Source: Hyphomicrobiales bacterium (GTDB lineage: Bacteria > Pseudomonadota > Alphaproteobacteria > Rhizobiales > Rhizobiaceae). From it: a DNA stretch of 64,000 bases. The notes under the pieces are model-generated. The model was not told the origin of the DNA, did no database searches, and worked only from the letters and a program-made list of their open reading frames with translations. The stretch covers positions 62,358-126,357 of the forward strand of contig UCMW01000005.1 of the NCBI GenBank assembly GCA_900473745.1. Direction: 5' to 3'. This document shows, piece after piece, positions 1 to 64,000 of this stretch; within the stretch, counting starts at the first letter, position 1, and each line of letters starts with the position of its first letter. Made by a program: the position numbers and the translations under genes.

Positions 1-3000
1 CCGATCGCCGTATCCTCGCAATCCGCCGACTTCACCGGCGGTCTCAGCTTGAGGAGCTTCGATCTGGCTGTCGCCGGCGATGCGCCCGCAGCATCGCTTT
101 CGCTGCGCGCCGATCTGGCCGAACTCAGCGCCCCACAAGGCACACTCTCGGATGTCGCGCTCGCGATCTCCAGTGACAGCTTCGACCTCGCCAACAGCCA
201 GGGTCCGATGCGTATAGACGCTTCGGTACAGGGCACCGATATTCGTGACGCAGAAATTCGACCATATCTGCGCGGACCGTTCAGCCTTACGGCACCCCTG
301 ACAATCTCGAGCGATGCGATCAGCTTCGAGCAACTGGCCTTCGACAGCAATGGCCTCGACCTCAACGGTTCCGGCCGCTATGCGCTCGACACTTTGGGCT
401 TCTCCGGCCGTCTCGCGGTGCAAGCTGCACCGGACCTGCTGCCACCGGCATTGGCGAGCCGCCTGCAGGGACCCGCCGATCTATCGGCCCGCGTCGATTT
501 CGTCGCGCCGCGCGCCGTCGCCCTGAGGGAGATCGTGCTGACCACCGACATCGCCCAGGCGGAAGGATCGCTTTCTCTCGACCAGGACGGCGTCCTGGCA
601 ACCGATCTGTCCGGGCAGCTTCGCGATATCGGCCTCTTCGTCGAGCGCATCCGGGCACCAGCATCCTTCAATCTCTCGGCCTCGGGTCCGCTGGACGCCG
701 TGGAAGCGACCATCAATCTCGCGGTCGAGCAAGGCGAAGCCGCCGGCTATCGGATCGAGGATCTCGCGCTCCAGATCGAAGGCGTCGCCAATCGGGTCGC
801 ACCGAGCGGCAATCTGACGGTCACAGGCCAGATCGACGGCAAGCCGCTCGAAGCGAAGGCACAGGTCGTGAGCACGGACGGGACGACGAAAGTCGACGGC
901 CTCGACCTCGCGATCGGACCGAACCGCCTGACAGGCGCGCTCGATCTCGGACAGGATTTCCTACCGACAGGCGATGTGTCCTTCGACTTCCCCGATTTGA
1001 GCCTGCTCGCCGCACTCGCCGGCCAGACGGTAGGCGGCGATCTCAAGGGCGATGTCACGATCCGATCGCAGCAAGGGCAGATCACAGCCGATATCGAGGC
1101 ATCCGGCACCACGATCAGGCAGGGCGACCTCGCCATCGCCGAACCGCGTATCGATCTCACCGTCTCGGATCTCGCGGCACTCGCAGCGGAAGGCACCATA
1201 CGCGCAGCGAGCCTCGCCTCGGGCGCGAACCGGCTTGAGACCGTCTCCCTCGATTTTACCCGGTCTGGAACCGATACCGATTTCAATCTGGCCGGACGAT
1301 ACGACGACGCGCCGGTGGTGCTGCGTGGGGCACTCAGCCAAGGAACCGAGGGGATCGCAGTCGCCGTCGAGGAACTGCGCGCCACGCCCCGCGGAATTGC
1401 GCTCTCGCTTGCATCGCCCACCTCTATCCGGCTGGTCGATGGCGGCGTTTCGATTGCAGAGACTGTGATTTCTGCCGGCTCCGGCCGTGTCGCGCTCTCC
1501 GGCACAGTCGGCGACAGGCTCGACATTTCCGTGGACATAAGGGAGATACCGGCCTCTCTTGCAGCTGCCCTCGCACCCGCGATTGCACCGGAAGGCACCA
1601 TCTCCGGCACGGCGAAAGTGGGGGGCACGCCATCAGCGCCGATCGCAGATTACAGCCTCGACTGGCAGGGCGCGGCCATTGCCCAGACCCGCGGCGCGGG
1701 GCTCGCACCCTTCGGGATCACCGCGAACGGACGCTTCGAGAACCAGAACCTCACCCTCGACAGCCGCATCAATGGTGGCGGCATCGGCCTGACCGCAGGA
1801 GGCAATCTGTCCCTTCAGAATGGACCGGGCCTCGATATCCGCATCCAGGGCGATGTTCCACTCTCCGCCGCCAATGGGCAGCTCGCCGCGCAAGGCTTTG
1901 TTGCGGAAGGCAATGCCAGTGTGAACCTGACGATCGGTGGCTCCGGTTCTGCTCCTCGCATCACCGGCACGGTTTCGACCAGTGGGGCACGGGTCATAGA
2001 CGTCAGGCGCAACCTCGCTATCGAACAGATCGCGACGACCGTGAACCTGACGGGCACGCGCGCCGAGATCGGCAGCCTGACGGGGAACCTCGCAACCGGC
2101 GGGCGGATTTCGGCCCGCGGTTTCGTGGATATCACCGCGCCCGGCCTTCCTGCGGATCTGACCATCGACCTAGACCAGGCCGTCTATGTCGACGGCGACA
2201 CCGTCACCAGCACAGCAAGCGGTCAGCTCACCTTGACCGGGCAGTTGCTCAACGGCCCGCTCCTCGGCGGCGACATCAACCTGTCCCGAACCTCGATCAC
2301 GCTCTCGGAATCCAGGCCGACAAGCTTGCGCGAGCTGGATATCGTGCACAGACATGCACCGCCTGCGATCCTTCGACAGCAACGGGACCAGGCGCCGGCG
2401 GAAGGCCGTACCGCAAGCGCGCCCATTGCGCTCGACCTGACGATCTCGTCCCCTACGCAGACCTTCGTGCGCGGTCGCGGCATCGACGCGGAACTCGGCG
2501 GCACGATCGCACTGACAGGCACCGCAGCAGCCCCCGTGGTCTCCGGCGCCTTCGAACTGCGCCGCGGCCGCATGCAGATCCTTACAAAGCGCCTCGACAT
2601 CACGCGCGCAACGATCACCTTCGGGGGAGACCTTGTGCCGCTGCTCGATCTCGAAGCGACCACGACCTCGGGCAATGCCACCATCGTCATTCTGTTGACC
2701 GGGCTTGCGAGCAATCCGCAGGTCAGCTTCAGTTCCACGCCCTCCCTGCCCCAGGACGAGATCCTGGCGCAGCTCATCTTCGGCCAGTCGCTGTCACGGC
2801 TCTCGCCGCTGCAGATCGCGCAGCTCGCCGATGCGGCAGCCCAGCTCGCCGGTGGTCGTGGCACCTCGCTCTTCCAGTCGCTGCGCAGCACACTGGGCAT
2901 CGACGATCTCGACATCTCGACCGACGAAACCGGCGGTACCAGCATCAGCGCGGGTAAGTACCTCAACGATCGCACCTATCTCGAACTGCAGCAGAGTGGC

Positions 3001-3114
3001 AGCGGTGGCGCTAAGGCGGTCATCAATCTCGACATCGGCCGCGGCGTGAAGTTGAAGGGTGAAGCCGGTGGCGAAGGGGCCGGTGGCGGCATCTTCTACG
3101 AAAAGGAATACTGA
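1..3114 (+). CDS. tamB: TamB family translocation/assembly module protein, C-terminal part (cut by window edge)
   Basis: The reading frame is open from base 1 to the TGA at 3112, so this is the last ~1,037 codons of a longer gene; the N-terminal inner-membrane anchor lies before the window. The translation is the low-complexity alternating beta pattern rich in Gly, Asp, Leu and Thr that is typical of TamB. The final ~330 residues fit the conserved TamB/DUF490 domain, with DEILAQLIFGQ encoded near 2755-2790 and an aromatic end (GGIFYEKEY) like that of an outer-membrane-docking tail. Known for the family: TamB spans the periplasm and works with the BamA-like TamA in outer-membrane protein and lipid homeostasis. 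tamA would be expected just upstream, which cannot be checked here. A TTG at 49 is in frame but is not the true start. Confidence 0.9.
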   Translation, partial: PIAVSSQSADFTGGLSLRSFDLAVAGDAPAASLSLRADLAELSAPQGTLSDVALAISSDSFDLANSQGPMRIDASVQGTDIRDAEIRPYLRGPFSLTAPLTISSDAISFEQLAFDSNGLDLNGSGRYALDTLGFSGRLAVQAAPDLLPPALASRLQGPADLSARVDFVAPRAVALREIVLTTDIAQAEGSLSLDQDGVLATDLSGQLRDIGLFVERIRAPASFNLSASGPLDAVEATINLAVEQGEAAGYRIEDLALQIEGVANRVAPSGNLTVTGQIDGKPLEAKAQVVSTDGTTKVDGLDLAIGPNRLTGALDLGQDFLPTGDVSFDFPDLSLLAALAGQTVGGDLKGDVTIRSQQGQITADIEASGTTIRQGDLAIAEPRIDLTVSDLAALAAEGTIRAASLASGANRLETVSLDFTRSGTDTDFNLAGRYDDAPVVLRGALSQGTEGIAVAVEELRATPRGIALSLASPTSIRLVDGGVSIAETVISAGSGRVALSGTVGDRLDISVDIREIPASLAAALAPAIAPEGTISGTAKVGGTPSAPIADYSLDWQGAAIAQTRGAGLAPFGITANGRFENQNLTLDSRINGGGIGLTAGGNLSLQNGPGLDIRIQGDVPLSAANGQLAAQGFVAEGNASVNLTIGGSGSAPRITGTVSTSGARVIDVRRNLAIEQIATTVNLTGTRAEIGSLTGNLATGGRISARGFVDITAPGLPADLTIDLDQAVYVDGDTVTSTASGQLTLTGQLLNGPLLGGDINLSRTSITLSESRPTSLRELDIVHRHAPPAILRQQRDQAPAEGRTASAPIALDLTISSPTQTFVRGRGIDAELGGTIALTGTAAAPVVSGAFELRRGRMQILTKRLDITRATITFGGDLVPLLDLEATTTSGNATIVILLTGLASNPQVSFSSTPSLPQDEILAQLIFGQSLSRLSPLQIAQLADAAAQLAGGRGTSLFQSLRSTLGIDDLDISTDETGGTSISAGKYLNDRTYLELQQSGSGGAKAVINLDIGRGVKLKGEAGGEGAGGGIFYEKEY

Positions 3115-3139
3115 CGAGAGATCGGGATGTGCGATCCTG

Positions 3140-3565
3140 TCAGCCGATCTTGCTGGTCTTGAGCAGAATGCTCGATTCCGTGAGGTTGATGCCCTCGATC
3201 AGCCGGATCCGCCGCAAGGCCTCGTCGAAACCGGCAAGGTCACGCGCTTCGAGTTCGGCGATGAAATCCCATCGGCCATTGGTGCTGTGAAGCGACTTGA
3301 CCTGCGGCATGCCGCGCAGCTGTTGCGCGACCCGGTCGGCAAACTTTCCGACCACTTCGATCATCACGATGGCGCGAACGCCAGTCGACTGGATCTCGCT
3401 GCCGGTGAGGATGGTGAAGGCGGCTATCGTGCCATTGGACACCAGCCGCTCGATCCGGGCCGAGATGGTCGCGCGGGAGGCACCCGTCATGGCGGCGAGT
3501 GACGCGACAGGCAGGCGGGCATTCTGGCGCAAGGCACCGAGAATTTCGCGATCGAGATCATCCAT
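3140..3565 (-). CDS. Lrp/AsnC family transcriptional regulator
   Basis: A 141-residue protein of the usual Lrp/AsnC size. Residues 1-55 form the winged helix-turn-helix (starts MDDLDREILGALRQNAR, with TGASRATISARIERL as the recognition region). Residues 60-135 form the RAM ligand-binding domain, including the usual pattern of HSTNGRWDFIAELEARDL. It is divergent from the arginase gene across 124 bp that contain a perfect inverted repeat (GAACTT-N7-AAGTTC, 3609-3627). Lrp-type regulators commonly control the adjacent divergent amino-acid gene in response to that amino acid. The inference here is local control of arginase by arginine or ornithine. The ligand is not visible in the sequence. Confidence 0.9.
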   Translation of the reverse strand: MDDLDREILGALRQNARLPVASLAAMTGASRATISARIERLVSNGTIAAFTILTGSEIQSTGVRAIVMIEVVGKFADRVAQQLRGMPQVKSLHSTNGRWDFIAELEARDLAGFDEALRRIRLIEGINLTESSILLKTSKIG

Positions 3566-3608
3566 GTGTCAAAACGTCATACTGTGGTTGCGATATGCAC
3601 AAACTATC

Positions 3609-3627
3609 GAACTTTATGGCGAAGTTC
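3609..3627. promoter_or_regulatory. Candidate Lrp-type operator between lrp-like gene and arginase
   Basis: GAACTT at 3609-3614 and AAGTTC at 3622-3627 form a perfect 6-bp inverted repeat with a 7-base spacer. It sits 63 bases before the arginase start and 44 bases before the regulator start. Position and symmetry suit an operator for the divergent regulator; the assignment is inference. Confidence 0.4.
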
Positions 3628-3689
3628 CATCTTTTTGCCAACAAGCCAATCACCGATGATGCGGCACAACATCCAGGAAAGGATCCGCC

Positions 3690-4625
3690 ATGCAGGCCGA
3701 GACCAAAACCGTGACCCTCATCGGCGTTCCCTTGGAGGAAGGTTCCGGGAGGGGCGGCTGCGCCATGGGTCCCGCCGCCTACAGGATCGCGGGCATTGCT
3801 TCTGCTCTGAATGAGCTCGGCTACTCCGTTGAAGACCGCGGCGACCTGCGTCCTGCCCCGGCCGCAGACCTGCCCGAGATGGCAGAAGCGAAGCACCTGC
3901 CGATCGTCGGTGCCTTCACCCGCGCGATCGAGGCCGAAACCTATACCGCTGCCCGCAATGGCACGGTGCCGATACTGCTCGGCGGCGATCACAGTCTGTC
4001 CATGGGCAGCGTGTCAGGCATGGCCCGCTATGCGGCTGAGGTGAAGCGGCCGCTTTATGTTCTCTGGCTGGATGCCCATTCGGACTTCAACGCACCGGAA
4101 ACCTCTCCCTCGGGCAATATCCACGGCATGCCGGTCGCCTTCTTTTGCGGCAAGGCGGAATTCGCCCCGATCCTGCCCGCCGATCGCCCCCTCGTCGATC
4201 CGAAACACGTCTACCAGATCGGCATCCGCTCCGTGGACGAGGAAGAGCGCCGCATGATACGGGAAAATGCGGTGAATGTCTTCGACATGCGGGCCGTGGA
4301 CGAAGAAGGCATGGGCAGCATTGTCAAGCGCATCCTTAGCGACGTCCGAGACGCCGGGGCGCTCTTGCATGTGAGCCTTGACGTCGACTTTCTCGATCCA
4401 GACGTAGCGCCGGGCGTGGGGACCACAGTGCCCGGAGGTGCCACATTCCGCGAGGCCCATCTGATCATGGAACTGCTGCATGACAGCGGCCTCGTCTCCT
4501 CGCTCGACCTCGTCGAGCTGAACCCCTTTCTCGACGACCGCGGCCGCAGCGCCCGCGTCATGGTCGAACTGGCAGCCAGCCTCTTCGGTCGGCGGATTCT
4601 CGATCGGCCGACGCGAGGCGGCTAA
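3690..4625 (+). CDS. rocF: Arginase
   Basis: Hydrolyses L-arginine to L-ornithine and urea in the cytoplasm. The 311-residue length is normal for the ureohydrolase family. The binuclear Mn ligands are all visible: GGDHS (H101), DAHSDFN (D128, H130, D132) and SLDVDFLDP (D231, D233). SGNIHGMP near residue 141, a substrate-binding loop, distinguishes arginases from agmatinases. The ATG at 3690 follows a strong AGGAAAGGA ribosome-binding site. The divergent Lrp-type regulator suggests amino-acid-responsive expression. In Rhizobiaceae, arginase commonly supplies ornithine for ornithine cyclodeaminase or aminotransferase; neither partner gene is in the window. A closely related formimidoglutamase or agmatinase function is less likely given the loop motif. 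Confidence 0.94.
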   Translation: MQAETKTVTLIGVPLEEGSGRGGCAMGPAAYRIAGIASALNELGYSVEDRGDLRPAPAADLPEMAEAKHLPIVGAFTRAIEAETYTAARNGTVPILLGGDHSLSMGSVSGMARYAAEVKRPLYVLWLDAHSDFNAPETSPSGNIHGMPVAFFCGKAEFAPILPADRPLVDPKHVYQIGIRSVDEEERRMIRENAVNVFDMRAVDEEGMGSIVKRILSDVRDAGALLHVSLDVDFLDPDVAPGVGTTVPGGATFREAHLIMELLHDSGLVSSLDLVELNPFLDDRGRSARVMVELAASLFGRRILDRPTRGG

Positions 4626-4848
4626 AACAATATATCGTTGTATATTACACTTCTTATTTGATCTCTTTTCGCCGAGAACTTGCCTGTTGGCAGTTTGCCG
4701 TCCCCGAGAGTTGAGGGGCGGTGAACGTTTGCCGTTCAACAACTGCGCCCAGAACCATTCAACATTGACGATCATTTAAACCAACGCGGCTATTATTTGC
4801 CCATGGTTGCGCTGATCTTCGGTGCATGGACACACTATGGGGACGTTC

Positions 4849-6633
4849 ATGGGACTTGTTAGTTTACCGGGGCTCGGGTCGAAATCGGTCCTGGAAGCAT
4901 TGAGCCGATCGCAGGCCGTGATCGAGTTCAAGCCCGACGGCACGATCATCACCGCAAACGAGAATTTCTGCCGTGCGCTGGGTTATGGACTGGAAGAGAT
5001 CAGAGGGAAACATCACAGGATATTCTGCGATCCGGCTTATACCGCGTCAGCCGACTACCGCGAATTCTGGTTGATGCTGAACAAGGGCCAGTTCGAGAGC
5101 CGCGAGTACAAGCGCTTTCGGAAAGACGGCACGGAAGTCTGGATCCAGGCCTCCTACAATCCGGTCTTTCGCAACGGAAAGCTATGGAAGATCGTAAAAT
5201 TCGCCACCGACATCACGACGGCGAAATTGAAGGCCGCAGAGGACGCCGGCAAGTTGGAGGCGATTTCCCGAGTCCAGGCAACGATCGAATTCACCCCGGC
5301 AGGCGAAATCCTGACAGCAAATGAGAATTTCCTCTCCACCCTCGGCTACGCACTGGGCGAGATCACAGGCAAACATCACGCGATGTTCTGCGAGCCGGAC
5401 TATTCGCGCTCTGAAGCCTACAGGGCATTCTGGAAGACGCTCGCCGCTGGCCATTTCGTCTCGCAGGAATTCAAGCGCATCGGCAAGGGCGGCAAGGTGG
5501 TCTGGATCCAGGCGTCCTACAATCCCATCTTCGACGCCAGCGGCCGTGTCTTCAAGGTCGTCAAGTATGCAACCGACATCACCGGTCGCGTCAACGCAGT
5601 CGAAGAGATCGCCAGGGGACTGACGGCGCTCGCCGACGGTGATCTGACCGCGACGATCGACGCGCCGTTCATTCCGTCGCTCGAGAAAATCCGCGTGGAC
5701 TTCAACGCGGCCATGGGACGCGTCGCCACCGCGATGACGAATGTCAGCTGCAACACGGATGCCATCGCCTCCGGCTCAGCCCAGATCCGCGAAGCCTCCG
5801 ACAGTCTCGCCAAACGCACAGAGCAGCAGGCAGCAGCCGTCGAAGAAACGGCAGCCGCACTCGAGCAGATCACCCAGACCGTTGCCGACAGCTCGAAGCG
5901 GGCCAACGAGGCCGGTCAGCAGGTGGCGCGCACCAAGGAAGGCGCCGAGAGATCCGGCAAGGTGGTGAAGAACGCCATCGAGGCGATGGATCAGATCGAA
6001 AACTCCTCGAAGGAGATCTCCAACATCATCGGCGTCATCGACGACATCGCCTTCCAGACGAACCTTCTCGCCTTGAATGCCGGCGTCGAGGCCGCGCGTG
6101 CGGGCGAGGCCGGCAAGGGTTTTGCGGTTGTCGCCCAGGAGGTCCGCGAACTCGCCCAACGCTCCGCCAAGGCGGCAAAGGAAATCAAGGCGCTGATCAA
6201 CACCTCGTCCAACCAGGTCAAAGCCGGTGTGGAGTTGGTCGGCGAGACCGGCAGGGCGCTCGAGCAGATCGTCACGGAAGTCCAGGACATCAACCGCAAC
6301 GTCGTGGCGATAGTCGAAGCCTCTCGTGAACAGGCGACGGGGCTGACGGAGATCAACAAGGCGGTCAACGCCATGGATCAGAATACACAGCAGAACGCTG
6401 CCATGGTCGAGGAATCCACCGCTGCCAGCCACAGCCTCGCGAGACAGGCCGCATCCCTGCGCGAACTTGTGGCGCAGTTTAGAATTGGGCAACACTCTTC
6501 ACATAAAGTGATCACAGCGCGATCCGATGCTGCACCCGTTGCATCGCCCGCACGCAAGCTCATGGCGAGAACTGCTCGTGCCACAGGTGGCGCAGCTGCC
6601 GCCAAGGTTCAGGAAGGTTGGGAAGATTTCTAA
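4849..6633 (+). CDS. Cytosolic methyl-accepting chemotaxis protein with two PAS domains
   Basis: A soluble chemoreceptor of 594 residues with no transmembrane segment. Two near-identical PAS domains (about residues 14-122 and 136-244, each ending ATDIT) are followed by a HAMP-like segment (250-300). A methyl-accepting signalling domain follows, with the conserved hairpin tip (DDIAFQTNLLALNAGVEAAR). The C-terminus is EGWEDF, which fits the W-x-x-F tether that binds CheR/CheB. The start is chosen at 4849 because GGGGACG precedes it at good spacing and related rhizobial receptors begin the same way; GTG 4822 and ATG 4837 are alternatives. The stop overlaps the cheW start by one base (TAATG), so the two are translationally coupled. 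PAS domains suggest an internal redox or energy cue; the cofactor cannot be told from the sequence. Confidence 0.92.
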   Translation: MGLVSLPGLGSKSVLEALSRSQAVIEFKPDGTIITANENFCRALGYGLEEIRGKHHRIFCDPAYTASADYREFWLMLNKGQFESREYKRFRKDGTEVWIQASYNPVFRNGKLWKIVKFATDITTAKLKAAEDAGKLEAISRVQATIEFTPAGEILTANENFLSTLGYALGEITGKHHAMFCEPDYSRSEAYRAFWKTLAAGHFVSQEFKRIGKGGKVVWIQASYNPIFDASGRVFKVVKYATDITGRVNAVEEIARGLTALADGDLTATIDAPFIPSLEKIRVDFNAAMGRVATAMTNVSCNTDAIASGSAQIREASDSLAKRTEQQAAAVEETAAALEQITQTVADSSKRANEAGQQVARTKEGAERSGKVVKNAIEAMDQIENSSKEISNIIGVIDDIAFQTNLLALNAGVEAARAGEAGKGFAVVAQEVRELAQRSAKAAKEIKALINTSSNQVKAGVELVGETGRALEQIVTEVQDINRNVVAIVEASREQATGLTEINKAVNAMDQNTQQNAAMVEESTAASHSLARQAASLRELVAQFRIGQHSSHKVITARSDAAPVASPARKLMARTARATGGAAAAKVQEGWEDF

Positions 6634-7109
6634 TGGCCACTATCAGCTCCACCAGCTTCGGCAGCGAGACCCTCGAGATCATCGCCTTCCGGCTTCATGA
6701 TCAGGAGTTCTGCGTCAAGACGACGACCATCCGCGAAATTCGCGGCTGGGCACCGTCGACGCCGATTCCGCATGCGCCGGCCGATGTCATCGGTGTGATG
6801 AACCTTCGCGGTTCGGTCATCCCGATCATCGACCTCGCCTACAAGCTGGGCATGAAGAGCACGGTTGCCAACGAGCGTTCGGCCATCGTCGTCGCCGAAG
6901 TCCACAACATGGTCATCGGCATGCTGGTCGACCGCGTTTCGGACATCCTGACCATTCCGTCGAGCCAGGTTCAGCCGGTTCCGGAAGTCTCGGCCTCCTT
7001 CGACAAGACATTTTCGGAAGGCATCATCGCCAACGAGAACGGCATGATCTGCTTCCTGAACCTCGCCAAGATGTTCAAGGGCAGCGATCTGGAAGACCTG
7101 GCCGCCTGA
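6633..7109 (+). CDS. cheW: Chemotaxis coupling protein CheW
   Basis: A 158-residue single-domain CheW protein that links chemoreceptors to the CheA kinase. Visible family features are the start of the SH3-like fold (LEIIAFRLHDQEFCVKT), VIGVMNLRGSVIPIIDL (residues ~48-64, the receptor/CheA contact region) and GMLVDRVSDIL. The ATG at 6633 overlaps the TAA of the chemoreceptor gene, with AGGAAGGTTGGGAAG upstream serving as ribosome-binding site. The pair stands alone, with no cheA, cheY or cheR nearby. It probably plugs into a main chemotaxis cluster elsewhere, although a dedicated array cannot be excluded. A strong hairpin follows 21 bases after the stop. Confidence 0.93.
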   Translation: MATISSTSFGSETLEIIAFRLHDQEFCVKTTTIREIRGWAPSTPIPHAPADVIGVMNLRGSVIPIIDLAYKLGMKSTVANERSAIVVAEVHNMVIGMLVDRVSDILTIPSSQVQPVPEVSASFDKTFSEGIIANENGMICFLNLAKMFKGSDLEDLAA

Positions 7110-7130
7110 TTCGGCGACAGACATCCGCTT

Positions 7131-7164
7131 CGAAAGGGCAGCGCTTCATCGCGCTGCCCTTTCG
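7131..7164 (+). terminator. Hairpin terminator after cheW
   Basis: A perfect 14-bp stem (CGAAAGGGCAGCGC paired with GCGCTGCCCTTTCG) closes a six-base loop, TTCATC. It begins 21 bases after the cheW stop. No T-run follows, so it is terminator-like rather than a textbook intrinsic terminator, but the stem is the longest perfect one noticed in the window. Confidence 0.7.
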
Positions 7165-7232
7165 CGTTGAAGGACCCGGTTGATCTGAGAGCTGCACTGG
7201 CCTACCAGACGGGTAACGCGGGAGGCGAGACG

Positions 7233-8078
7233 ATGAAGCTGCTTTTGATCCATACCGGCGGAACCATCGGGATGGCGGAGACTGCGGACGGACTGGCGCC
7301 GAGAAAGGGGCTCGTGGAAGAGGCGATCGCTGAACGGCTGCCGGCCAGCGCAATTTTCACCGCAGACGTTTTCGATCCACTGCTCGACAGCGCCGATGTC
7401 GGCCCCCGTCACTGGAACAGGATGCTGAAGACGATCCGCAGCCATCCAGACACGGCCGTCATCATCACCCACGGTACCGACACGATGGCTTTTACCGGCG
7501 CAGCACTCGCCCAGGCACTGGCAGGCGAGAAGCGCCGCGTGATCCTGTGCGGCTCCATGCTTCCGCTCGGGCAACATGGCGATGCGGAAGGCAATCTCGA
7601 TCTTGCGATCTCCGCCGCAGCGGGCAAGGAGCCCGGCGTCTTCCTCGCCTTTGCCGGCAAGCTTTTGGCCGCCGATGGTCTCGTCAAGCATCAAAGCCAT
7701 GACACGGATGCCTTCCGCTCCCAGCCACAGGCTATGCCCGGCATACCGAAACGGCGGAGCTTCAACGAGCGCAAGCTCTCCATCCTGACGCTATCGCCGG
7801 GAATTCCGGCGGACGCCGTGAAGGCTGTCCTGGACAGGTTGGACGGTGCGGTGCTCAGGATCTTCGGCGCCGGCACGGCAATGAACGATCCGGAACTTCT
7901 GCGGGTCCTCTCCGATGCGGTGAAATCAGGGAAGACGCTGCGCGCCGTCAGCCAATGCGAAGCAGGCGGCCTGTTACCCGGCGCCTATGCGGCCGGCGCC
8001 GGTCTCTGGGGCACGGGCATCGGAAACGGCGGCACGCAAACGCCGGAAGCCGCACTCGTTCACCTCTGGCTGAACTGA
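7233..8078 (+). CDS. ansA: L-asparaginase / asparaginase-glutaminase family protein
   Basis: Hydrolyses L-asparagine to aspartate and ammonia. The protein is 281 residues from the ATG at 7233, which follows a clear GGAGGCGAG ribosome-binding site; an upstream in-frame start at 7167 would overlap the terminator region and add non-conserved residues. Both catalytic threonine signatures of the bacterial (class 1) family are present: HTGGTIG at residues 7-13 and HGTDT at 80-84. There is no signal peptide, so the enzyme is cytoplasmic. It is shorter than the ~330-residue E. coli enzymes, like many rhizobial homologues. It stands alone between two hairpins. Substrate preference, asparagine versus glutamine, cannot be read from these motifs. 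Confidence 0.88.
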   Translation: MKLLLIHTGGTIGMAETADGLAPRKGLVEEAIAERLPASAIFTADVFDPLLDSADVGPRHWNRMLKTIRSHPDTAVIITHGTDTMAFTGAALAQALAGEKRRVILCGSMLPLGQHGDAEGNLDLAISAAAGKEPGVFLAFAGKLLAADGLVKHQSHDTDAFRSQPQAMPGIPKRRSFNERKLSILTLSPGIPADAVKAVLDRLDGAVLRIFGAGTAMNDPELLRVLSDAVKSGKTLRAVSQCEAGGLLPGAYAAGAGLWGTGIGNGGTQTPEAALVHLWLN

Positions 8079-8099
8079 GCCCCATTCCCCCTCATGCAG

Positions 8100-8123
8100 A
8101 GAGGCGACCCGAAGGCCGCCTCT
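8100..8123 (-). terminator. Hairpin terminator of the formate/oxalate transporter gene
   Basis: Read on the minus strand, AGAGGCGGCC and GGTCGCCTCT pair (10 bp including one G-U) around a UUCG tetraloop, 30 bases after the transporter stop. The G-U pair becomes an A-C mismatch on the plus strand, so the structure favours the minus-strand transcript. There is no clear T-run. Confidence 0.5.
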
Positions 8124-8152
8124 TGCTCGATTTGCTTGCGTGAAAGCTCTGC

Positions 8153-9805
8153 TCAGCCGAAGATCGACAGGCTGTTGCGCAATGTGATCCAGACACCCCA
8201 GAGAAGCGGGAGACCGACCACGGCCCAGGCCAATGCCGCCTTGGCGTCGAGGCCACCCTTGCCGATCCCGAAGGAGCCGGAAGGTCCGACACTGGCCGCA
8301 GCCGTCTTGGCCTGGAGCGCCGCCACTTCCTCATCCGACATGAACCACTTGTCCGCCAGGGGTTTCACGAAGGCATTGGCGACAAGACCGATCGCCAACA
8401 TGCCGGCCAGGATATACATGGTTCCGGTATAGAGTTCCGGTCCCGGTGCAACCCCGGCTGAGATCTGCGCTTCGCGGATATAGTTGACGACGACCGGACC
8501 GACGATGCCGGCCGTTGCCCAGGCCGTCAGCAGCCGGCCGTGGATTGCGCCGACGAACTGCGTTCCGAAAATGTCTGCGAGATAGGCCGGGATCGTCGCG
8601 AAGCCGCCGCCATACATCGACAGGATGATGCCGAAGGCGAGCACGAACATCGCCTTGGAGCCGAGACCGGCAAGCGTCGGTGCCGCAGCATAGAGAATGA
8701 TGCCGAGGATGAAGAAGCAGAAGTAAGTGTTCTTGCGACCGATCTTGTCCGACATCGAGGCCCAGAAGAAACGTCCGCCGATGTTGAACAGCGACAGGAG
8801 GCCGGTGAAGCCGGCAGCGATGGCCGCAATCTGTGCCTTCTGCGCGGTATCGAGCTGCGAGAAGGTGAGATCCGGAAGCCCGATCAGCGAACCGGCGAAG
8901 ATTTCCTGCAGCATGGGCGAGGCAACACCGATAACGCCGATGCCGGCCGAGACGTTGAGGCAGAGAACCGCCCAGATCAGCCAGAACTGCGGCGTCTTGT
9001 GCGCGTCCCGCAGATGCACGTGACGCGTGGTGATCATCGTGCTCTTCGACGCAGCTGGCGTCCAGCCTTCAGGACGCCAGCCGGCCGGCGGAATACGATA
9101 GCCGAAGGCACCACCCATCATGAAGACGAAATAGCCGAGGGCCATCACGACGAAAGTCTGCCAGACACCGACGGTGACATCCGTCTTGAACATGTTCATC
9201 AGGATATTGGCCAGAGGCGCGCCGATCATCGCGCCACCACCAAAGCCCATGATGGCCATGCCGGTCGCCATGCCGCGACGGTCTGGGAACCATTTGATCA
9301 GCGTCGAAACCGGCGAAATGTAACCGAGACCGAGACCGATACCGCCGATGACGCCGGCACCGAGCCACATCAGCCAGAGCTGGTGCGTCATCACGCCGAC
9401 GGCTGCGATCAGAATACCGCCGCACCAGCAGCAGGCCGAAACGAAGGCCGCCTTACGCGGACCGACCCGTTCCAGCCAACCGCCCCAGATGGCGGCAGAG
9501 CAGCCGAGAAAGACGAAGAACAGCGTGTAGATCCAGCCGAGATCCGCGACGCGCCAGTTGCAGGCGGTGGTGAACAGTGCCCCGATCAGCGTGAGCTCGG
9601 AGCAGCTGGGATCGGGGTTGGCAATCGCCCGGCTGAGCGGCAGCCAGAACACGCTGAAACCATAGGCCATGCCGATGCAGAGATGGATCGCAAGAGCGGC
9701 CGGTGGCACGAGCCAGCGGTTGAACCCTGGTTTCGCGATAATTCTTTCCTTGTCGAGAATGCCGACATCATTTGTTGTGTCAGCGCTAACATCTGAAATT
9801 GACAT
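8153..9805 (-). CDS. OFA-family MFS transporter (oxalate/formate antiporter-like)
   Basis: A 550-residue major facilitator protein. The segments GGIGLGLGYISPVSTLIKWF and DRRGMATGMAIMGFGGGAMIG (about residues 155-200) are typical of oxalate/formate antiporters (OxlT/YhjX). It is ~130 residues longer than OxlT. One insertion, with cysteines, lies between the first two helices (SCSELTLIGALFTTACNW). The C-terminus carries an extra helix, LAWAVVGLPLLWGVWITL, that resembles the separately encoded 'MFS transporter small subunit' of other bacteria (recalled, not searched). The ATG at 9805 has a strong AGGAGGAGG site. It lies 59 bases after fdsD on the same strand, so it is probably the last gene of the formate dehydrogenase operon and moves formate, possibly in exchange for oxalate. 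Confidence 0.87.
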   Translation of the reverse strand: MSISDVSADTTNDVGILDKERIIAKPGFNRWLVPPAALAIHLCIGMAYGFSVFWLPLSRAIANPDPSCSELTLIGALFTTACNWRVADLGWIYTLFFVFLGCSAAIWGGWLERVGPRKAAFVSACCWCGGILIAAVGVMTHQLWLMWLGAGVIGGIGLGLGYISPVSTLIKWFPDRRGMATGMAIMGFGGGAMIGAPLANILMNMFKTDVTVGVWQTFVVMALGYFVFMMGGAFGYRIPPAGWRPEGWTPAASKSTMITTRHVHLRDAHKTPQFWLIWAVLCLNVSAGIGVIGVASPMLQEIFAGSLIGLPDLTFSQLDTAQKAQIAAIAAGFTGLLSLFNIGGRFFWASMSDKIGRKNTYFCFFILGIILYAAAPTLAGLGSKAMFVLAFGIILSMYGGGFATIPAYLADIFGTQFVGAIHGRLLTAWATAGIVGPVVVNYIREAQISAGVAPGPELYTGTMYILAGMLAIGLVANAFVKPLADKWFMSDEEVAALQAKTAAASVGPSGSFGIGKGGLDAKAALAWAVVGLPLLWGVWITLRNSLSIFG

Positions 9806-9864
9806 TAAGTTCGTCCTCCTCCTGAAAAACCGATTGGCCCGTGGACCGGCCCGAAAAGATGAAT

Positions 9865-10209
9865 TTATGCCGTCGCCTCGGGAATGCTGGGCTCGGATAG
9901 AGACTCCCCGGCGATCACACCCTTGCCACCCGGCGCACCGTCTGCAGCATCGGCCCCGACACCGACGGAACCGGCATCAGGGGATCCCGGACGCTTGACC
10001 CTGCTGGATGCCTCGATCACCAGTGGTAGGAATCCGGAATCTGGTTCATCGATCATATCGAAGAAGCGACGGCGCATGCGCGTTTCCCAGAACTTGTTAA
10101 TATGCGTGGCCACGCCGTCCACCCGGACATCCTCCGGCTGCGACAGGAAGAACGTGGCGATCTGATTGGCCATTCGAACGATTTTGGCGTCGGTGCTGGT
10201 CTCAGACAT
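9865..10209 (-). CDS. fdsD: Formate dehydrogenase delta subunit
   Basis: The first ~70 residues match FdsD: KIVRMANQIATFFLSQPED, then HINKFWETRMRRRFF. Known for the family: FdsD is a small protein required for active NAD-dependent formate dehydrogenase and acts with FdsC/FdhD in handling the Mo-bis-MGD cofactor, as shown for Rhodobacter capsulatus. At 114 residues this copy is longer than usual. About 45 C-terminal residues form a Gly/Ala/Ser/Pro-rich tail with no recognisable fold. The start overlaps the fdhD stop by 8 bases, so the two are translationally coupled. Confidence 0.88.
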   Translation of the reverse strand: MSETSTDAKIVRMANQIATFFLSQPEDVRVDGVATHINKFWETRMRRRFFDMIDEPDSGFLPLVIEASSRVKRPGSPDAGSVGVGADAADGAPGGKGVIAGESLSEPSIPEATA

Positions 10210-11032
10210 GCATCGGTGCTCCTTCAGCCACCCGATCCGGCCGGGTAAAAATCTCGAAATCCTCGTCGCGTGCGATTCCGATCAGCGTGATCCCCGCTGC
10301 AGTCGCAGTCCGGATGGCCAGAGCCGTCGGCGCGGAGATTGCAATCAGGATTGGCGCGCCGAGCGCTGCCGTCTTCTGCACCATCTCGACGGAGAGACGG
10401 CTGGTGACGACCACCGCGCCGAGATTAGCCGCCCAGCCACCGAGCAGCACCGCGCCAACGAGCTTGTCGAGCGCGTTGTGGCGGCCGACATCCTCGCGGA
10501 TTGCGACCAGCCCCTCATGCGGACAGTAAAAACCGGCCGCATGCACGGCACGTGTCTGACGGTTGAGATCCTGGGCCGCCGCCAGCATCGACGTGGCATC
10601 GGCGATCTCGCGTGCCGTCAGGCGGACATGGTCTGACCCCACGGACCGCACTGCGCGAGTGGCCTGCTCGATCGACTCGATGCCGCAAAGACCGCAGCCA
10701 ACGGGCCCGGCCATGCGCCGGCGTCGGGCAATCAACGCATCCGCGGTCATGTCCTTCAGCGTCACCTGGACGTCGATGCCCTCGCCAGCCTCGATGGCCT
10801 CGATAGCGACCACCTCATCGGCCCGTTCGATAATGCCCTCGGCGAGCGAGAAGCCGACGGCGAAATCCTCGAGATCATCCGGGCTCGCCATCATCACGGC
10901 GTGCGTAGAGCCGGCATAGGAGAAGGCGATCGGCACCTCTTCGGGCACGAACCGGCTGCTGCTCGAAACGAGCCCCCGGCTCGCCTTGAGCCCGCCGACC
11001 ATGCGCGCCGTGGAGCCGATCACATGCTTCAT
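10202..11032 (-). CDS. fdhD: Formate dehydrogenase accessory sulfurtransferase FdhD (FdsC)
   Basis: A 276-residue FdhD-family protein. It carries persulfide sulfur from a cysteine desulfurase to the molybdenum cofactor of formate dehydrogenase. The hallmark loop GCGLCG holds the two functional cysteines, C113 and C116. The conserved block EDVGRHNALDKLVG near residue 180 and VVTSRLSVEMVQKTA near 210 also fit the family. The start overlaps the fdsA stop by 4 bases (ATGA) and the end overlaps fdsD by 8 bases. In the fds nomenclature of R. capsulatus this position is fdsC. Confidence 0.95.
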   Translation of the reverse strand: MKHVIGSTARMVGGLKASRGLVSSSSRFVPEEVPIAFSYAGSTHAVMMASPDDLEDFAVGFSLAEGIIERADEVVAIEAIEAGEGIDVQVTLKDMTADALIARRRRMAGPVGCGLCGIESIEQATRAVRSVGSDHVRLTAREIADATSMLAAAQDLNRQTRAVHAAGFYCPHEGLVAIREDVGRHNALDKLVGAVLLGGWAANLGAVVVTSRLSVEMVQKTAALGAPILIAISAPTALAIRTATAAGITLIGIARDEDFEIFTRPDRVAEGAPMHV

Positions 11033-13911
11033 TCTGCCGCTTCCAGCTTACCGACGATACGGCGGGACTGGCGCGACAGCTCCTCATAGTCCTCCTGCCA
11101 TTCCGTCGGCCCGTTCGACGGCGAGATCTGCACGGCAGTGACCTTGTATTCGGGGCAGTTGGTTGCCCAGTCCGAGAAGTCTGTCGTGATGACATTCGCC
11201 TGCGTGTTCGGGTGATGGAAGGTCGTATAGACCACGCCCGGCGCCACGCGATCCGTGATCAGGGCGCGAAGCGTCGTATCGCCCGCGCGGCTGGCGAGCT
11301 TGATCCAGTCGCCGTCCTTGACGCCACGCTGTTCGGCGTCGTGCGGATGGATCTCGAGCAGATCCTCCTGGTGCCAGATGACATTCTCGGTACGCCGCGT
11401 TTGCGCGCCGACATTGTACTGGGACAGGATGCGCCCGGTCGTCAGCAGCAGCGGGAAGCGCGGGCCGGTGCGTTCGTCGGTCGCGACATATTCGGTGCGG
11501 ATGAACTTGCCCTTGCCGCGCACGAAACCATCGACATGCATGATCGGCGATCCCACAGGGAATTTCTCGTTGCAGGGCCACTGCACCGAGCCCATCTTCT
11601 CGAGATAATCGTAGGAGACCCCGGCAAAGCTCGGCGTGGTCGCGGCGATCTCATCCATGATCTGCGACGGATGGGTGTAATTCCAGGTGAGCCCCATGGC
11701 CTGGGCAAGCTTCTGGGTCACTTCCCAGTCCGCATAGCCGTTCTTCGGGCTCATGACCTTGCGCACGCGGTTGATGCGGCGCTCGGCATTGGTGAAGGTG
11801 CCGTCCTTCTCCAGGAAAGTTGAGCCCGGCAGGAAGACATGGGCGTAGTTGGCGGTTTCGTTGAGGAAGAGGTCGTGCACCACGACGCATTCCATCGCAG
11901 CGAGTCCGGCCGAGACGTGCTTCGTGTCGGGGTCGGACTGCAGAATGTCCTCGCCCTGGATGTAGATGCCCTTGAACGAACCATCGACAGCGGCATCCAG
12001 CATGTTCGGGATGCGCAGGCCCGGCTCGTTGCTCAGTTCGACACCCCAGAGCTTTTCGAAAGTCTCGCGCGTCGCATCATCGGACACGTGACGGTAACCG
12101 GGCAGCTCGTGCGGGAACGAACCCATGTCGCAGGAGCCCTGGACATTGTTCTGCCCGCGCAGCGGGTTCACGCCGACGCCGGGCCGGCCGATATTGCCGG
12201 TGACCATCGCGAGGTTGGCGATTGCCATGACGGTGGTCGAACCCTGACTGTGTTCGGTGACGCCAAGGCCGTAATAGATCGCGCCATTGCCGCCGGTGGC
12301 GAACAGACGAGCAGCGCCGCGCAGATCCGCGGCCGGCACGCCGGTAAACTTTTCCGTCTCTTCGGGCGAATGCTCGGGCTCGGCGACGAAGGCCGCCCAA
12401 TCTTCAAATTCAGACCAGTCGCAGCGCTCGCGAATGAAAGCCTCGGCGAACAGACCTTCCGTGACGATGACATGGGCCAGCGCCGTCATGACCGCGACAT
12501 TGGTGCCGGGCTTCAGCGGCAGGTGGAAGGCCGCCTCCACATGCGGTGTACGCACGAGATCGATGCGGCGCGGATCGATGACGATCAGCTTGGCACCCTG
12601 GCGGAGCCGCTTCTTCAGGCGAGAGCCGAAGACCGGGTGGCCATCGGTCGGATTGGCGCCGATAACCACGACCACGTCGGAGTGCTCGACACTGTCGAAA
12701 TTCTGCGTACCGGCCGACGTGCCGAAGGCCTGGCCCAGACCGTAGCCGGTCGGGGAATGGCAGACGCGGGCGCAGGTATCGACATTGTTGTTGCCGAAGC
12801 CGGCGCGGATCAGCTTCTGAACCAGATAGGTCTCTTCGTTGGTGCAGCGCGACGAGGTGATGCCGCCGATCGCTTCGCGGCCATACTGATACTGGATCCG
12901 GCGAAACTCGGAGGCTACATGTGCATAGGCCTCTTCCCAGGTCACTTCGCGCCAGGGATCGGTGATCTTTTCGCGCACCATCGGGTTGAGGATACGGTCC
13001 TTGTGGCTTGCGTAACCATAGGCGAACCGACCCTTGACACAGGAATGACCACGATTGGCCTGGCCGTCCTTCCAGGGCACCATGCGCACGAGTTCTTCGC
13101 CGCGCATCTCTGCCTTGAACGAGCAGCCGACGCCGCAATAGGCGCAGGTGGTGACGGCCGAATGCTCCGGCTGGCCAATTGATATCACGGATTTTTCCGT
13201 CAGCGTCGCGGTCGGGCAGGCCTGGACGCAGGCGCCGCAGGAGACGCATTCCGACGAGAGGAATGCTTCATGCGCACCGGGCGACACACGGCTGTCGAAC
13301 CCGCGACCCTCGATGGTCAGCGCGAACGTACCCTGCACCTCTTCGCAGGCACGCACGCAGCGCGAACAGACGATGCATTTGGACGGGTCATAGGTGAAGT
13401 AGGGATTGCTCTCGTCCTTCGGCATCCACTGGGCGTTGATCCCGCCCTCGGTGGAACGCGCCTTGACGTGGTTCTCGCCTTCATAGCCGTAACGCACGTC
13501 GCGCAGGCCAACGGCACCCGCCATGTCCTGCAGCTCGCAGTCGCCATTGGCCGCACAGGTCAGACAGTCGAGCGGGTGGTCGGAGATGTAGAGTTCTATC
13601 ACGCCCTTACGGATGGCCTTCAGCCGCTCCGTCTGGGTATGAACGACGAGGCCAGGCGCAACCGGTGTGGTGCAGGAGGCCGGAGTGCCGTTGCGGCCCT
13701 CGACCTCGATCAGACAGAGGCGGCAAGAACCGAAGGCATCGACCATGTCTGTGGCGCAGAGCTTCGGCACCTGAATGCCGGCCTCCATCGAGGCGCGCAT
13801 GATCGACGTGCCCTCGGGAACCGTGATCTCGCGGCCATCGATGGTGAGCGTCACCATTTTTTCGGAGCGGGACGCCGGTGTGCCAAAGTCGATTTCAGGA
13901 ACGAGGGGCAT
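11029..13911 (-). CDS. fdsA: NAD-dependent formate dehydrogenase alpha subunit (Mo-bis-MGD)
   Basis: The catalytic subunit, 960 residues (normal for FdsA). It oxidises formate to CO2 at a Mo-bis-MGD centre. The cofactor sites are visible in order: an N-terminal [2Fe-2S] cluster (C52, C63, C66, C80); a His/Cys cluster (H112, C116, C119, C125); two ferredoxin [4Fe-4S] clusters (C179/182/185/189 and C222/225/228/232); and a cluster at C256/259/263/291 next to the active site. The metal ligand is C384 with H385 (ARVCHSP), corresponding to the Sec-His pair of E. coli FdhF, so this is a cysteine enzyme. The electron route through FdsB to NAD is known for the family. Its stop overlaps the fdhD start by 4 bases. 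Confidence 0.97.
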   Translation of the reverse strand: MPLVPEIDFGTPASRSEKMVTLTIDGREITVPEGTSIMRASMEAGIQVPKLCATDMVDAFGSCRLCLIEVEGRNGTPASCTTPVAPGLVVHTQTERLKAIRKGVIELYISDHPLDCLTCAANGDCELQDMAGAVGLRDVRYGYEGENHVKARSTEGGINAQWMPKDESNPYFTYDPSKCIVCSRCVRACEEVQGTFALTIEGRGFDSRVSPGAHEAFLSSECVSCGACVQACPTATLTEKSVISIGQPEHSAVTTCAYCGVGCSFKAEMRGEELVRMVPWKDGQANRGHSCVKGRFAYGYASHKDRILNPMVREKITDPWREVTWEEAYAHVASEFRRIQYQYGREAIGGITSSRCTNEETYLVQKLIRAGFGNNNVDTCARVCHSPTGYGLGQAFGTSAGTQNFDSVEHSDVVVVIGANPTDGHPVFGSRLKKRLRQGAKLIVIDPRRIDLVRTPHVEAAFHLPLKPGTNVAVMTALAHVIVTEGLFAEAFIRERCDWSEFEDWAAFVAEPEHSPEETEKFTGVPAADLRGAARLFATGGNGAIYYGLGVTEHSQGSTTVMAIANLAMVTGNIGRPGVGVNPLRGQNNVQGSCDMGSFPHELPGYRHVSDDATRETFEKLWGVELSNEPGLRIPNMLDAAVDGSFKGIYIQGEDILQSDPDTKHVSAGLAAMECVVVHDLFLNETANYAHVFLPGSTFLEKDGTFTNAERRINRVRKVMSPKNGYADWEVTQKLAQAMGLTWNYTHPSQIMDEIAATTPSFAGVSYDYLEKMGSVQWPCNEKFPVGSPIMHVDGFVRGKGKFIRTEYVATDERTGPRFPLLLTTGRILSQYNVGAQTRRTENVIWHQEDLLEIHPHDAEQRGVKDGDWIKLASRAGDTTLRALITDRVAPGVVYTTFHHPNTQANVITTDFSDWATNCPEYKVTAVQISPSNGPTEWQEDYEELSRQSRRIVGKLEAAE

Positions 13912-13974
13912 GATAACCTCCGGGTCAGTCTTTTCGCTGCGGAACAGGCCGCGCGGAACAAGTTTGTGTCTGCG

Positions 13975-14190
13975 TCAGGATTTCATCTCGGCGAGCGTCG
14001 CCGCGACGATGGCATTGGCATGACCATGGCCGAGACCGTGATCAGTCTTCAGCAAGGTGACGATCTGCATATGCGTCTTACCTTGCTGCTGCCGGACGAT
14101 GTCCTGCCAGTGCTGGATCGGCTTTCCATAGGTCTTCTCGATCGATGGAAAGTAGGAGGCCGGTCCCTTGACCTTCGTTGCGTCACTCAT
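13975..14190 (-). CDS. DUF4287 domain protein inside the formate dehydrogenase operon
   Basis: A 71-residue soluble protein whose start codon overlaps the fdsB stop (ATGA), so it is a genuine coupled gene and not a shadow. It matches the DUF4287 pattern: KGPASYFPSIEKTYGKPIQHW near the N-terminus and LKTDHGLGHGHANAIVA at residues 47-63, with a His-rich GLGHGHAN motif. The function of this family is unknown to me. The gene sits between the NADH-binding subunit (fdsB) and the catalytic subunit (fdsA), 63 bases before fdsA. That placement suggests a role in assembly or stability of formate dehydrogenase, but this is inference from position only. The longer in-frame extension upstream runs through fdsB and is rejected. 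Confidence 0.85.
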   Translation of the reverse strand: MSDATKVKGPASYFPSIEKTYGKPIQHWQDIVRQQQGKTHMQIVTLLKTDHGLGHGHANAIVAATLAEMKS

Positions 14191-15755
14191 TCGGCTGCCT
14201 CCCGGACCGGCGTCGGCGCAAAGTCTTCCGGAAAATGTGTCATGGCACTCATGACCGGATAGGGCGTGAAGCCACCGAGTGCGCAAAGCGAGCCGAACTT
14301 CATGGTGTTGCAGAGATCTTCCAGCAACACCTTGTTCTTCTCCGGCTCGATGCCTTGGGCGATCTTGTCGACCGTCTCGACGCCGCGCGTCGAGCCAATG
14401 CGGCAGGGCGTGCACTTGCCGCAGCTTTCGACGGCACAGAATTCCATGGCGAAACGCGCCTGTTTCAGCATGTCAGCCGTATCGTCGAAGACCACAACGC
14501 CGGCATGGCCGATCAGGCCACCGGCGGCGGTAAAGGCTTCGTAGTCGAAGATCGTGTCAAACAGCGAAGGCGGGAAATAGGCGCCGAGCGGCCCGCCGAC
14601 CTGAACGGCCTTGACCGGACGGCCGGAGATCGTGCCGCCGCCGATCTGGTTGATCAGCTGGCCGAGCGGCAGGCCGAAAGCGGTTTCATAGAGGCCGCCA
14701 TGCTTGAGATTTCCAGCGAGTTGGATCGGGATCGTGCCATGCGAACGACCGACGCCGAAGTCGCGGTAGAACTGCGCGCCACGATCCATGATGACGGGGA
14801 TGGAGGCGAGCGACATGACGTTGTTGACGACTGTCGGCTTGCCGAAAAGACCTTGGAGGGCCGGCAGCGGCGGCTTGGCACGCACCACGCCGCGCTTGCC
14901 TTCGAGGCTGTTGAGCAGCGAGGTCTCTTCACCGCAGACATAGGCGCCGGCGCCCATGCGCACTTCCATGTCGAAGGCGTAAGCGGAACCCAATACGGAG
15001 GCACCGAGAATGCCCTCGCGCCTTGCGATCTCGATCGCCTCTTCCATGACGGCAATGGCATGCGGATATTCGGAGCGGGTGTAGACATAGCCCTTGGTGG
15101 CACCGGTCGCGATGCCGGCAATCGCCATGCCTTCGATCAGCACGAAAGGATCGCCTTCCATGATCATCCGGTCGGCAAAGGTGCCGCTGTCGCCCTCGTC
15201 GGCATTGCAGACGATGTATTTCTGGTCGGCCTGCGCATCCGCAACCGTTTTCCACTTGATGCCGGTCGGGAAGCCGGCGCCGCCGCGACCACGCAGGCCG
15301 CTGTCGGTGACCTGTTTGACGATATCGACAGGCGCCATGGCGATGGCATTGGCGAGGCCTTTGAGCCCCTGATAGTGCCGGTAATCATCGAGCGACAGAG
15401 GATCGGTCACGCCACAGCGGGCGAAGGTAAGCCGCGTCTGCCCCTTGAGGAAGGGAATATCCTGGGTCGGACCGTGGCCGAGCGGATGCGCACCGCCGGT
15501 CAGGAAGCCCGCATCGAAGAGCGAAGGCACGTCGGAAGCTTTGACCGGACCATAGGCGACGCGCCCCCTGTCGGTGCGCACCTCCACCAGCACTTCGAGC
15601 CACAGCATGCCACGCGACCCGTTACGGACGATGGTGACATCCTGACCGCGGGCGTTCGCCTCGCGCTCAATCGCAGCAGCGACTTTATCCGCGCCGACGG
15701 CCAAGGCCGCGGCATCGCGGGGAACGAAGACAACGACGGTTTCTGGCACGCTCAT
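14187..15755 (-). CDS. fdsB: NAD-dependent formate dehydrogenase beta subunit (diaphorase)
   Basis: The 522-residue NADH/FMN subunit, related to NuoF. An N-terminal thioredoxin-like region (1-~110) precedes the NuoF core: GLRGRGGAGFPTGIKW (FMN/NADH site), YIVCNADEGDSGTFADR (FMN site) and GAGAYVCGEETSLLNS. The C-terminal [4Fe-4S] cluster is ESCGKCTPCRIG plus a later Cys in the LCALGG segment. It passes electrons from the alpha subunit to NAD+. The start overlaps the fdsG stop (4 bases) and the stop overlaps the DUF4287 gene (4 bases), forming a chain of coupled genes. Confidence 0.97.
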   Translation of the reverse strand: MSVPETVVVFVPRDAAALAVGADKVAAAIEREANARGQDVTIVRNGSRGMLWLEVLVEVRTDRGRVAYGPVKASDVPSLFDAGFLTGGAHPLGHGPTQDIPFLKGQTRLTFARCGVTDPLSLDDYRHYQGLKGLANAIAMAPVDIVKQVTDSGLRGRGGAGFPTGIKWKTVADAQADQKYIVCNADEGDSGTFADRMIMEGDPFVLIEGMAIAGIATGATKGYVYTRSEYPHAIAVMEEAIEIARREGILGASVLGSAYAFDMEVRMGAGAYVCGEETSLLNSLEGKRGVVRAKPPLPALQGLFGKPTVVNNVMSLASIPVIMDRGAQFYRDFGVGRSHGTIPIQLAGNLKHGGLYETAFGLPLGQLINQIGGGTISGRPVKAVQVGGPLGAYFPPSLFDTIFDYEAFTAAGGLIGHAGVVVFDDTADMLKQARFAMEFCAVESCGKCTPCRIGSTRGVETVDKIAQGIEPEKNKVLLEDLCNTMKFGSLCALGGFTPYPVMSAMTHFPEDFAPTPVREAAE

Positions 15756-16231
15756 GTGCGCGCCTCCGCCAGTATGTCGGTGAGACAGTGCTCGTCGATA
15801 CGCGCATGCAGGTCACCGTCGAGCATGGCAGCCGGCGCCTGCGCACAGAGCCCGAGACAATAGACCGGTTCCAGCGTCACGGCGCCATCGGCGGTTGTCT
15901 GGTGCCAGTCGATGCCGAGCTTCGCTCTGATCTTATCCGCAAGAGGCTCGCCACCCATGGACTGGCAAGCCTCGGCGCGACAGAGCTTGAGCACATGGCG
16001 ACCTGCCGGATGCGCCCGGAAATCGTGATAGAATGTGACAACACCATGCACTTCGGCGCGCGAGAGGTTCAGGGCAGTCGCGATGATCTGCTTGGCAGCC
16101 TCAGGAATGAAGCCGAATTCTTCCTGCACCTTGTGCAGGATAGGCAGCATCGGCCCTTCCATCGTACGACAGTGATCGATGATTTCGGATATCCGAGTGG
16201 CCTCGTCATCCAGGATCGCCCGTAGGTTCAT
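15752..16231 (-). CDS. fdsG: NAD-dependent formate dehydrogenase gamma subunit
   Basis: A 159-residue NuoE-like protein with one thioredoxin-fold [2Fe-2S] cluster. The ligands are visible as C84, C89 (LCRAEAC), C125 and C129 (YCLGLC). It transfers electrons within the FdsGB diaphorase module. The ATG at 16231 is chosen because it is preceded by GGGAGGACTGACA; a TTG 15 bases upstream is possible but lacks support. This is the first structural gene of the fds operon; the 138 bp upstream hold the likely promoter and an inverted repeat at 16321-16346. Confidence 0.95.
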   Translation of the reverse strand: MNLRAILDDEATRISEIIDHCRTMEGPMLPILHKVQEEFGFIPEAAKQIIATALNLSRAEVHGVVTFYHDFRAHPAGRHVLKLCRAEACQSMGGEPLADKIRAKLGIDWHQTTADGAVTLEPVYCLGLCAQAPAAMLDGDLHARIDEHCLTDILAEART

Positions 16232-16320
16232 TGTCAGTCCTCCCAAACCGACGCATCGAAGTCGTCATGCGTACCCGACGACCTTCTGCAACTGACCCAT
16301 GCGCGGCGAAAACGCCCGCA

Positions 16321-16346
16321 ACGTGATGGTTACATTTGCGTCACGT
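16321..16346. promoter_or_regulatory. Candidate regulator-binding site upstream of fdsG
   Basis: ACGTGA (16321-16326) and TCACGT (16341-16346) form a perfect 6-bp inverted repeat with a 14-base spacer. It lies 90 bases before the fdsG start, in the only sizeable gap between the LysR gene and the operon. LysR-type activators usually bind interrupted dyads in this position. The assignment is inference. Confidence 0.35.
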
Positions 16347-16369
16347 CAAGAATGGGTGGGTTGGACCGA

Positions 16370-17305
16370 TCAGGTCAATATTGCACTTCCGTCGGACGAT
16401 AGAAGATTTCTATCGAAGTCCCGCGCTGCTGCGCGAGCGCGGGCTTCGTGCAGAAGAGCTGATACCAAAGGAGTATGCGGTTCGCGGTATGCCGCAACCA
16501 AGCCCACCGAATGCTCAGCATGCGGCTCGGTGATCGGGATCATCCGGATTTCTTCCGGAAAACCGAATGACTCGGCCACGTTGCGCGGCATGATGGAGGC
16601 ACATTGCCCCGTGCGGATATGGGAGAAGAGCACGATCATCGAATTCGACTCCAGCATCAGCTTCGGCGTGACTCCGACCTCTGACATGTGGAGGTTGATG
16701 ATGCGACGATTCTGCATGTCGGGCGTCAGGAGACACAGCCTGATCTCTGCAACCTCCTTCCAGGTGACGGTTTCCCGATCGGCGAGCGGCGAACCTGCAG
16801 CGCTGATCAGATGATAGCGCTCGGAATAGAGCGGCACACTCGTGACGCGCCCGAGGGGTTCATTGTCGAGATAGGTGATGCCTGCATCGATCTCCAGATC
16901 CTCCAGCATGCTGAGAACCTGCAGCGAATTGCGCGAGAGAATGGTGAAGGTCACATCCGGATGCCGCTTCTGAAAGGGCTCGGTCAGCTTGCGGACCATC
17001 GCAAGGGCAGTCGGGATGGCCGCGATCCGCATATGACCCGCAAGACCCGTGCGGGCCGCGCGCATCTCCTCGCGCATGGTGCGGGTGTCACCGACGATCC
17101 GCCGCGCCCATTCCAGCACGCGCTGGCCTTCCGGCGTGAGACCGAGAAAGCGCGACCCACGCTGAACCAGCATGACACCAAGCTGCTCCTCGAGTTGACG
17201 AATCCCTGCTGAAAGCGTCGGTTGCGTCACGCCGCATTCTTCGGCCGCGCGGCCGAAATGCTGCTGGCGGGCAAGCGCGATGAAGAATTCCAGCTTGTCG
17301 ATCAT
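16370..17305 (-). CDS. LysR family regulator of the formate dehydrogenase operon
   Basis: A 311-residue LysR-type regulator with an N-terminal helix-turn-helix (residues 1-60: LARQQHFGRAAEECGVTQPT, then LSAGIRQLEEQLG) and a type-2 periplasmic-binding-like effector domain from ~90 to 300. It lies directly upstream of fdsG on the same strand, a standard position for the fds activator in related bacteria. Formate or a related C1 compound is the likely signal, by context only. It starts 33 bases after the ArsR-family gene, so the two regulators may share a transcript. Confidence 0.9.
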   Translation of the reverse strand: MIDKLEFFIALARQQHFGRAAEECGVTQPTLSAGIRQLEEQLGVMLVQRGSRFLGLTPEGQRVLEWARRIVGDTRTMREEMRAARTGLAGHMRIAAIPTALAMVRKLTEPFQKRHPDVTFTILSRNSLQVLSMLEDLEIDAGITYLDNEPLGRVTSVPLYSERYHLISAAGSPLADRETVTWKEVAEIRLCLLTPDMQNRRIINLHMSEVGVTPKLMLESNSMIVLFSHIRTGQCASIMPRNVAESFGFPEEIRMIPITEPHAEHSVGLVAAYREPHTPLVSALLHEARARAAARDFDRNLLSSDGSAILT

Positions 17306-17338
17306 GGTCCCGCCTGCTTCCGGATGAACGCCACCGCG

Positions 17339-17701
17339 CTAGGCTTCGGCAAGGGCCTCTGCATCGCTCGGCGTGGCGGCCTTCGGACCGCAATACATCT
17401 TGTAGAGGACGGAAATCAGTTCGGCGAGTTGCGGATCGGCGATACGGTAATAGATCTGCCGCCCTTCTCGCCGGGTCTGCACCACCTGGTCAGCTCTCAG
17501 ACGTGCCAGTTGCTGGGAGACGACAGCCTGCTGGATCCCGAGAAACTGTTCGATCTCGCTGACGGTCTTCTCGCCCTGGCAGAGCATGCAGAGCATCAAC
17601 AGGCGCGTCTCGTGCGAAAGCGCCTTCAACAATCCGCTCGCCTCGCGTGCCTTCGAGAGGAAGTCGTCCAGGGTCTCGGATGTCAAAGGTGTTTCCTTCA
17701 T
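17339..17701 (-). CDS. ArsR family repressor with BigR/SqrR-type cysteine pair
   Basis: A 120-residue ArsR winged-helix protein from the ATG at 17701; the longer open frame upstream adds an unrelated basic stretch. HTH: KTVSEIEQFLGIQQAVVSQQ. It lacks the CxC metal site of ArsR/CadC proteins. Instead it has C38 in helix 2 (RLLMLCML) and C104 near the C-terminus (LYKMYC), 66 residues apart. As I recall it, this is the same spacing and context as the cysteines that form the tetrasulfide in the persulfide sensors SqrR and BigR. This makes a reactive-sulfur or redox sensor the best guess. No sulfide-oxidation gene is adjacent; the next gene on the strand is the LysR regulator of the fds operon, 33 bases away. 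Confidence 0.85.
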   Translation of the reverse strand: MKETPLTSETLDDFLSKAREASGLLKALSHETRLLMLCMLCQGEKTVSEIEQFLGIQQAVVSQQLARLRADQVVQTRREGRQIYYRIADPQLAELISVLYKMYCGPKAATPSDAEALAEA

Positions 17702-17787
17702 GGCAATATCCGGTGATCGTGTGACGCGCGTCCGACGGGGGCCGCAATCTGGCCCTTGCGCCCTTCCTATCACATAGGTTGTCCGAC

Positions 17788-18804
<1,017 letters not shown>

Positions 18805-18874
18805 TCACATTCGCGTCAGATGCGCATGGCGCAGGCCGATCCCCTCTGATTTAATATCGAGAACACGAAATGAG

Positions 18875-19816
18875 ATGGTGCGAAAGATCATGAGACGGCT
18901 GCCGGCCCTGTCCGCGATGAAGGTGTTCGAGGTGGTCGGCCAGACCCGGAGCTTCACCCGTGCCGCGGAATTGCTGAACTTGACCCAGAGTGCTGTCAGC
19001 CGTCAGGTGCGCAATCTTGAGGAACAGCTGGGCGAAACACTCGTCATCCGCCGGCATCATCACCTCGAGCTGACCGCCTCGGGCGCCGAACTGCTCGCCT
19101 CGCTGCAGCACGCCTTCCACACGGTGGAGATGACCGTTCGCAATATCCGCGAGAAAAGCAATCTCCGCCGTCTCCGGATCAACGTGCCGCCGACCTTTGC
19201 CAAGCGCTGGTTGATGCCGCGGCTGATGAGCCTCAGAGCCTTCCTGCCCGACGTTGATCTCAGCATCACCACCGATCTCGAGGACAATCTTTCGGAACGA
19301 GGCATGCTGGACTGCGCCATCCGTTTCGGCGACGGGGAGTGGCCGAGCCTGCGCTCGGAACGGCTGTTCACGGAACGCCATATCGCCGTCTGCGCTCCGC
19401 ATCTCATGGAAAGCCTGCGGGACGAAGAGGCAATCGATCTCTCCCGCTTCACCTTCCTGCATGTGCTGGCTTCTGCCGATCAGCGGTATCTCACCTGGCA
19501 GCGCTGGCTGGATGCGGCGGGCCTCACTGAAACAGACACGCAAGGCGGACTGGAGTTCGACCTGCTCGATCTCGTCATCGAAGCCGCCTGCAACGGGCTC
19601 GGGGTCGCGGTGGCCGACAGGTCGATGGTCGCCCCCCTGATGCAGACCGGAGCGCTCACCCAAGTGCTGGATGTCGAGGTCGAGGGCCACGAATCCTACT
19701 GGCTCGTGATGCGAACCGATCGGACGCTGTCCCCGCATGTCGAGGCGCTCAGACGCTGGCTGAACCATGAAATCGGCACAGGCTCGATGCCGGCACTCAG
19801 GCAAGCGAACGCCTGA
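18875..19816 (+). CDS. LysR family regulator (GcvA-like)
   Basis: A 313-residue LysR-type regulator of the GcvA-like subgroup. It starts PALSAMKVFEVVGQTRSFTR, followed by the HTH (LLNLTQSAVSRQVRNLEEQL) and an effector domain with the subgroup's LRINVPPTFAKRWLMPRL. A second in-frame ATG at 18890 is an equally plausible start. It heads a same-strand run with the aldehyde dehydrogenase, enolase-superfamily and GMC genes and is divergent from the lactate dehydrogenase gene, so it probably regulates one or both. The effector is unknown. Confidence 0.88.
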   Translation: MVRKIMRRLPALSAMKVFEVVGQTRSFTRAAELLNLTQSAVSRQVRNLEEQLGETLVIRRHHHLELTASGAELLASLQHAFHTVEMTVRNIREKSNLRRLRINVPPTFAKRWLMPRLMSLRAFLPDVDLSITTDLEDNLSERGMLDCAIRFGDGEWPSLRSERLFTERHIAVCAPHLMESLRDEEAIDLSRFTFLHVLASADQRYLTWQRWLDAAGLTETDTQGGLEFDLLDLVIEAACNGLGVAVADRSMVAPLMQTGALTQVLDVEVEGHESYWLVMRTDRTLSPHVEALRRWLNHEIGTGSMPALRQANA

Positions 19817-19917
19817 AACATTCCTTTTCGGAATGCTTAACCCGACAATAAGTCGCTTGCGAAGCAGGAGCAGCGACTTCCTACTTGGGCGTACTGTCCG
19901 TTGCCGGAGCGCCTGCC

Positions 19918-21342
19918 ATGTCCACCTTCCAGAACTTCATCGCCGGATCGTTTCGAGATACGGGGCCACGCCCGACGATCGAGGTGAAGAACCCTGCCAC
20001 TGGTCGGGTCTTTGCATCGGTCACCTCGGCGACGGAAGCCGATGTCATCGAGGCGGTGGACGCAGCCGCTGCTGCCCAGAAGCCGTGGGGCCGCCTGCCG
20101 GCCATCTATCGCGGCAATGCACTCCGCAGGCTCGCCGATGCCGTCGAGCGCCATCAGCAGAAGATCGGCGCTGCATTGGCCCAGGAATCCGGCAAGAGCC
20201 TCGAGGATGCCGTGGCCGAAACCGGCTATGGCGTTGAACTGATGCGCTATCACGCCGAATGGGCGCGCCGCGTCGAGGGCGAGGTGATCGAGAGCGACAC
20301 ACCTGATGAAACGCTGATGTTGAAGCGCGCCCCGATCGGCGTCGTCGCCTGCCTCATCCCCTTCAACTTCCCGATCTACACGTTGGTGCGCAAGATTGCC
20401 CCGGCATTGATCACCGGCAATGCCGTGGTTGTCCGGCCCAGCAACAACACGCCAACTTCGGCCTTTGTCTTCGCCGAAGCGATCCATGAAGCGGACCTTC
20501 CGGTCGGTCTCATCAGCATCATGGCGATGAGTCACGATGTCGCGCAGGTCATTTGCACCCGGCGTGAGGTCGGCATGATCACCCTGACCGGTAGCGTCGC
20601 CGCAGGCCAGGTCGTACTCGACTACTGCAAGACGAATATCGCCAAGCCATCGCTGGAATTGGGCGGCAAGACGCCTGTGATCGTCGAGCCGGATGCCGAT
20701 CTTGATGTGGTGACGAAAGGCGTGCTCGCCGCAAAGACCGCCCATTGCGGCCAGGTCTGCACCTCCGTCGAGCGGCTCTACGTGCATGCCTCCGTGCATG
20801 GCACGCTTCTCGCCAAGCTGAAGGACGCTTTCGAGCGCCGCCACTATGGTGATCGTGCCGAGGACCCGACACACATGGGACCGCTCGCGAATGCTGCAGC
20901 CCGCCTCAGGGTTCATCATATGGTCGAACGGGCCAAGGCCGATGGCGCAGTGATCGAGACGGGTGGCTTCCTGCCCGCAGGCGACGGCTATTTCTATCCG
21001 CCGACACTGCTCTCCGACTGCCGCCAGGACATGGAGATCGTCCAGGAGGAGGTCTTCGGCCCCGTACTCGCGGTCATTCCCTATACCGATTTCGACGAGG
21101 CGCTTGCCATGGCAAGCGACCACCAGTTCGGCCTCGCCTCCGTCGTCTTTACCGAGAACTACCACAAGGTGATGAAGGCCGCGAACGAGATCGAAGCGGG
21201 CGAACTCTACATCAACCGCTTCCCGGCCGACCCTTATCAAGGCTACCACGCGGGCTGGAAGCGCTCCGGCCTTGGCGGCGACGACGGCAAGCACGGCATG
21301 CTGGAATTCACCCAGACCCGCCTCGTCATCCTCAAACACTGA
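19918..21342 (+). CDS. Aldehyde dehydrogenase (AldA/lactaldehyde dehydrogenase-like)
   Basis: A 474-residue NAD(P)-dependent aldehyde dehydrogenase from the ATG at 19918. Catalytic residues: N150 (PFNFPIY), E248 (LELGGKTP) and nucleophile C281 (CGQVCTSVERLYV). The CGQVC-xx-ER context and overall pattern resemble E. coli AldA, which oxidises lactaldehyde and glycolaldehyde. An oddity is the nucleotide-binding motif. The usual KPSE reads RPSN here (R173, N176), replacing both the Lys and Glu that contact the adenosine ribose; this may alter NAD versus NADP use. The next gene starts 42 bases after its stop. The actual substrate is unknown and is likely an aldehyde made in the sugar-acid pathway of the neighbours. 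Confidence 0.87.
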   Translation: MSTFQNFIAGSFRDTGPRPTIEVKNPATGRVFASVTSATEADVIEAVDAAAAAQKPWGRLPAIYRGNALRRLADAVERHQQKIGAALAQESGKSLEDAVAETGYGVELMRYHAEWARRVEGEVIESDTPDETLMLKRAPIGVVACLIPFNFPIYTLVRKIAPALITGNAVVVRPSNNTPTSAFVFAEAIHEADLPVGLISIMAMSHDVAQVICTRREVGMITLTGSVAAGQVVLDYCKTNIAKPSLELGGKTPVIVEPDADLDVVTKGVLAAKTAHCGQVCTSVERLYVHASVHGTLLAKLKDAFERRHYGDRAEDPTHMGPLANAAARLRVHHMVERAKADGAVIETGGFLPAGDGYFYPPTLLSDCRQDMEIVQEEVFGPVLAVIPYTDFDEALAMASDHQFGLASVVFTENYHKVMKAANEIEAGELYINRFPADPYQGYHAGWKRSGLGGDDGKHGMLEFTQTRLVILKH

Positions 21343-21384
21343 TCGCCGATTAGCCGGCTCAAGAATTCTTCATCGGGGGCATCC

Positions 21385-22602
21385 ATGAAAGTCGCTTCGC
21401 TCAAGACACACGTTGTCGCCACGCCCGCACCGCATATCGGCGGCATGTACTGGATCTTCGTCGAACTGGAGACGGCCTGCGGCATCAAGGGCGTCGGCGA
21501 GATCTACTCGACTGCCTTCCATCCCTCGGGCATCGCCGTCCTCGTCGAAGACGTCTTCACCCGCTATCTCGAAGGTCACGATCCGCACCAGATCGAGCGC
21601 TTCTGGCGCGCCGCCTATTCGAGCGGTTTCACCCAGCGGCCTGATCCCACCATGGTCGGGATCATCTCCGGTCTCGAAATCGCCTGCTGGGACATCATCG
21701 GCAAGGCGGCGGGACGGCCGGTCGCCGATCTGCTCGGTGGGCCAGTCTTCGAGAAGCTGCGCGCCTATACCTATCTCTATCCGAAGAACGCGGCCGGCGA
21801 ATATGATTACAACGACCCGGATCTCGCCGCCGAAGAGGCGATCCGCATGGTCGATGCCGGCTTCACCGCGCTGAAATTCGACCCGGCCGGCCCCTATACC
21901 AACTATTCCGGTCATCAGCTGTCGCTGCCCGTCATGGATCGCTGCGAAGAGTTCTGCCGCAAGATCCGTGATGCTATAGGCAACCGCGCCGACATCCTCT
22001 TCGGCACCCATGGCCAGATGGTCCCGTCCTCGGCGATCCGTCTCGCCAAGCGGCTGGAAAAGTATGATCCGCTCTGGTTCGAGGAGCCCGTTCCGCCCGG
22101 CCAGGAAGCGGCGATGGCGGAAGTCGCCCGCGCCACCTCGATCCCCGTCTCGACGGGCGAGCGTCTGACGACGAAATACGAGTTCCAGCGAGTATTGCAA
22201 CTCGGCTCGGCCTCCATCCTGCAGATGAATGTCGCACGCGTCGGCGGCTTGCTGGAGGCGAAGAAGATCGCCGGGATGGCCGAGTCCTTCTATGCGCAGA
22301 TTGCGCCCCACCTTTACAACGGCCCGGTCGGGGCGGCAGCCTCGATCCAGCTCGCCGCAACCTGCCCGAACTTCCTCATCCATGAGGCGATCATGGATTT
22401 CGGCGGCTTCCATGCCGAGGTGCTGAAGACAAAACTCGGCTTCGACGATGGATATCTGATCCCCTCGCGCGAACCTGGCCTCGGCATCGAGCTGAACCAC
22501 GACGTTATTGCCCTCCACACGCCCTATACCGGCGACAGGCTGCATCTGCAGATGGCGCCGGAGCATGCCGATGTGAAGGCCTTCATGCCGGCCAAAGGCT
22601 GA
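21385..22602 (+). CDS. Mandelate racemase/muconate lactonizing (enolase superfamily) enzyme
   Basis: A 405-residue enolase-superfamily protein with an N-terminal capping domain (1-~125) and a TIM barrel. It is closest in pattern to galactonate-type sugar-acid dehydratases: K164 (LKFD) on strand 2, E233/E234 (WFEEP), E259 (STGER) and H309 (APHL). Two positions differ from the family. The Asp metal ligand at the end of the third strand (D-x-N/H in relatives) reads G207-T208-H209, and the Asp of the His-Asp dyad (usually LQPD) reads LQMN (N282). It probably dehydrates or cycloisomerises a sugar acid, with metal binding that may use H209. It is flanked by an aldehyde dehydrogenase and a GMC oxidoreductase in one probable operon. 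The substrate is not identifiable. Confidence 0.85.
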   Translation: MKVASLKTHVVATPAPHIGGMYWIFVELETACGIKGVGEIYSTAFHPSGIAVLVEDVFTRYLEGHDPHQIERFWRAAYSSGFTQRPDPTMVGIISGLEIACWDIIGKAAGRPVADLLGGPVFEKLRAYTYLYPKNAAGEYDYNDPDLAAEEAIRMVDAGFTALKFDPAGPYTNYSGHQLSLPVMDRCEEFCRKIRDAIGNRADILFGTHGQMVPSSAIRLAKRLEKYDPLWFEEPVPPGQEAAMAEVARATSIPVSTGERLTTKYEFQRVLQLGSASILQMNVARVGGLLEAKKIAGMAESFYAQIAPHLYNGPVGAAASIQLAATCPNFLIHEAIMDFGGFHAEVLKTKLGFDDGYLIPSREPGLGIELNHDVIALHTPYTGDRLHLQMAPEHADVKAFMPAKG

Positions 22603-22612
22603 GGGACACTCC

Positions 22613-24232
22613 ATGATCTTCGATTTCATCGTGGTCGGTGCAGGCTCCGCAGGCTGCATCGTGGCCAGCCGCCTGAGTGAAAGCGGGCGTCATTCCGTGC
22701 TGCTCATCGAGGCCGGCGGCGAAGACAAGTCCTTCTGGTTCAAGATCCCGGTCGGCTACGCCAAAAGCTACTACAATCCCAGGGTCAACTGGATGTACCG
22801 GACAGAGCCGGAGGCCAACCTCGGCGGTCGGCGCATCTATGCCCCGCGCGGCAAGGTGCAGGGCGGCTCCGGCTCGATCAATGCCATGGTTTTCGTGCGG
22901 GGTGCCGCAGAAGATTTCGAAGACTGGCGGGCCGCCGGCAATCCCGGCTGGGGCTTCGACGAAGTGCTGCCTTTCTTCCGCAAGCTCGAGACCCATGCGC
23001 GGGGAGAAAGCCCCTGGCATGGCGACAACGGTCCGATCCACGTGACACCGATGCGTGGTGCCACACATCCGGTGAGCGACGCCTTTCTCGACGCCTGCGA
23101 CGAACTCGGTATCCCGCTGAACGAGGATTTCAACGGCGCGACGATCGCAGGCGCTGGCGTCTATGACGTCAATACAAGGCGCGGCCAGCGTTCGCATTCA
23201 AGCGCCGAGTATCTGCGCCCTGCCCTGAAGCGACCCAACCTCTCCATCGAGCGCCAGGCGCATGCCCGACGTTTGCTGATCGAACAGGATGGCCGTGTTT
23301 CCGGCGTCGAGGTCATCCAACGTGGCGAGGTCCGGAAGTTTACGGCGCGCCGCGAGGTCGTTCTCGCGGCAGGCGCGGTCGATACGCCGAAACTGATGCA
23401 ACTCTCTGGCCTCGGGGATGGGTGCCAGCTCTTTGTTCACGGCATCGAGACGCGCAAACACCTGCCGGCCGTCGGCAAGAACCTGCAGGACCATCTCTGC
23501 ACCAGCTTCTATTACCGTTCGAAACAGCCGACACTGAATGGCGAATTCGCGAGCCTCATCGGCCAGGCCCGCTTCGGCCTGACATGGCTCCTGAAGCGCA
23601 GCGGCCCCTTCGCCATGAGCGTGAACCAGGCCGGTGGCTTCTTCCGCGGATCGCCTGAGGAGACGCGGCCGAACATTCAGGTTTATTTCAACCCGCTCTC
23701 CTATCGGATCCCGGACAGTCCCAAGGCCAGCCTGACCCCGGAGCCCTATCCGGGCTTCCTCATCGCGTTCAACGCCTGCCGGCCAACCAGCAAAGGCACG
23801 ATTTCGATTGCCTCGCCCGAGGCTTCAGACGCCCCGCTTATCCGACCGAACTACCTGTCGACGGATCGCGATATCCAGGAAGTCTTGCAGGGGAGCCGGC
23901 TGATGCGACGCATCGCGGACGCGCGGGCTCTCGATGGTTGGGTGGAGGAGGAAGTGTCGCCCTCCAAGGCTGCCGATACCGATGACAAGCTGCTCGACTA
24001 TTTCCGTCTCAACAGCGGCTCGATCTATCACCTCTGCGGAACCTGCGCGATGGGCAGCGATCCCCGCGAGTCCGTGGTCGACGCCCGCCTCAGGGTGCAT
24101 GGTGTGCCGGGGCTGCGTGTCGTAGACGCCTCCGTCTTCCCCAACATCACCGCTGGCAACATCAATGCACCGACGATGATGGTTGCGGAAAAGGGTGCGG
24201 CGATGATCCTCGAAGACACCACGTCTGTCTGA
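22613..24232 (+). CDS. GMC family FAD-dependent oxidoreductase (choline/alcohol dehydrogenase-like)
   Basis: A 539-residue glucose-methanol-choline oxidoreductase. The FAD dinucleotide fold is at the N-terminus (VVGAGSAGCIVASRL, residues 7-21, plus the E33 region LLIEAGGED). GMC signature 1 is RGKVQGGSGSINAM (79-92) and signature 2 lies near 253-267 (GAVDTPKLMQLSG). The active-site pair is H473 (IYHLCGTCAMG) and N518 (GNINAPTM). There is no signal peptide, so it is cytoplasmic or membrane-associated and passes electrons to a quinone or other acceptor. It follows the enolase-superfamily gene by 10 bases. It probably oxidises a polyol or sugar alcohol feeding the pathway; choline is unlikely without bet genes nearby. 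Confidence 0.9.
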   Translation: MIFDFIVVGAGSAGCIVASRLSESGRHSVLLIEAGGEDKSFWFKIPVGYAKSYYNPRVNWMYRTEPEANLGGRRIYAPRGKVQGGSGSINAMVFVRGAAEDFEDWRAAGNPGWGFDEVLPFFRKLETHARGESPWHGDNGPIHVTPMRGATHPVSDAFLDACDELGIPLNEDFNGATIAGAGVYDVNTRRGQRSHSSAEYLRPALKRPNLSIERQAHARRLLIEQDGRVSGVEVIQRGEVRKFTARREVVLAAGAVDTPKLMQLSGLGDGCQLFVHGIETRKHLPAVGKNLQDHLCTSFYYRSKQPTLNGEFASLIGQARFGLTWLLKRSGPFAMSVNQAGGFFRGSPEETRPNIQVYFNPLSYRIPDSPKASLTPEPYPGFLIAFNACRPTSKGTISIASPEASDAPLIRPNYLSTDRDIQEVLQGSRLMRRIADARALDGWVEEEVSPSKAADTDDKLLDYFRLNSGSIYHLCGTCAMGSDPRESVVDARLRVHGVPGLRVVDASVFPNITAGNINAPTMMVAEKGAAMILEDTTSV

Positions 24233-24244
24233 CATCAGCGCATG

Positions 24245-24272
24245 AAAAAAGCCGGACTTGAAAGTCCGGCTT
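24245..24272 (-). terminator. Intrinsic terminator of the atp operon (bidirectional)
   Basis: AAGCCGGACT and AGTCCGGCTT form a perfect 10-bp stem around TGAA. On the minus strand it is followed by a run of six T residues, the classic intrinsic form, 27 bases after the atpC stop. It may also serve the converging GMC gene, whose stop is just 12 bases away. Confidence 0.9.
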
Positions 24273-24299
24273 CAACTCTTGTCCGTCGTGACCTGCCGA

Positions 24300-24707
24300 T
24301 CAGGCAGCGACGAGAACGCCGTTCAGGTTGGTCAGCTCGGCGAGATACTGTTCGAGCTTGGTGCGGTGTTCGTGATGCTCGACACCTTCCAGTTCCTTGC
24401 GGGCTTCGTCAATGCGCTTGGTAAGCGTGTCAGGCGAGATCTCCGAAAGCGGAACGGCGGATTCGGCAAGCAGCGTGCAGCCGGTCGGCAGGACGTCCGC
24501 GAAACCACCGAAGACCACATACTTGGAAACCTGGCCGGAGGCGAGCTTCACGGTCACCACGCCCGGCTTGATCGTCGTCATGGTCGGCGCATGATTGGCC
24601 ATGACGGTCATTTCGCCTTCCGTTGCCGGAATGACGACTTCGATCACCTGTTCGGAGAGCAGAAGACGCTCGGGCGAAACGAGCTCAAAGTTGAAATTGT
24701 CGGCCAT
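24300..24707 (-). CDS. atpC: F1F0 ATP synthase epsilon subunit
   Basis: A 135-residue epsilon subunit, part of the F1 central stalk and a regulator of ATP hydrolysis. The N-terminal beta sandwich shows FELVSPERLLLSEQ and GEMTVMANHAPTMTT-like conserved features. The C-terminal helical part (~85-130) contains the usual KRIDEARKELE helix. It is the last gene of atpHAGDC, 69 bases after atpD, and is followed by an intrinsic terminator. Confidence 0.96.
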   Translation of the reverse strand: MADNFNFELVSPERLLLSEQVIEVVIPATEGEMTVMANHAPTMTTIKPGVVTVKLASGQVSKYVVFGGFADVLPTGCTLLAESAVPLSEISPDTLTKRIDEARKELEGVEHHEHRTKLEQYLAELTNLNGVLVAA

Positions 24708-24776
24708 GGTCGTTCACTTCTCTGATGAAGGATTAAGCGACACGCGAGTGATCCCGCGTGCCGGCATTCCCTGTAC

Positions 24777-26258
<1,482 letters not shown>

Positions 26259-26264
26259 TTAACC

Positions 26265-27143
26265 TCAGAGCGCTTCCGCGCCCGAAATGATTTCAATGAG
26301 TTCCTTGGTGATCTGCGCCTGACGCTGGCGGTTGTACGAAAGCGTCAGCTTGTTGATCATCTCACCGGCATTGCGTGTCGCATTGTCCATGGCGCTCATC
26401 TTGGCGCCCATTTCACCCGCGACATTTTCGAGCAGGGCCCGGAAAATCTGAACCGAGATGTTACGCGGAATGAGATCCGTAAGGATCCCCGCCGCATCCG
26501 GCTCGTATTCGTACAGAGCAGCCGCGCCGTCCTGAGCAGGCGTCTCGGCCGGAGCAGCCGGGATGATCTGCTGGGCGGTCGGGATCTGGCTGATCACAGA
26601 CTTGAACTCGGAATAGAACAAGGTGCAGACGTCGAATTCGCCACGATCGAACATGCCGATAACCTTGCGGCTAATGGCATCAGCGTCGGCGAAACCGATA
26701 CGCTTCACCTCACGGAGGTCCGTGCGCTCAACGATCATGTCGGCGAATTCGCGACGCAGGCTGTCATAGCCCTTCTTGCCAACGCAGAAGAACTTGACCG
26801 TCTTGCCCTGGGCCAGCAGCTTGCGTGCGTGGTCACGAGCAAACCGTGCGATCGACGAGTTGAAGCCGCCGCAAAGACCGCGCTCGGCGGTGCAGACGAC
26901 GAGCAGATGCACGTCATCCTTGCCGTTGCCGGTCATCAGACGCGGCGCGCTGTCATCCGAACCGACGGCCTGAGCAATGTTCGCCAGGACGATACCCATG
27001 CGCTGGGAGTACGGGCGAGCAGCCTCGGCCGCCTCCTGCGCACGACGCAGCTTCGCCGCGGCGACCATTTTCATCGCCTTGGTGATCTTCTGCGTCGCCT
27101 TGACGGAGGCGATCCGGTTTTTCAGATCCTTAAGTGAAGGCAT
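26265..27143 (-). CDS. atpG: F1F0 ATP synthase gamma subunit
   Basis: The 292-residue central rotor shaft of F1. The conserved N-terminal coil ([20 protein letters not shown]) and C-terminal coil ([20 protein letters not shown]) pack together inside the alpha3beta3 ring. The Rossmann-like middle includes the [10 protein letters not shown] loop. An alphaproteobacterial insertion rich in Ala/Pro lies around residues 193-212. It is placed between atpA and atpD in the normal order. Confidence 0.97.
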
Positions 27144-27172
27144 CCGTTATCCGTCCTTGGCTTGAGCCTGAA

Positions 27173-28702
27173 TTAGGCGAAGTTCTTCGCGAAGCTATCG
27201 AGAGCGGCCTTGAGCTTGCCCTTGGTATCGTCGCTGATCGCCTTTTCTGTGCGGATGGCGTCGAGAATGGCCTTGCCTTCCGAATGGAGGTAGGAAAGCA
27301 GGCCATGTTCGAACTTGCCAACCTGGCTCACGGCGATCTTGTCGAGATAGCCGTTAACGCCGGCGAAGATGACCGCAACCTGTTCTTCCGTCTTCAGCGG
27401 CGAGAACTGCTGCTGCTTCAGAAGTTCCGTCAGGCGCGCACCACGATTCAGCAAGCGCTGGGTGGCGGCGTCTAGGTCGGAACCGAACTGGGCGAAGGCG
27501 GCCATTTCGCGATACTGGGCAAGCTCGCCCTTGATCGAACCGGCAACCTGCTTCATCGCCTTGACCTGAGCGGCAGAACCAACGCGCGAAACCGACAGAC
27601 CGACGTTAACGGCCGGACGGATGCCTTGGTAGAACAGGTCGGTTTCGAGGAAGATCTGGCCGTCGGTGATCGAGATCACGTTGGTCGGGATGAAGGCAGA
27701 CACGTCGTTACCCTGGGTTTCGATGACCGGCAGAGCCGTCAGCGAACCGTTACCAGCAGCATCGCCCATCTTGGCGGCGCGCTCAAGTAGACGCGAATGC
27801 AGATAGAAAACGTCGCCCGGGTAGGCTTCGCGACCCGGCGGGCGGCGCAGCAGAAGCGACATCTGACGGTAGGCGACAGCCTGCTTCGACAGGTCATCGT
27901 AAGCGATCAGGGCGTGCATGCCGTTGTCGCGGAAGTATTCGCCCATGGCGCAACCGGCGAACGGGGCCAGGTACTGCATCGGGGCCGGATCGGACGCGGT
28001 GGCCGCGATGATGATCGAGTACTGCAGGGCGCCACGCTCTTCGAGAACCTTGACGAACTGAGCAACGGTCGAACGCTTCTGGCCGATAGCCACGTAAACG
28101 CAGTACAGCTTTTCGTTTTCCGGACCGTTGTCATGCACGGCCTTCTGGTTAAGGAAGGTGTCGAGAATAATGGCGGTCTTGCCGGTCTGACGGTCGCCGA
28201 TGACGAGCTCGCGCTGGCCACGGCCAACCGGGATAAGGGCGTCGATGGCCTTGAGGCCGGTTGACATCGGCTCATGAACCGACTTGCGCGGGATGATACC
28301 CGGAGCCTTGACGTCAACGCGCGAACGCCTTGCAGCATTGATCGGACCCTTGCCGTCGATCGGATTGCCGAGCGCGTCGACGACGCGGCCAAGCAGTTCA
28401 GGACCAACCGGAACGTCGACGATGGCGCCGGTCCGCTTGACGATGTCGCCTTCCTTGATGCCACGGTCGGCACCGAAGAGAACCACGCCGACATTGTCGG
28501 CTTCGAGGTTGAGCGCCATACCGCGAATGCCGCCCGGGAATTCGACCATTTCACCGGCCTGGACGTTGTCGAGGCCGTAGACGCGGGCGATACCGTCACC
28601 GACGGACAGAACCTGACCGACTTCGGAGACTTCTGCCTCCTTGCCGAAGTTCTTGATTTGATCTTTCAGAATTGCGGAAATTTCCGCGGCGCGGATATCC
28701 AT
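27173..28702 (-). CDS. atpA: F1F0 ATP synthase alpha subunit
   Basis: The 509-residue non-catalytic nucleotide-binding subunit of F1. The P-loop is [11 protein letters not shown] near residue 170; [20 protein letters not shown] and the arginine-finger region [17 protein letters not shown] are intact. Its start overlaps the atpH stop by one base (TGATG), so translation is coupled. Confidence 0.98.
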
Positions 28703-29268
28703 CAGCCAACCTCTTTCAGTGCAAGCTTAAGGGTGGAAAGTTTGGTGCGAAGGGACGTGTCGATCTGGCGCGAGCCGACCTTGACGATCAGGCCGCCGAG
28801 CAGGGAGGGATCGACCGTAACGGAGATCGAGACTTCCTTGCCGGTCACGCCCTTCAGCGCCGCTTTCAGTTCGGTTTCCTGCTCAGCCGTAAGGGCATGA
28901 GCAGAGGTGACGTCAGCCGTCACTTCGCCCTTATGACGGGCAACGATCTGGCGATAGGCAGCCACCATGCCGGGAGCGGCAAACAGGCGGCGATTGCTGG
29001 CAACGACCTTCAGGAAGTTCAACACCAGCGCATTGAAGCCGGCCTTTTCGCCGATCGTGCTGATGGCCTTCACCTGATCTTCGGCCGTGAAGACGGGCGA
29101 CTGTACCAGTCGCTTCAGATCGTCGCTCTCGTCGATCATCGCCTGGAAGCGGTTGAGATCGGCAGCCACGGCGTCGATCGCGCCGCCTTCGAGCGCAAGC
29201 TCGAAAAGCGACGAAGCGTAACGCTCAGCCACGCCTGAAATCACTTGGGATGCGTCTGCCACGGGCAA
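28702..29268 (-). CDS. atpH: F1F0 ATP synthase delta subunit (TTG start)
   Basis: The 188-residue peripheral-stalk subunit that ties F1 to F0. An N-terminal helical bundle ([19 protein letters not shown]) and the C-terminal conserved [20 protein letters not shown] are clear. No ATG lies near the conserved N-terminus. The TTG at 29268, which gives MPVADASQ as in other rhizobial AtpH, follows CAGGGAATTTT and is taken as the start; a GTG two codons later is the alternative. It is the first gene of the F1 operon. F0 genes (atpBEF) are absent here, as is usual in Rhizobiales, where F0 is encoded elsewhere. Confidence 0.93.
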
Positions 29269-29531
29269 AAAATTCCCTGATTTGGATCCAGGTCGCCGGA
29301 CACCTCGGGAGAGGCCTCTCAAACTCCTGATATCGTTTTGTTTTCCCCAAAAACACAGGCGTGTTACGCTCGCGTTTTCCGAATTTCGCGGTTCGTCTAG
29401 CATAGCAGGTCTAGACTCGCAACACGCGTATTAAAGGTTTGCTCCTTGAGAGCAAGGCCCGGCAGCGTTTTTTTGTCCGAAACCGAGTCAATTCGACGAG
29501 ATGGGCCGCAGCCGCGGCTCCAAAGCGATCT

Positions 29532-29915
29532 TCAAGTCAGACCAAAGACATAGGCGAGCGTCAGAGATGCGATGACGACCTGCACAACCAGGAGGAGAAG
29601 ATTGCGCCAAGTGCCGCCCTGATCGGACATGATGGAGAGGATGCGGGCGAAGGCCGACAGGCCGACGGCAGCACCGAAGGCCAGGTAGACGGTCGGCTGT
29701 GCGAGAAGCAGCGCCGTTCCGGAAAAGCCGACGATGAGGCCGCCGACGGAGCGCGCGGCGCCCAGACCTTCGGGACGCCCGTCGTTCGCGGTCAGGGCGA
29801 GCGCCTTGAGCGTCAGGCCGGGAGCAAAGAGCACGACGCATCCGATGAGGGTGGCAGCCACAGCGGCGAGGAAGGCCAACTGCTCGCCAAGTTCAGTGGG
29901 AAAATAGAATTCCAT
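29532..29915 (-). CDS. Small integral membrane protein (DUF4345-like)
   Basis: A 127-residue protein with four predicted membrane segments (about residues 12-32, 52-72, 75-92 and 103-124). The pattern of an Arg-containing second segment (AARSVGGLIVGFSGTALLL) and a Ser/Met-rich exit (LSAFARILSIMSDQGG) resembles DUF4345 proteins. No function is known to me. It sits between priA and the atp operon on the same strand, 263 bases before atpH. It may be transcribed with priA, but no functional link is visible. Confidence 0.65.
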   Translation of the reverse strand: MEFYFPTELGEQLAFLAAVAATLIGCVVLFAPGLTLKALALTANDGRPEGLGAARSVGGLIVGFSGTALLLAQPTVYLAFGAAVGLSAFARILSIMSDQGGTWRNLLLLVVQVVIASLTLAYVFGLT

Positions 29916-30028
29916 GGAGAGACCCGCGTGAAAGAAATCGGCCGGCTTATGGCACGAAATGAGCGTCGGCGGTATGGCCTTTGCGCCGGATATTGAAGGC
30001 GGCGCGACCGGGAAGGGTCAAAAGCGGC

Positions 30029-32242
30029 TCAAAGGAAGCTCTGCGGATCGACATCGACCTGTACCTGGATCGACCGCCGCTCCTTAGGGCCATGGTCCAG
30101 CATGCTGCGCACAAAGGCCTGCATGTCGCTATTGCGGCGTCCATGAACCAGCAGCCGGAAACGGTGTCGTCCGCGGATCAGGGCAAGCGGCGCCTCGGCG
30201 GGCCCGAGGATCATGATCCCGCTTTCCTGCGGCGCGGCCTGGCGGAGCGCTCGGGCATGGCCCTCGGCTTCCGCACGTGTGTCGGCAGAAACGATGATCG
30301 AGACGAGCCGACCGAAGGGCGGCAGCTGCGCCCGCTCGCGCTCCGTGATCTCACGCTCGTAGAAGGCAGCCGCATCACCCGACACGATCGCCTGCATGAC
30401 GGGATGCTGCGGTTGAAAGGTCTGCAGGAGGCCGAGGCTTTTGCGCCCGGTGCGACCGGCACGGCCCGTGACCTGAGAGAGGAGCTGGAAGGTGCGCTCG
30501 GCGGCGCGGGGATCACCATTCGACAGGCCGATATCGGCATCGATGATCCCGACCAGCGTCATCAGCGGGAAATTGTGCCCCTTGGCGACGAGTTGGGTGC
30601 CGATGACGATATCGGCCTCGCCATTGGCGATAGCCTCGAGCTCCAGTCTCAGGCGCTTCACCCCACCGATGTCCGAAGAGAGCACCAGTGTGCGCGCATC
30701 GGGAAAGTGCTTCTCCACTTCCTCAGCGATGCGCTCGACCCCCGGGCCGCACGCGACCAGATGATCAAGCGTACCGCATTCCGGGCAGGCATTCGGCGTC
30801 GGCTCGTGATAGCCGCACTGGTGGCACTGGATCTGACCACGAAAGCGGTGCTCGACCAGCCAGCTCGAACATTGCGGGCACTGGAAGCGGTGACCACAGA
30901 CCCGGCAGAGGGTCAGCGGCGCATAACCGCGCCGATTGAGGAAGAGCAGCGCCTGTTCACCGCGCTCCACAGCCTTGCCGACGGACCGCAGCAGGATTGG
31001 CGACAGAAAGCCACCCCGCTCGGGCGGCGCACGCCGCATGTCGATAAGGTGCAGGTCCGGCATTGCGGCATCGGCAAAGCGTGTCGGAAGGTGAATGCGC
31101 GTATAGCGGCCGGCGATGCAGTTGACCTGGCTTTCCACGGACGGCGTGGCCGAGACCAGCACGACGGGGAAATTCGCAATCCGCGCGCGCACGACCGCCA
31201 TGTCCCGCGCATTGTAGAAGACGCGGTCCTCCTGCTTGAAGGCGGGATCATGTTCTTCGTCGACGATGATTAAGCCCAGATTTTCGAAGGGCAGGAAGAG
31301 CGCCGAACGCGCACCGGCAACCACGCGGATGTCGCCAGTCGCCATCTGACGCCAGACCTTCTCACGGGTGCGCGTCGCGAGGTCCGAATGCCATTCACCG
31401 GGCTTGGAGCCGAAACGATCCTGGAAGCGTTCGAGGAAGTTGGCTGTGAGGGCGATTTCCGGCAACAGGATCAGCACCTGCTTGCCCTGTTTCAAGGTCT
31501 CGGCAATCGCCTCGAAATAGACCTCCGTCTTGCCCGAGCCCGTCACGCCGTCGATCAGGGAAACGGCGAAGCCGCCCTTGCGCAAACTGTCGAGGATCTC
31601 CTCGGCCGCCTCCTTCTGCGGGCCGGCCAGCCGGTGCTCCGCATAATCAGGGTCCGGAGCTGCGACCAGCGGCGGCGGCGGCAGGAAGACCTGTTCGAAG
31701 ACGCCCTGCTTGACGAGACCGTCGATGACGCTCGTCGAGACACCGCTGGCATGGGCCAGCCCACTCTTTGTCCAGGAGAGACCATCGGACGCCAGTTCCA
31801 GCACTTTCTGACGCGCGGGGGTCAAGCGCTCCGGCTGGTAGCCAGCATAACGCAGCCCCTCGATCATCGGCTCGGGATCGAAGGCGGCCGGCGCGCGAAG
31901 CGCCATGCGGGCCACGTAACCTGGCGGAGACAATGTGTAGGTGGCCACCCAATCGAGGAAGGTGCGCATATCCTGATCGAGCGGCGGGCAATCGAAGACC
32001 TTGGTGATCTCGCGCAGCTTCTTCGGATCGACTTTGCCGTCCTCGCCGCCGTCCCAGACGACGCCGACCACCTGACGCGGACCAAGCGGCACCTGCACGA
32101 TCGCGCCCGGCTCGACCGTCAGGTCATCCGGTACGGCATAACTATAAGCAGTCGGCGCGGGCATGGGAACGAGCACCGGTACCACCTTGCGGCGCGGTGT
32201 CTCGAACAGTTCCCCGAACAGGCTTTTCGAATCGTCCTTCAT
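30029..32242 (-). CDS. priA: Primosomal replication protein N' (PriA helicase)
   Basis: A 737-residue superfamily-2 DNA helicase that restarts stalled replication forks. It has the N-terminal 3'-end-binding domain (1-~110), Walker A in GVTGSGKTEVYFEA (~235), the DEEHD box (VDEEHDPAFKQED) and the PriA-specific zinc module of four Cys pairs (CRVC, CPQC, CHQC, CPEC) in the middle. The helicase C-terminal motifs follow (GTQLVAKGHNFPLMTLVGI, QVTGRAGR). All key residues are present. It lies 60 bases after the acyltransferase gene on the same strand. Confidence 0.97.
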   Translation of the reverse strand: MKDDSKSLFGELFETPRRKVVPVLVPMPAPTAYSYAVPDDLTVEPGAIVQVPLGPRQVVGVVWDGGEDGKVDPKKLREITKVFDCPPLDQDMRTFLDWVATYTLSPPGYVARMALRAPAAFDPEPMIEGLRYAGYQPERLTPARQKVLELASDGLSWTKSGLAHASGVSTSVIDGLVKQGVFEQVFLPPPPLVAAPDPDYAEHRLAGPQKEAAEEILDSLRKGGFAVSLIDGVTGSGKTEVYFEAIAETLKQGKQVLILLPEIALTANFLERFQDRFGSKPGEWHSDLATRTREKVWRQMATGDIRVVAGARSALFLPFENLGLIIVDEEHDPAFKQEDRVFYNARDMAVVRARIANFPVVLVSATPSVESQVNCIAGRYTRIHLPTRFADAAMPDLHLIDMRRAPPERGGFLSPILLRSVGKAVERGEQALLFLNRRGYAPLTLCRVCGHRFQCPQCSSWLVEHRFRGQIQCHQCGYHEPTPNACPECGTLDHLVACGPGVERIAEEVEKHFPDARTLVLSSDIGGVKRLRLELEAIANGEADIVIGTQLVAKGHNFPLMTLVGIIDADIGLSNGDPRAAERTFQLLSQVTGRAGRTGRKSLGLLQTFQPQHPVMQAIVSGDAAAFYEREITERERAQLPPFGRLVSIIVSADTRAEAEGHARALRQAAPQESGIMILGPAEAPLALIRGRHRFRLLVHGRRNSDMQAFVRSMLDHGPKERRSIQVQVDVDPQSFL

Positions 32243-32302
32243 CAGGCTGCAACTTGCCTCCGGAAGAACAGAAAGAAAACAGGCTTTATGTGACGGGGGA
32301 GA

Positions 32303-33196
32303 TCAGCGGAAGTTGCGGTCGGGATCGGCAGGCAGTTGATGGACCGTGTAGTCCTCCAGCACTTTTGTCACCTCGGCGGGATCACCGTCGAGAGCCTCGA
32401 CCGGAATCAGATTGCCGACGGTGAAATCGAAGCGACCACCGCGCTTGTTGAGCAGCTCATAGAATACGGTCATGTCGCGCAACTCGGTCGACCAGCGGGC
32501 GAACCAGTAGAACAGACCAGAATTACGGGCCTTCATGTTCACCGGCAGGATGGGCAGATTGTATTTGCGCGCAAGCGAGATGGCCGAGGTCTTCCAAGGC
32601 CGCTCGTTGAGCTTGCCTTCATCCCAATAGGCGATGCGGCCAGAGGGGAAGAGAACCGTAGCCCTGCCCTCTTCCACGGCCCGCGTGGTGAGCTTGAGCG
32701 TTTCGCGCGCCTTCAGCTTCGACTTGTGCTCCTCGCGCCATTCGACGGGGATGATGATTTCGGCAAGCCGCGGGTTGACGCGGACCGCATCGCGGTTGGC
32801 GAAGAAAGTCATGTCGGGACGACGATCCTTGAGCAGGTCATACATCGCGACACCGTCGGCAATGCCGGTGGGATGATTGCTGACGAGGATGAAGCCGCCA
32901 GACGGAGGAATGCGGTCTGCATGCCTGACCTGGATATCGAGGCCAAGAGCAGCGCTCAGATAGTCGAAGACCTGCGGACCTGGAAGATTGGCGACATCAT
33001 TGGCGAACTGGATCGCCTTGTCGTAGCGCAGCACGCTATAAAGAAAAGGCCGCATGGCCGGCCAGAGGGGATGCTCGACGAGCTTCTGCCCACGCTCGGC
33101 AATCAGCGTGTCGACGATATGCCCGGGGCGACCGTGCGAAAGAAGCGACAGGGTGTCGGTGACGCTGGCGAAGGTGGAGACGGGAGAGCGGCGCAT
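32303..33196 (-). CDS. PlsC-like lysophospholipid acyltransferase family protein
   Basis: A 297-residue protein from the ATG at 33196 (with GCGAGG upstream). The acyltransferase motif is SNHPTGIADG (residues ~128-137), an H-x5-D form found in the hemolysin/OlsA-like subgroup instead of the common H-x4-D. The second block VLFPSGRIAYW replaces the EGTRS motif. It is likely a membrane-associated enzyme transferring acyl chains to a lysolipid or ornithine-type lipid; the acceptor is not identifiable. It is divergent from xerC and upstream of priA. Confidence 0.8.
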   Translation of the reverse strand: MRRSPVSTFASVTDTLSLLSHGRPGHIVDTLIAERGQKLVEHPLWPAMRPFLYSVLRYDKAIQFANDVANLPGPQVFDYLSAALGLDIQVRHADRIPPSGGFILVSNHPTGIADGVAMYDLLKDRRPDMTFFANRDAVRVNPRLAEIIIPVEWREEHKSKLKARETLKLTTRAVEEGRATVLFPSGRIAYWDEGKLNERPWKTSAISLARKYNLPILPVNMKARNSGLFYWFARWSTELRDMTVFYELLNKRGGRFDFTVGNLIPVEALDGDPAEVTKVLEDYTVHQLPADPDRNFR

Positions 33197-33341
33197 CAGC
33201 AAATACCTCGCCAGAGTTCCAGAGGGGTTCTGGCAGCGATTTGTGATCCGATCATGACAGCCCCGATATTCGTCCTTCGTTAACCCTCCCGCGCCATCGT
33301 GGGCCGGGTGGCCAACATCCAATAACGCGAAAGGCGCGCGA

Positions 33342-34265
33342 TTGATCCCGGCAGACGAAAAACTTCTCGGCGAACGCGCCATCTGGCTGGAAAGCCTGGG
33401 CTCGGAGCGCAGACTCGCCGGCAATACGCTGGAGGCCTATGAACGTGATACGCGCCAGTTTCTCCAATTCCTGTCGGGCCATGTCGGCGGAACGGTGAAG
33501 ATCCACGATATCGAAGCCCTGCGCCCCGCAGACCTGCGCGGCTTCCTCGCCCATCGCCGAAAGGAGGGCGCCGGTGCTCGCTCACTCGGTCGGCATCTGG
33601 CGGGCCTGCGCTCGTTCCTGCGCCATCTGGAGCGGAAGGGCCTCGTCAACGCGGCGGGCGCGAGCGCGATCCGCTCGCCGAAGCAGCCGAAATCGCTGCC
33701 CAAGCCGTTGAGCGGCCGTCAGGCCCTGGCTGTCGTCAGCCGCGACACGCAAATGAACGAAGAGCCCTGGATCGCGGCCCGCGATGCGGCGGTGCTGTCG
33801 CTGCTCTACGGCTGCGGATTGCGCATTTCCGAAGCGCTCGGGCTGCCACCTGAGGTTTTTCACGCCAAGGCGACGAGCCTCAGGGTGACCGGCAAGGGCG
33901 GCAAGACACGTCTGGTGCCGCTGCTTCCCATCGTGGCCGAGGCGGTGGAGACCTACCGAAAGCTCTGCCCCTACCATCTGGAACCGGGCGCCCCGCTCTT
34001 CCGCGGCGCCCGTGGTGGGCCGCTTCAGCCGGCGATCATCCAGCGCGAGATGCAGAAGCTGCGCTCGGCCCTCGGACTGCCGGATTCGGCCACACCCCAT
34101 GCCCTTCGCCATTCCTTCGCGACCCATCTTCTGGGCAGCGGCGGGGACTTGAGGACGATTCAGGAACTGCTTGGCCATGCCAGCCTCTCGACCACACAGA
34201 TCTATACCGGTGTCGACAGCGCACGGCTCCTGGACATCTATGACCGCGCCCATCCCCGCGCTTGA
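33342..34265 (+). CDS. xerC: Site-specific tyrosine recombinase XerC (TTG start)
   Basis: A 307-residue tyrosine recombinase with a SAM-like N-terminal core-binding domain (1-~105) and a catalytic domain holding the full set R161 (GCGLRISEAL), K185 (TGKGGKTR), H253 and R256 (PHALRHSFATHLL), H279 (LLGHASL) and nucleophile Y288 (TTQIYTG). It resolves chromosome dimers at dif together with XerD. The only reasonable start is the TTG at 33342, with GAAAGG upstream. Sequence and single-copy housekeeping context point to XerC, not to a phage or island integrase; no attachment site or mobile gene is nearby. Confidence 0.93.
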   Translation: MIPADEKLLGERAIWLESLGSERRLAGNTLEAYERDTRQFLQFLSGHVGGTVKIHDIEALRPADLRGFLAHRRKEGAGARSLGRHLAGLRSFLRHLERKGLVNAAGASAIRSPKQPKSLPKPLSGRQALAVVSRDTQMNEEPWIAARDAAVLSLLYGCGLRISEALGLPPEVFHAKATSLRVTGKGGKTRLVPLLPIVAEAVETYRKLCPYHLEPGAPLFRGARGGPLQPAIIQREMQKLRSALGLPDSATPHALRHSFATHLLGSGGDLRTIQELLGHASLSTTQIYTGVDSARLLDIYDRAHPRA

Positions 34266-34356
34266 GTTCACCTTGATCCCGCCCGCGTTAACCAAGATCC
34301 TTAATCGAACGTGAGGGCGATCTCTCCTATTCTCACGACTTCTGACAGGAGATGAC

Positions 34357-35448
34357 ATGAACGCGCACCGCCTTTTCATGCTGCGGCCGACCCTGCCGCG
34401 ACACGCGATGTCCGGGCTCGCACTCCGGATCGTCGGCGCGCTGCCGCTCATCTTTCTCGCCCTGCTGCTTGCCGCTCTCTTCACCATCAGCCCCGCCCGT
34501 GCCTCTGACATTGCCTGCCACGGCGAAAATCTGCTTCTGGCGATGGAGGAGGAAAAACCAGAACAGCTCGCGTCGATCCGCGCAGAAGCCGCCAAGGTGC
34601 CGAATGGCCAGGGCATCTTCTGGAAGGTCGAGAAGGAGGGGCTGAAGCCTTCCTACCTTCTTGGCACCATGCATGTGACCGATCCCCGGGTCCTCACCAT
34701 GCCGAAGGGCGCTCGGGATGCCGCGGCTGGCGCCGATGTGGTCGTCATCGAATCCGACGAGATCCTCGACGAGCAGAAGGCGGCGGCATCTCTCCTGATG
34801 CATCCGGAACTCACCATGTTCACCGACGGCAAGTCCGTGAAGGATCACCTCGACGCGGCTGATCTGGAAAAGCTGGACACAGGCCTCAAGCAACGTGGTC
34901 TGGCGCTCGGCGCCGTGGCCAAGATGAAGCCCTGGATCCTCGCAAGTTTCGTGGCCCTGCCCGCTTGCGAAATGTCGCGCAAGGCAGCCGGCGCATCCTT
35001 CCTCGACAAGCAGATCGCCGAGGATGCCGTAAAGGCCGGCAAGCCGGTGGCAGGTCTCGAAAGCCTCGTCGAACAGCTCGAAGCCATGGCCGACCTGCCG
35101 GTCGATTTCCATTTCAAGGCGCTGATCGAAACCATCGCGCTCGGCGACAAGATGGAGGACGTCATTGAGACCATGACCGAGCTTTATCTCGCCGGTGAGA
35201 TCGGCATGACCATGCCCATGCTGAAGGCTGTCGCCCCGACAGAGGCCGGCGAGGACGAGAGCGCCTATGCCGCCTTCGAAACCCGGATCGTGCGGGATCG
35301 TAATCTGGTGATGGCGGAAGGCAGCAAGCAGCACCTCGAAAAGGGCAATGCATTCATCGCGGTCGGCGCGCTGCACCTGCCGGGCGAGGAAGGCCTCGTC
35401 GAACTGCTCCGGAAACAGGGCTATACCGTCACACGGATCGACGGCTGA
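34357..35448 (+). CDS. TraB/GumN family protein, exported
   Basis: A 363-residue TraB/GumN (TIKI-like) protein. A long N-terminal signal region has its hydrophobic core at about 22-46 and ends ARAS. The two family hallmarks are present: LLGTMHVTD near residue 105 and FIAVGALHLPGEEGLVELL at the C-terminus (~335-353), which in the TIKI group carry metal ligands. Known or proposed activity in the family is metalloprotease-like; the substrate here is unknown. The ATG at 34357 has a strong AGGAGATGAC site. Its end overlaps the converging DUF2867 gene by 20 bases. Confidence 0.87.
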   Translation: MNAHRLFMLRPTLPRHAMSGLALRIVGALPLIFLALLLAALFTISPARASDIACHGENLLLAMEEEKPEQLASIRAEAAKVPNGQGIFWKVEKEGLKPSYLLGTMHVTDPRVLTMPKGARDAAAGADVVVIESDEILDEQKAAASLLMHPELTMFTDGKSVKDHLDAADLEKLDTGLKQRGLALGAVAKMKPWILASFVALPACEMSRKAAGASFLDKQIAEDAVKAGKPVAGLESLVEQLEAMADLPVDFHFKALIETIALGDKMEDVIETMTELYLAGEIGMTMPMLKAVAPTEAGEDESAYAAFETRIVRDRNLVMAEGSKQHLEKGNAFIAVGALHLPGEEGLVELLRKQGYTVTRIDG

Positions 35449-35929
35449 GTCCTTTCGAAGCTGCAACGCGTTTCAGGAAAGTCTTCACGATCAGCTTGTG
35501 GAAGGGCGTGATCACGAGAATGTAGATCCGGCCGAACAGATTGTGCCGCTTGACCAGCGTCGTGAGGGACACCTGTTGATGGCCGGCATCCTCCGGCTCG
35601 ACCGTCACAATGATCCGGAAATCCAGATGCTTGTCGTCGAAGCCGAGCAAGACGCGCTCGCCGTCATGATCAATGACCGGAAAGCCACCGATCTTATCCT
35701 GGCCAGTCAGTTCAAGCTCAGCGGATTTTAGTCCGAAGACACCGACAATCCAATTGCGGATCTTGAGCAGGGCCCCAACCCAGCGCGGCGCTCTCCCGAT
35801 AAGCTCGCTCGCAACGTCCATCGGAACGAGATCGTTTCGATCGATGCAGACGCAGTAGCTGTCTGCCCAGTCGGCTGCGGGAAGGTTGGGATGCGGAAGC
35901 GTGACATGCTGTTCGACGACGAGACCCAT
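35429..35929 (-). CDS. DUF2867 domain protein
   Basis: A 166-residue protein with the DUF2867 pattern: ADSYCVCIDRNDLVPMDVA at the N-terminus, GLKSAELELTGQDKIGGFPV in the middle and LFGRIYILVITPFHKLIVK near the C-terminus, a moderately hydrophobic segment. Family members have no established function, although many are fused to or found with NAD-binding proteins. It lies 16 bases after the cytochrome b561 gene and is probably co-transcribed with it. Confidence 0.82.
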   Translation of the reverse strand: MGLVVEQHVTLPHPNLPAADWADSYCVCIDRNDLVPMDVASELIGRAPRWVGALLKIRNWIVGVFGLKSAELELTGQDKIGGFPVIDHDGERVLLGFDDKHLDFRIIVTVEPEDAGHQQVSLTTLVKRHNLFGRIYILVITPFHKLIVKTFLKRVAASKGLSRRSV

Positions 35930-35945
35930 CCTACCCCCTTTGCGA

Positions 35946-36443
35946 TCACCCCCGCGTCATGCGCGTGGCAACCGGCGTCTTCCAGTAGAACTGGTGTACC
36001 AGAAGTGCCAGGATGTGCACTGCGATCAAAAGCCACATCAGGCTCTTCAGCGGCCCGCCATGCAGAAAGCCCGCGGTTTCATTGCCGAAGTAGTAGGCAC
36101 CTATGCCGCTGAACGGAATTAGGAAGAACAGCACGTAGAACGTGCCATGCGCGAGCTTCGACGCTAGCCTCAGGAGCGGCGGCTCCTCCGCCGGTGCCGC
36201 CGGCGCGCCGCGCGTCAGCCGGAGCGCAAGGCGAACGAGCCCGAGACAGAGCACGGCAATCCCGACATAGGCATGGATGTTGGCAAAGGTCAGATCTTCG
36301 GCCGAAGGCACCTCGCCGCGCTCATAGGCTTCCGCCACCTCTTCCATGGATTCGGCAAACACGAGGTTGAACAGAATGAGCAGGGCCATCAGCCAATGCA
36401 GGGCCTTTTGCGGGATCGAATAGGACGTCGGTACGGCTGCCAT
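35946..36443 (-). CDS. cybB: Cytochrome b561 family protein
   Basis: A 165-residue four-helix membrane protein. Histidines H16 (ALHWLMA), H57 (NIHAYVG), H99 (AHGTFYV) and H143/H150 (AVHILALLVH) lie in the helices where b561 proteins bind two b hemes. The ATG at 36443 is preferred; an upstream in-frame start would add an unconserved Arg-rich stretch. Such proteins oxidise ubiquinol and pass electrons to acceptors including superoxide. It is followed by the DUF2867 gene. Confidence 0.88.
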   Translation of the reverse strand: MAAVPTSYSIPQKALHWLMALLILFNLVFAESMEEVAEAYERGEVPSAEDLTFANIHAYVGIAVLCLGLVRLALRLTRGAPAAPAEEPPLLRLASKLAHGTFYVLFFLIPFSGIGAYYFGNETAGFLHGGPLKSLMWLLIAVHILALLVHQFYWKTPVATRMTRG

Positions 36444-36493
36444 GTGTCGTCGCCTTTCACGCGGATTGAAGCGAGGCTTTGGGTCGACATGAT

Positions 36494-36527
36494 AAAGGCC
36501 GCCGCTCGTGGAACAAGCGACGGCCTT
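36494..36527 (-). terminator. Hairpin terminator after lpdA
   Basis: On the minus strand AAGGCCGTCGCT and AGCGGCGGCCTT pair over 12 bp (one G-U), followed by TTATC. The structure starts 47 bases after the lpdA stop. The G-U pair is a mismatch on the other strand, so it belongs to the lpdA transcript. Confidence 0.6.
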
Positions 36528-36573
36528 CAACCTTACCAAAATATAACAATTGACCTATGTCAGGTCAGCAGGC

Positions 36574-37980
36574 TCACATATGCAGCGGCTTGAAGAAAGT
36601 CGCGAGCGCGGCTTCCTTCACGGCTTCCGACATGGTCGGATGCGCATGGCAGGTACGGCCGAGGTCTTCCGACGAACCGCCGAATTCCATCAGCACGGCA
36701 GCTTCGTGGATCATCTCGCCGGCGCCGAGCCCGATGATATGCACACCGAGGACGCGGTCCGTATCCTTGTCGGCGAGAACCTTGACGAAGCCATCAGAGG
36801 CGAGCATCGCGCGGGCGCGGCCGTTGGCCGTGAACGGGAACTTGCCGGCCTTGTAAGCAACGCCTGCGGCCTTGAGCTCTTCCTCTGTCTTGCCGACGGA
36901 AGCGACTTCCGGCTGGGTGTAGACGACGCCGGGGATGACGTCATAGTTCACATGGCCATGCTGGCCGGCGAGGATTTCGGCGAGCGCCACGCCTTCGTCT
37001 TCCGCCTTGTGGGCGAGCATCGGACCCTTGACCACGTCGCCGATGGCATAGATGCCGGCAACATTGGTGCGGTAGTGGCCGTCGATCTCGACGCGACCAC
37101 GATTGTCCAGCGCAACGCCGGATTCTTCGAGGCCAAGGCCTGCGGTGTAGGGCTTGCGGCCGGTCGCGACGAGCACCACGTCGGCGTCGAGCGTCTGGGC
37201 TTCGCCGCCCTTGACCGGCTCGAACGTGACCTTGGCGCCCTCACCCGATTTCTCGACGCCGGTGACCTTGGCGCCGAGGTTGAACTCGATGCCCTGCTTG
37301 GCGAGGATGCGCTGGAACTGCTTGGATACTTCGCCGTCCATGCCGCCGAGGATCGTGTCGAGATATTCGATGACGGTGACCTTGGCGCCGAGGCGCGACC
37401 AGACCGAGCCGAGTTCGAGGCCGATGACACCGCCGCCGACGACGATCATCTTGGCCGGGACCTTTTCCAGCGCGATGCCGCCGGTCGAGGAGACGATGAT
37501 CTTCTCATCGATCTCGACAGCAACGCCCGGGATGCCGGCGACGTCGGAACCGGTGGCGATGACTATGTTCTTGGTTTCGAGAACCTGGACTTCACCGGCA
37601 TCGTTGGTGACTTCAACCTTGCCGGCGCCGAGGATCTTGCCCGTGCCCTGGATGCCGTCGATCTTGTTCTTCTTGAACAGGAAGGCGACGCCTTCGACGT
37701 TCGACTTCACGGTCGCCTCCTTGTGGGCCATCATCTTGCCGAGGTTCAGCGTCGGTGCGCCGACTTCGACACCGAGATCAGCCATGCCATGGGCAGCATG
37801 GTGGAAGACTTCCGACGCGTGCAGCAGGGCCTTGGACGGAATGCAGCCGATGTTGAGGCAGGTGCCGCCATAGGTGGCGCGCTTCTCGACCACGGCAACC
37901 TTCAGGCCGAGTTGGGCAGCCTTGATGGCGCAGACATAGCCGCCGGGGCCGGAGCCGATAACGATGATATCATAAGACAT
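36574..37980 (-). CDS. lpdA: Dihydrolipoyl dehydrogenase (E3)
   Basis: A 468-residue FAD disulfide oxidoreductase that reoxidises the lipoyl groups of 2-oxo acid dehydrogenases with NAD+. The redox disulfide is [15 protein letters not shown] (around C41/C46). The FAD motif is [13 protein letters not shown], the NAD motif [14 protein letters not shown], and the active His-Glu is HAHPTMSE near the C-terminus. The ATG at 37980 has AAGGAAGC upstream. As the last gene of the sucA-sucB run it is most likely the E3 of the 2-oxoglutarate dehydrogenase complex. Confidence 0.96.
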
Positions 37981-38005
37981 GGGAAGCTTCCTTCGTTTTC
38001 GACGG

Positions 38006-38755
38006 TTACCGACCGCCGCTGACATTCAAGATGGCACCCGTGACATAGGATGCCTGAGGCGAGAGGAGATAGAGCACGCTGTCCGCCACTTCGTCCGCCG
38101 TTCCCGGCCTTTGCATGGGAACGATGGGAGCCAGATCGCGCGCCCTGTCCGGCAACCCGCCGGATGCGTGAATTTCGGTGTCGATGATGCCGGGCCTGAT
38201 AGCATTGACTCGGATACCCTCGGTCGCGACTTCGCGGGACAAGCCCACAGTAAAGGTATCAACCGCAGCCTTGGCGGCGGCATAGTCGACATACTGGCCT
38301 GGACTGCCGATCACGGCGGCCATGGACGAGATGTTGACGATCACGCCACCCTGCCCGCCATGTTTCGTCGACATGCGCTTCACCGCCTCCGTGGCACAGC
38401 GGATCTTGCCGATGACGTTGACGGCAAACATCCGGTCCAGCCGCGCCCGATCGAAATCCTCGACCCGCGACGTGACATCGACAACGCCGGCATTGTTGAC
38501 GAGACCATGGAGGGAACCGAGGCGATCGACGGTCGCGAAGATCGAAGCGACCCCCTCTTCCGTTCCCGTGTCACCTTGGACGATATCGGCTTTGGCGCCA
38601 AACGTCCGACAATCGGACGCAACGGCCTCAGCGGCAGCCTTGTCCGAGCGATAGTTGATGAGCAGGTCATAACCCTGCGCTGCGGCCTTGCGGCAGACGG
38701 CAGCGCCGATGCCGCGGCTGCCGCCGGTGACGAGCAGAAGCGGACGAGACGTCAT
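38006..38755 (-). CDS. Short-chain dehydrogenase/reductase
   Basis: A 249-residue classical SDR. The cofactor motif is [12 protein letters not shown] near residue 10, NNAG near 87 stabilises the fold, and the catalytic Ser (NISSMAA) and YAAAK motif are intact. The start at 38755 overlaps the upstream stop (ATGA); an ATG three codons earlier (38764) is also possible. The substrate is unknown; the general pattern is like FabG/YgfF-type sugar or oxoacyl reductases. It is embedded between sucB and lpdA. Confidence 0.88.
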
Positions 38756-39246
38756 GACGCGCATTCCTTGAACTCGAACACGTCCCAGGGGCCGCTCTCC
38801 ATCCCTCTGCCGACAGCCGACGACAGGATAGCAGGACCGAAACCGGGCAGGAGGAGTGCATCGGGGGCACCAGCCCCTTCCGGCGGGATGAGATCGACAT
38901 GACCCGTCGCTTCGTCGATACCGTAGACGATTCCCTTCCAGACGGTGCAGGCGGCAATGGTTGCGCCCGTTACATCACCCTCGGGGCAATTGTTCATGAG
39001 CATTCCGACGGGACGTTCGATCTCCGGATCGAAGAGAACATGGCCATCGAGCTTGAATTTGCCGATCTCTGTGCGGAATCCATGGGTCACAGGCGTGTTC
39101 TCGCCGCTCGCCGCGGCAAAGACAAGCTCGACCCCGGTTTCGGCTTCGCGATAGGTCGCGTTCTCGATCCGGCAGTCAGCGGCCGAAGCCGCAGAGGAAA
39201 TCGCGAGCGCGGCAAGTAGAACCAATGTCCCGGATGACGCACCCAT
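38752..39246 (-). CDS. Exported protein of unknown function with four cysteines
   Basis: A 164-residue protein with a clear signal peptide (hydrophobic core 8-19, cleavage after ASA at ~22). The mature part has exactly four Cys (C25, C87, C100, C162), which suggests two disulfides in the periplasm. I recognise no domain. It is translationally coupled to the downstream SDR (ATGA overlap) and lies 8 bases after the MAPEG gene, inside the sucB-lpdA stretch. Confidence 0.75.
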   Translation of the reverse strand: MGASSGTLVLLAALAISSAASAADCRIENATYREAETGVELVFAAASGENTPVTHGFRTEIGKFKLDGHVLFDPEIERPVGMLMNNCPEGDVTGATIAACTVWKGIVYGIDEATGHVDLIPPEGAGAPDALLLPGFGPAILSSAVGRGMESGPWDVFEFKECAS

Positions 39247-39254
39247 GCTTCACC

Positions 39255-39668
39255 TCAAAACGCCAGCACGAGGAACATCAGACCAAGACCTACCATCGAT
39301 CCGGTCCAAACAAGTGATCGGATGTAAGGAATGCCCGCGAGGTACAGCGGATAATACACGATGCGGCCGATGAACCAGACGATCGCGCCTGTCAGGCCAA
39401 GACCTGAGGTCTCGCCTGTCAACAACAGACCCGCTGTGAGCGCAATAAAGGCCGGATAGGTCTCGCGGAAGTTCGAGGACGCCCGCGCAGCACGGCCGGC
39501 GAGTTGGCTCTCCGGCTGCTTGTTGTCGTCACGCGGGCCGGCATTCCACTCCGTGCCCAACTCCCTGGTCGCAAGCATGCCCTGCAGGAGGACATGCGCG
39601 ACCAGCAGGACCACGCTCCAGGCAAGGAGCAGGACGAGCGGAGAAGCGGAAGCGGATACCGGCTCCAT
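39255..39668 (-). CDS. MAPEG family membrane protein
   Basis: A 137-residue four-helix membrane protein with the MAPEG pattern: RAARASSNFRETYPAFIALT around residues 59-78 and IVYYPLYLAGIPYIRSLVW near 103-121. The eukaryotic relatives are glutathione-dependent membrane enzymes; the bacterial function is generally unknown. It lies 12 bases after sucB and is probably transcribed with it. Confidence 0.88.
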   Translation of the reverse strand: MEPVSASASPLVLLLAWSVVLLVAHVLLQGMLATRELGTEWNAGPRDDNKQPESQLAGRAARASSNFRETYPAFIALTAGLLLTGETSGLGLTGAIVWFIGRIVYYPLYLAGIPYIRSLVWTGSMVGLGLMFLVLAF

Positions 39669-39680
39669 CGTGAGATTTCC

Positions 39681-40910
39681 TTAGAGATCGAGAACCAGAC
39701 GTTCCGGATCCTCAAGGCTTTCCTTGACGCGGACGAGGAAGGTCACGGCTTCCTTGCCGTCGACGATGCGGTGATCGTAGGATAGGGCGAGATACATCAT
39801 CGGGCGGATGACGATCTGGCCGCCGACAACGACCGGACGCTCCTGGATCTTGTGCATGCCGAGGATACCCGACTGCGGTGCATTCAGGATCGGCGAGGAC
39901 ATCAGCGATCCGTAGACGCCACCGTTGGAGATGGTGAACGTACCGCCCTGCATGTCGGCCATGGAGAGCTGACCGTCACGGGCAGCCTTGCCGAGACGAC
40001 CGATGTCCTTTTCGATTTCGGCGATCGACATCTGATCGGCATCGCGCACGATCGGAACGACCAGGCCCTTGTCGGTGCCGACGGCAACGCCGATGTGGCA
40101 ATAGTTCTTGTAAATGATGTCGGTGCCGTCGATTTCGGCGTTGACTGCCGGCAGTTCCTTCAGCGCATGCGTCACGGCCTTAGTGAAGAAGCCCATGAAG
40201 CCGAGCTTCACGCCATGCTTCTTCTCGAAAATGTCCTTGTAGCGGTTGCGCAGGTCCATCACGGCCTTCATGTCCACCTCGTTATAGGTGGTGAGCATGG
40301 CAGCCGTGTTCTGGGCGTCCTTGAGGCGCTTGGCGATCGTCTGGCGCAGACGCGTCATCTTCACGCGCTCTTCGCGGGATGCGTCGTCGCCGGAAGAGGC
40401 AGGACGCGGAGCAGCAGGCGCCGCGGCGACAGCCGGAGCAGCCGTACCCTTGGCGATGGCGGCGAGCACGTCACCCTTCAGCACCTGGCCACGCTTGCCG
40501 GAGCCATCAACGTCGGAGGTCGAGATGTTGTTGTCGGCAGCGAGCTTGGCGGCGGCCGGAGCAGCGGGCATGGCCGAGGGAGCAGCCGGAGCAGCAGCGG
40601 CGGGAGCAGGCGCGGCAGCGGGAGCCGGTGCGGCGGCAGGAGCCGGAGCAGCTGCACCGGCGGAGCCTGCAGCACCTTCAGCGATCTGGCCGAGCAGGGC
40701 GCCGAGACCAACGGTTTCACCGTTCTGGGCGACGATTTCAGTCAGAACGCCAGAGACCGGCGAGGGAACTTCGACCGTCACCTTATCGGTTTCCAGTTCG
40801 ACGAGCGGCTCGTCCGCCTTGACGGTGTCGCCGACCTTCTTGAACCAGGTGCCGATTGTGGCTTCGCTGACGGATTCGCCGAGGGTGGGTACGCGGATTT
40901 CAGTGGCCAT
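39681..40910 (-). CDS. sucB: 2-Oxoglutarate dehydrogenase E2, dihydrolipoyl succinyltransferase
   Basis: A 409-residue E2 subunit. The lipoyl domain (1-~76) carries the lipoylated K43 in [14 protein letters not shown] long Ala/Pro linker (~83-120) follows, then the E3/E1-binding domain (~122-151) and the acetyltransferase-type catalytic core ending with H380 and D384 (YDHRIVDG). It transfers the succinyl group to CoA. Its size and single lipoyl domain match rhizobial SucB. It starts 57 bases after the sucA stop. Confidence 0.97.
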
Positions 40911-40967
40911 GATCTCAATTCCGTTGATCAGAGAAGGTTACGGTCTGCGAGAGAAAGACTGGGCGGA

Positions 40968-43964
40968 TCAGCCGCCCAGTGCGTCCTCGAGGAAGGCTTC
41001 GAGCTGGGCAAGGTGCTTGGACATCAGGCCGGTCGCCGGCGAGGCGGCAGCCGGACGGCCGGTATAACGCACCCGCTGGTACTTGGCGTCGATATGGGCG
41101 AGCACCCATTCCAGATACGGATCGATGAACGACCAGGCACCCATGTTCTTCGGCTCTTCCTGGCACCAGACCATTTCCGCATTGCGGAAGCGCGAGAGCT
41201 CGTTGATGAGCGCCTTGGCCGGGAACGGATAGAGCTGTTCGATGCGCAGCAGGTAGATGTCGTCGATGCCGCGCTTTTCGCGCTCTTCGAGAAGGTCGTA
41301 ATAGACCTTGCCCGTGCACATGACGACACGACGGATCTTCGCATCCTTCTGCAACTTGATCGGGCCGTCCTTGATGACCTCGGCATCGTCCCACAGAAGA
41401 CGGTGGAAGGAGCTTTCGCCAGCCATTTCGGCAAGGCTCGAGGTTGCACGCTTGTGGCGCAGCAGGGACTTCGGCGTCATCATGATCAGCGGCTTGCGGA
41501 AGTCGCGCTTCATCTGCCGGCGAAGGATGTGGAAGTAGTTCGACGGCGTCGTGACGTTGGCGACCTGCATGTTGTCTTCGGCGCACATCTGCAACCAGCG
41601 CTCAAGGCGGGCCGAGGAGTGTTCCGGACCCTGGCCCTCATAGCCATGCGGCAGAAGGCAGACAAGGCCCGACATGCGCAGCCACTTGCGTTCGCCCGAC
41701 GAGATGAACTGGTCGAAGACCACCTGCGCACCGTTGGCGAAGTCGCCGAACTGGGCTTCCCAGAGCGTCAGCGCATTCGGACGGGCCAGCGAATAGCCAT
41801 ATTCGAAGCCGAGCACGGCCTCTTCCGAAAGCATCGAGTTGATGACTTCGTAGCGCGCCTGGTTCGGGGCGAGATTGGCGAGCGGAATGTAGCGTTCTTC
41901 GGTTTCCTGATCGTAGAGAACCGAGTGACGCTGCGAGAAGGTGCCGCGTTCGCAATCCTGGCCGGAGAGACGGATCTTGTGGCCATCAATGGCCAGCGAA
42001 CCGAAAGCGAGCGCTTCGCCCATGGCCCAGTCGATGCCTTCGCCGGTTTCGATCATCTGCGCCCGGTTTTCCATGAAGCGCTGGATGGTGCGGTGCGCCT
42101 TGAAGCCTTCAGGAATGGTCGACAGCTTGCGGCCGATTTCCTTGAGCTGCTTCATCGGGACCGCGGTCTTGCCGCGACGCTGTTCGTCGGCATTGTCGGC
42201 GGTCCGCAGACCCGACCATACGCCGTCCAGCCAGTCGGCCTTGTTCGGCTTGTAGCTCTGACCAGCCTCGAACTCCTGCTCGAGATGCGCGCGCCAGTCG
42301 GCCTTCATCTTCTCGAGTTCGCCTTCCGAGATCAGGCCTTCCGCGATCAGGCGCTCGCCATAGATATTGACGACCGTTTTGTGGGCGCGGATTTCCTTGT
42401 ACATCTTCGGCTGGGTGAAGCTCGGCTCGTCGCCTTCGTTGTGACCGAAGCGGCGATAGCAGAACATGTCGATTACGACCGGCTTGTGGAACTTCATCCG
42501 GTATTCGGTTGCGACCTTGGCCGCATAGACGACGGCTTCCGGATCGTCACCGTTGACGTGGAAGATCGGCGCTTCGATCATCTTCGCAACGTCGGACGGA
42601 TAGGGCGACGAGCGCGAAAAGGCCGGATTGGTGGTGAAACCGATCTGGTTGTTGATGATGAAGTGCATCGTGCCGGCGACGCGGTGGCCGCGAAGACCGG
42701 AGAGACCGAGAATTTCGGCGACGACACCCTGGCCGGCAAATGCCGCATCACCATGCAGCAGCAACGGCAGGACCTTGGCGCGCTCCTTCAACGGAATGAT
42801 GTCGCCATCCCAGGCCTTGGCCAACTGGTCCTGCTTCGCACGGGCCTTGCCCATGACGACGGGGTTGACGATTTCCAGATGCGACGGGTTGGCGGTCAGC
42901 GACAGGTGAACCTTGTTGCCGTCGAATTCGCGGTCCGAGGACGCGCCGAGGTGATATTTGACGTCGCCGGAGCCTTCGACTTCGTCGGGCTTGAAGGAAC
43001 CGCCCTTGAATTCGTGGAAGACCGCGCGATGCGGCTTGGCCATGACATTGGTCAGAACGTTCAGACGGCCACGATGGGCCATGCCGAACACAATTTCTTC
43101 CATGCCTTCCTGACCGCCGCGCTTGATGATCTGTTCGAGCGCCGGGATCAGCGATTCACCGCCGTCGAGGCCGAAGCGCTTGGTGCCCTTGTACTTGACA
43201 TCGATGAACTGCTCGAAGCCTTCGGCCTCGATCAGCTTCTGCAGGATCGCCTTCTTGCCGTTCGGCGTGAATTCGACGCCCTTGCCGGGACCTTCGATAC
43301 GCTCCTGGATCCATGCCTTTTCTTCGGGATTGGACATGTGCATGAACTCGACGCCGAGCGTCGAGCAATAGGTGCGCTGCAGGATGTCGAGCATCTGCGG
43401 GATCGTGGCGTATTCCAGACCCAGCACGTTGTCGATGAAGATCTTGCGGCCGTAATCGGCTTCCGTGAAGCCGTAGGCTGCCGGCGACAACTCGTTATAG
43501 TCTTCGACCGGTGCCGCAATGCCGAGCGGATCGAGATTGGCATGCAGGTGACCACGCATGCGGTACGCGCGGATCATCATGATGGCGCGCACGCTGTCGC
43601 GCGTCGCCTGCAGCACTTCGGCTTCCGAGACGGTCTTGCCTGCAGACGCGGCGGTCGCTTCGGCCTTGGCCTGGACCTTCTTCTCGATGACCTTCTCGAC
43701 GACGCCCCAGTTGCCGTCGAGCGCACTCACCAGATCGCCGCCTTCGGCGATCGGCCAGTTTTTGCGCTGCCATGATGCGCCTTTAGCCGCCTTCATCACA
43801 TCAGTCGGATTGTCGGCCAGCGCCTTGAAGAAGGCCCGCCACTCATCGGAGACCGACGAGGGATCTTCCTCGTAGCGCGCATAAAGCTGTTCGATATAGG
43901 CCGCATTCGATCCGTCGAGGAAGGACGTGATCAGAAACTGCTCGTTGGCTTCTTGCCTACCCAT
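40968..43964 (-). CDS. sucA: 2-Oxoglutarate dehydrogenase E1
   Basis: A 998-residue thiamine-diphosphate-dependent E1 that decarboxylates 2-oxoglutarate. It has the conserved N-terminal E2/E3-docking motif (IEQLYARYEEDPSSV), the ThDP-binding motif from GDAAFAGQG to INNQIGF, and the C-terminal transketolase-like region (HGYEGQGPEHSSARLERWL). The ATG at 43964 gives the N-terminus typical of rhizobial SucA, though its ribosome-binding site is weak. It is separated from sucD by 159 bases containing a strong hairpin, so it may have its own promoter. Confidence 0.97.
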   Translation of the reverse strand: MGRQEANEQFLITSFLDGSNAAYIEQLYARYEEDPSSVSDEWRAFFKALADNPTDVMKAAKGASWQRKNWPIAEGGDLVSALDGNWGVVEKVIEKKVQAKAEATAASAGKTVSEAEVLQATRDSVRAIMMIRAYRMRGHLHANLDPLGIAAPVEDYNELSPAAYGFTEADYGRKIFIDNVLGLEYATIPQMLDILQRTYCSTLGVEFMHMSNPEEKAWIQERIEGPGKGVEFTPNGKKAILQKLIEAEGFEQFIDVKYKGTKRFGLDGGESLIPALEQIIKRGGQEGMEEIVFGMAHRGRLNVLTNVMAKPHRAVFHEFKGGSFKPDEVEGSGDVKYHLGASSDREFDGNKVHLSLTANPSHLEIVNPVVMGKARAKQDQLAKAWDGDIIPLKERAKVLPLLLHGDAAFAGQGVVAEILGLSGLRGHRVAGTMHFIINNQIGFTTNPAFSRSSPYPSDVAKMIEAPIFHVNGDDPEAVVYAAKVATEYRMKFHKPVVIDMFCYRRFGHNEGDEPSFTQPKMYKEIRAHKTVVNIYGERLIAEGLISEGELEKMKADWRAHLEQEFEAGQSYKPNKADWLDGVWSGLRTADNADEQRRGKTAVPMKQLKEIGRKLSTIPEGFKAHRTIQRFMENRAQMIETGEGIDWAMGEALAFGSLAIDGHKIRLSGQDCERGTFSQRHSVLYDQETEERYIPLANLAPNQARYEVINSMLSEEAVLGFEYGYSLARPNALTLWEAQFGDFANGAQVVFDQFISSGERKWLRMSGLVCLLPHGYEGQGPEHSSARLERWLQMCAEDNMQVANVTTPSNYFHILRRQMKRDFRKPLIMMTPKSLLRHKRATSSLAEMAGESSFHRLLWDDAEVIKDGPIKLQKDAKIRRVVMCTGKVYYDLLEEREKRGIDDIYLLRIEQLYPFPAKALINELSRFRNAEMVWCQEEPKNMGAWSFIDPYLEWVLAHIDAKYQRVRYTGRPAAASPATGLMSKHLAQLEAFLEDALGG

Positions 43965-44069
43965 GGTGTTTCGCGAGCGTCTCGGCTCGCCTCCCGACTT
44001 GAATTGATCGCCGGATGCCCGGCCTGCCGCTCACGATCGCAAATGCGAATCGTCTCAAATATGCGAAGT

Positions 44070-44105
44070 CCAGGCGAAGGCTTGGCGGACCAATCCTTCG
44101 CCTGG
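44070..44105 (-). terminator. Strong hairpin between sucD and sucA
   Basis: CCAGGCGAAGG and CCTTCGCCTGG form a perfect 11-bp stem; inside the loop TTGG and CCAA can pair for four more. It begins 18 bases after the sucD stop on the minus strand. sucA is transcribed towards this point from 43964, so it lies between the two genes. No T-run follows; it may terminate, attenuate or stabilise the mdh-sucCD message. Confidence 0.55.
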
Positions 44106-44123
44106 CTTGATTTTCGTCAGGTC

Positions 44124-45026
44124 TCAGCCCTTGAGGACTTCGACCAGGGTCTTGCCGAGGCGTGCCGGCGAAGGCGAAACCTTGATGCCCGCAGCTTCCA
44201 TGGCTTCGATCTTCGATTCTGCGTCGCCCTTGCCGCCGGAAACGACAGCACCAGCGTGACCCATGGTGCGGCCCTTCGGAGCCGTACGGCCAGCGATGAA
44301 GCCAGCCATCGGCTTCTTGCGGCCCTTCTTGGCTTCGTCGATCAGGAACTGGGCTGCATCTTCTTCAGCCGAACCACCGATTTCGCCGATCATGATGATC
44401 GAGGTCGTGGCCGGATCGGCCAGGAACATCTCGAGCACGTCGATGAACTCGGTACCCTTGACCGGGTCGCCGCCGATGCCGACTGCGGTCGTCTGGCCGA
44501 GGCATTCGTTCGACGTCTGAAACACGGCTTCGTATGTAAGTGTTCCCGAGCGCGAGACAATGCCGACCGAACCCTTGCGGAAAATCGAGCCCGGCATGAT
44601 GCCGATCTTGCATTCTTCCGGTGTCAGGATGCCCGGGCAGTTAGGCCCAAGCAGGCGCGACTTCGACTTGTCGAGCTTGGCCTTGACCTTCACCATGTCC
44701 ATGACCGGGATGCCCTCGGTGATGCAGGTGATGAACGGGATCTCGGCGTCGATCGCTTCGATGATGGCGTCAGCAGCGCCGGCCGGCGGAACGTAGATGA
44801 CCGATGCGTCGGCACCAGTGCGTTCCTTGGCCTCGGCAACCGAGGCGAAGATCGGCAGGCTTTCGCCCTTCGAGCCGGTCCAGGTTTCGCCACCCTTCTT
44901 CGGATGGATGCCGCCGACCATTTGCGTGCCGTAGTAAGCGAGCGCCTGTTCGGTGTGGAAGGTACCGGTCTTGCCGGTGAGGCCCTGAACGAGGACCTTG
45001 GTGTTCTTGTTTACAAGAATAGACAT
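44124..45026 (-). CDS. sucD: Succinyl-CoA synthetase alpha subunit
   Basis: A 300-residue CoA-binding subunit. The transiently phosphorylated His is H257 ([14 protein letters not shown]). The N-terminal CoA domain shows [18 protein letters not shown]. It converts succinyl-CoA to succinate with nucleotide phosphorylation together with SucC, 16 bases upstream. Confidence 0.98.
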
Positions 45027-45042
45027 CAGTTAGGTCCCTCAA

Positions 45043-46236
<1,194 letters not shown>

Positions 46237-46281
46237 CGTTGTGTCCCTGTCTTGGGCCGCCCTATTCGGGCTGAGAGGCTG

Positions 46282-47358
<1,077 letters not shown>

Positions 47359-47406
47359 TCAATTTCAATCGGTTAGAAGATAAAATTCTTACGTAAACGT
47401 CAAATA

Positions 47407-48582
47407 TTATGTCACGGGTTCGTCACGATTCTGTCGTTTTGATTGATGCAGAGCGAGATAATCTTCGCTGCGCATGTCAAAAAGTCGCGAAACCGTGCGG
47501 TCAAACTCGAAACCTTCGGTGCCCTTCTTTTCGGAGAGCAACGCTTCAGGCATGGCGACAGCGGAAGCGAACAGCCGCACGCTGGAATCGTAAAGTGCGT
47601 CGATCAGGATGATGAAGCGTTTCGTCTCGTTGCGCTTCTCGGGTCCGAGCTGCGGAATGTCCTCGACGAATACGACATCAAAGCGTTTGGCGATCGCAAG
47701 GTAATCGGAGGCACCCAGCGGGCGCTCGCAGAGGTCGCGGAACGCGAAACGAGCGCAACGCCCGGAGGCGCGAGGAATTTCGATCGTCCGGCCCTTCATC
47801 TGGATGGATGCGGGCGCCTCCGGAGCACCCCTGGTCACCCGCTGCCAGGCAATATCCATCATCTTCGGCGCATCATCGAGCGGCGCGATATAGACCGGCA
47901 GACCTTCCATTTTTTCAAGACGATAATCTGTCGGCGAATCCAGCGTCGACACATGCACGTTCTTCTTGAGAAGATCGACAAAGGGCAGGAAGAGACCACG
48001 ATTGAGACCATCGCGGTACAGATTGTCAGGCTCTACATTGGAGGTAGCCACCAGTGTGCATCCGCGCGCGAAAAGCTCGGTGAAGAGACGCGCGAGGAGC
48101 ATGGCATCCGCGATATCGGTCACCGTGAACTCGTCGAAGCACAAAAGCTGGGCTTCGTCGCGCAGGGCCGCTGCCACCGGAGGCACAGGATCCGCCTCTT
48201 TCGTTTCCCCGGCCTTCAGCTTTTGCCGATGCGCGTGGATTCGCGAATGCACGTCCGCCATGAACTCGTGAAAATGGGCGCGGCGCTTCTTCTCGACGGG
48301 GGCAAGCCTGAAGAACAGGTCCATCAGCATGGTTTTGCCGCGACCGACGCTGCCATGGATGTAAAGCCCCCTGATTGGGATCTCCGGCTTGCGCCGTTGG
48401 GCAAACATCCAGCCGAGTGCGCTCTTCTTCGCAGCCGGCTTGCGCGCCTTGAATTCCGTCAGGATGCGATCGAGCTTTTCCGCGACGTCGAACTGGTATC
48501 GGTCGGGCTGAAGGGTCCCCGCCTCCGTCATCGCGCGCAGCTGCTCGGCGACGCTCAAGCCGTAGTCAGGAACTGGCTGCAT
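47407..48582 (-). CDS. zapE: Cell division protein ZapE / AFG1-like ATPase
   Basis: A 391-residue AFG1/ZapE P-loop ATPase. Walker A is GSVGRGKT (77-84) and Walker B lies in LLCFDEFTVTDIADAMLLARL; FARGCTLVATSNVEPDNLY follows. Bacterial ZapE acts at the constricting Z-ring; mitochondrial AFG1 helps turn over respiratory subunits. The location between the sdh and mdh operons is common in Rhizobiaceae but gives no proof of a respiratory role. Confidence 0.93.
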   Translation of the reverse strand: MQPVPDYGLSVAEQLRAMTEAGTLQPDRYQFDVAEKLDRILTEFKARKPAAKKSALGWMFAQRRKPEIPIRGLYIHGSVGRGKTMLMDLFFRLAPVEKKRRAHFHEFMADVHSRIHAHRQKLKAGETKEADPVPPVAAALRDEAQLLCFDEFTVTDIADAMLLARLFTELFARGCTLVATSNVEPDNLYRDGLNRGLFLPFVDLLKKNVHVSTLDSPTDYRLEKMEGLPVYIAPLDDAPKMMDIAWQRVTRGAPEAPASIQMKGRTIEIPRASGRCARFAFRDLCERPLGASDYLAIAKRFDVVFVEDIPQLGPEKRNETKRFIILIDALYDSSVRLFASAVAMPEALLSEKKGTEGFEFDRTVSRLFDMRSEDYLALHQSKRQNRDEPVT

Positions 48583-48603
48583 GGGGTGATGTTCCGCCGG
48601 GAG

Positions 48604-48624
48604 GGTGGCCCGGACGGGGCCACC
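48604..48624 (-). terminator. Hairpin after the Omp19-like gene
   Basis: GGTGGCCC and GGGCCACC form a perfect 8-bp stem around a five-base loop, 18 bases after the lipoprotein stop on the minus strand. No T-run follows. It lies in the 60-base gap before zapE and could partly uncouple zapE. Confidence 0.5.
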
Positions 48625-48642
48625 GCTGGGATGAGAAATGGA

Positions 48643-49170
48643 TCAGCGGCTCAGGCTGACCGGCTGACCGGATGCGGTGCTGCCGTCGAAACGGGCATCC
48701 GCGGTCTTGTAGACGCTACCGATGGTATTGCCATTACGATCCTTGAGCACAACCTGCTTGCCGGACACTTCCCACGAGCCCATGGCTGTGAGTTCGCCGG
48801 CGCAACCGCGCGTGCCGCCACGCGAGCCGCTACCGAGATTGGTGAGCGTGAGGAACATGTCGCAGCTGGACCCGGCACTCTGGACGCGCCAATTACCGAC
48901 CATGGATTCCTTGGTGACGTCGAGCGCCGTTGCAGGCGCGCCGGCCGCCGGGTCGAGGGCAGCCGTCGTGGTTGCGGGTGCTGCAGGAAACTGGGCAGAG
49001 CCTGCAGCACCGGGAGGCGGCAACTGGCCCGACTGGACGGAAGGCACGGGCTGCGCCTGCAGCGGGGGAAGCGCACTGTTGGCGGCATTCATGCTGCTAT
49101 AGGAGGTACGCTGGCAACCCGCGAGCGCCAGAAGGATGGCTGCTCCGGTGACTGCATGGCTGAATTTCAT
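48643..49170 (-). CDS. Omp19-like outer-membrane lipoprotein (AprI/Inh domain)
   Basis: A 175-residue lipoprotein. The lipobox LALAGC places the lipidated Cys at residue 19. A Pro/Ala-rich linker (~30-85) leads to an eight-stranded AprI/Inh-type beta barrel ([17 protein letters not shown] to the end GQPVSLSR) with one Cys pair (SSCD, GCAG). It aligns by eye with Brucella Omp19, a periplasm/outer-membrane protease inhibitor. The ATG at 49170 is preferred over the adjacent GTG. By family it may inhibit proteases or act in envelope integrity. Confidence 0.88.
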
Positions 49171-49301
49171 CACTATACTCCCGCTCTCGCGACCTGCGCC
49201 GCAACCTGCCGTACAACTGGGTTACAAATATGTTACGCGAATATGGTTAATCAAGTTCCATATCGCGTCGGATCCATAGCCGGCACTATACGGATAAATT
49301 A

Positions 49302-49331
49302 AGGCCGCCCGAAACGGTTCCCGGGCGGCCT
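49302..49331 (-). terminator. Intrinsic terminator of the sdh operon
   Basis: AGGCCGCCCG and CGGGCGGCCT form a perfect 10-bp GC-rich stem with a 10-base loop, 22 bases after the sdhB stop. On the minus strand the stem is followed by TTAATTTATCC, a T-rich tract. It also separates the operon from the lipoprotein gene. Confidence 0.78.
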
Positions 49332-49353
49332 CTCGAAGTTTTGACAATGACGC

Positions 49354-50133
49354 TCAGGCGCGGCGCTCGACCATCATCTTCTTGATCTCGGCGATCGCCT
49401 TGGCCGGGTTCAGGCCCTTCGGGCAGGCCTGGGCGCAGTTCATGATCGTGTGGCAACGATAGAGACGGAACGGATCCTCGAGATTGTCGAGGCGCTCACC
49501 CGTCGCTTCGTCTCTGGAATCGATCAGCCAGCGATAGGCCTGCAGCAGGACGGCCGGACCGAGATAACGGTCGCCGTTCCACCAGTAGCTGGGACAGGAT
49601 GTCGAGCAGCAGGCGCACAGGATGCACTCATAGAGACCATCGAGCTTTTGGCGATCCTCGTGACTCTGCTTCCATTCCTTGGCAGGCGGCGGCGAAACGG
49701 TCTTGAGCCAGGGCTCGATCGAACGGTGCTGCGCGTAGAAATTGGTCAGATCCGGCACGAGGTCCTTCACGACCGGAAGATGCGGCAGGGGATAGACCTT
49801 CACGGTCCCGTTCACCTCGTCCATGCCTTTGGTGCAGGCCAGTGTATTGGTGCCGTCGATGTTCATCGCGCAGGATCCGCAAATGCCTTCGCGGCAGGAC
49901 CGGCGCAGCGTCAGCGTCGGGTCGATATTGTTCTTGATGTAGAGAAGGCCATCGAGAACCATCGGACCGCAGTCGTCGACATCGATATAGAAGGTATCGA
50001 TGCGCGGGTTCGCGCCATCATCAGGGCTCCAGCGATAGACCCGGTATTCCCGAACATTCTTGGCACCGGCCGGCTTCGGCCAGACCTTGCCTTCGGTGAC
50101 CTGAGAGTTTTTGGGAAGAGCAAGTTCAACCAT
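49354..50133 (-). CDS. sdhB: Succinate dehydrogenase iron-sulfur subunit
   Basis: A 259-residue subunit with the three clusters in order: [2Fe-2S] ([12 protein letters not shown] plus a later Cys in TLACT), [4Fe-4S] ([16 protein letters not shown]) and [3Fe-4S] ([17 protein letters not shown]). It carries electrons from SdhA to ubiquinone. It lies 17 bases after sdhA and is followed by an intrinsic terminator. Confidence 0.98.
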
Positions 50134-50150
50134 GTCCTATACCTCTCAAA

Positions 50151-51995
50151 TCAATAGACGCGAGCCTTCGGCGCGATCTTGTAGGGATCGATGCCTTCGG
50201 CAATGAGTTCCGTGTGGACAGGACGGTAGTCGAGCTTCACGTCGCCGGCCTCGTTGACCCAGGCGAGCGTATGCTTGCGCCAATTGACGTCGTCGCGACC
50301 GGAGAAAGGACCGTCGACATAGTCTTCGCGGGCGTGGCTACCGCGGCTTTCCTTGCGTGCTTCCGCGCCGTAGACAGTGGTGATGGCGTTGGCCATCAGG
50401 TTGTGCAGTTCGAGCGTCTCGACCAGATCCGAATTCCAGATCATCGAACGGTCGGTGACCTTCACATCCGGCAGTTCCTTCCAGATCGCTGATAGGCGAC
50501 GGCAACCGCTTTCGAGCGATTCCTGCGTCCGGAACACGGCTGCGTCGTCCTGCATGGCCCGCTGCATCTTGTCGCGCAACACCGCCGTCGGTGTCTGGCC
50601 GGATGCGTGGCGCGTATTGTCGAAGCGGTCCATGATCTTGTCGCAGGCCGCGACGTTCAGATGCGGGATCGGCGACGTACGGTCGATGACCTCAGCAGCG
50701 CGGATGGCGGCGGCACGGCCGAAGACGACGAGGTCGATCAGCGAGTTGGAACCGAGGCGGTTCGCGCCATGCACCGAAGCGCAACCGGCTTCACCGACGG
50801 CCATCAGGCCGGGGATGATCCTTTCCGAATTGCTGGAATCCGCGTTCAGCACTTCACCCCAGTAGTTGGTGGGAATGCCGCCCATGTTGTAGTGAACCGT
50901 CGGCAGAACCGGGATCGGCTCGCGGGTCACGTCGACGCCGGCGAAGATCTTCGCCGATTCGGAAATGCCCGGCAGGCGCTCGTGCAAGACGGCCGGATCC
51001 AGATGGTCGAGATGCAGGAAGATGTGGTCCTTGTTCTTGCCGACGCCGCGGCCCTCACGGATTTCCATCGTCATGCAGCGCGAGACGACGTCTCGCGAGG
51101 CGAGGTCCTTGGCGGACGGTGCGTAACGCTCCATGAAGCGCTCGCCTTCGGAATTGACGAGATAACCGCCTTCGCCGCGAGCACCTTCGGTGATCAGACA
51201 GCCCGCACCATAGATACCGGTCGGGTGGAACTGGACGAATTCCATGTCCTGCAGCGGAAGACCTGCGCGGGCGATCATGCCGCCACCGTCGCCGGTGCAA
51301 GTGTGCGCAGATGTTGCCGAGAAATAGGCGCGGCCATAACCACCAGTCGCCAGCACGACCATCTTGGCCGAGAAGCGATGGATCGTGCCGTCGTCGAGGT
51401 TCCAGGCGACGACACCGGTGCAGCGGCTGCCATCGTCAGACATGATCAGGTCGAGCGCGAAATACTCGATGAAGAATTCCGCATTGTTGCGCAGCGACTG
51501 GCCGTAGAGCGTGTGCAGGATGGCGTGACCGGTGCGGTCGGCGGCAGCGCAGGTGCGCTGAACCGGCGGGCCTTCGCCATAGTTCTGCATGTGACCGCCA
51601 AACGGGCGCTGGTAGATCTTGCCCTCCTCGTTGCGCGAGAAGGGAACGCCGTAATGCTCGAGCTCATAGACCGCCTTCGGCGCTTCCATGGCGAGATACT
51701 GCATGGCATCGACGTCGCCGAGCCAGTCGGAACCCTTGACGGTGTCATAGAGGTGCCACTGCCAGCAGTCGGGCGTCATGTTGTTCAGCGAGGCGGCGAT
51801 ACCGCCCTGAGCCGCGACCGTGTGCGAACGGGTCGGGAAAACCTTCGTGATGCAAGCTGTCTTGAAGCCTTGTTCGGCCATGCCGAGCGTCGCGCGCAGA
51901 CCGGCACCACCGGCACCGACGACCACAACGTCGTAGGAATGGTCAACATAGGTGTAGGCCTTGCCGGTCTGGGCGAAGTTATGAATGGTTGCCAT
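50151..51995 (-). CDS. sdhA: Succinate dehydrogenase flavoprotein subunit
   Basis: The 614-residue catalytic subunit. Covalent FAD is expected at the His of [30 protein letters not shown] forms the dinucleotide fold and [10 protein letters not shown] is part of the active site. It oxidises succinate to fumarate. The gene begins 6 bases after sdhD. Confidence 0.98.
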
Positions 51996-52001
51996 GTTGA
52001 T

Positions 52002-52382
52002 TTACCCTACGAAAGCGATCTTCAAGATGGCGAAAAGACAGAGGCCACCGATCAGGATCGCGAAGAACGTGTTCAGCATCAGAAGCAGGAGCTTGGTGAT
52101 CTCGGTGTGGACATAGTCCTCGATGATCACCTGCATGCCGAGCTTCATATGGATCAGGGCCGAGAGCACGACCAGAGCCATGACGACGGCAACGAGCGGG
52201 TGCGACAATGCGCCAACCACTTCCGCATAGGGCGCGCCGTTGTACATGACGAGGAAGCCGATGAAGAAGAGAATCAGGGGTATGTTGGCGACGGCCGTGA
52301 CGCGCTGACGCCAGAAGTGCTCGGTGCCTTCCTTGGCCGAGCCGAGACCGCGGACCTTGCCGAGCGGAGTGCGCATATCCAT
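52002..52382 (-). CDS. sdhD: Succinate dehydrogenase membrane anchor subunit
   Basis: A 126-residue anchor with three membrane helices (about 30-50, 60-80 and 98-122). [16 protein letters not shown] carries the His/Tyr residues near the heme and quinone site. The ATG at 52382 gives the usual N-terminus ([20 protein letters not shown]); the longer open frame upstream reads through sdhC in another frame and is rejected. It lies 11 bases after sdhC. Confidence 0.95.
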
Positions 52383-52393
52383 GGAATGGTGCC

Positions 52394-52789
52394 TCAGGTG
52401 CGAATGATGTAGGCGACGATCCAGACGAGGAGCGTCAGGACGACGGATGCGATGATGTTCGCCTTGGCGAGTTTCGTCGAGAAATGCTTGTCGAAGCCGT
52501 AGCCGACGTCCCACATCAGGTGGCGAAGGCCGCCGAGCATGTGGTGGATCAGGGCCCAGGTATAGCCGAGCAGGATCAGGCGACCAACGATCGTGCCCAT
52601 GAACCAGTTGACCCACTCGAAGTAGTCGGCACCTGTGGAGGCTGCCACCAACCACCATGCAACGAGAATTGTGCCGAAATAGAGCGCCGCACCGGTGATG
52701 CGGTGTACGATCGACATGATCATCGTGGGAATGGGCTTGTAGATTTGCAGATGCGGCGACAGGGGCCGGCTTTTTGTCACATTCGCCAT
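52394..52789 (-). CDS. sdhC: Succinate dehydrogenase cytochrome b556 subunit
   Basis: A 131-residue anchor with three membrane helices. The quinone-site motif [12 protein letters not shown] at the N-terminus and [12 protein letters not shown], plus heme-ligand histidines in [15 protein letters not shown], are intact. It is the first gene of sdhCDAB. The 288-bp region upstream, shared with the divergent His-rich exported protein, holds several repeats. Confidence 0.96.
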
Positions 52790-52838
52790 CTAAACCTCGC
52801 GGCGTCTCGATGCGGTCCGACCATACGGACATGCTGTT

Positions 52839-52871
52839 TGCAATGCGTCATAACGTTTGTGGTGCATTGCA
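52839..52871. promoter_or_regulatory. 8-bp inverted repeat upstream of sdhC
   Basis: TGCAATGC (52839-52846) and GCATTGCA (52864-52871) are perfect inverted arms with a 17-base spacer, 50-82 bases before the sdhC start. The position suits a regulator site or a 5'-leader hairpin for sdhCDAB. The regulator is unknown. Confidence 0.4.
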
Positions 52872-52943
52872 TCAGGGCGACGTTTAATCCTCGAACTCCC
52901 CGACGACAAGCACATTCGCTTGACGATTTCAATTTAATCGATT

Positions 52944-52986
52944 CGCGTGAATAGAACTTTAGCGTCACGCGGGACGATCTCACGCG
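52944..52986. promoter_or_regulatory. Three TCACGCG heptamers in the sdhC / exported-protein intergenic region
   Basis: TCACGCG occurs at 52965-52971 and 52980-52986 in direct orientation, 15 bases apart, and as its complement CGCGTGA at 52944-52950. Three copies in 43 bases between two divergent promoters suggest a multi-site operator. No known consensus is claimed. Confidence 0.4.
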
Positions 52987-53041
52987 ATACGAAAAAAGCG
53001 TGGAGATGGATGACTTTAGCAACCTTATGCGGCATGCTGCG

Positions 53042-53057
53042 TTAACGATTTGTTAAC
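53042..53057 (+). promoter_or_regulatory. Perfect palindromic CtrA-type box
   Basis: TTAACGATTTGTTAAC matches the CtrA consensus TTAA-N7-TTAAC exactly, and also on the reverse strand because the site is symmetric. It ends 20 bases before the start of the His-rich exported protein gene. CtrA is the cell-cycle master regulator in Rhizobiales. Binding is inferred from the match alone. Confidence 0.6.
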
Positions 53058-53077
53058 CACGTTCCGGAGCCTGCCCC

Positions 53078-53437
53078 ATGCTAAAGTATCGTGCCGCGTT
53101 CGTAGCCATGACTGTCGCGCTCGTGACACCCGTCGGGTCCGCCGAAGCTGGTGAACGTCATGGCCGACATCAGGGCCATCATCACGGACGCGGCGAAGCG
53201 ATCGTCGGAAGCAACGGACTGCCCTCCGTGATCCCCGGGATTGGCACCTTCGTCGGCAGCATCTCCGGTCTGCGGATCAAGGGTAACGGCGTCTTCTTCG
53301 CCATCGACCGCGACGTCAGACCGAAAGTCGTGTCCTATCGCGCGCCGAAGGCGAAGATCATTGAAATTTCAGAGGAAAATCACGAGGATTCCTGCTCTTT
53401 CGAGGCCGGGGTCTGCGTCATCCGACCGAAGAACTAG
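53078..53437 (+). CDS. Small exported protein with histidine-rich N-terminus, unknown function
   Basis: A 119-residue protein with a signal peptide (cleavage after AEA at ~24). The mature N-terminus is His-rich (H28, H31, H34-36 in ERHGRHQGHHHGRGEA), a possible metal-binding stretch. The rest is a compact beta-like domain with two Cys (C106, C113). No family is recognised. It is divergent from sdhC and sits directly behind a perfect CtrA box, so cell-cycle control is suggested. Its stop overlaps the converging methyltransferase stop through a shared CTAG. Confidence 0.72.
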   Translation: MLKYRAAFVAMTVALVTPVGSAEAGERHGRHQGHHHGRGEAIVGSNGLPSVIPGIGTFVGSISGLRIKGNGVFFAIDRDVRPKVVSYRAPKAKIIEISEENHEDSCSFEAGVCVIRPKN

Positions 53438-54141
53438 AGGAATTTCCAGACGGTCGTCTTCTTCACTTCGCTGTCCTCCAGCACCCTCGTGACCGGCACC
53501 TCATAGGTAGCGAGCGCTTCCAGTTGCTCGGCAGGCCGATAGCTTCGCCCCGGATCGCCCACCAGAACGAGGCACCCGTCTTTTGCGACTGCGGTGAACC
53601 AGGCGACGAGGGAACGTGCGAAGTCGCTTTCGTAGAAGACATCGCCAGCCAGGACGACGTCGACATCCACCGAGCGACCGATGAGATCGTCATTGGTGAA
53701 ATCCACGGACACGCCATTCAGGGCGGCATTCCGTCGCACTGCAGTTTTGGCCCATGGGTCAATGTCTGCGGCAACGACATCAGCAGCGCCCGCCATCGCA
53801 GCGGCGATCGCGACCATGCCAGACCCGCTGGCGAAATCGAGAACCCGCTTTCCCCGCACCGTCTCCGGATGGTCGAGGACGTAACGTGCAAGCCCTTGGC
53901 CCCCTGCCCAGGCGAAGGCCCAGAACGGCGGCGGCAGACCGATCGCCTCCAGGTCCTCCTCCGTCTTCAGCCAGAGATCATGCACTTCGCTCGCCAGATG
54001 CAGCCGGATCTCCGGCACATGCGGCGGTGAAAGCACGCTGGTATTTTCGAGGATGAAACGATCGGGGTCGGTGTTCACGGGAGGATCAGACAGGCGGATT
54101 GTCGAGGCCACCCATGCGGCAGACCTCGAAATATTCGTCAT
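53434..54141 (-). CDS. METTL20-type protein-lysine methyltransferase
   Basis: A 235-residue class I SAM-dependent methyltransferase. The SAM motif is VLDFASGSGMVAIAAA (100-115), and the subgroup motifs are GLPPPFWAFAWAGGQGLARY (68-87) and LAGDVFYE (164-171). These match human METTL20 and its Agrobacterium homologue, which I recall being described as methylating ribosomal protein L7/L12 and the ETF beta subunit. The start is uncertain: ATG 54141 overlaps the EVE gene by 56 bases, and a GTG at 54078 would remove ~21 non-conserved residues. It is downstream of the EVE and YciI genes on the same strand. Confidence 0.87.
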   Translation of the reverse strand: MTNISRSAAWVASTIRLSDPPVNTDPDRFILENTSVLSPPHVPEIRLHLASEVHDLWLKTEEDLEAIGLPPPFWAFAWAGGQGLARYVLDHPETVRGKRVLDFASGSGMVAIAAAMAGAADVVAADIDPWAKTAVRRNAALNGVSVDFTNDDLIGRSVDVDVVLAGDVFYESDFARSLVAWFTAVAKDGCLVLVGDPGRSYRPAEQLEALATYEVPVTRVLEDSEVKKTTVWKFL

Positions 54142-54517
54142 CCGTCACCGGCTGAACCGAGAGGCGCATTGAGGTGACGAGCGCCATTTTCGCGAGCTTG
54201 TCGTTCGCCTTTACGTCCTTGAGGCTGACCGGCCTGGGCATGTCGCAGACCGCGCGGATGTCGACGCAGTCCCAGCGCGCGTCACCTTCGGCGGTCGAAT
54301 CCGGATGCGACAGCGCGCAGACCTCGACGATGCCGACCACTTCCAGCCCCTCGTTCGAGTGATAGAAGAAGCCCTTGTCGCCGATCTTCATCGCCCGCAT
54401 GTTATTGCGCGCCAGGTAATTGCGCACCCCGGTCCATTCTTCGCCGACGGCACCCTTGGCCTTCTGCATTTCCCAGGACCACTTGAAGGGTTCGGACTTG
54501 TAGAGCCAGAATGCCAT
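54086..54517 (-). CDS. EVE domain protein
   Basis: A 143-residue EVE domain protein of the thymocyte nuclear protein 1 type. It starts MAFWLYKSEPFKWSWEMQ after CCGGAGGCG and shows GVRNYLARNNMRAMKIGD and GFFYHSNEG. EVE folds are related to YTH/PUA folds and bind modified nucleobases in nucleic acids. The cellular role in rhizobia is unknown. It lies 4 bases after the YciI gene. Confidence 0.92.
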   Translation of the reverse strand: MAFWLYKSEPFKWSWEMQKAKGAVGEEWTGVRNYLARNNMRAMKIGDKGFFYHSNEGLEVVGIVEVCALSHPDSTAEGDARWDCVDIRAVCDMPRPVSLKDVKANDKLAKMALVTSMRLSVQPVTDDEYFEVCRMGGLDNPPV

Positions 54518-54521
54518 GCGT

Positions 54522-54815
54522 TCACGCCTCCGGATTATTGAATACCCAGTTATAGGGCTTGATCTCGACCGTCTCGAACAGGCCGGCCTTGGCATAGGGA
54601 TCCTGCGCGGCGAGAGCCTTTGCAGCCTCGATATCATCGGCGGCGATCAGCAGCATGGAGCCGCAGGGCTTGCCGTCGGCATCGAGAAACGGACCTGCGA
54701 TCTTCAGTTGGCCGGCGGCATTGAGCCCGTTCAGCCACTCGACATGCGGCGGACGTGTTTCCATCCGAAGGTTCAGGTGGCCTGGCTTGTCGGCGCAGAT
54801 GACGGCAAACAGCAT
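54522..54815 (-). CDS. YciI family protein
   Basis: A 97-residue YciI (YCII) domain protein. The probable active-site His-Asp region is RPPHVEWLN and GPFLDADGKPCGSMLLIA; PYAKAGLFETVEIKPYNWVF closes the domain. Family members have a ferredoxin-like fold and a proposed but unproven catalytic role. It is co-directional with gpsA upstream and the EVE gene downstream. Confidence 0.92.
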   Translation of the reverse strand: MLFAVICADKPGHLNLRMETRPPHVEWLNGLNAAGQLKIAGPFLDADGKPCGSMLLIAADDIEAAKALAAQDPYAKAGLFETVEIKPYNWVFNNPEA

Positions 54816-54851
54816 CTTGTCTCTCCTTGGGGTCTCTAACTGGGGGGTCTG

Positions 54852-55841
54852 TTATTCGGTGGTGATCGGTCGCGACATCAGTTGGGTGATCGCCGTCGGG
54901 ATGTCCAGTCTGCCGTCGATGATCGCGGCAACGGCTTCCGTGATCGGCATTTCGATCTGACGACTTTCGGCGAGACGCGCGGCGACCGCCGCTGCGAATG
55001 CGCCTTCGACCAGCCCACCTTGCTGGGCAGCAATCGGCTCACCTTTGCCGAGCGCGATGCCAAAGCGCAGATTGCGCGACTGATGGCTGGTTGCCGTCAG
55101 AACGAGGTCGCCGAGGCCCGACAGGCCCCGCACCGTATCGCCTCGCCCGCCCATCGCATCGACAAGCCGCGACATCTCGGCAAGGCCACGGGCGATCAGA
55201 GCCGCACGGGCCGAATCGCCAAGCCCCATGCCCTCGACGATGCCGCAGGCAATCGCCAGCACGTTTTTCAAAGCGCCGCCGAGCTGCACACCGATGCGGT
55301 CATCGGAGGCATAGAGACGGAAGGTCTGGCCGGAAATGGCCTTCGCCAGGTGTTCGGCAAGCGACAGATGCTCTGCGGCGATTGCCATGGCCGTCGGCAA
55401 CCCCTTGGCGATATCCGCCGCAAAGCCCGGACCAGAAAGCATGGCGATCGGATGGCCGGGCAGTGCCGCTTCCAGAACGTCTGTCAGAAGGCGGGATGTC
55501 TGCTTCTCGATACCCTTGGCGCAGATGACGACAGGCACATCCGCCTTCAGATGCGGCCCGTAGGTTTCGGCTGCCGCGATCTGCGCCTGAGACGGCATGG
55601 CGAAGAGGACGATGTCAGCAGCTTGCAGATCCTGTGGCCTGGCGGAAAAGGATAGCGACGCGGGCAATTGAATGCCCGGCAGTGCAGCCTCATGCATGCG
55701 GCTTGCAGCGAGATCGGCCATGACCGACGCATCGCGACCGACCAACAGGGCCTCCGCCCTGCCCGTCTGCGCCACCACGGCCGCAAGCGCCGTGCCGAAG
55801 GCGCCCGCGCCGATAACGGCGATACGCTGCATCCCGCTCAT
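54852..55841 (-). CDS. gpsA: Glycerol-3-phosphate dehydrogenase [NAD(P)+]
   Basis: A 329-residue enzyme that makes sn-glycerol-3-phosphate for phospholipid synthesis. The cofactor motif is [12 protein letters not shown] (9-20), the catalytic Lys lies in [13 protein letters not shown], and [15 protein letters not shown] is conserved. Its start overlaps the tsaD stop by 4 bases (ATGA), so the two are coupled. Confidence 0.96.
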
Positions 55842-56932
55842 GCCTTGGCTCCTCGCTTGCCGTACGCCAGCAACGCCTTGGCATCCTGGTCGAGCGGCCA
55901 GCGCGACCGGGGTGCGACGGTCAGATCATCCGAGGGCATACCGAGCGCCATGCGCTCGAGGCCAGCCCAGGCGATCATCACGGCATTGTCTGTGCACAGA
56001 TGATGCGGCGGCGCGACGAAGCGGAAGCGATGCTCGGTGCACAGTATATCCAAGGTCTGGCGCACTTCCTTGTTGGCAGCGACCCCACCGGCCACGACCA
56101 GCGCCGGATCGGCGACCGCGGGAAACGTCTCCTTGAACCGTTGAAGACCACGGCCGATGCGATCCTTCAGCGTGCGCGAGATCGCATGCTGGAAGGACGC
56201 GCAGATGTCGGAGATGTCCTGTTCCGTGACCGGGGCGATGCCCTCCGCAGCCTGGCGCACGGCAGTTTTGAGGCCGGAAAAGGAAAAGTCGAGACGCGCC
56301 TCGCCGACCAGCGGCCGGGGAAAGGCGAAACGTTTCGGATCCCCCTTGGCAGCCGCCCGCTCGACGGCAGGACCGCCCGGATAGGGAAGCCCGAGCAGCT
56401 TCGCGGTCTTGTCGAAGGCCTCGCCCAGCGCATCGTCGATCGTCGTGCCCCAGCGCTCGTATTCGCCGACGCCCTTGACCAGAACCAACTGGGTGTGGCC
56501 GCCGGAAACCAGCAGCATCAGATAGGGAAAGGGGACGCCATCTGTGAGCCGCGCCGTCAGCGCGTGGCCTTCGAGATGGTTGACGGCGTAAAGCGGCTTG
56601 CCCGTCGCTCTTGCGATTGCTTTGCCAGTCATCAGGCCAACCAGCAATCCACCGATCAGCCCAGGACCGGAGGTCGCAGCGATGGCATCGACCTCGGCCA
56701 GCGTGATCCCGGCCCGGGTCAGCGCCTCCTCGATCAGCGTGTCGAGCGCATCGACATGGGCGCGCGCTGCGATTTCCGGCACCACGCCGCCATAGGCGCT
56801 GTGCTCGTCGAGCTGGCTCAACACGACATCCGCCTCGGTGACGGCAGATCCGTCAGGCAGTCGCGTGACGACGGCCGCCGCCGTCTCGTCACAGCTCGTT
56901 TCGATGCCGAGGATGCGCAGTTTGGACGTCAT
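55838..56932 (-). CDS. tsaD: tRNA N6-adenosine threonylcarbamoyltransferase
   Basis: A 364-residue TsaD/Kae1/YgjD protein that transfers threonylcarbamoyl to A37 of ANN-decoding tRNAs. The metal-binding NHLEGH motif (H119, H123), the N-terminal [12 protein letters not shown] and [12 protein letters not shown] are intact. It is divergent from hemC, with 73 bases between starts, an arrangement common in rhizobia. Confidence 0.97.
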
Positions 56933-57005
56933 GGAACCTGTTCATTGATTGCGGTCACCGAGAAACCGGTCTACGAAACCTGTCGGTAACAACGGACAAG
57001 TTCGG

Positions 57006-57935
57006 ATGCAAACAAAACCTTTCCGCATCGGCACGCGGGGCAGCCCGCTCGCTCTCGCTCAGGCTTCCGAGACACGGGCGCGCCTCATGGTGGCGCACGG
57101 ACTGCCGGAAGACATGTTCGAGATTGTGGTGCTCTCCACCAAGGGCGATCGGATTACCGACCGGGCACTGTCCGAGATCGGCGGCAAGGGCTTGTTCACC
57201 GAGGAGCTTGAAGAGCAACTTCTCGCGGGCGACCTCGACTTCGCCGTACACTCCTCCAAGGACATGCCGACCAAGCTCCCGGAGGGTCTCTTCCTTTCCG
57301 CCTTCCTGCCGCGCGAGGATGTTCGCGACGCGGTCGTAGGACGCACCGCGCCCACGCTGAAGGAGCTGCCACACGGCGCGACCGTGGGCTCCTCCTCGCT
57401 TAGACGTCAGGCCCTCATCCGCCGCATCCGCCCTGACATCAATGTCATCACCTTCCGCGGCCTGGTCGACACCCGCCTGCGCAAGCTTGCCGATGGCGAA
57501 GTGGATGCGACGCTGCTCGCCTATGCCGGCCTCCGCCGTCTCGGCAAGCCCGAGATCCCGACCGAATTGCTCGACCCCAGCGAGTTCCCGCCTGCACCGG
57601 CCCAGGGCGCGATCTGCATCGAGAGCCGCATCGGCGACACCAGGGTCAACGACCTGCTTGAAGCCATCAATCACCACGACACGTTCGACGCCGTCAGCTG
57701 CGAACGCGCCTTCCTCGGCGCGCTCGACGGGTCTTGCCGCACGCCGATCGCGGGCCTCGCGACGGTGGAGGGCGACGCGATCCGCTTTGCCGGCATGATC
57801 CTCACCCCCGATGGAAGCCGCTGGCACGATGTGGAGATCGAAGGAAGCCGGACGGAGGCCGCAATACTCGGCGCGAGGGCCGGCGGCACGGTTCGAACCA
57901 AGGCGGGCAGCGACTTCTTCGACAGCTGGAGTTGA
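57006..57935 (+). CDS. hemC: Hydroxymethylbilane synthase (porphobilinogen deaminase)
   Basis: A 309-residue heme-pathway enzyme that polymerises four porphobilinogens. The ATG at 57006 gives [17 protein letters not shown]. The cofactor-binding Cys is C244 (GSCRTPIAG) and the catalytic Asp is in VHSSKDMP (D86). It is the first gene of a plus-strand run, hemC-hemD-mitofilin-hemY, and ends two bases before hemD. Confidence 0.97.
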
Positions 57936-57937
57936 AC

Positions 57938-58657
57938 ATGCGCGTACTGGTGACGCGCCCGGAGCCGGCATCGGCCAGGACCGCCGCCGAGCTCGAGCGC
58001 CTTGGTCACGAGCCTGTGCTCCTACCCCTTATGCAGGCGGTCCACCAGACTCCGTCATTGATGAGCACGCTCCTTCCGGGCACAACTGCACTCGCCGTCA
58101 CCAGTGCCGAAGCGATACGTGCACTGCGGGCATTGCCGGAAGAACGAAGACAAGTCTTCCTCGCCCTGCCTCTTTTCGCCGTCGGCCAGGCCACTGCCCA
58201 GGCAGCGCGCGAAGCAGGATTCGAGGACGTTTCTGTCGCGGGTGGTGATGGCAGGTCCCTGGCGAAATTGCTCGTGGCAAGAACCGAAGAGAATCCGGCG
58301 TCACCGATCCTGTACCTCACTGGCACGCCACGCTCCCCGGACTTCGAGGCAGCGCTGGTCAATGCTGGACGCTCCATCGACATTCGGGAATGTTACCACA
58401 TGCAGCCGGTCGCGCTTGAAGACGAGCAGATCGCCCGGCGGCTGACCCCAATGCCTGACGTGATTTTGGTCTATTCGTCAGAGACGGCAAGGCGTCTCGG
58501 GGAGATCCGGGCGAAGATGCATGCGGATCTGGACTGGCAAAACACACGATTTCTTTGTCTCAGCCAGAAGATCGCAGACGCCCTTCCTGCAGAATTTCAG
58601 CACATGAGCCGGTGGCCGATGGAACCTCGCGAGGATCTACTCCTTCTTCTGCTTTGA
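57938..58657 (+). CDS. hemD: Uroporphyrinogen-III synthase
   Basis: A 239-residue HemD, a poorly conserved family. It starts MRVLVTRPEPASARTAAEL; two similar alpha/beta lobes follow, with LAVTSAEAIRAL in the first and ILYLTGTPRSPDFEAAL and YHMQPVALEDEQI linking to the second. It cyclises hydroxymethylbilane to uroporphyrinogen III. The identification rests on these features plus its place directly after hemC. Confidence 0.92.
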   Translation: MRVLVTRPEPASARTAAELERLGHEPVLLPLMQAVHQTPSLMSTLLPGTTALAVTSAEAIRALRALPEERRQVFLALPLFAVGQATAQAAREAGFEDVSVAGGDGRSLAKLLVARTEENPASPILYLTGTPRSPDFEAALVNAGRSIDIRECYHMQPVALEDEQIARRLTPMPDVILVYSSETARRLGEIRAKMHADLDWQNTRFLCLSQKIADALPAEFQHMSRWPMEPREDLLLLLL

Positions 58658-58747
58658 TGCAGTGCCGCGTGAAATGGAACCTCAGGCCTTTCCTTCGCCA
58701 CGAGGACTGACTAGGTTTAACCCCACGCGCGAAATGAAGAGGTTGCC

Positions 58748-60016
58748 ATGGTTTCCGGAAAGCCACCCCGTCGATCGAAAGCCCCCGATGAACCGGTGAC
58801 AATCGACCTGACTGCCAAGGAAACCGACGTGGTCAACGAGACGGTTGGGACGGAGGCGCCGCAATCAGACACCTCTGTTTCGTCACCCGTGGCGGACCAG
58901 ACAGTGACGAGCACGTCAGACGCGAGCGAGCCCTTGGCCAATACCCCTGCTGATCCGTGGACACCAAAGCCGGACGAGGTGGAAACGCCCACCCCAGCTG
59001 AAGAGGCTCCGCCTTCATTTGACAACACGACGGCCGAGACGGCAGCATCCGCACAGCCGCCCCGTCAGACGCCTGCCACATCGACACTGGTGGCATCCGG
59101 CATTGTTGGTGGCCTCGTGGCCCTCGCACTGGCTGGCAGCATGCAATATGCCGGTATCGTGCCGGGTCTGGGCCCGGAGCAGACAGCTCAGGCCCCTGCA
59201 GTCGACACAGCGGAAATCGAGGCGCTGAAGGCCGAAGTCACCCGACTTGCGGCACAGCCGGCGCCCGCCGCCGCTGATCCGGCTCTCGCCGAGCGCCTCG
59301 CAGCACTGGAAGCCAGTGTCGCCGAGGCTGGTTCCGCACCGACAGCAGACGCGGCAGCCGTCGAGGCCTTGAAGACGCAACTCGCCGCCGCCGAGCAGGC
59401 GATCGAGTCCTTGCGCAGTGAAATCGTCAGCAACAAGCAGGCACTGGACCAGAGCGCTACCCGGTTGACGGAAGCCGAGCGCAAGCTGGAAGAACCACGC
59501 AGCGATATCGAGATGGCCCGTGCTATCGCTCTTGCCGGCCTCAAGACCGCCATCGACAGAGGCGGCCCGTTCCTGTCTGAGCTCGACGCCCTGAAGAGCG
59601 TGTCTCCCGAAGACCCGGCCATCGCGTCCCTGACACCTTTGGCTAGCATCGGCATCCCGTCCCGCTCTGACCTGGCACGGGATTTCGGCCAGGTTGCGGA
59701 CGACATTCTGGCCGGGATCAGTCAACCGTTAGCCGGCGAAGGATGGACGGACCGTCTTCTGTCGAGCGCCCGCTCGCTGGTCAAGGTGCGGCCTGTCGGC
59801 AATGTCGAGGGTGAGACCCCGGAGGCGATCGTCGCCCGCGTCGAGAACAAGCTCCAGAATGGCGACCTCAAGGGTGCTGCGCTCGAATGGGAATTGTTGC
59901 CCGGGGCCGGCAAGGAGGCATCGTCCGACTTCGCGACCAAGCTGAAGAACAGGATCGAGGCCGAGGAGAGCGTTGCCGCTGCCCTCTCCCAGACCGTGGC
60001 CGGAAACGGGGGCTGA
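58748..60016 (+). CDS. Mitofilin/Mic60-like membrane protein (COG4223 type)
   Basis: A 422-residue protein with a disordered Pro/Thr/Glu-rich cytoplasmic N-terminus (1-~105), one membrane helix (~109-131, VASGIVGGLVALALAGSM) and a long coiled coil (~150-250, many EALKAEV/EAIESLRSE heptads). A C-terminal helical domain follows that matches alphaproteobacterial Mic60. These proteins are the bacterial relatives of the mitochondrial cristae-junction protein; in some alphaproteobacteria Mic60 bends membranes and shapes intracytoplasmic membranes. Its place between hemD and hemY is conserved in the class. Confidence 0.85.
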   Translation: MVSGKPPRRSKAPDEPVTIDLTAKETDVVNETVGTEAPQSDTSVSSPVADQTVTSTSDASEPLANTPADPWTPKPDEVETPTPAEEAPPSFDNTTAETAASAQPPRQTPATSTLVASGIVGGLVALALAGSMQYAGIVPGLGPEQTAQAPAVDTAEIEALKAEVTRLAAQPAPAAADPALAERLAALEASVAEAGSAPTADAAAVEALKTQLAAAEQAIESLRSEIVSNKQALDQSATRLTEAERKLEEPRSDIEMARAIALAGLKTAIDRGGPFLSELDALKSVSPEDPAIASLTPLASIGIPSRSDLARDFGQVADDILAGISQPLAGEGWTDRLLSSARSLVKVRPVGNVEGETPEAIVARVENKLQNGDLKGAALEWELLPGAGKEASSDFATKLKNRIEAEESVAAALSQTVAGNGG

Positions 60017-60019
60017 CGC

Positions 60020-61672
60020 ATGACGACGATTTTCAAGATCCTTTTCTTCTTCGCCTTCATCCTTGCGCTGGGCTTCGGCTTTTCCTGGATCGCCGATCGT
60101 CCGGGTGATATCTGGCTCGAATGGGAAGGTCAGCGGTATCAGACCGACCTCATCGTCGCCGTCACCGCTCTGGTGGCGATTGTCGCCGTCGTCATGCTGC
60201 TTTGGTGGCTGCTCCGCACGCTCTGGACTTCGCCCCACTCGGTCCGCCGCTTCTTTCGCGCGCGCAAGAGAGACCGGGGCTATCAGGCATTGTCGACCGG
60301 CCTGATCGCCGCTGGCGCCGGCAACGCCATTCTGGCCCGCAAGATGAGCGCCCGGGCTCGTGGCCTCATTCGATCCGACCAGGAACCGCTGATCCGGGTT
60401 CTCGACGCTCAGGCGGCCCTGATCGAGGGGCGCCACGACGAGGCGCGTCGCCTCTTCCAGGAAATGTCGGAGGATCCGGAAACGCGCGAACTCGGTCTGC
60501 GCGGCCTCTATGTCGAGGCGAACCGTCTGGGCGCGCACGAGGCGGCCCGGCAATATGCCGAGACCGCGGCCGAAGCCGCCCCTTACCTGCCCTGGGCAGC
60601 CAAGGCGACGCTGGAATATCGCTGCCGTGCCGGCCATTGGGACGATGCGATCCGTCTGCTTGACCAGCAGAAGATCGCTCATGTGCTCGAGCGGCATGAA
60701 GCCGAGCGTCTGAAGGCCGTTCTGCTGACGGCGAAAGCCGAAGACCAGCTGGAGGCAGAACCTGCAGCCGCCCGCGACAGCGCCCTGAAAGCGCTGAAGC
60801 TCGCCAAGGATCTGGTCCCGGCAGCGATCGTCGCCGCCAAGGCCTATATCCGCGAGGACAATCTGCGCAAGGCATCCAGCACGCTCGAGCAGGTTTGGAA
60901 GATCGAGCCGCATCCGGAAATCGCCCGCGCCTATGTCCGGGCACGCATTGGCGACAGCGCGGTCGACCGCCTCAAGAAGGCCGAGAAACTGGAGGCCTTG
61001 AAGCCCAACAACTACGAAAGCCTGCTGGCCGTCGCGGAAGCGGCGCTCGACGCGCAGGACTTCAAAAAGGCCCGCGCCAAAGCCGAGGCTGCGGCACGCA
61101 TCGCCTCACGCGAACGGGTCTATCTTTTGCTTGCGGACATCGAGGAAGCCGAAACGGGTGATCAGGGCCGAATCCGCCACTGGATGGGCCAGGCGCTGAA
61201 GGCGCCTCGCGATCCGGCATGGGTCGCCGATGGTCATGTTTCCGAACGCTGGATGCCGATCTCGCCTGTGACAGGTCGCTTGGACGCCTTCGAGTGGAAG
61301 ACGCCTTTCGACCAATTGGCCGGACCGATCGAAGAGGGCAGCCTTTCCGAAGGAGAGAAGGCGCTGGCAGCCCTTCCCCCGGTCGCGAGGACCGAGATGC
61401 CACCAGTGCCCGAGCCAGTGATCGACACTCCATCGCCGCAGGTGGTGGAGGCCGACAGCATTGTCATCGAGGCTGATGCACCGGCACAGCCGAACACGCA
61501 AACCAAGCCCGCCAAGCCGGATACACCCCCAACCGTAACCACGAAGGAGCGCGCGCCCGCCACGGACGCGGTCGTCGTCGAACCCTTTTTCGGGCGCCCG
61601 CCCGACGATCCCGGCGTCAAGGACCCCGCGCTCGCTTCGCCCGAACCCAAGACCCGCTTGAAACTCTTCTGA
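60020..61672 (+). CDS. hemY: HemY N-terminal domain / TPR membrane protein
   Basis: A 550-residue HemY-type protein. Two N-terminal membrane helices (about 5-25 and 44-66) are followed by a long alpha-solenoid of TPR-like repeats (~100-400). The Pro-rich C-terminal tail has the late conserved patch VEPFFGRPPDDPGVKD. This is the gammaproteobacterial HemY family of unclear role in porphyrin metabolism, not the protoporphyrinogen oxidase of the same name. It starts 4 bases after the mitofilin gene. Confidence 0.88.
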   Translation: MTTIFKILFFFAFILALGFGFSWIADRPGDIWLEWEGQRYQTDLIVAVTALVAIVAVVMLLWWLLRTLWTSPHSVRRFFRARKRDRGYQALSTGLIAAGAGNAILARKMSARARGLIRSDQEPLIRVLDAQAALIEGRHDEARRLFQEMSEDPETRELGLRGLYVEANRLGAHEAARQYAETAAEAAPYLPWAAKATLEYRCRAGHWDDAIRLLDQQKIAHVLERHEAERLKAVLLTAKAEDQLEAEPAAARDSALKALKLAKDLVPAAIVAAKAYIREDNLRKASSTLEQVWKIEPHPEIARAYVRARIGDSAVDRLKKAEKLEALKPNNYESLLAVAEAALDAQDFKKARAKAEAAARIASRERVYLLLADIEEAETGDQGRIRHWMGQALKAPRDPAWVADGHVSERWMPISPVTGRLDAFEWKTPFDQLAGPIEEGSLSEGEKALAALPPVARTEMPPVPEPVIDTPSPQVVEADSIVIEADAPAQPNTQTKPAKPDTPPTVTTKERAPATDAVVVEPFFGRPPDDPGVKDPALASPEPKTRLKLF

Positions 61673-61682
61673 CAGGACCCGA

Positions 61683-62162
61683 ATGCTCGACCGCTTGCAA
61701 GCCTTCTTCCAATCCGTGATGCAGGACCGCCCAAAGGCGGTCTTTGCGCCCGATGATCCCCGCATCGCAGTAGCGGCGCTGTGCCTTCAGGTCATGGAGG
61801 CTGACGGTGTCGTTCGCGACGCGGAACGATTGAAGCTCCGCGAGATCCTGAAGGAACAGTATGAACTGGACGATGCAGCACTCGACGCGCTGATCGCGGC
61901 AGGACAGGATGCGGAGAACCAGGCGGTCGACTATTACCGCTTCACCACCGAACTGAAGCGGCAACTGGACGAAGGACAGCGCCAGCAACTTGTTGGCCTG
62001 CTCTGGGACATCGTCTATGCCGACGGCACCCGCAGCGAGATGGAAGACCATGCCATCTGGCGGGTTGCCGACCTGCTTGGCGTCTCCGGTCGCGAACGGA
62101 TCGTTCAGCGGCAGGAGGCAGCTGATCGCGCAGGCCTCGGAGCGATCGACGATGCCACCTGA
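61683..62162 (+). CDS. TerB-like (TerB family) protein
   Basis: A 159-residue helical protein of the TerB/DjlA family: FAPDDPRIAVAALCLQVMEA and GLLWDIVYADGTRSEMEDH are the two acidic helical repeats, with ADGVVRDAE and ADGTRSEME as probable metal-binding loops. Despite the name, there is no tellurite operon here; such proteins are common in rhizobia and of unknown role. Its last 11 bases overlap the start of the next gene, so translation is coupled. Confidence 0.85.
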   Translation: MLDRLQAFFQSVMQDRPKAVFAPDDPRIAVAALCLQVMEADGVVRDAERLKLREILKEQYELDDAALDALIAAGQDAENQAVDYYRFTTELKRQLDEGQRQQLVGLLWDIVYADGTRSEMEDHAIWRVADLLGVSGRERIVQRQEAADRAGLGAIDDAT

Positions 62163-62886
62163 CGAACGATCGCATCCACGCGGTCGCCAGCAACCCGTCC
62201 TCATCGTCCTGCATCAGGAACGCTCCAGTCCGGGTCGCGTCGGGCAGATGCTGGAAGAGAAGGGCTATCCACTCGACATTCGGCGCCCCGTGCTCGGCCA
62301 GAAATTGCCGATGACGCTCAAGGACCATGCCGGCGCCGTCGTCTTCGGCGGTCCGATGAGTGCGAACGATCCGGATGACTACATCAAGACTGAAATCAAC
62401 TGGCTCGACGTGCCGCTGAAGGAAAACAAGCCCTTCCTCGGCATCTGCCTCGGCGCCCAGATGCTGGTCCGCCACCTCGGCGGCAAGGTCGAAGCCGACC
62501 GGCAAGAGCGCACGGAGATCGGCTGGTATCCGATCAATCCGACCGAACATGGTCGCCTCCTGATGCACTGGCCGAAAATGGTCTACCACTTCCACCGCGA
62601 GGGCTTCAGCCTGCCGCATGGCGCCAAACTGCTGGCGACGGGCGATATCTATCCCAATCAGGCCTTCCGCTATGGCGATAACGCCTGGGCGGTTCAGTTT
62701 CATGCGGAGCTCACCCGCGCCATGATGCATCGCTGGGTCGTCCATGGTGCCCATCGTTTCGTGCTGCCGAATGCTCAGCAGGGACGTGAGCATCTGGAAG
62801 GGCGCATGATCTTCGACGCGCCGCTGCGGGCCTGGCTTTCGGACTTTCTCGACTTGGTCTTCAAGCGCGATCAGCGCGTCTCCTGA
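62152..62886 (+). CDS. Class I glutamine amidotransferase
   Basis: A 244-residue stand-alone GATase-1 domain protein resembling the N-terminal half of GMP synthase. The triad is C99 (LGICLGAQML), H184 and E186 (VQFHAELT). VVFGGPMSANDPDD near 64 is also typical. It hydrolyses glutamine or a gamma-glutamyl compound; the acceptor is unknown. Its end overlaps the converging MFS gene by 16 bases. Confidence 0.9.
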   Translation: MPPDERSHPRGRQQPVLIVLHQERSSPGRVGQMLEEKGYPLDIRRPVLGQKLPMTLKDHAGAVVFGGPMSANDPDDYIKTEINWLDVPLKENKPFLGICLGAQMLVRHLGGKVEADRQERTEIGWYPINPTEHGRLLMHWPKMVYHFHREGFSLPHGAKLLATGDIYPNQAFRYGDNAWAVQFHAELTRAMMHRWVVHGAHRFVLPNAQQGREHLEGRMIFDAPLRAWLSDFLDLVFKRDQRVS

Positions 62887-64000
62887 CGCTCCGGCGCCTC
62901 GAGATTGTCGATCTTGCGCAATTGTGGGAAGCCGAGCGCCCAGACCACAGCAACCGCCAGCGTGCCGAAGCCACCAAGCACGACGGCAGGCACAGGTCCG
63001 ATGAAATGCGCCATGGTGCCGGCACGAAACTCGCCGAGTTCATTCGAAGCACCGACGAAGACCATGTTGACGGCATTGACCCGGCCACGCACTTCGTCCG
63101 GCGTCCAGAGCGCAATCAGCGTCTCGCGCACATAGACCGACGCCATGTCGGCGGCGCCCATGAGCATCAGCGCCACGATCGACAGCCAGGCAATCTCTGA
63201 AAAGCCAAAGATGATCGTCCCGACGCCGAAGAGAGCGACGCCGATGAACATGAAGATGCCGGCATTGTGGCGGATCGGAAAGCTGGCAAGCGCGATCGCG
63301 ACGATGATCGCCCCTATACCGGGCGCTGCACGCAGCAGACCGAGCCCCCAGGGGCCGAGATCGAGAATGTCGCGCGCGAAAACCGGCATCAGCGCCACGG
63401 CGCCCCCGAGAAGCACGGCGAAGAGATCGAGCGAGATCGCACCCAGAACCACCTTTTCGCCGAAGATGAAGCGGAAGCCGGCAAAAAGAGTGTCGAGCGT
63501 GACCGCTTTCTCGGACTTCCGCTGTGGCGGCCGCTTGACCAGGAAGACCAGCACGGCCGACGCGGCAAAAAAGGCAAAGGAGATGGAATAGGCCATGACA
63601 GGGCTGACGCCATAGAGCAGACCGCCAGCCACGGGTCCGACGATCGACGCCGTCTGCCAGGAGGAGGAGTTCCACGCAACGGCGTTCGACAGATCCTTTT
63701 GCGGCACCAGATTGGGCGCGAGCGACTGAACCGCGGGCGCAGCAAAAGCGCGCTCGATGCCGAAGATCACCAAGATGGCGAAAACGATCGTCGGCTCGAA
63801 GGCATCTGCGATCGTCAAAGCCAGAAGAGCGCCCGCACAGAGGGAGCTGACAATCATGCAGATCGAAACGATGGCACGGCGGTTGTAGCGGTCGGCAACG
63901 GAGCCGGTTACCAGGATCAGCAGAAGCGACGGCAGGAATTGCACCAGACCGATCAGGCCGAGGTAAAAGACATTGCCCGTATCGTCGTACATCTGCCAGC
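62871..64000 (-). CDS. MFS transporter (EntS-like), cut by the right window edge
   Basis: The frame runs off the right edge. About 376 residues are visible, including most of a 12-helix major facilitator of the EntS/enterobactin-exporter type: QFLPSLLLILVTGSVADRYNRR, then AWNSSSWQTASIVGPVAGG and ALWTPDEVRGRVNAVNMVF. The residues just before the first Met visible in the window (WQ) fit the family's continuing N-terminus, so the true start is outside. It is probably an exporter; the substrate is unknown. It is tail-to-tail with the amidotransferase gene. Confidence 0.87.
   Translation of the reverse strand, partial: WQMYDDTGNVFYLGLIGLVQFLPSLLLILVTGSVADRYNRRAIVSICMIVSSLCAGALLALTIADAFEPTIVFAILVIFGIERAFAAPAVQSLAPNLVPQKDLSNAVAWNSSSWQTASIVGPVAGGLLYGVSPVMAYSISFAFFAASAVLVFLVKRPPQRKSEKAVTLDTLFAGFRFIFGEKVVLGAISLDLFAVLLGGAVALMPVFARDILDLGPWGLGLLRAAPGIGAIIVAIALASFPIRHNAGIFMFIGVALFGVGTIIFGFSEIAWLSIVALMLMGAADMASVYVRETLIALWTPDEVRGRVNAVNMVFVGASNELGEFRAGTMAHFIGPVPAVVLGGFGTLAVAVVWALGFPQLRKIDNLEAPERQETR

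Follow-up and report, generated by a model that had tools for sequence, protein, structure and literature searches.

Genes of the locus and their conserved neighbourhood

The enolase-superfamily gene studied here lies on the forward strand of the window (the whole stretch of 64,000 nucleotides of DNA that was analysed), in the gene order LysR regulator, aldehyde dehydrogenase (ALDH), enolase and GMC alcohol dehydrogenase, with gaps of 42 bases before the enolase gene and 10 bases after it. These genes, and the enolase codons discussed below, are as follows.

18875..19816, + strand: LysR-family regulator, the probable regulator of the operon (domain and profile matches; a frequent neighbour)
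19918..21342, + strand: AldA-like aldehyde dehydrogenase, with TTG at 19885 as an alternative open start (profile and PDB matches; a conserved neighbour)
21385..22602, + strand: enolase-superfamily protein of the mandelate racemase subgroup, GTHGQ clade, 405 aa (intact ORF, Pfam, alignment)
21874..21882, + strand: codons K164-F165-D166, where barrel strand 2 ends; D166 in 72/72 clade rows against 2/15 outgroup rows (alignment)
22003..22011, + strand: codons G207-T208-H209, where barrel strand 3 ends (C-terminal side); Gly in place of the metal Asp, with the D-x-H histidine retained (alignment and AF2 model; coordinates counted from the ORF start)
22081..22083, + strand: codon E233, kept metal ligand, end of strand 4 (alignment, AF2 model)
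22159..22161, + strand: codon E259, kept metal ligand, strand 5 (alignment)
22228..22230, + strand: codon N282, slot of the dyad Asp, labile in the clade (N/A/D/Q) (alignment, tree)
22309..22311, + strand: codon H309, dyad His, invariant in 72 rows (alignment)
22613..24232, + strand: GMC-family (choline-dehydrogenase-like) alcohol dehydrogenase (profile and PDB matches; a conserved neighbour)

The MR_MLE fold of the window protein was recognised by Pfam, with PF13378 (201.5 bits) and PF02746 (51.6 bits) both above their cut-offs, and a structural search placed the protein by fold in the mandelate racemase subgroup (Z of 63 to PDB entry 4e4u and of about 46 to GalD-type and ManD structures). 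The protein is a member of a distinct branch of this subgroup, kin to the galactonate and mannonate dehydratases. No reaction was assigned to it by NCBIfam, since all 12 of the 12 models that it matched scored below their cut-offs. The D-galactonate dehydratase model NF010624 gave 242.1 against a cut-off of 311, and the D-mannonate dehydratase model NF043051 gave 159.6 against 550. Comparison with galactarolactone cycloisomerase (4ggb/4hpn) gave 118.6 bits, a Z of 45.5 and 30% identity, values that describe overall similarity and not the catalytic residues.

The nearest PDB relative of the ALDH is E. coli AldA, and its score with NF007497 was 500.4 bits for a cut-off of 500, while the GMC enzyme is nearest to a chloramphenicol-inactivating oxidoreductase and to choline dehydrogenase. 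Orthologue clusters built on the window and 80 named loci, which are best matches biased to close relatives and include several short contigs, contained the ALDH in 75 of the 81, the GMC enzyme in 72, the LysR regulator in 52 and a carrier of the MFS type in 50. When tblastn was applied to the flanks of the 80 named loci alone, the ALDH and the GMC enzyme were each found in 76, the LysR regulator in 54, the MFS carrier in 50 and a 3-hydroxyisobutyrate-dehydrogenase-like gene in 12. LysR-ALDH-(MFS)-enolase-GMC is a conserved operon. The MFS carrier, which is absent from the window, showed a weak likeness to galactonate and phosphoglycerate carriers, far below cut-off, and a scan of positions 18700-24400 found no promoter or terminator.

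The operon (18875-24232) is flanked on one side by a gene of the lactate/malate dehydrogenase family on the reverse strand (17788-18798; Pfam) and on the other by genes that, by eye, are ATP synthase-like (24300-29403, reverse strand). The flanking clusters of the window recur in L064-L067 and L078, while the 86%-identical copies L068 and L134 are flanked differently. Elsewhere in the window (8153-15755, reverse strand), inspection of the translations by eye showed an MFS carrier like the oxalate/formate antiporter near NAD-dependent formate dehydrogenase-like genes.

Active-site residues and the GTHGQ clade

We aligned the window protein with E. coli galactonate dehydratase (DgoD/GalD) by pairwise BLASTP (33% identity). 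The alignment set GTHGQ against DFHGR, with G207 opposite D183 and H209 opposite H185, and it placed E233 and E259 opposite E209 and E235, N282 opposite D258 and H309 opposite H285. We take D183, E209 and E235 of DgoD to be its metal ligands and H285-D258 to be its His-Asp dyad. The three acids expected at the ends of strands 3, 4 and 5 are thus reduced to E233 and E259, with G207 at strand 3, and the dyad consists of H309 with N282 in the slot of its Asp. The sequence-only reading had listed K164, G207-T208-H209, E233/E234, E259, N282 and H309, and all were confirmed in the intact ORF; its statement that the usual Asp metal ligand is missing, and its statement that N282 replaces the dyad Asp, both agree with this alignment.

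It had also named D203 as a residue that might serve as the third ligand. In the AF2 model of the window protein (mean pLDDT 87.4), strand 2 comprises residues 162-165, strand 3 residues 203-207 and strand 4 residues 231-233. Because strand 3 spans 203-207, G207 lies at its active-site end, and D203 begins the strand at the opposite (N-terminal) end, remote from the mouth of the active site, which excludes D203 as the third ligand. An Asp is found at the D203 position in 5 of the 15 outgroup rows as well.

We then examined a tree of 87 rows (72 GTH and 15 outgroup) made with the motif columns removed by a quick SH-aLRT method. All 72 GTH rows fell on one side of a branch with an SH-aLRT value of 89, a moderate support obtained with long outgroup branches that carried warnings. 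As far as the sampled sequences indicate, loss of the strand-3 Asp marks one branch, and most simply the metal Asp would have been lost once. Over the whole tree, position 282 gained or lost Asp no fewer than six times, and Asp is present there in 7 of the 72 GTH rows. Since the GTH rows form one branch while position 282 changed repeatedly, the change of the dyad Asp is a loose trait, separate from the loss of the metal Asp and not distinctive of the clade.

The residues K164, D166, T208, H209, Q211, E233, E234, E259, R260, H309 and E334 were invariant in the 72 GTH rows. T208 and Q211 occurred in none of the 15 outgroup rows, and three other residues were likewise almost confined to the clade: Y130 (72/72 against 1/15), Y311 (71/72 against 2/15) and R285 (70/72 against 1/15). 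The active site was remodelled as a set. Comparison of the gene with seven close orthologues gave dN/dS values of 0.03-0.11 (seven comparisons). Because the catalytic residues are conserved in 72/72 rows and dN/dS is low, we conclude that the protein is under selection, as expected of an enzyme; the alignment of the relatives, together with these two results, rules out an artefact or a pseudogene.

Among 155 unique relatives from the collected loci, the alignment column showed GTHGQ in 130 and D (19) or E (6) in the other 25. When the rows were divided by identity, GTHGQ was present in 97/97 rows at 60% or more and in 33/58 rows below 60%. A further 40 superfamily members, drawn from hits of non-GTH type, carried an acid in the slot in every case, Asp in 33 and Glu in 7, although L327 is gappy there and its assignment is unsure. 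The dyad slot of the 130 GTH rows held N in 92, A in 26, D in 8 and Q in 4; the homologue L077, which is 79% identical, is one with D at position 282. A different group of the enolase superfamily (L021, L022, L025, L026 and L296-L299) has Glu for the strand-3 Asp (V-E-F-H-S) and K-I-W-P-F-D after strand 2.

The clade is widespread. In a sample of the class, 48 of 385 genomes matched a GTH query from L144 at E <= 1e-70, a count of similarity in which the motif was read in part of the matches; with the window protein as query the number was 50 and included G345 and G092, whose proteins L145 and L146 are D-x-H relatives. In a sample of the phylum, 39 of 398 genomes matched at E <= 1e-60, all with at least 50% identity and again with the motif read in part of the matches. 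Named genomes, scanned with two patterns of which one was the GTHGQ stretch itself, gave at least 594 pattern matches, of which 592 were confirmed as relatives and 80 were kept as the named loci; these 80 come from Rhizobium, Ensifer, Shinella, Caballeronia, Burkholderia, Pseudomonas, Halomonas, SUP05 and others. Within the genus of the window, a full-length copy of at least 86% identity was present in 13 of the 24 genomes, among them that of the window itself, and G016 and G018 held fragments at contig ends.

The window protein has all that defines the clade: GTHGQ after strand 3, K-x-D after strand 2 and a place in the single clade. A feature first described as that of one protein therefore proved to be clade-wide, and what lacks the three-acid site is a whole branch without an assigned reaction rather than one odd protein. 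In the open-licence PMC literature, no paper on the GTHGQ family was found among the matches listed. The earlier proposal of an undescribed reaction stands as far as NCBIfam and this literature go. H209, for which a new way of binding Mg had been put forward as one possibility, corresponds to the histidine that related dehydratases ordinarily have in D-x-H (10 of 15 outgroup rows) and needs no new role.

Proposed metal site and reaction

Five deposited structures share these features. Among the best-ranked PDB chains of the structural search, the closest fold was 4e4u (Z of 63.2), followed by 4e5t, 3rcy, 3t4w and 4j3z (Z of 58-63 for the five), with 72%, 61%, 51%, 50% and 49% identity to the window protein, respectively; next came putative dehydratases, the Mg-bound PRK14017 (GalD-type) structure 3rra and ManD structures. 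The five entries, described as putative mandelate racemase / muconate lactonizing proteins, have GTHGQ, K-F-D, E-E and H placed as in the window protein, and they were assigned to the branch by motif and similarity, the tree having been made from other sequences. Their titles, as printed (that of 4e5t being incomplete), name neither a reaction nor a metal, and none of the five codes was found in open-licence PMC papers. Homologues with the GTH motif, named in the sequence-only reading as a possible refutation if characterised, have thus been characterised structurally but not functionally.

Known enzymes resemble the window protein in part. GalD/DgoD shares its fold, the strand-2 Lys and the equivalents of H185, E209, E235 and H285, but D183 and D258 are replaced in the window protein, which has instead the clade-specific D166, T208, Q211, Y130, Y311 and R285. 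ManD/RspA shares the fold and the D-x-H histidine and also has a residue other than Asp in the dyad slot (T in E. coli RspA), but RspA retains the metal Asp. The D-x-H relatives L145 and L146 (about 38% identity) share K-x-D-P after strand 2, E-E and H, whereas they keep both the metal Asp and the dyad Asp and are without GTHGQ and the YTYLYP stretch.

The gene neighbours were compared with a matched control. The test set consisted of 40 of the 53 GTH loci that were fetched (12 were omitted for too little contig and one for a limit of 20 loci a batch), and each was paired with an equally long segment of its own contig, some 40 kb distant (n=40). The p-values serve as guides, since the probes come from family loci that partly overlap with the test set and the genomes are related to one another. 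A zinc alcohol dehydrogenase was present in 22/40 loci and 0/40 controls, the GMC enzyme in 8/40 and 1/40, and an alcohol dehydrogenase of either type in 30/40 and 1/40 (p=4.8e-12). Enrichment was also seen for 3-hydroxyisobutyrate-dehydrogenase-like genes (11/40 against 0/40, p=0.0004), for a PcaB-like lyase (9/40 against 0/40, p=0.0024) and for a second MFS gene, of Tet type (13/40 against 0/40, p=7.6e-5), the last two mainly in loci of the group f41. The ALDH (4/40 against 1/40) and the LysR regulator (5/40 against 1/40) were not significantly enriched in this set. The f41 loci (50-53% identity) are probably the Rhodobacteraceae group of 3rcy, 3t4w and 4j3z; unlike the window, they mostly have a zinc alcohol dehydrogenase beside the gene (17 of 20) and no GMC or ALDH homologue.

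The reading that we prefer, and hold tentatively together with its mechanism, is that of an active dehydratase-like enzyme which acts on an acid produced by alcohol oxidation and has a two-glutamate metal site. The dehydrogenases of the operon would turn a primary alcohol, R-CH2OH, into R-COOH. This acid would bind to a divalent metal whose protein ligands are E233 and E259, as modelled on galactonate dehydratase, with water or substrate oxygens occupying the place of the Asp at 207. After the same model, H309 and K164 would handle the alpha-proton, and H209 would be the general acid that expels the beta leaving group in a dehydratase-type beta-elimination, the role of the equivalent His in galactonate dehydratase. 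A hydroxy acid is the substrate type that fits the operon of the window best. For the two oxidations, an analogy is found in TRIS, which is oxidised to 2-hydroxymethylserine by TaoA, a choline-dehydrogenase-like GMC enzyme, and TaoB, an ALDH (PMC10848231).

The dehydratase-like reading is supported by the invariance of K164, H209, E233, E259, H309 and E334, by the fold matches, the low dN/dS and the single branch of the Asp loss, and by the conserved operon and the enrichment of alcohol dehydrogenases. Against it, the PDB titles without a bound metal fit weak or absent metal binding as well, and the ALDH was not enriched in the broader matched set. The base may also work otherwise than in GalD, as the dyad Asp of GalD is N or A in 118 of the 130 members. 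Function or substrate may, moreover, differ between lineages, given the zinc alcohol dehydrogenase, PcaB-like and Tet-type MFS genes of the f41 loci.

We consider it unlikely that the third ligand was relocated, so that D166, at the end of strand 2, or H209 binds the metal in a site of novel geometry (D/E/E or H/E/E). Both residues are invariant in the clade, and in the AF2 model D166 comes just after strand 2 on the active-site side. We take its place to be that of Lys166 in mandelate racemase (MR), and by MR geometry an Asp there would presumably be too short for direct contact with the metal. H209, for its part, is a normal histidine of the D-x-H type. Outside the clade, K-x-D was found together with an intact D/E-x-H motif in L145 and L146 (D-x-H), L295 (E) and L300 (D); because the two coexist there, D166 is not specific to the loss of the Asp and is probably older, and its candidacy as a late substitute is weakened.

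That the enzyme works with no tightly bound divalent metal, K164, R260 and others stabilising the enediolate in a chemistry, or on a substrate charge, unlike the superfamily norm, seems quite improbable. The ligand loss is fixed, T208, Q211, Y130, Y311 and R285 are fixed or nearly so alongside it, and the titles of the five structures, as printed, give no metal; but E233 and E259 are conserved in 72/72 rows, which would be odd if the metal were absent, and according to PMC6946804 every reaction known in the superfamily involves a divalent metal, as a rule Mg. A catalytically dead or non-enzymatic protein, for which the loss of one metal ligand and nothing else speaks, is scarcely credible beside the invariance of the other catalytic residues, the low dN/dS and a conserved metabolic operon.

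Leads to the substrate

Quaternary ammonium acids of the carnitine, betaine or trimethylaminoethylphosphonate type would be compatible with any of these accounts of the metal site, but action on them by the family, or by certain of its lineages, is rather unlikely. In L148, L149 and L224, all of group f41, the GTHGQ enolase gene is directly preceded by homologues of tmpA-tmpB. In L148 the TmpA score was 542.8 (cut-off 400) and the TmpB score 308.9 (cut-off 300) with the NCBIfam models of 2-trimethylaminoethylphosphonate dioxygenase and its partner oxygenase. L248 has a carnitine 3-dehydrogenase (633.6 against a cut-off of 592). Families related to quaternary amines were present in 6/40 loci and 0/40 controls (p=0.026), with a list that was picked after the loci had been viewed. 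The other 34 of the 40 loci had none of these genes; nor had the window, and few were found near the 80 named loci. Matches to Rieske proteins and flavoenzymes were far below the cut-offs of GbcA and others, and the PcaB-like genes were commoner. Genes of the ProV type (glycine-betaine ABC transporter) showed no enrichment, being present in 3/40 loci and 10/40 controls, and were dropped as a clue to the substrate.

In L148, L149 and L224 a zinc alcohol dehydrogenase gene precedes the enolase gene alongside the predicted tmpA-tmpB. The genes of L248 run in one direction, with the carnitine 3-dehydrogenase (497 aa, matching NF005716 over nearly its full length), a BKACE-family gene (below all cut-offs) and a zinc alcohol dehydrogenase ahead of the GTHGQ enolase. 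ProW/ProX genes occur near the gene in some Burkholderia loci, which are from related species and were excluded from the evidence.

Taken with some doubt, these results may mean that a branch spread across many proteobacterial genera fixed a departure from the three-acid site, as two Glu plus water or as a relocated ligand, for an undescribed step after alcohol oxidation, which in some lineages would belong to quaternary-ammonium or phosphonate catabolism. The superfamily is a textbook case of acids and bases varied around a fixed metal site, and an entire branch that has dispensed with one ligand of three puts the constancy of that site to the test. The five deposited structures make the question of the metal quickly answerable, and the conserved operon offers a defined route to the substrate.

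The PcaB-like genes would point to aromatic acids instead, and both leads are kept. These genes and the second MFS genes may be part of a neighbouring aromatic-acid cluster or of the pathway itself. In L148, the PcaB-like copy scored 284.5 against 355.75 with the best PcaB model, and the second MFS copy scored 326.7 against 475 with its best model, a Tet-type efflux protein; both were below every cut-off. In L148, L156, L157, L215, L216, L220, L222, L224, L226 and L227, the GTHGQ enolase gene has a PcaB-like lyase gene no more than about 6 kb away.
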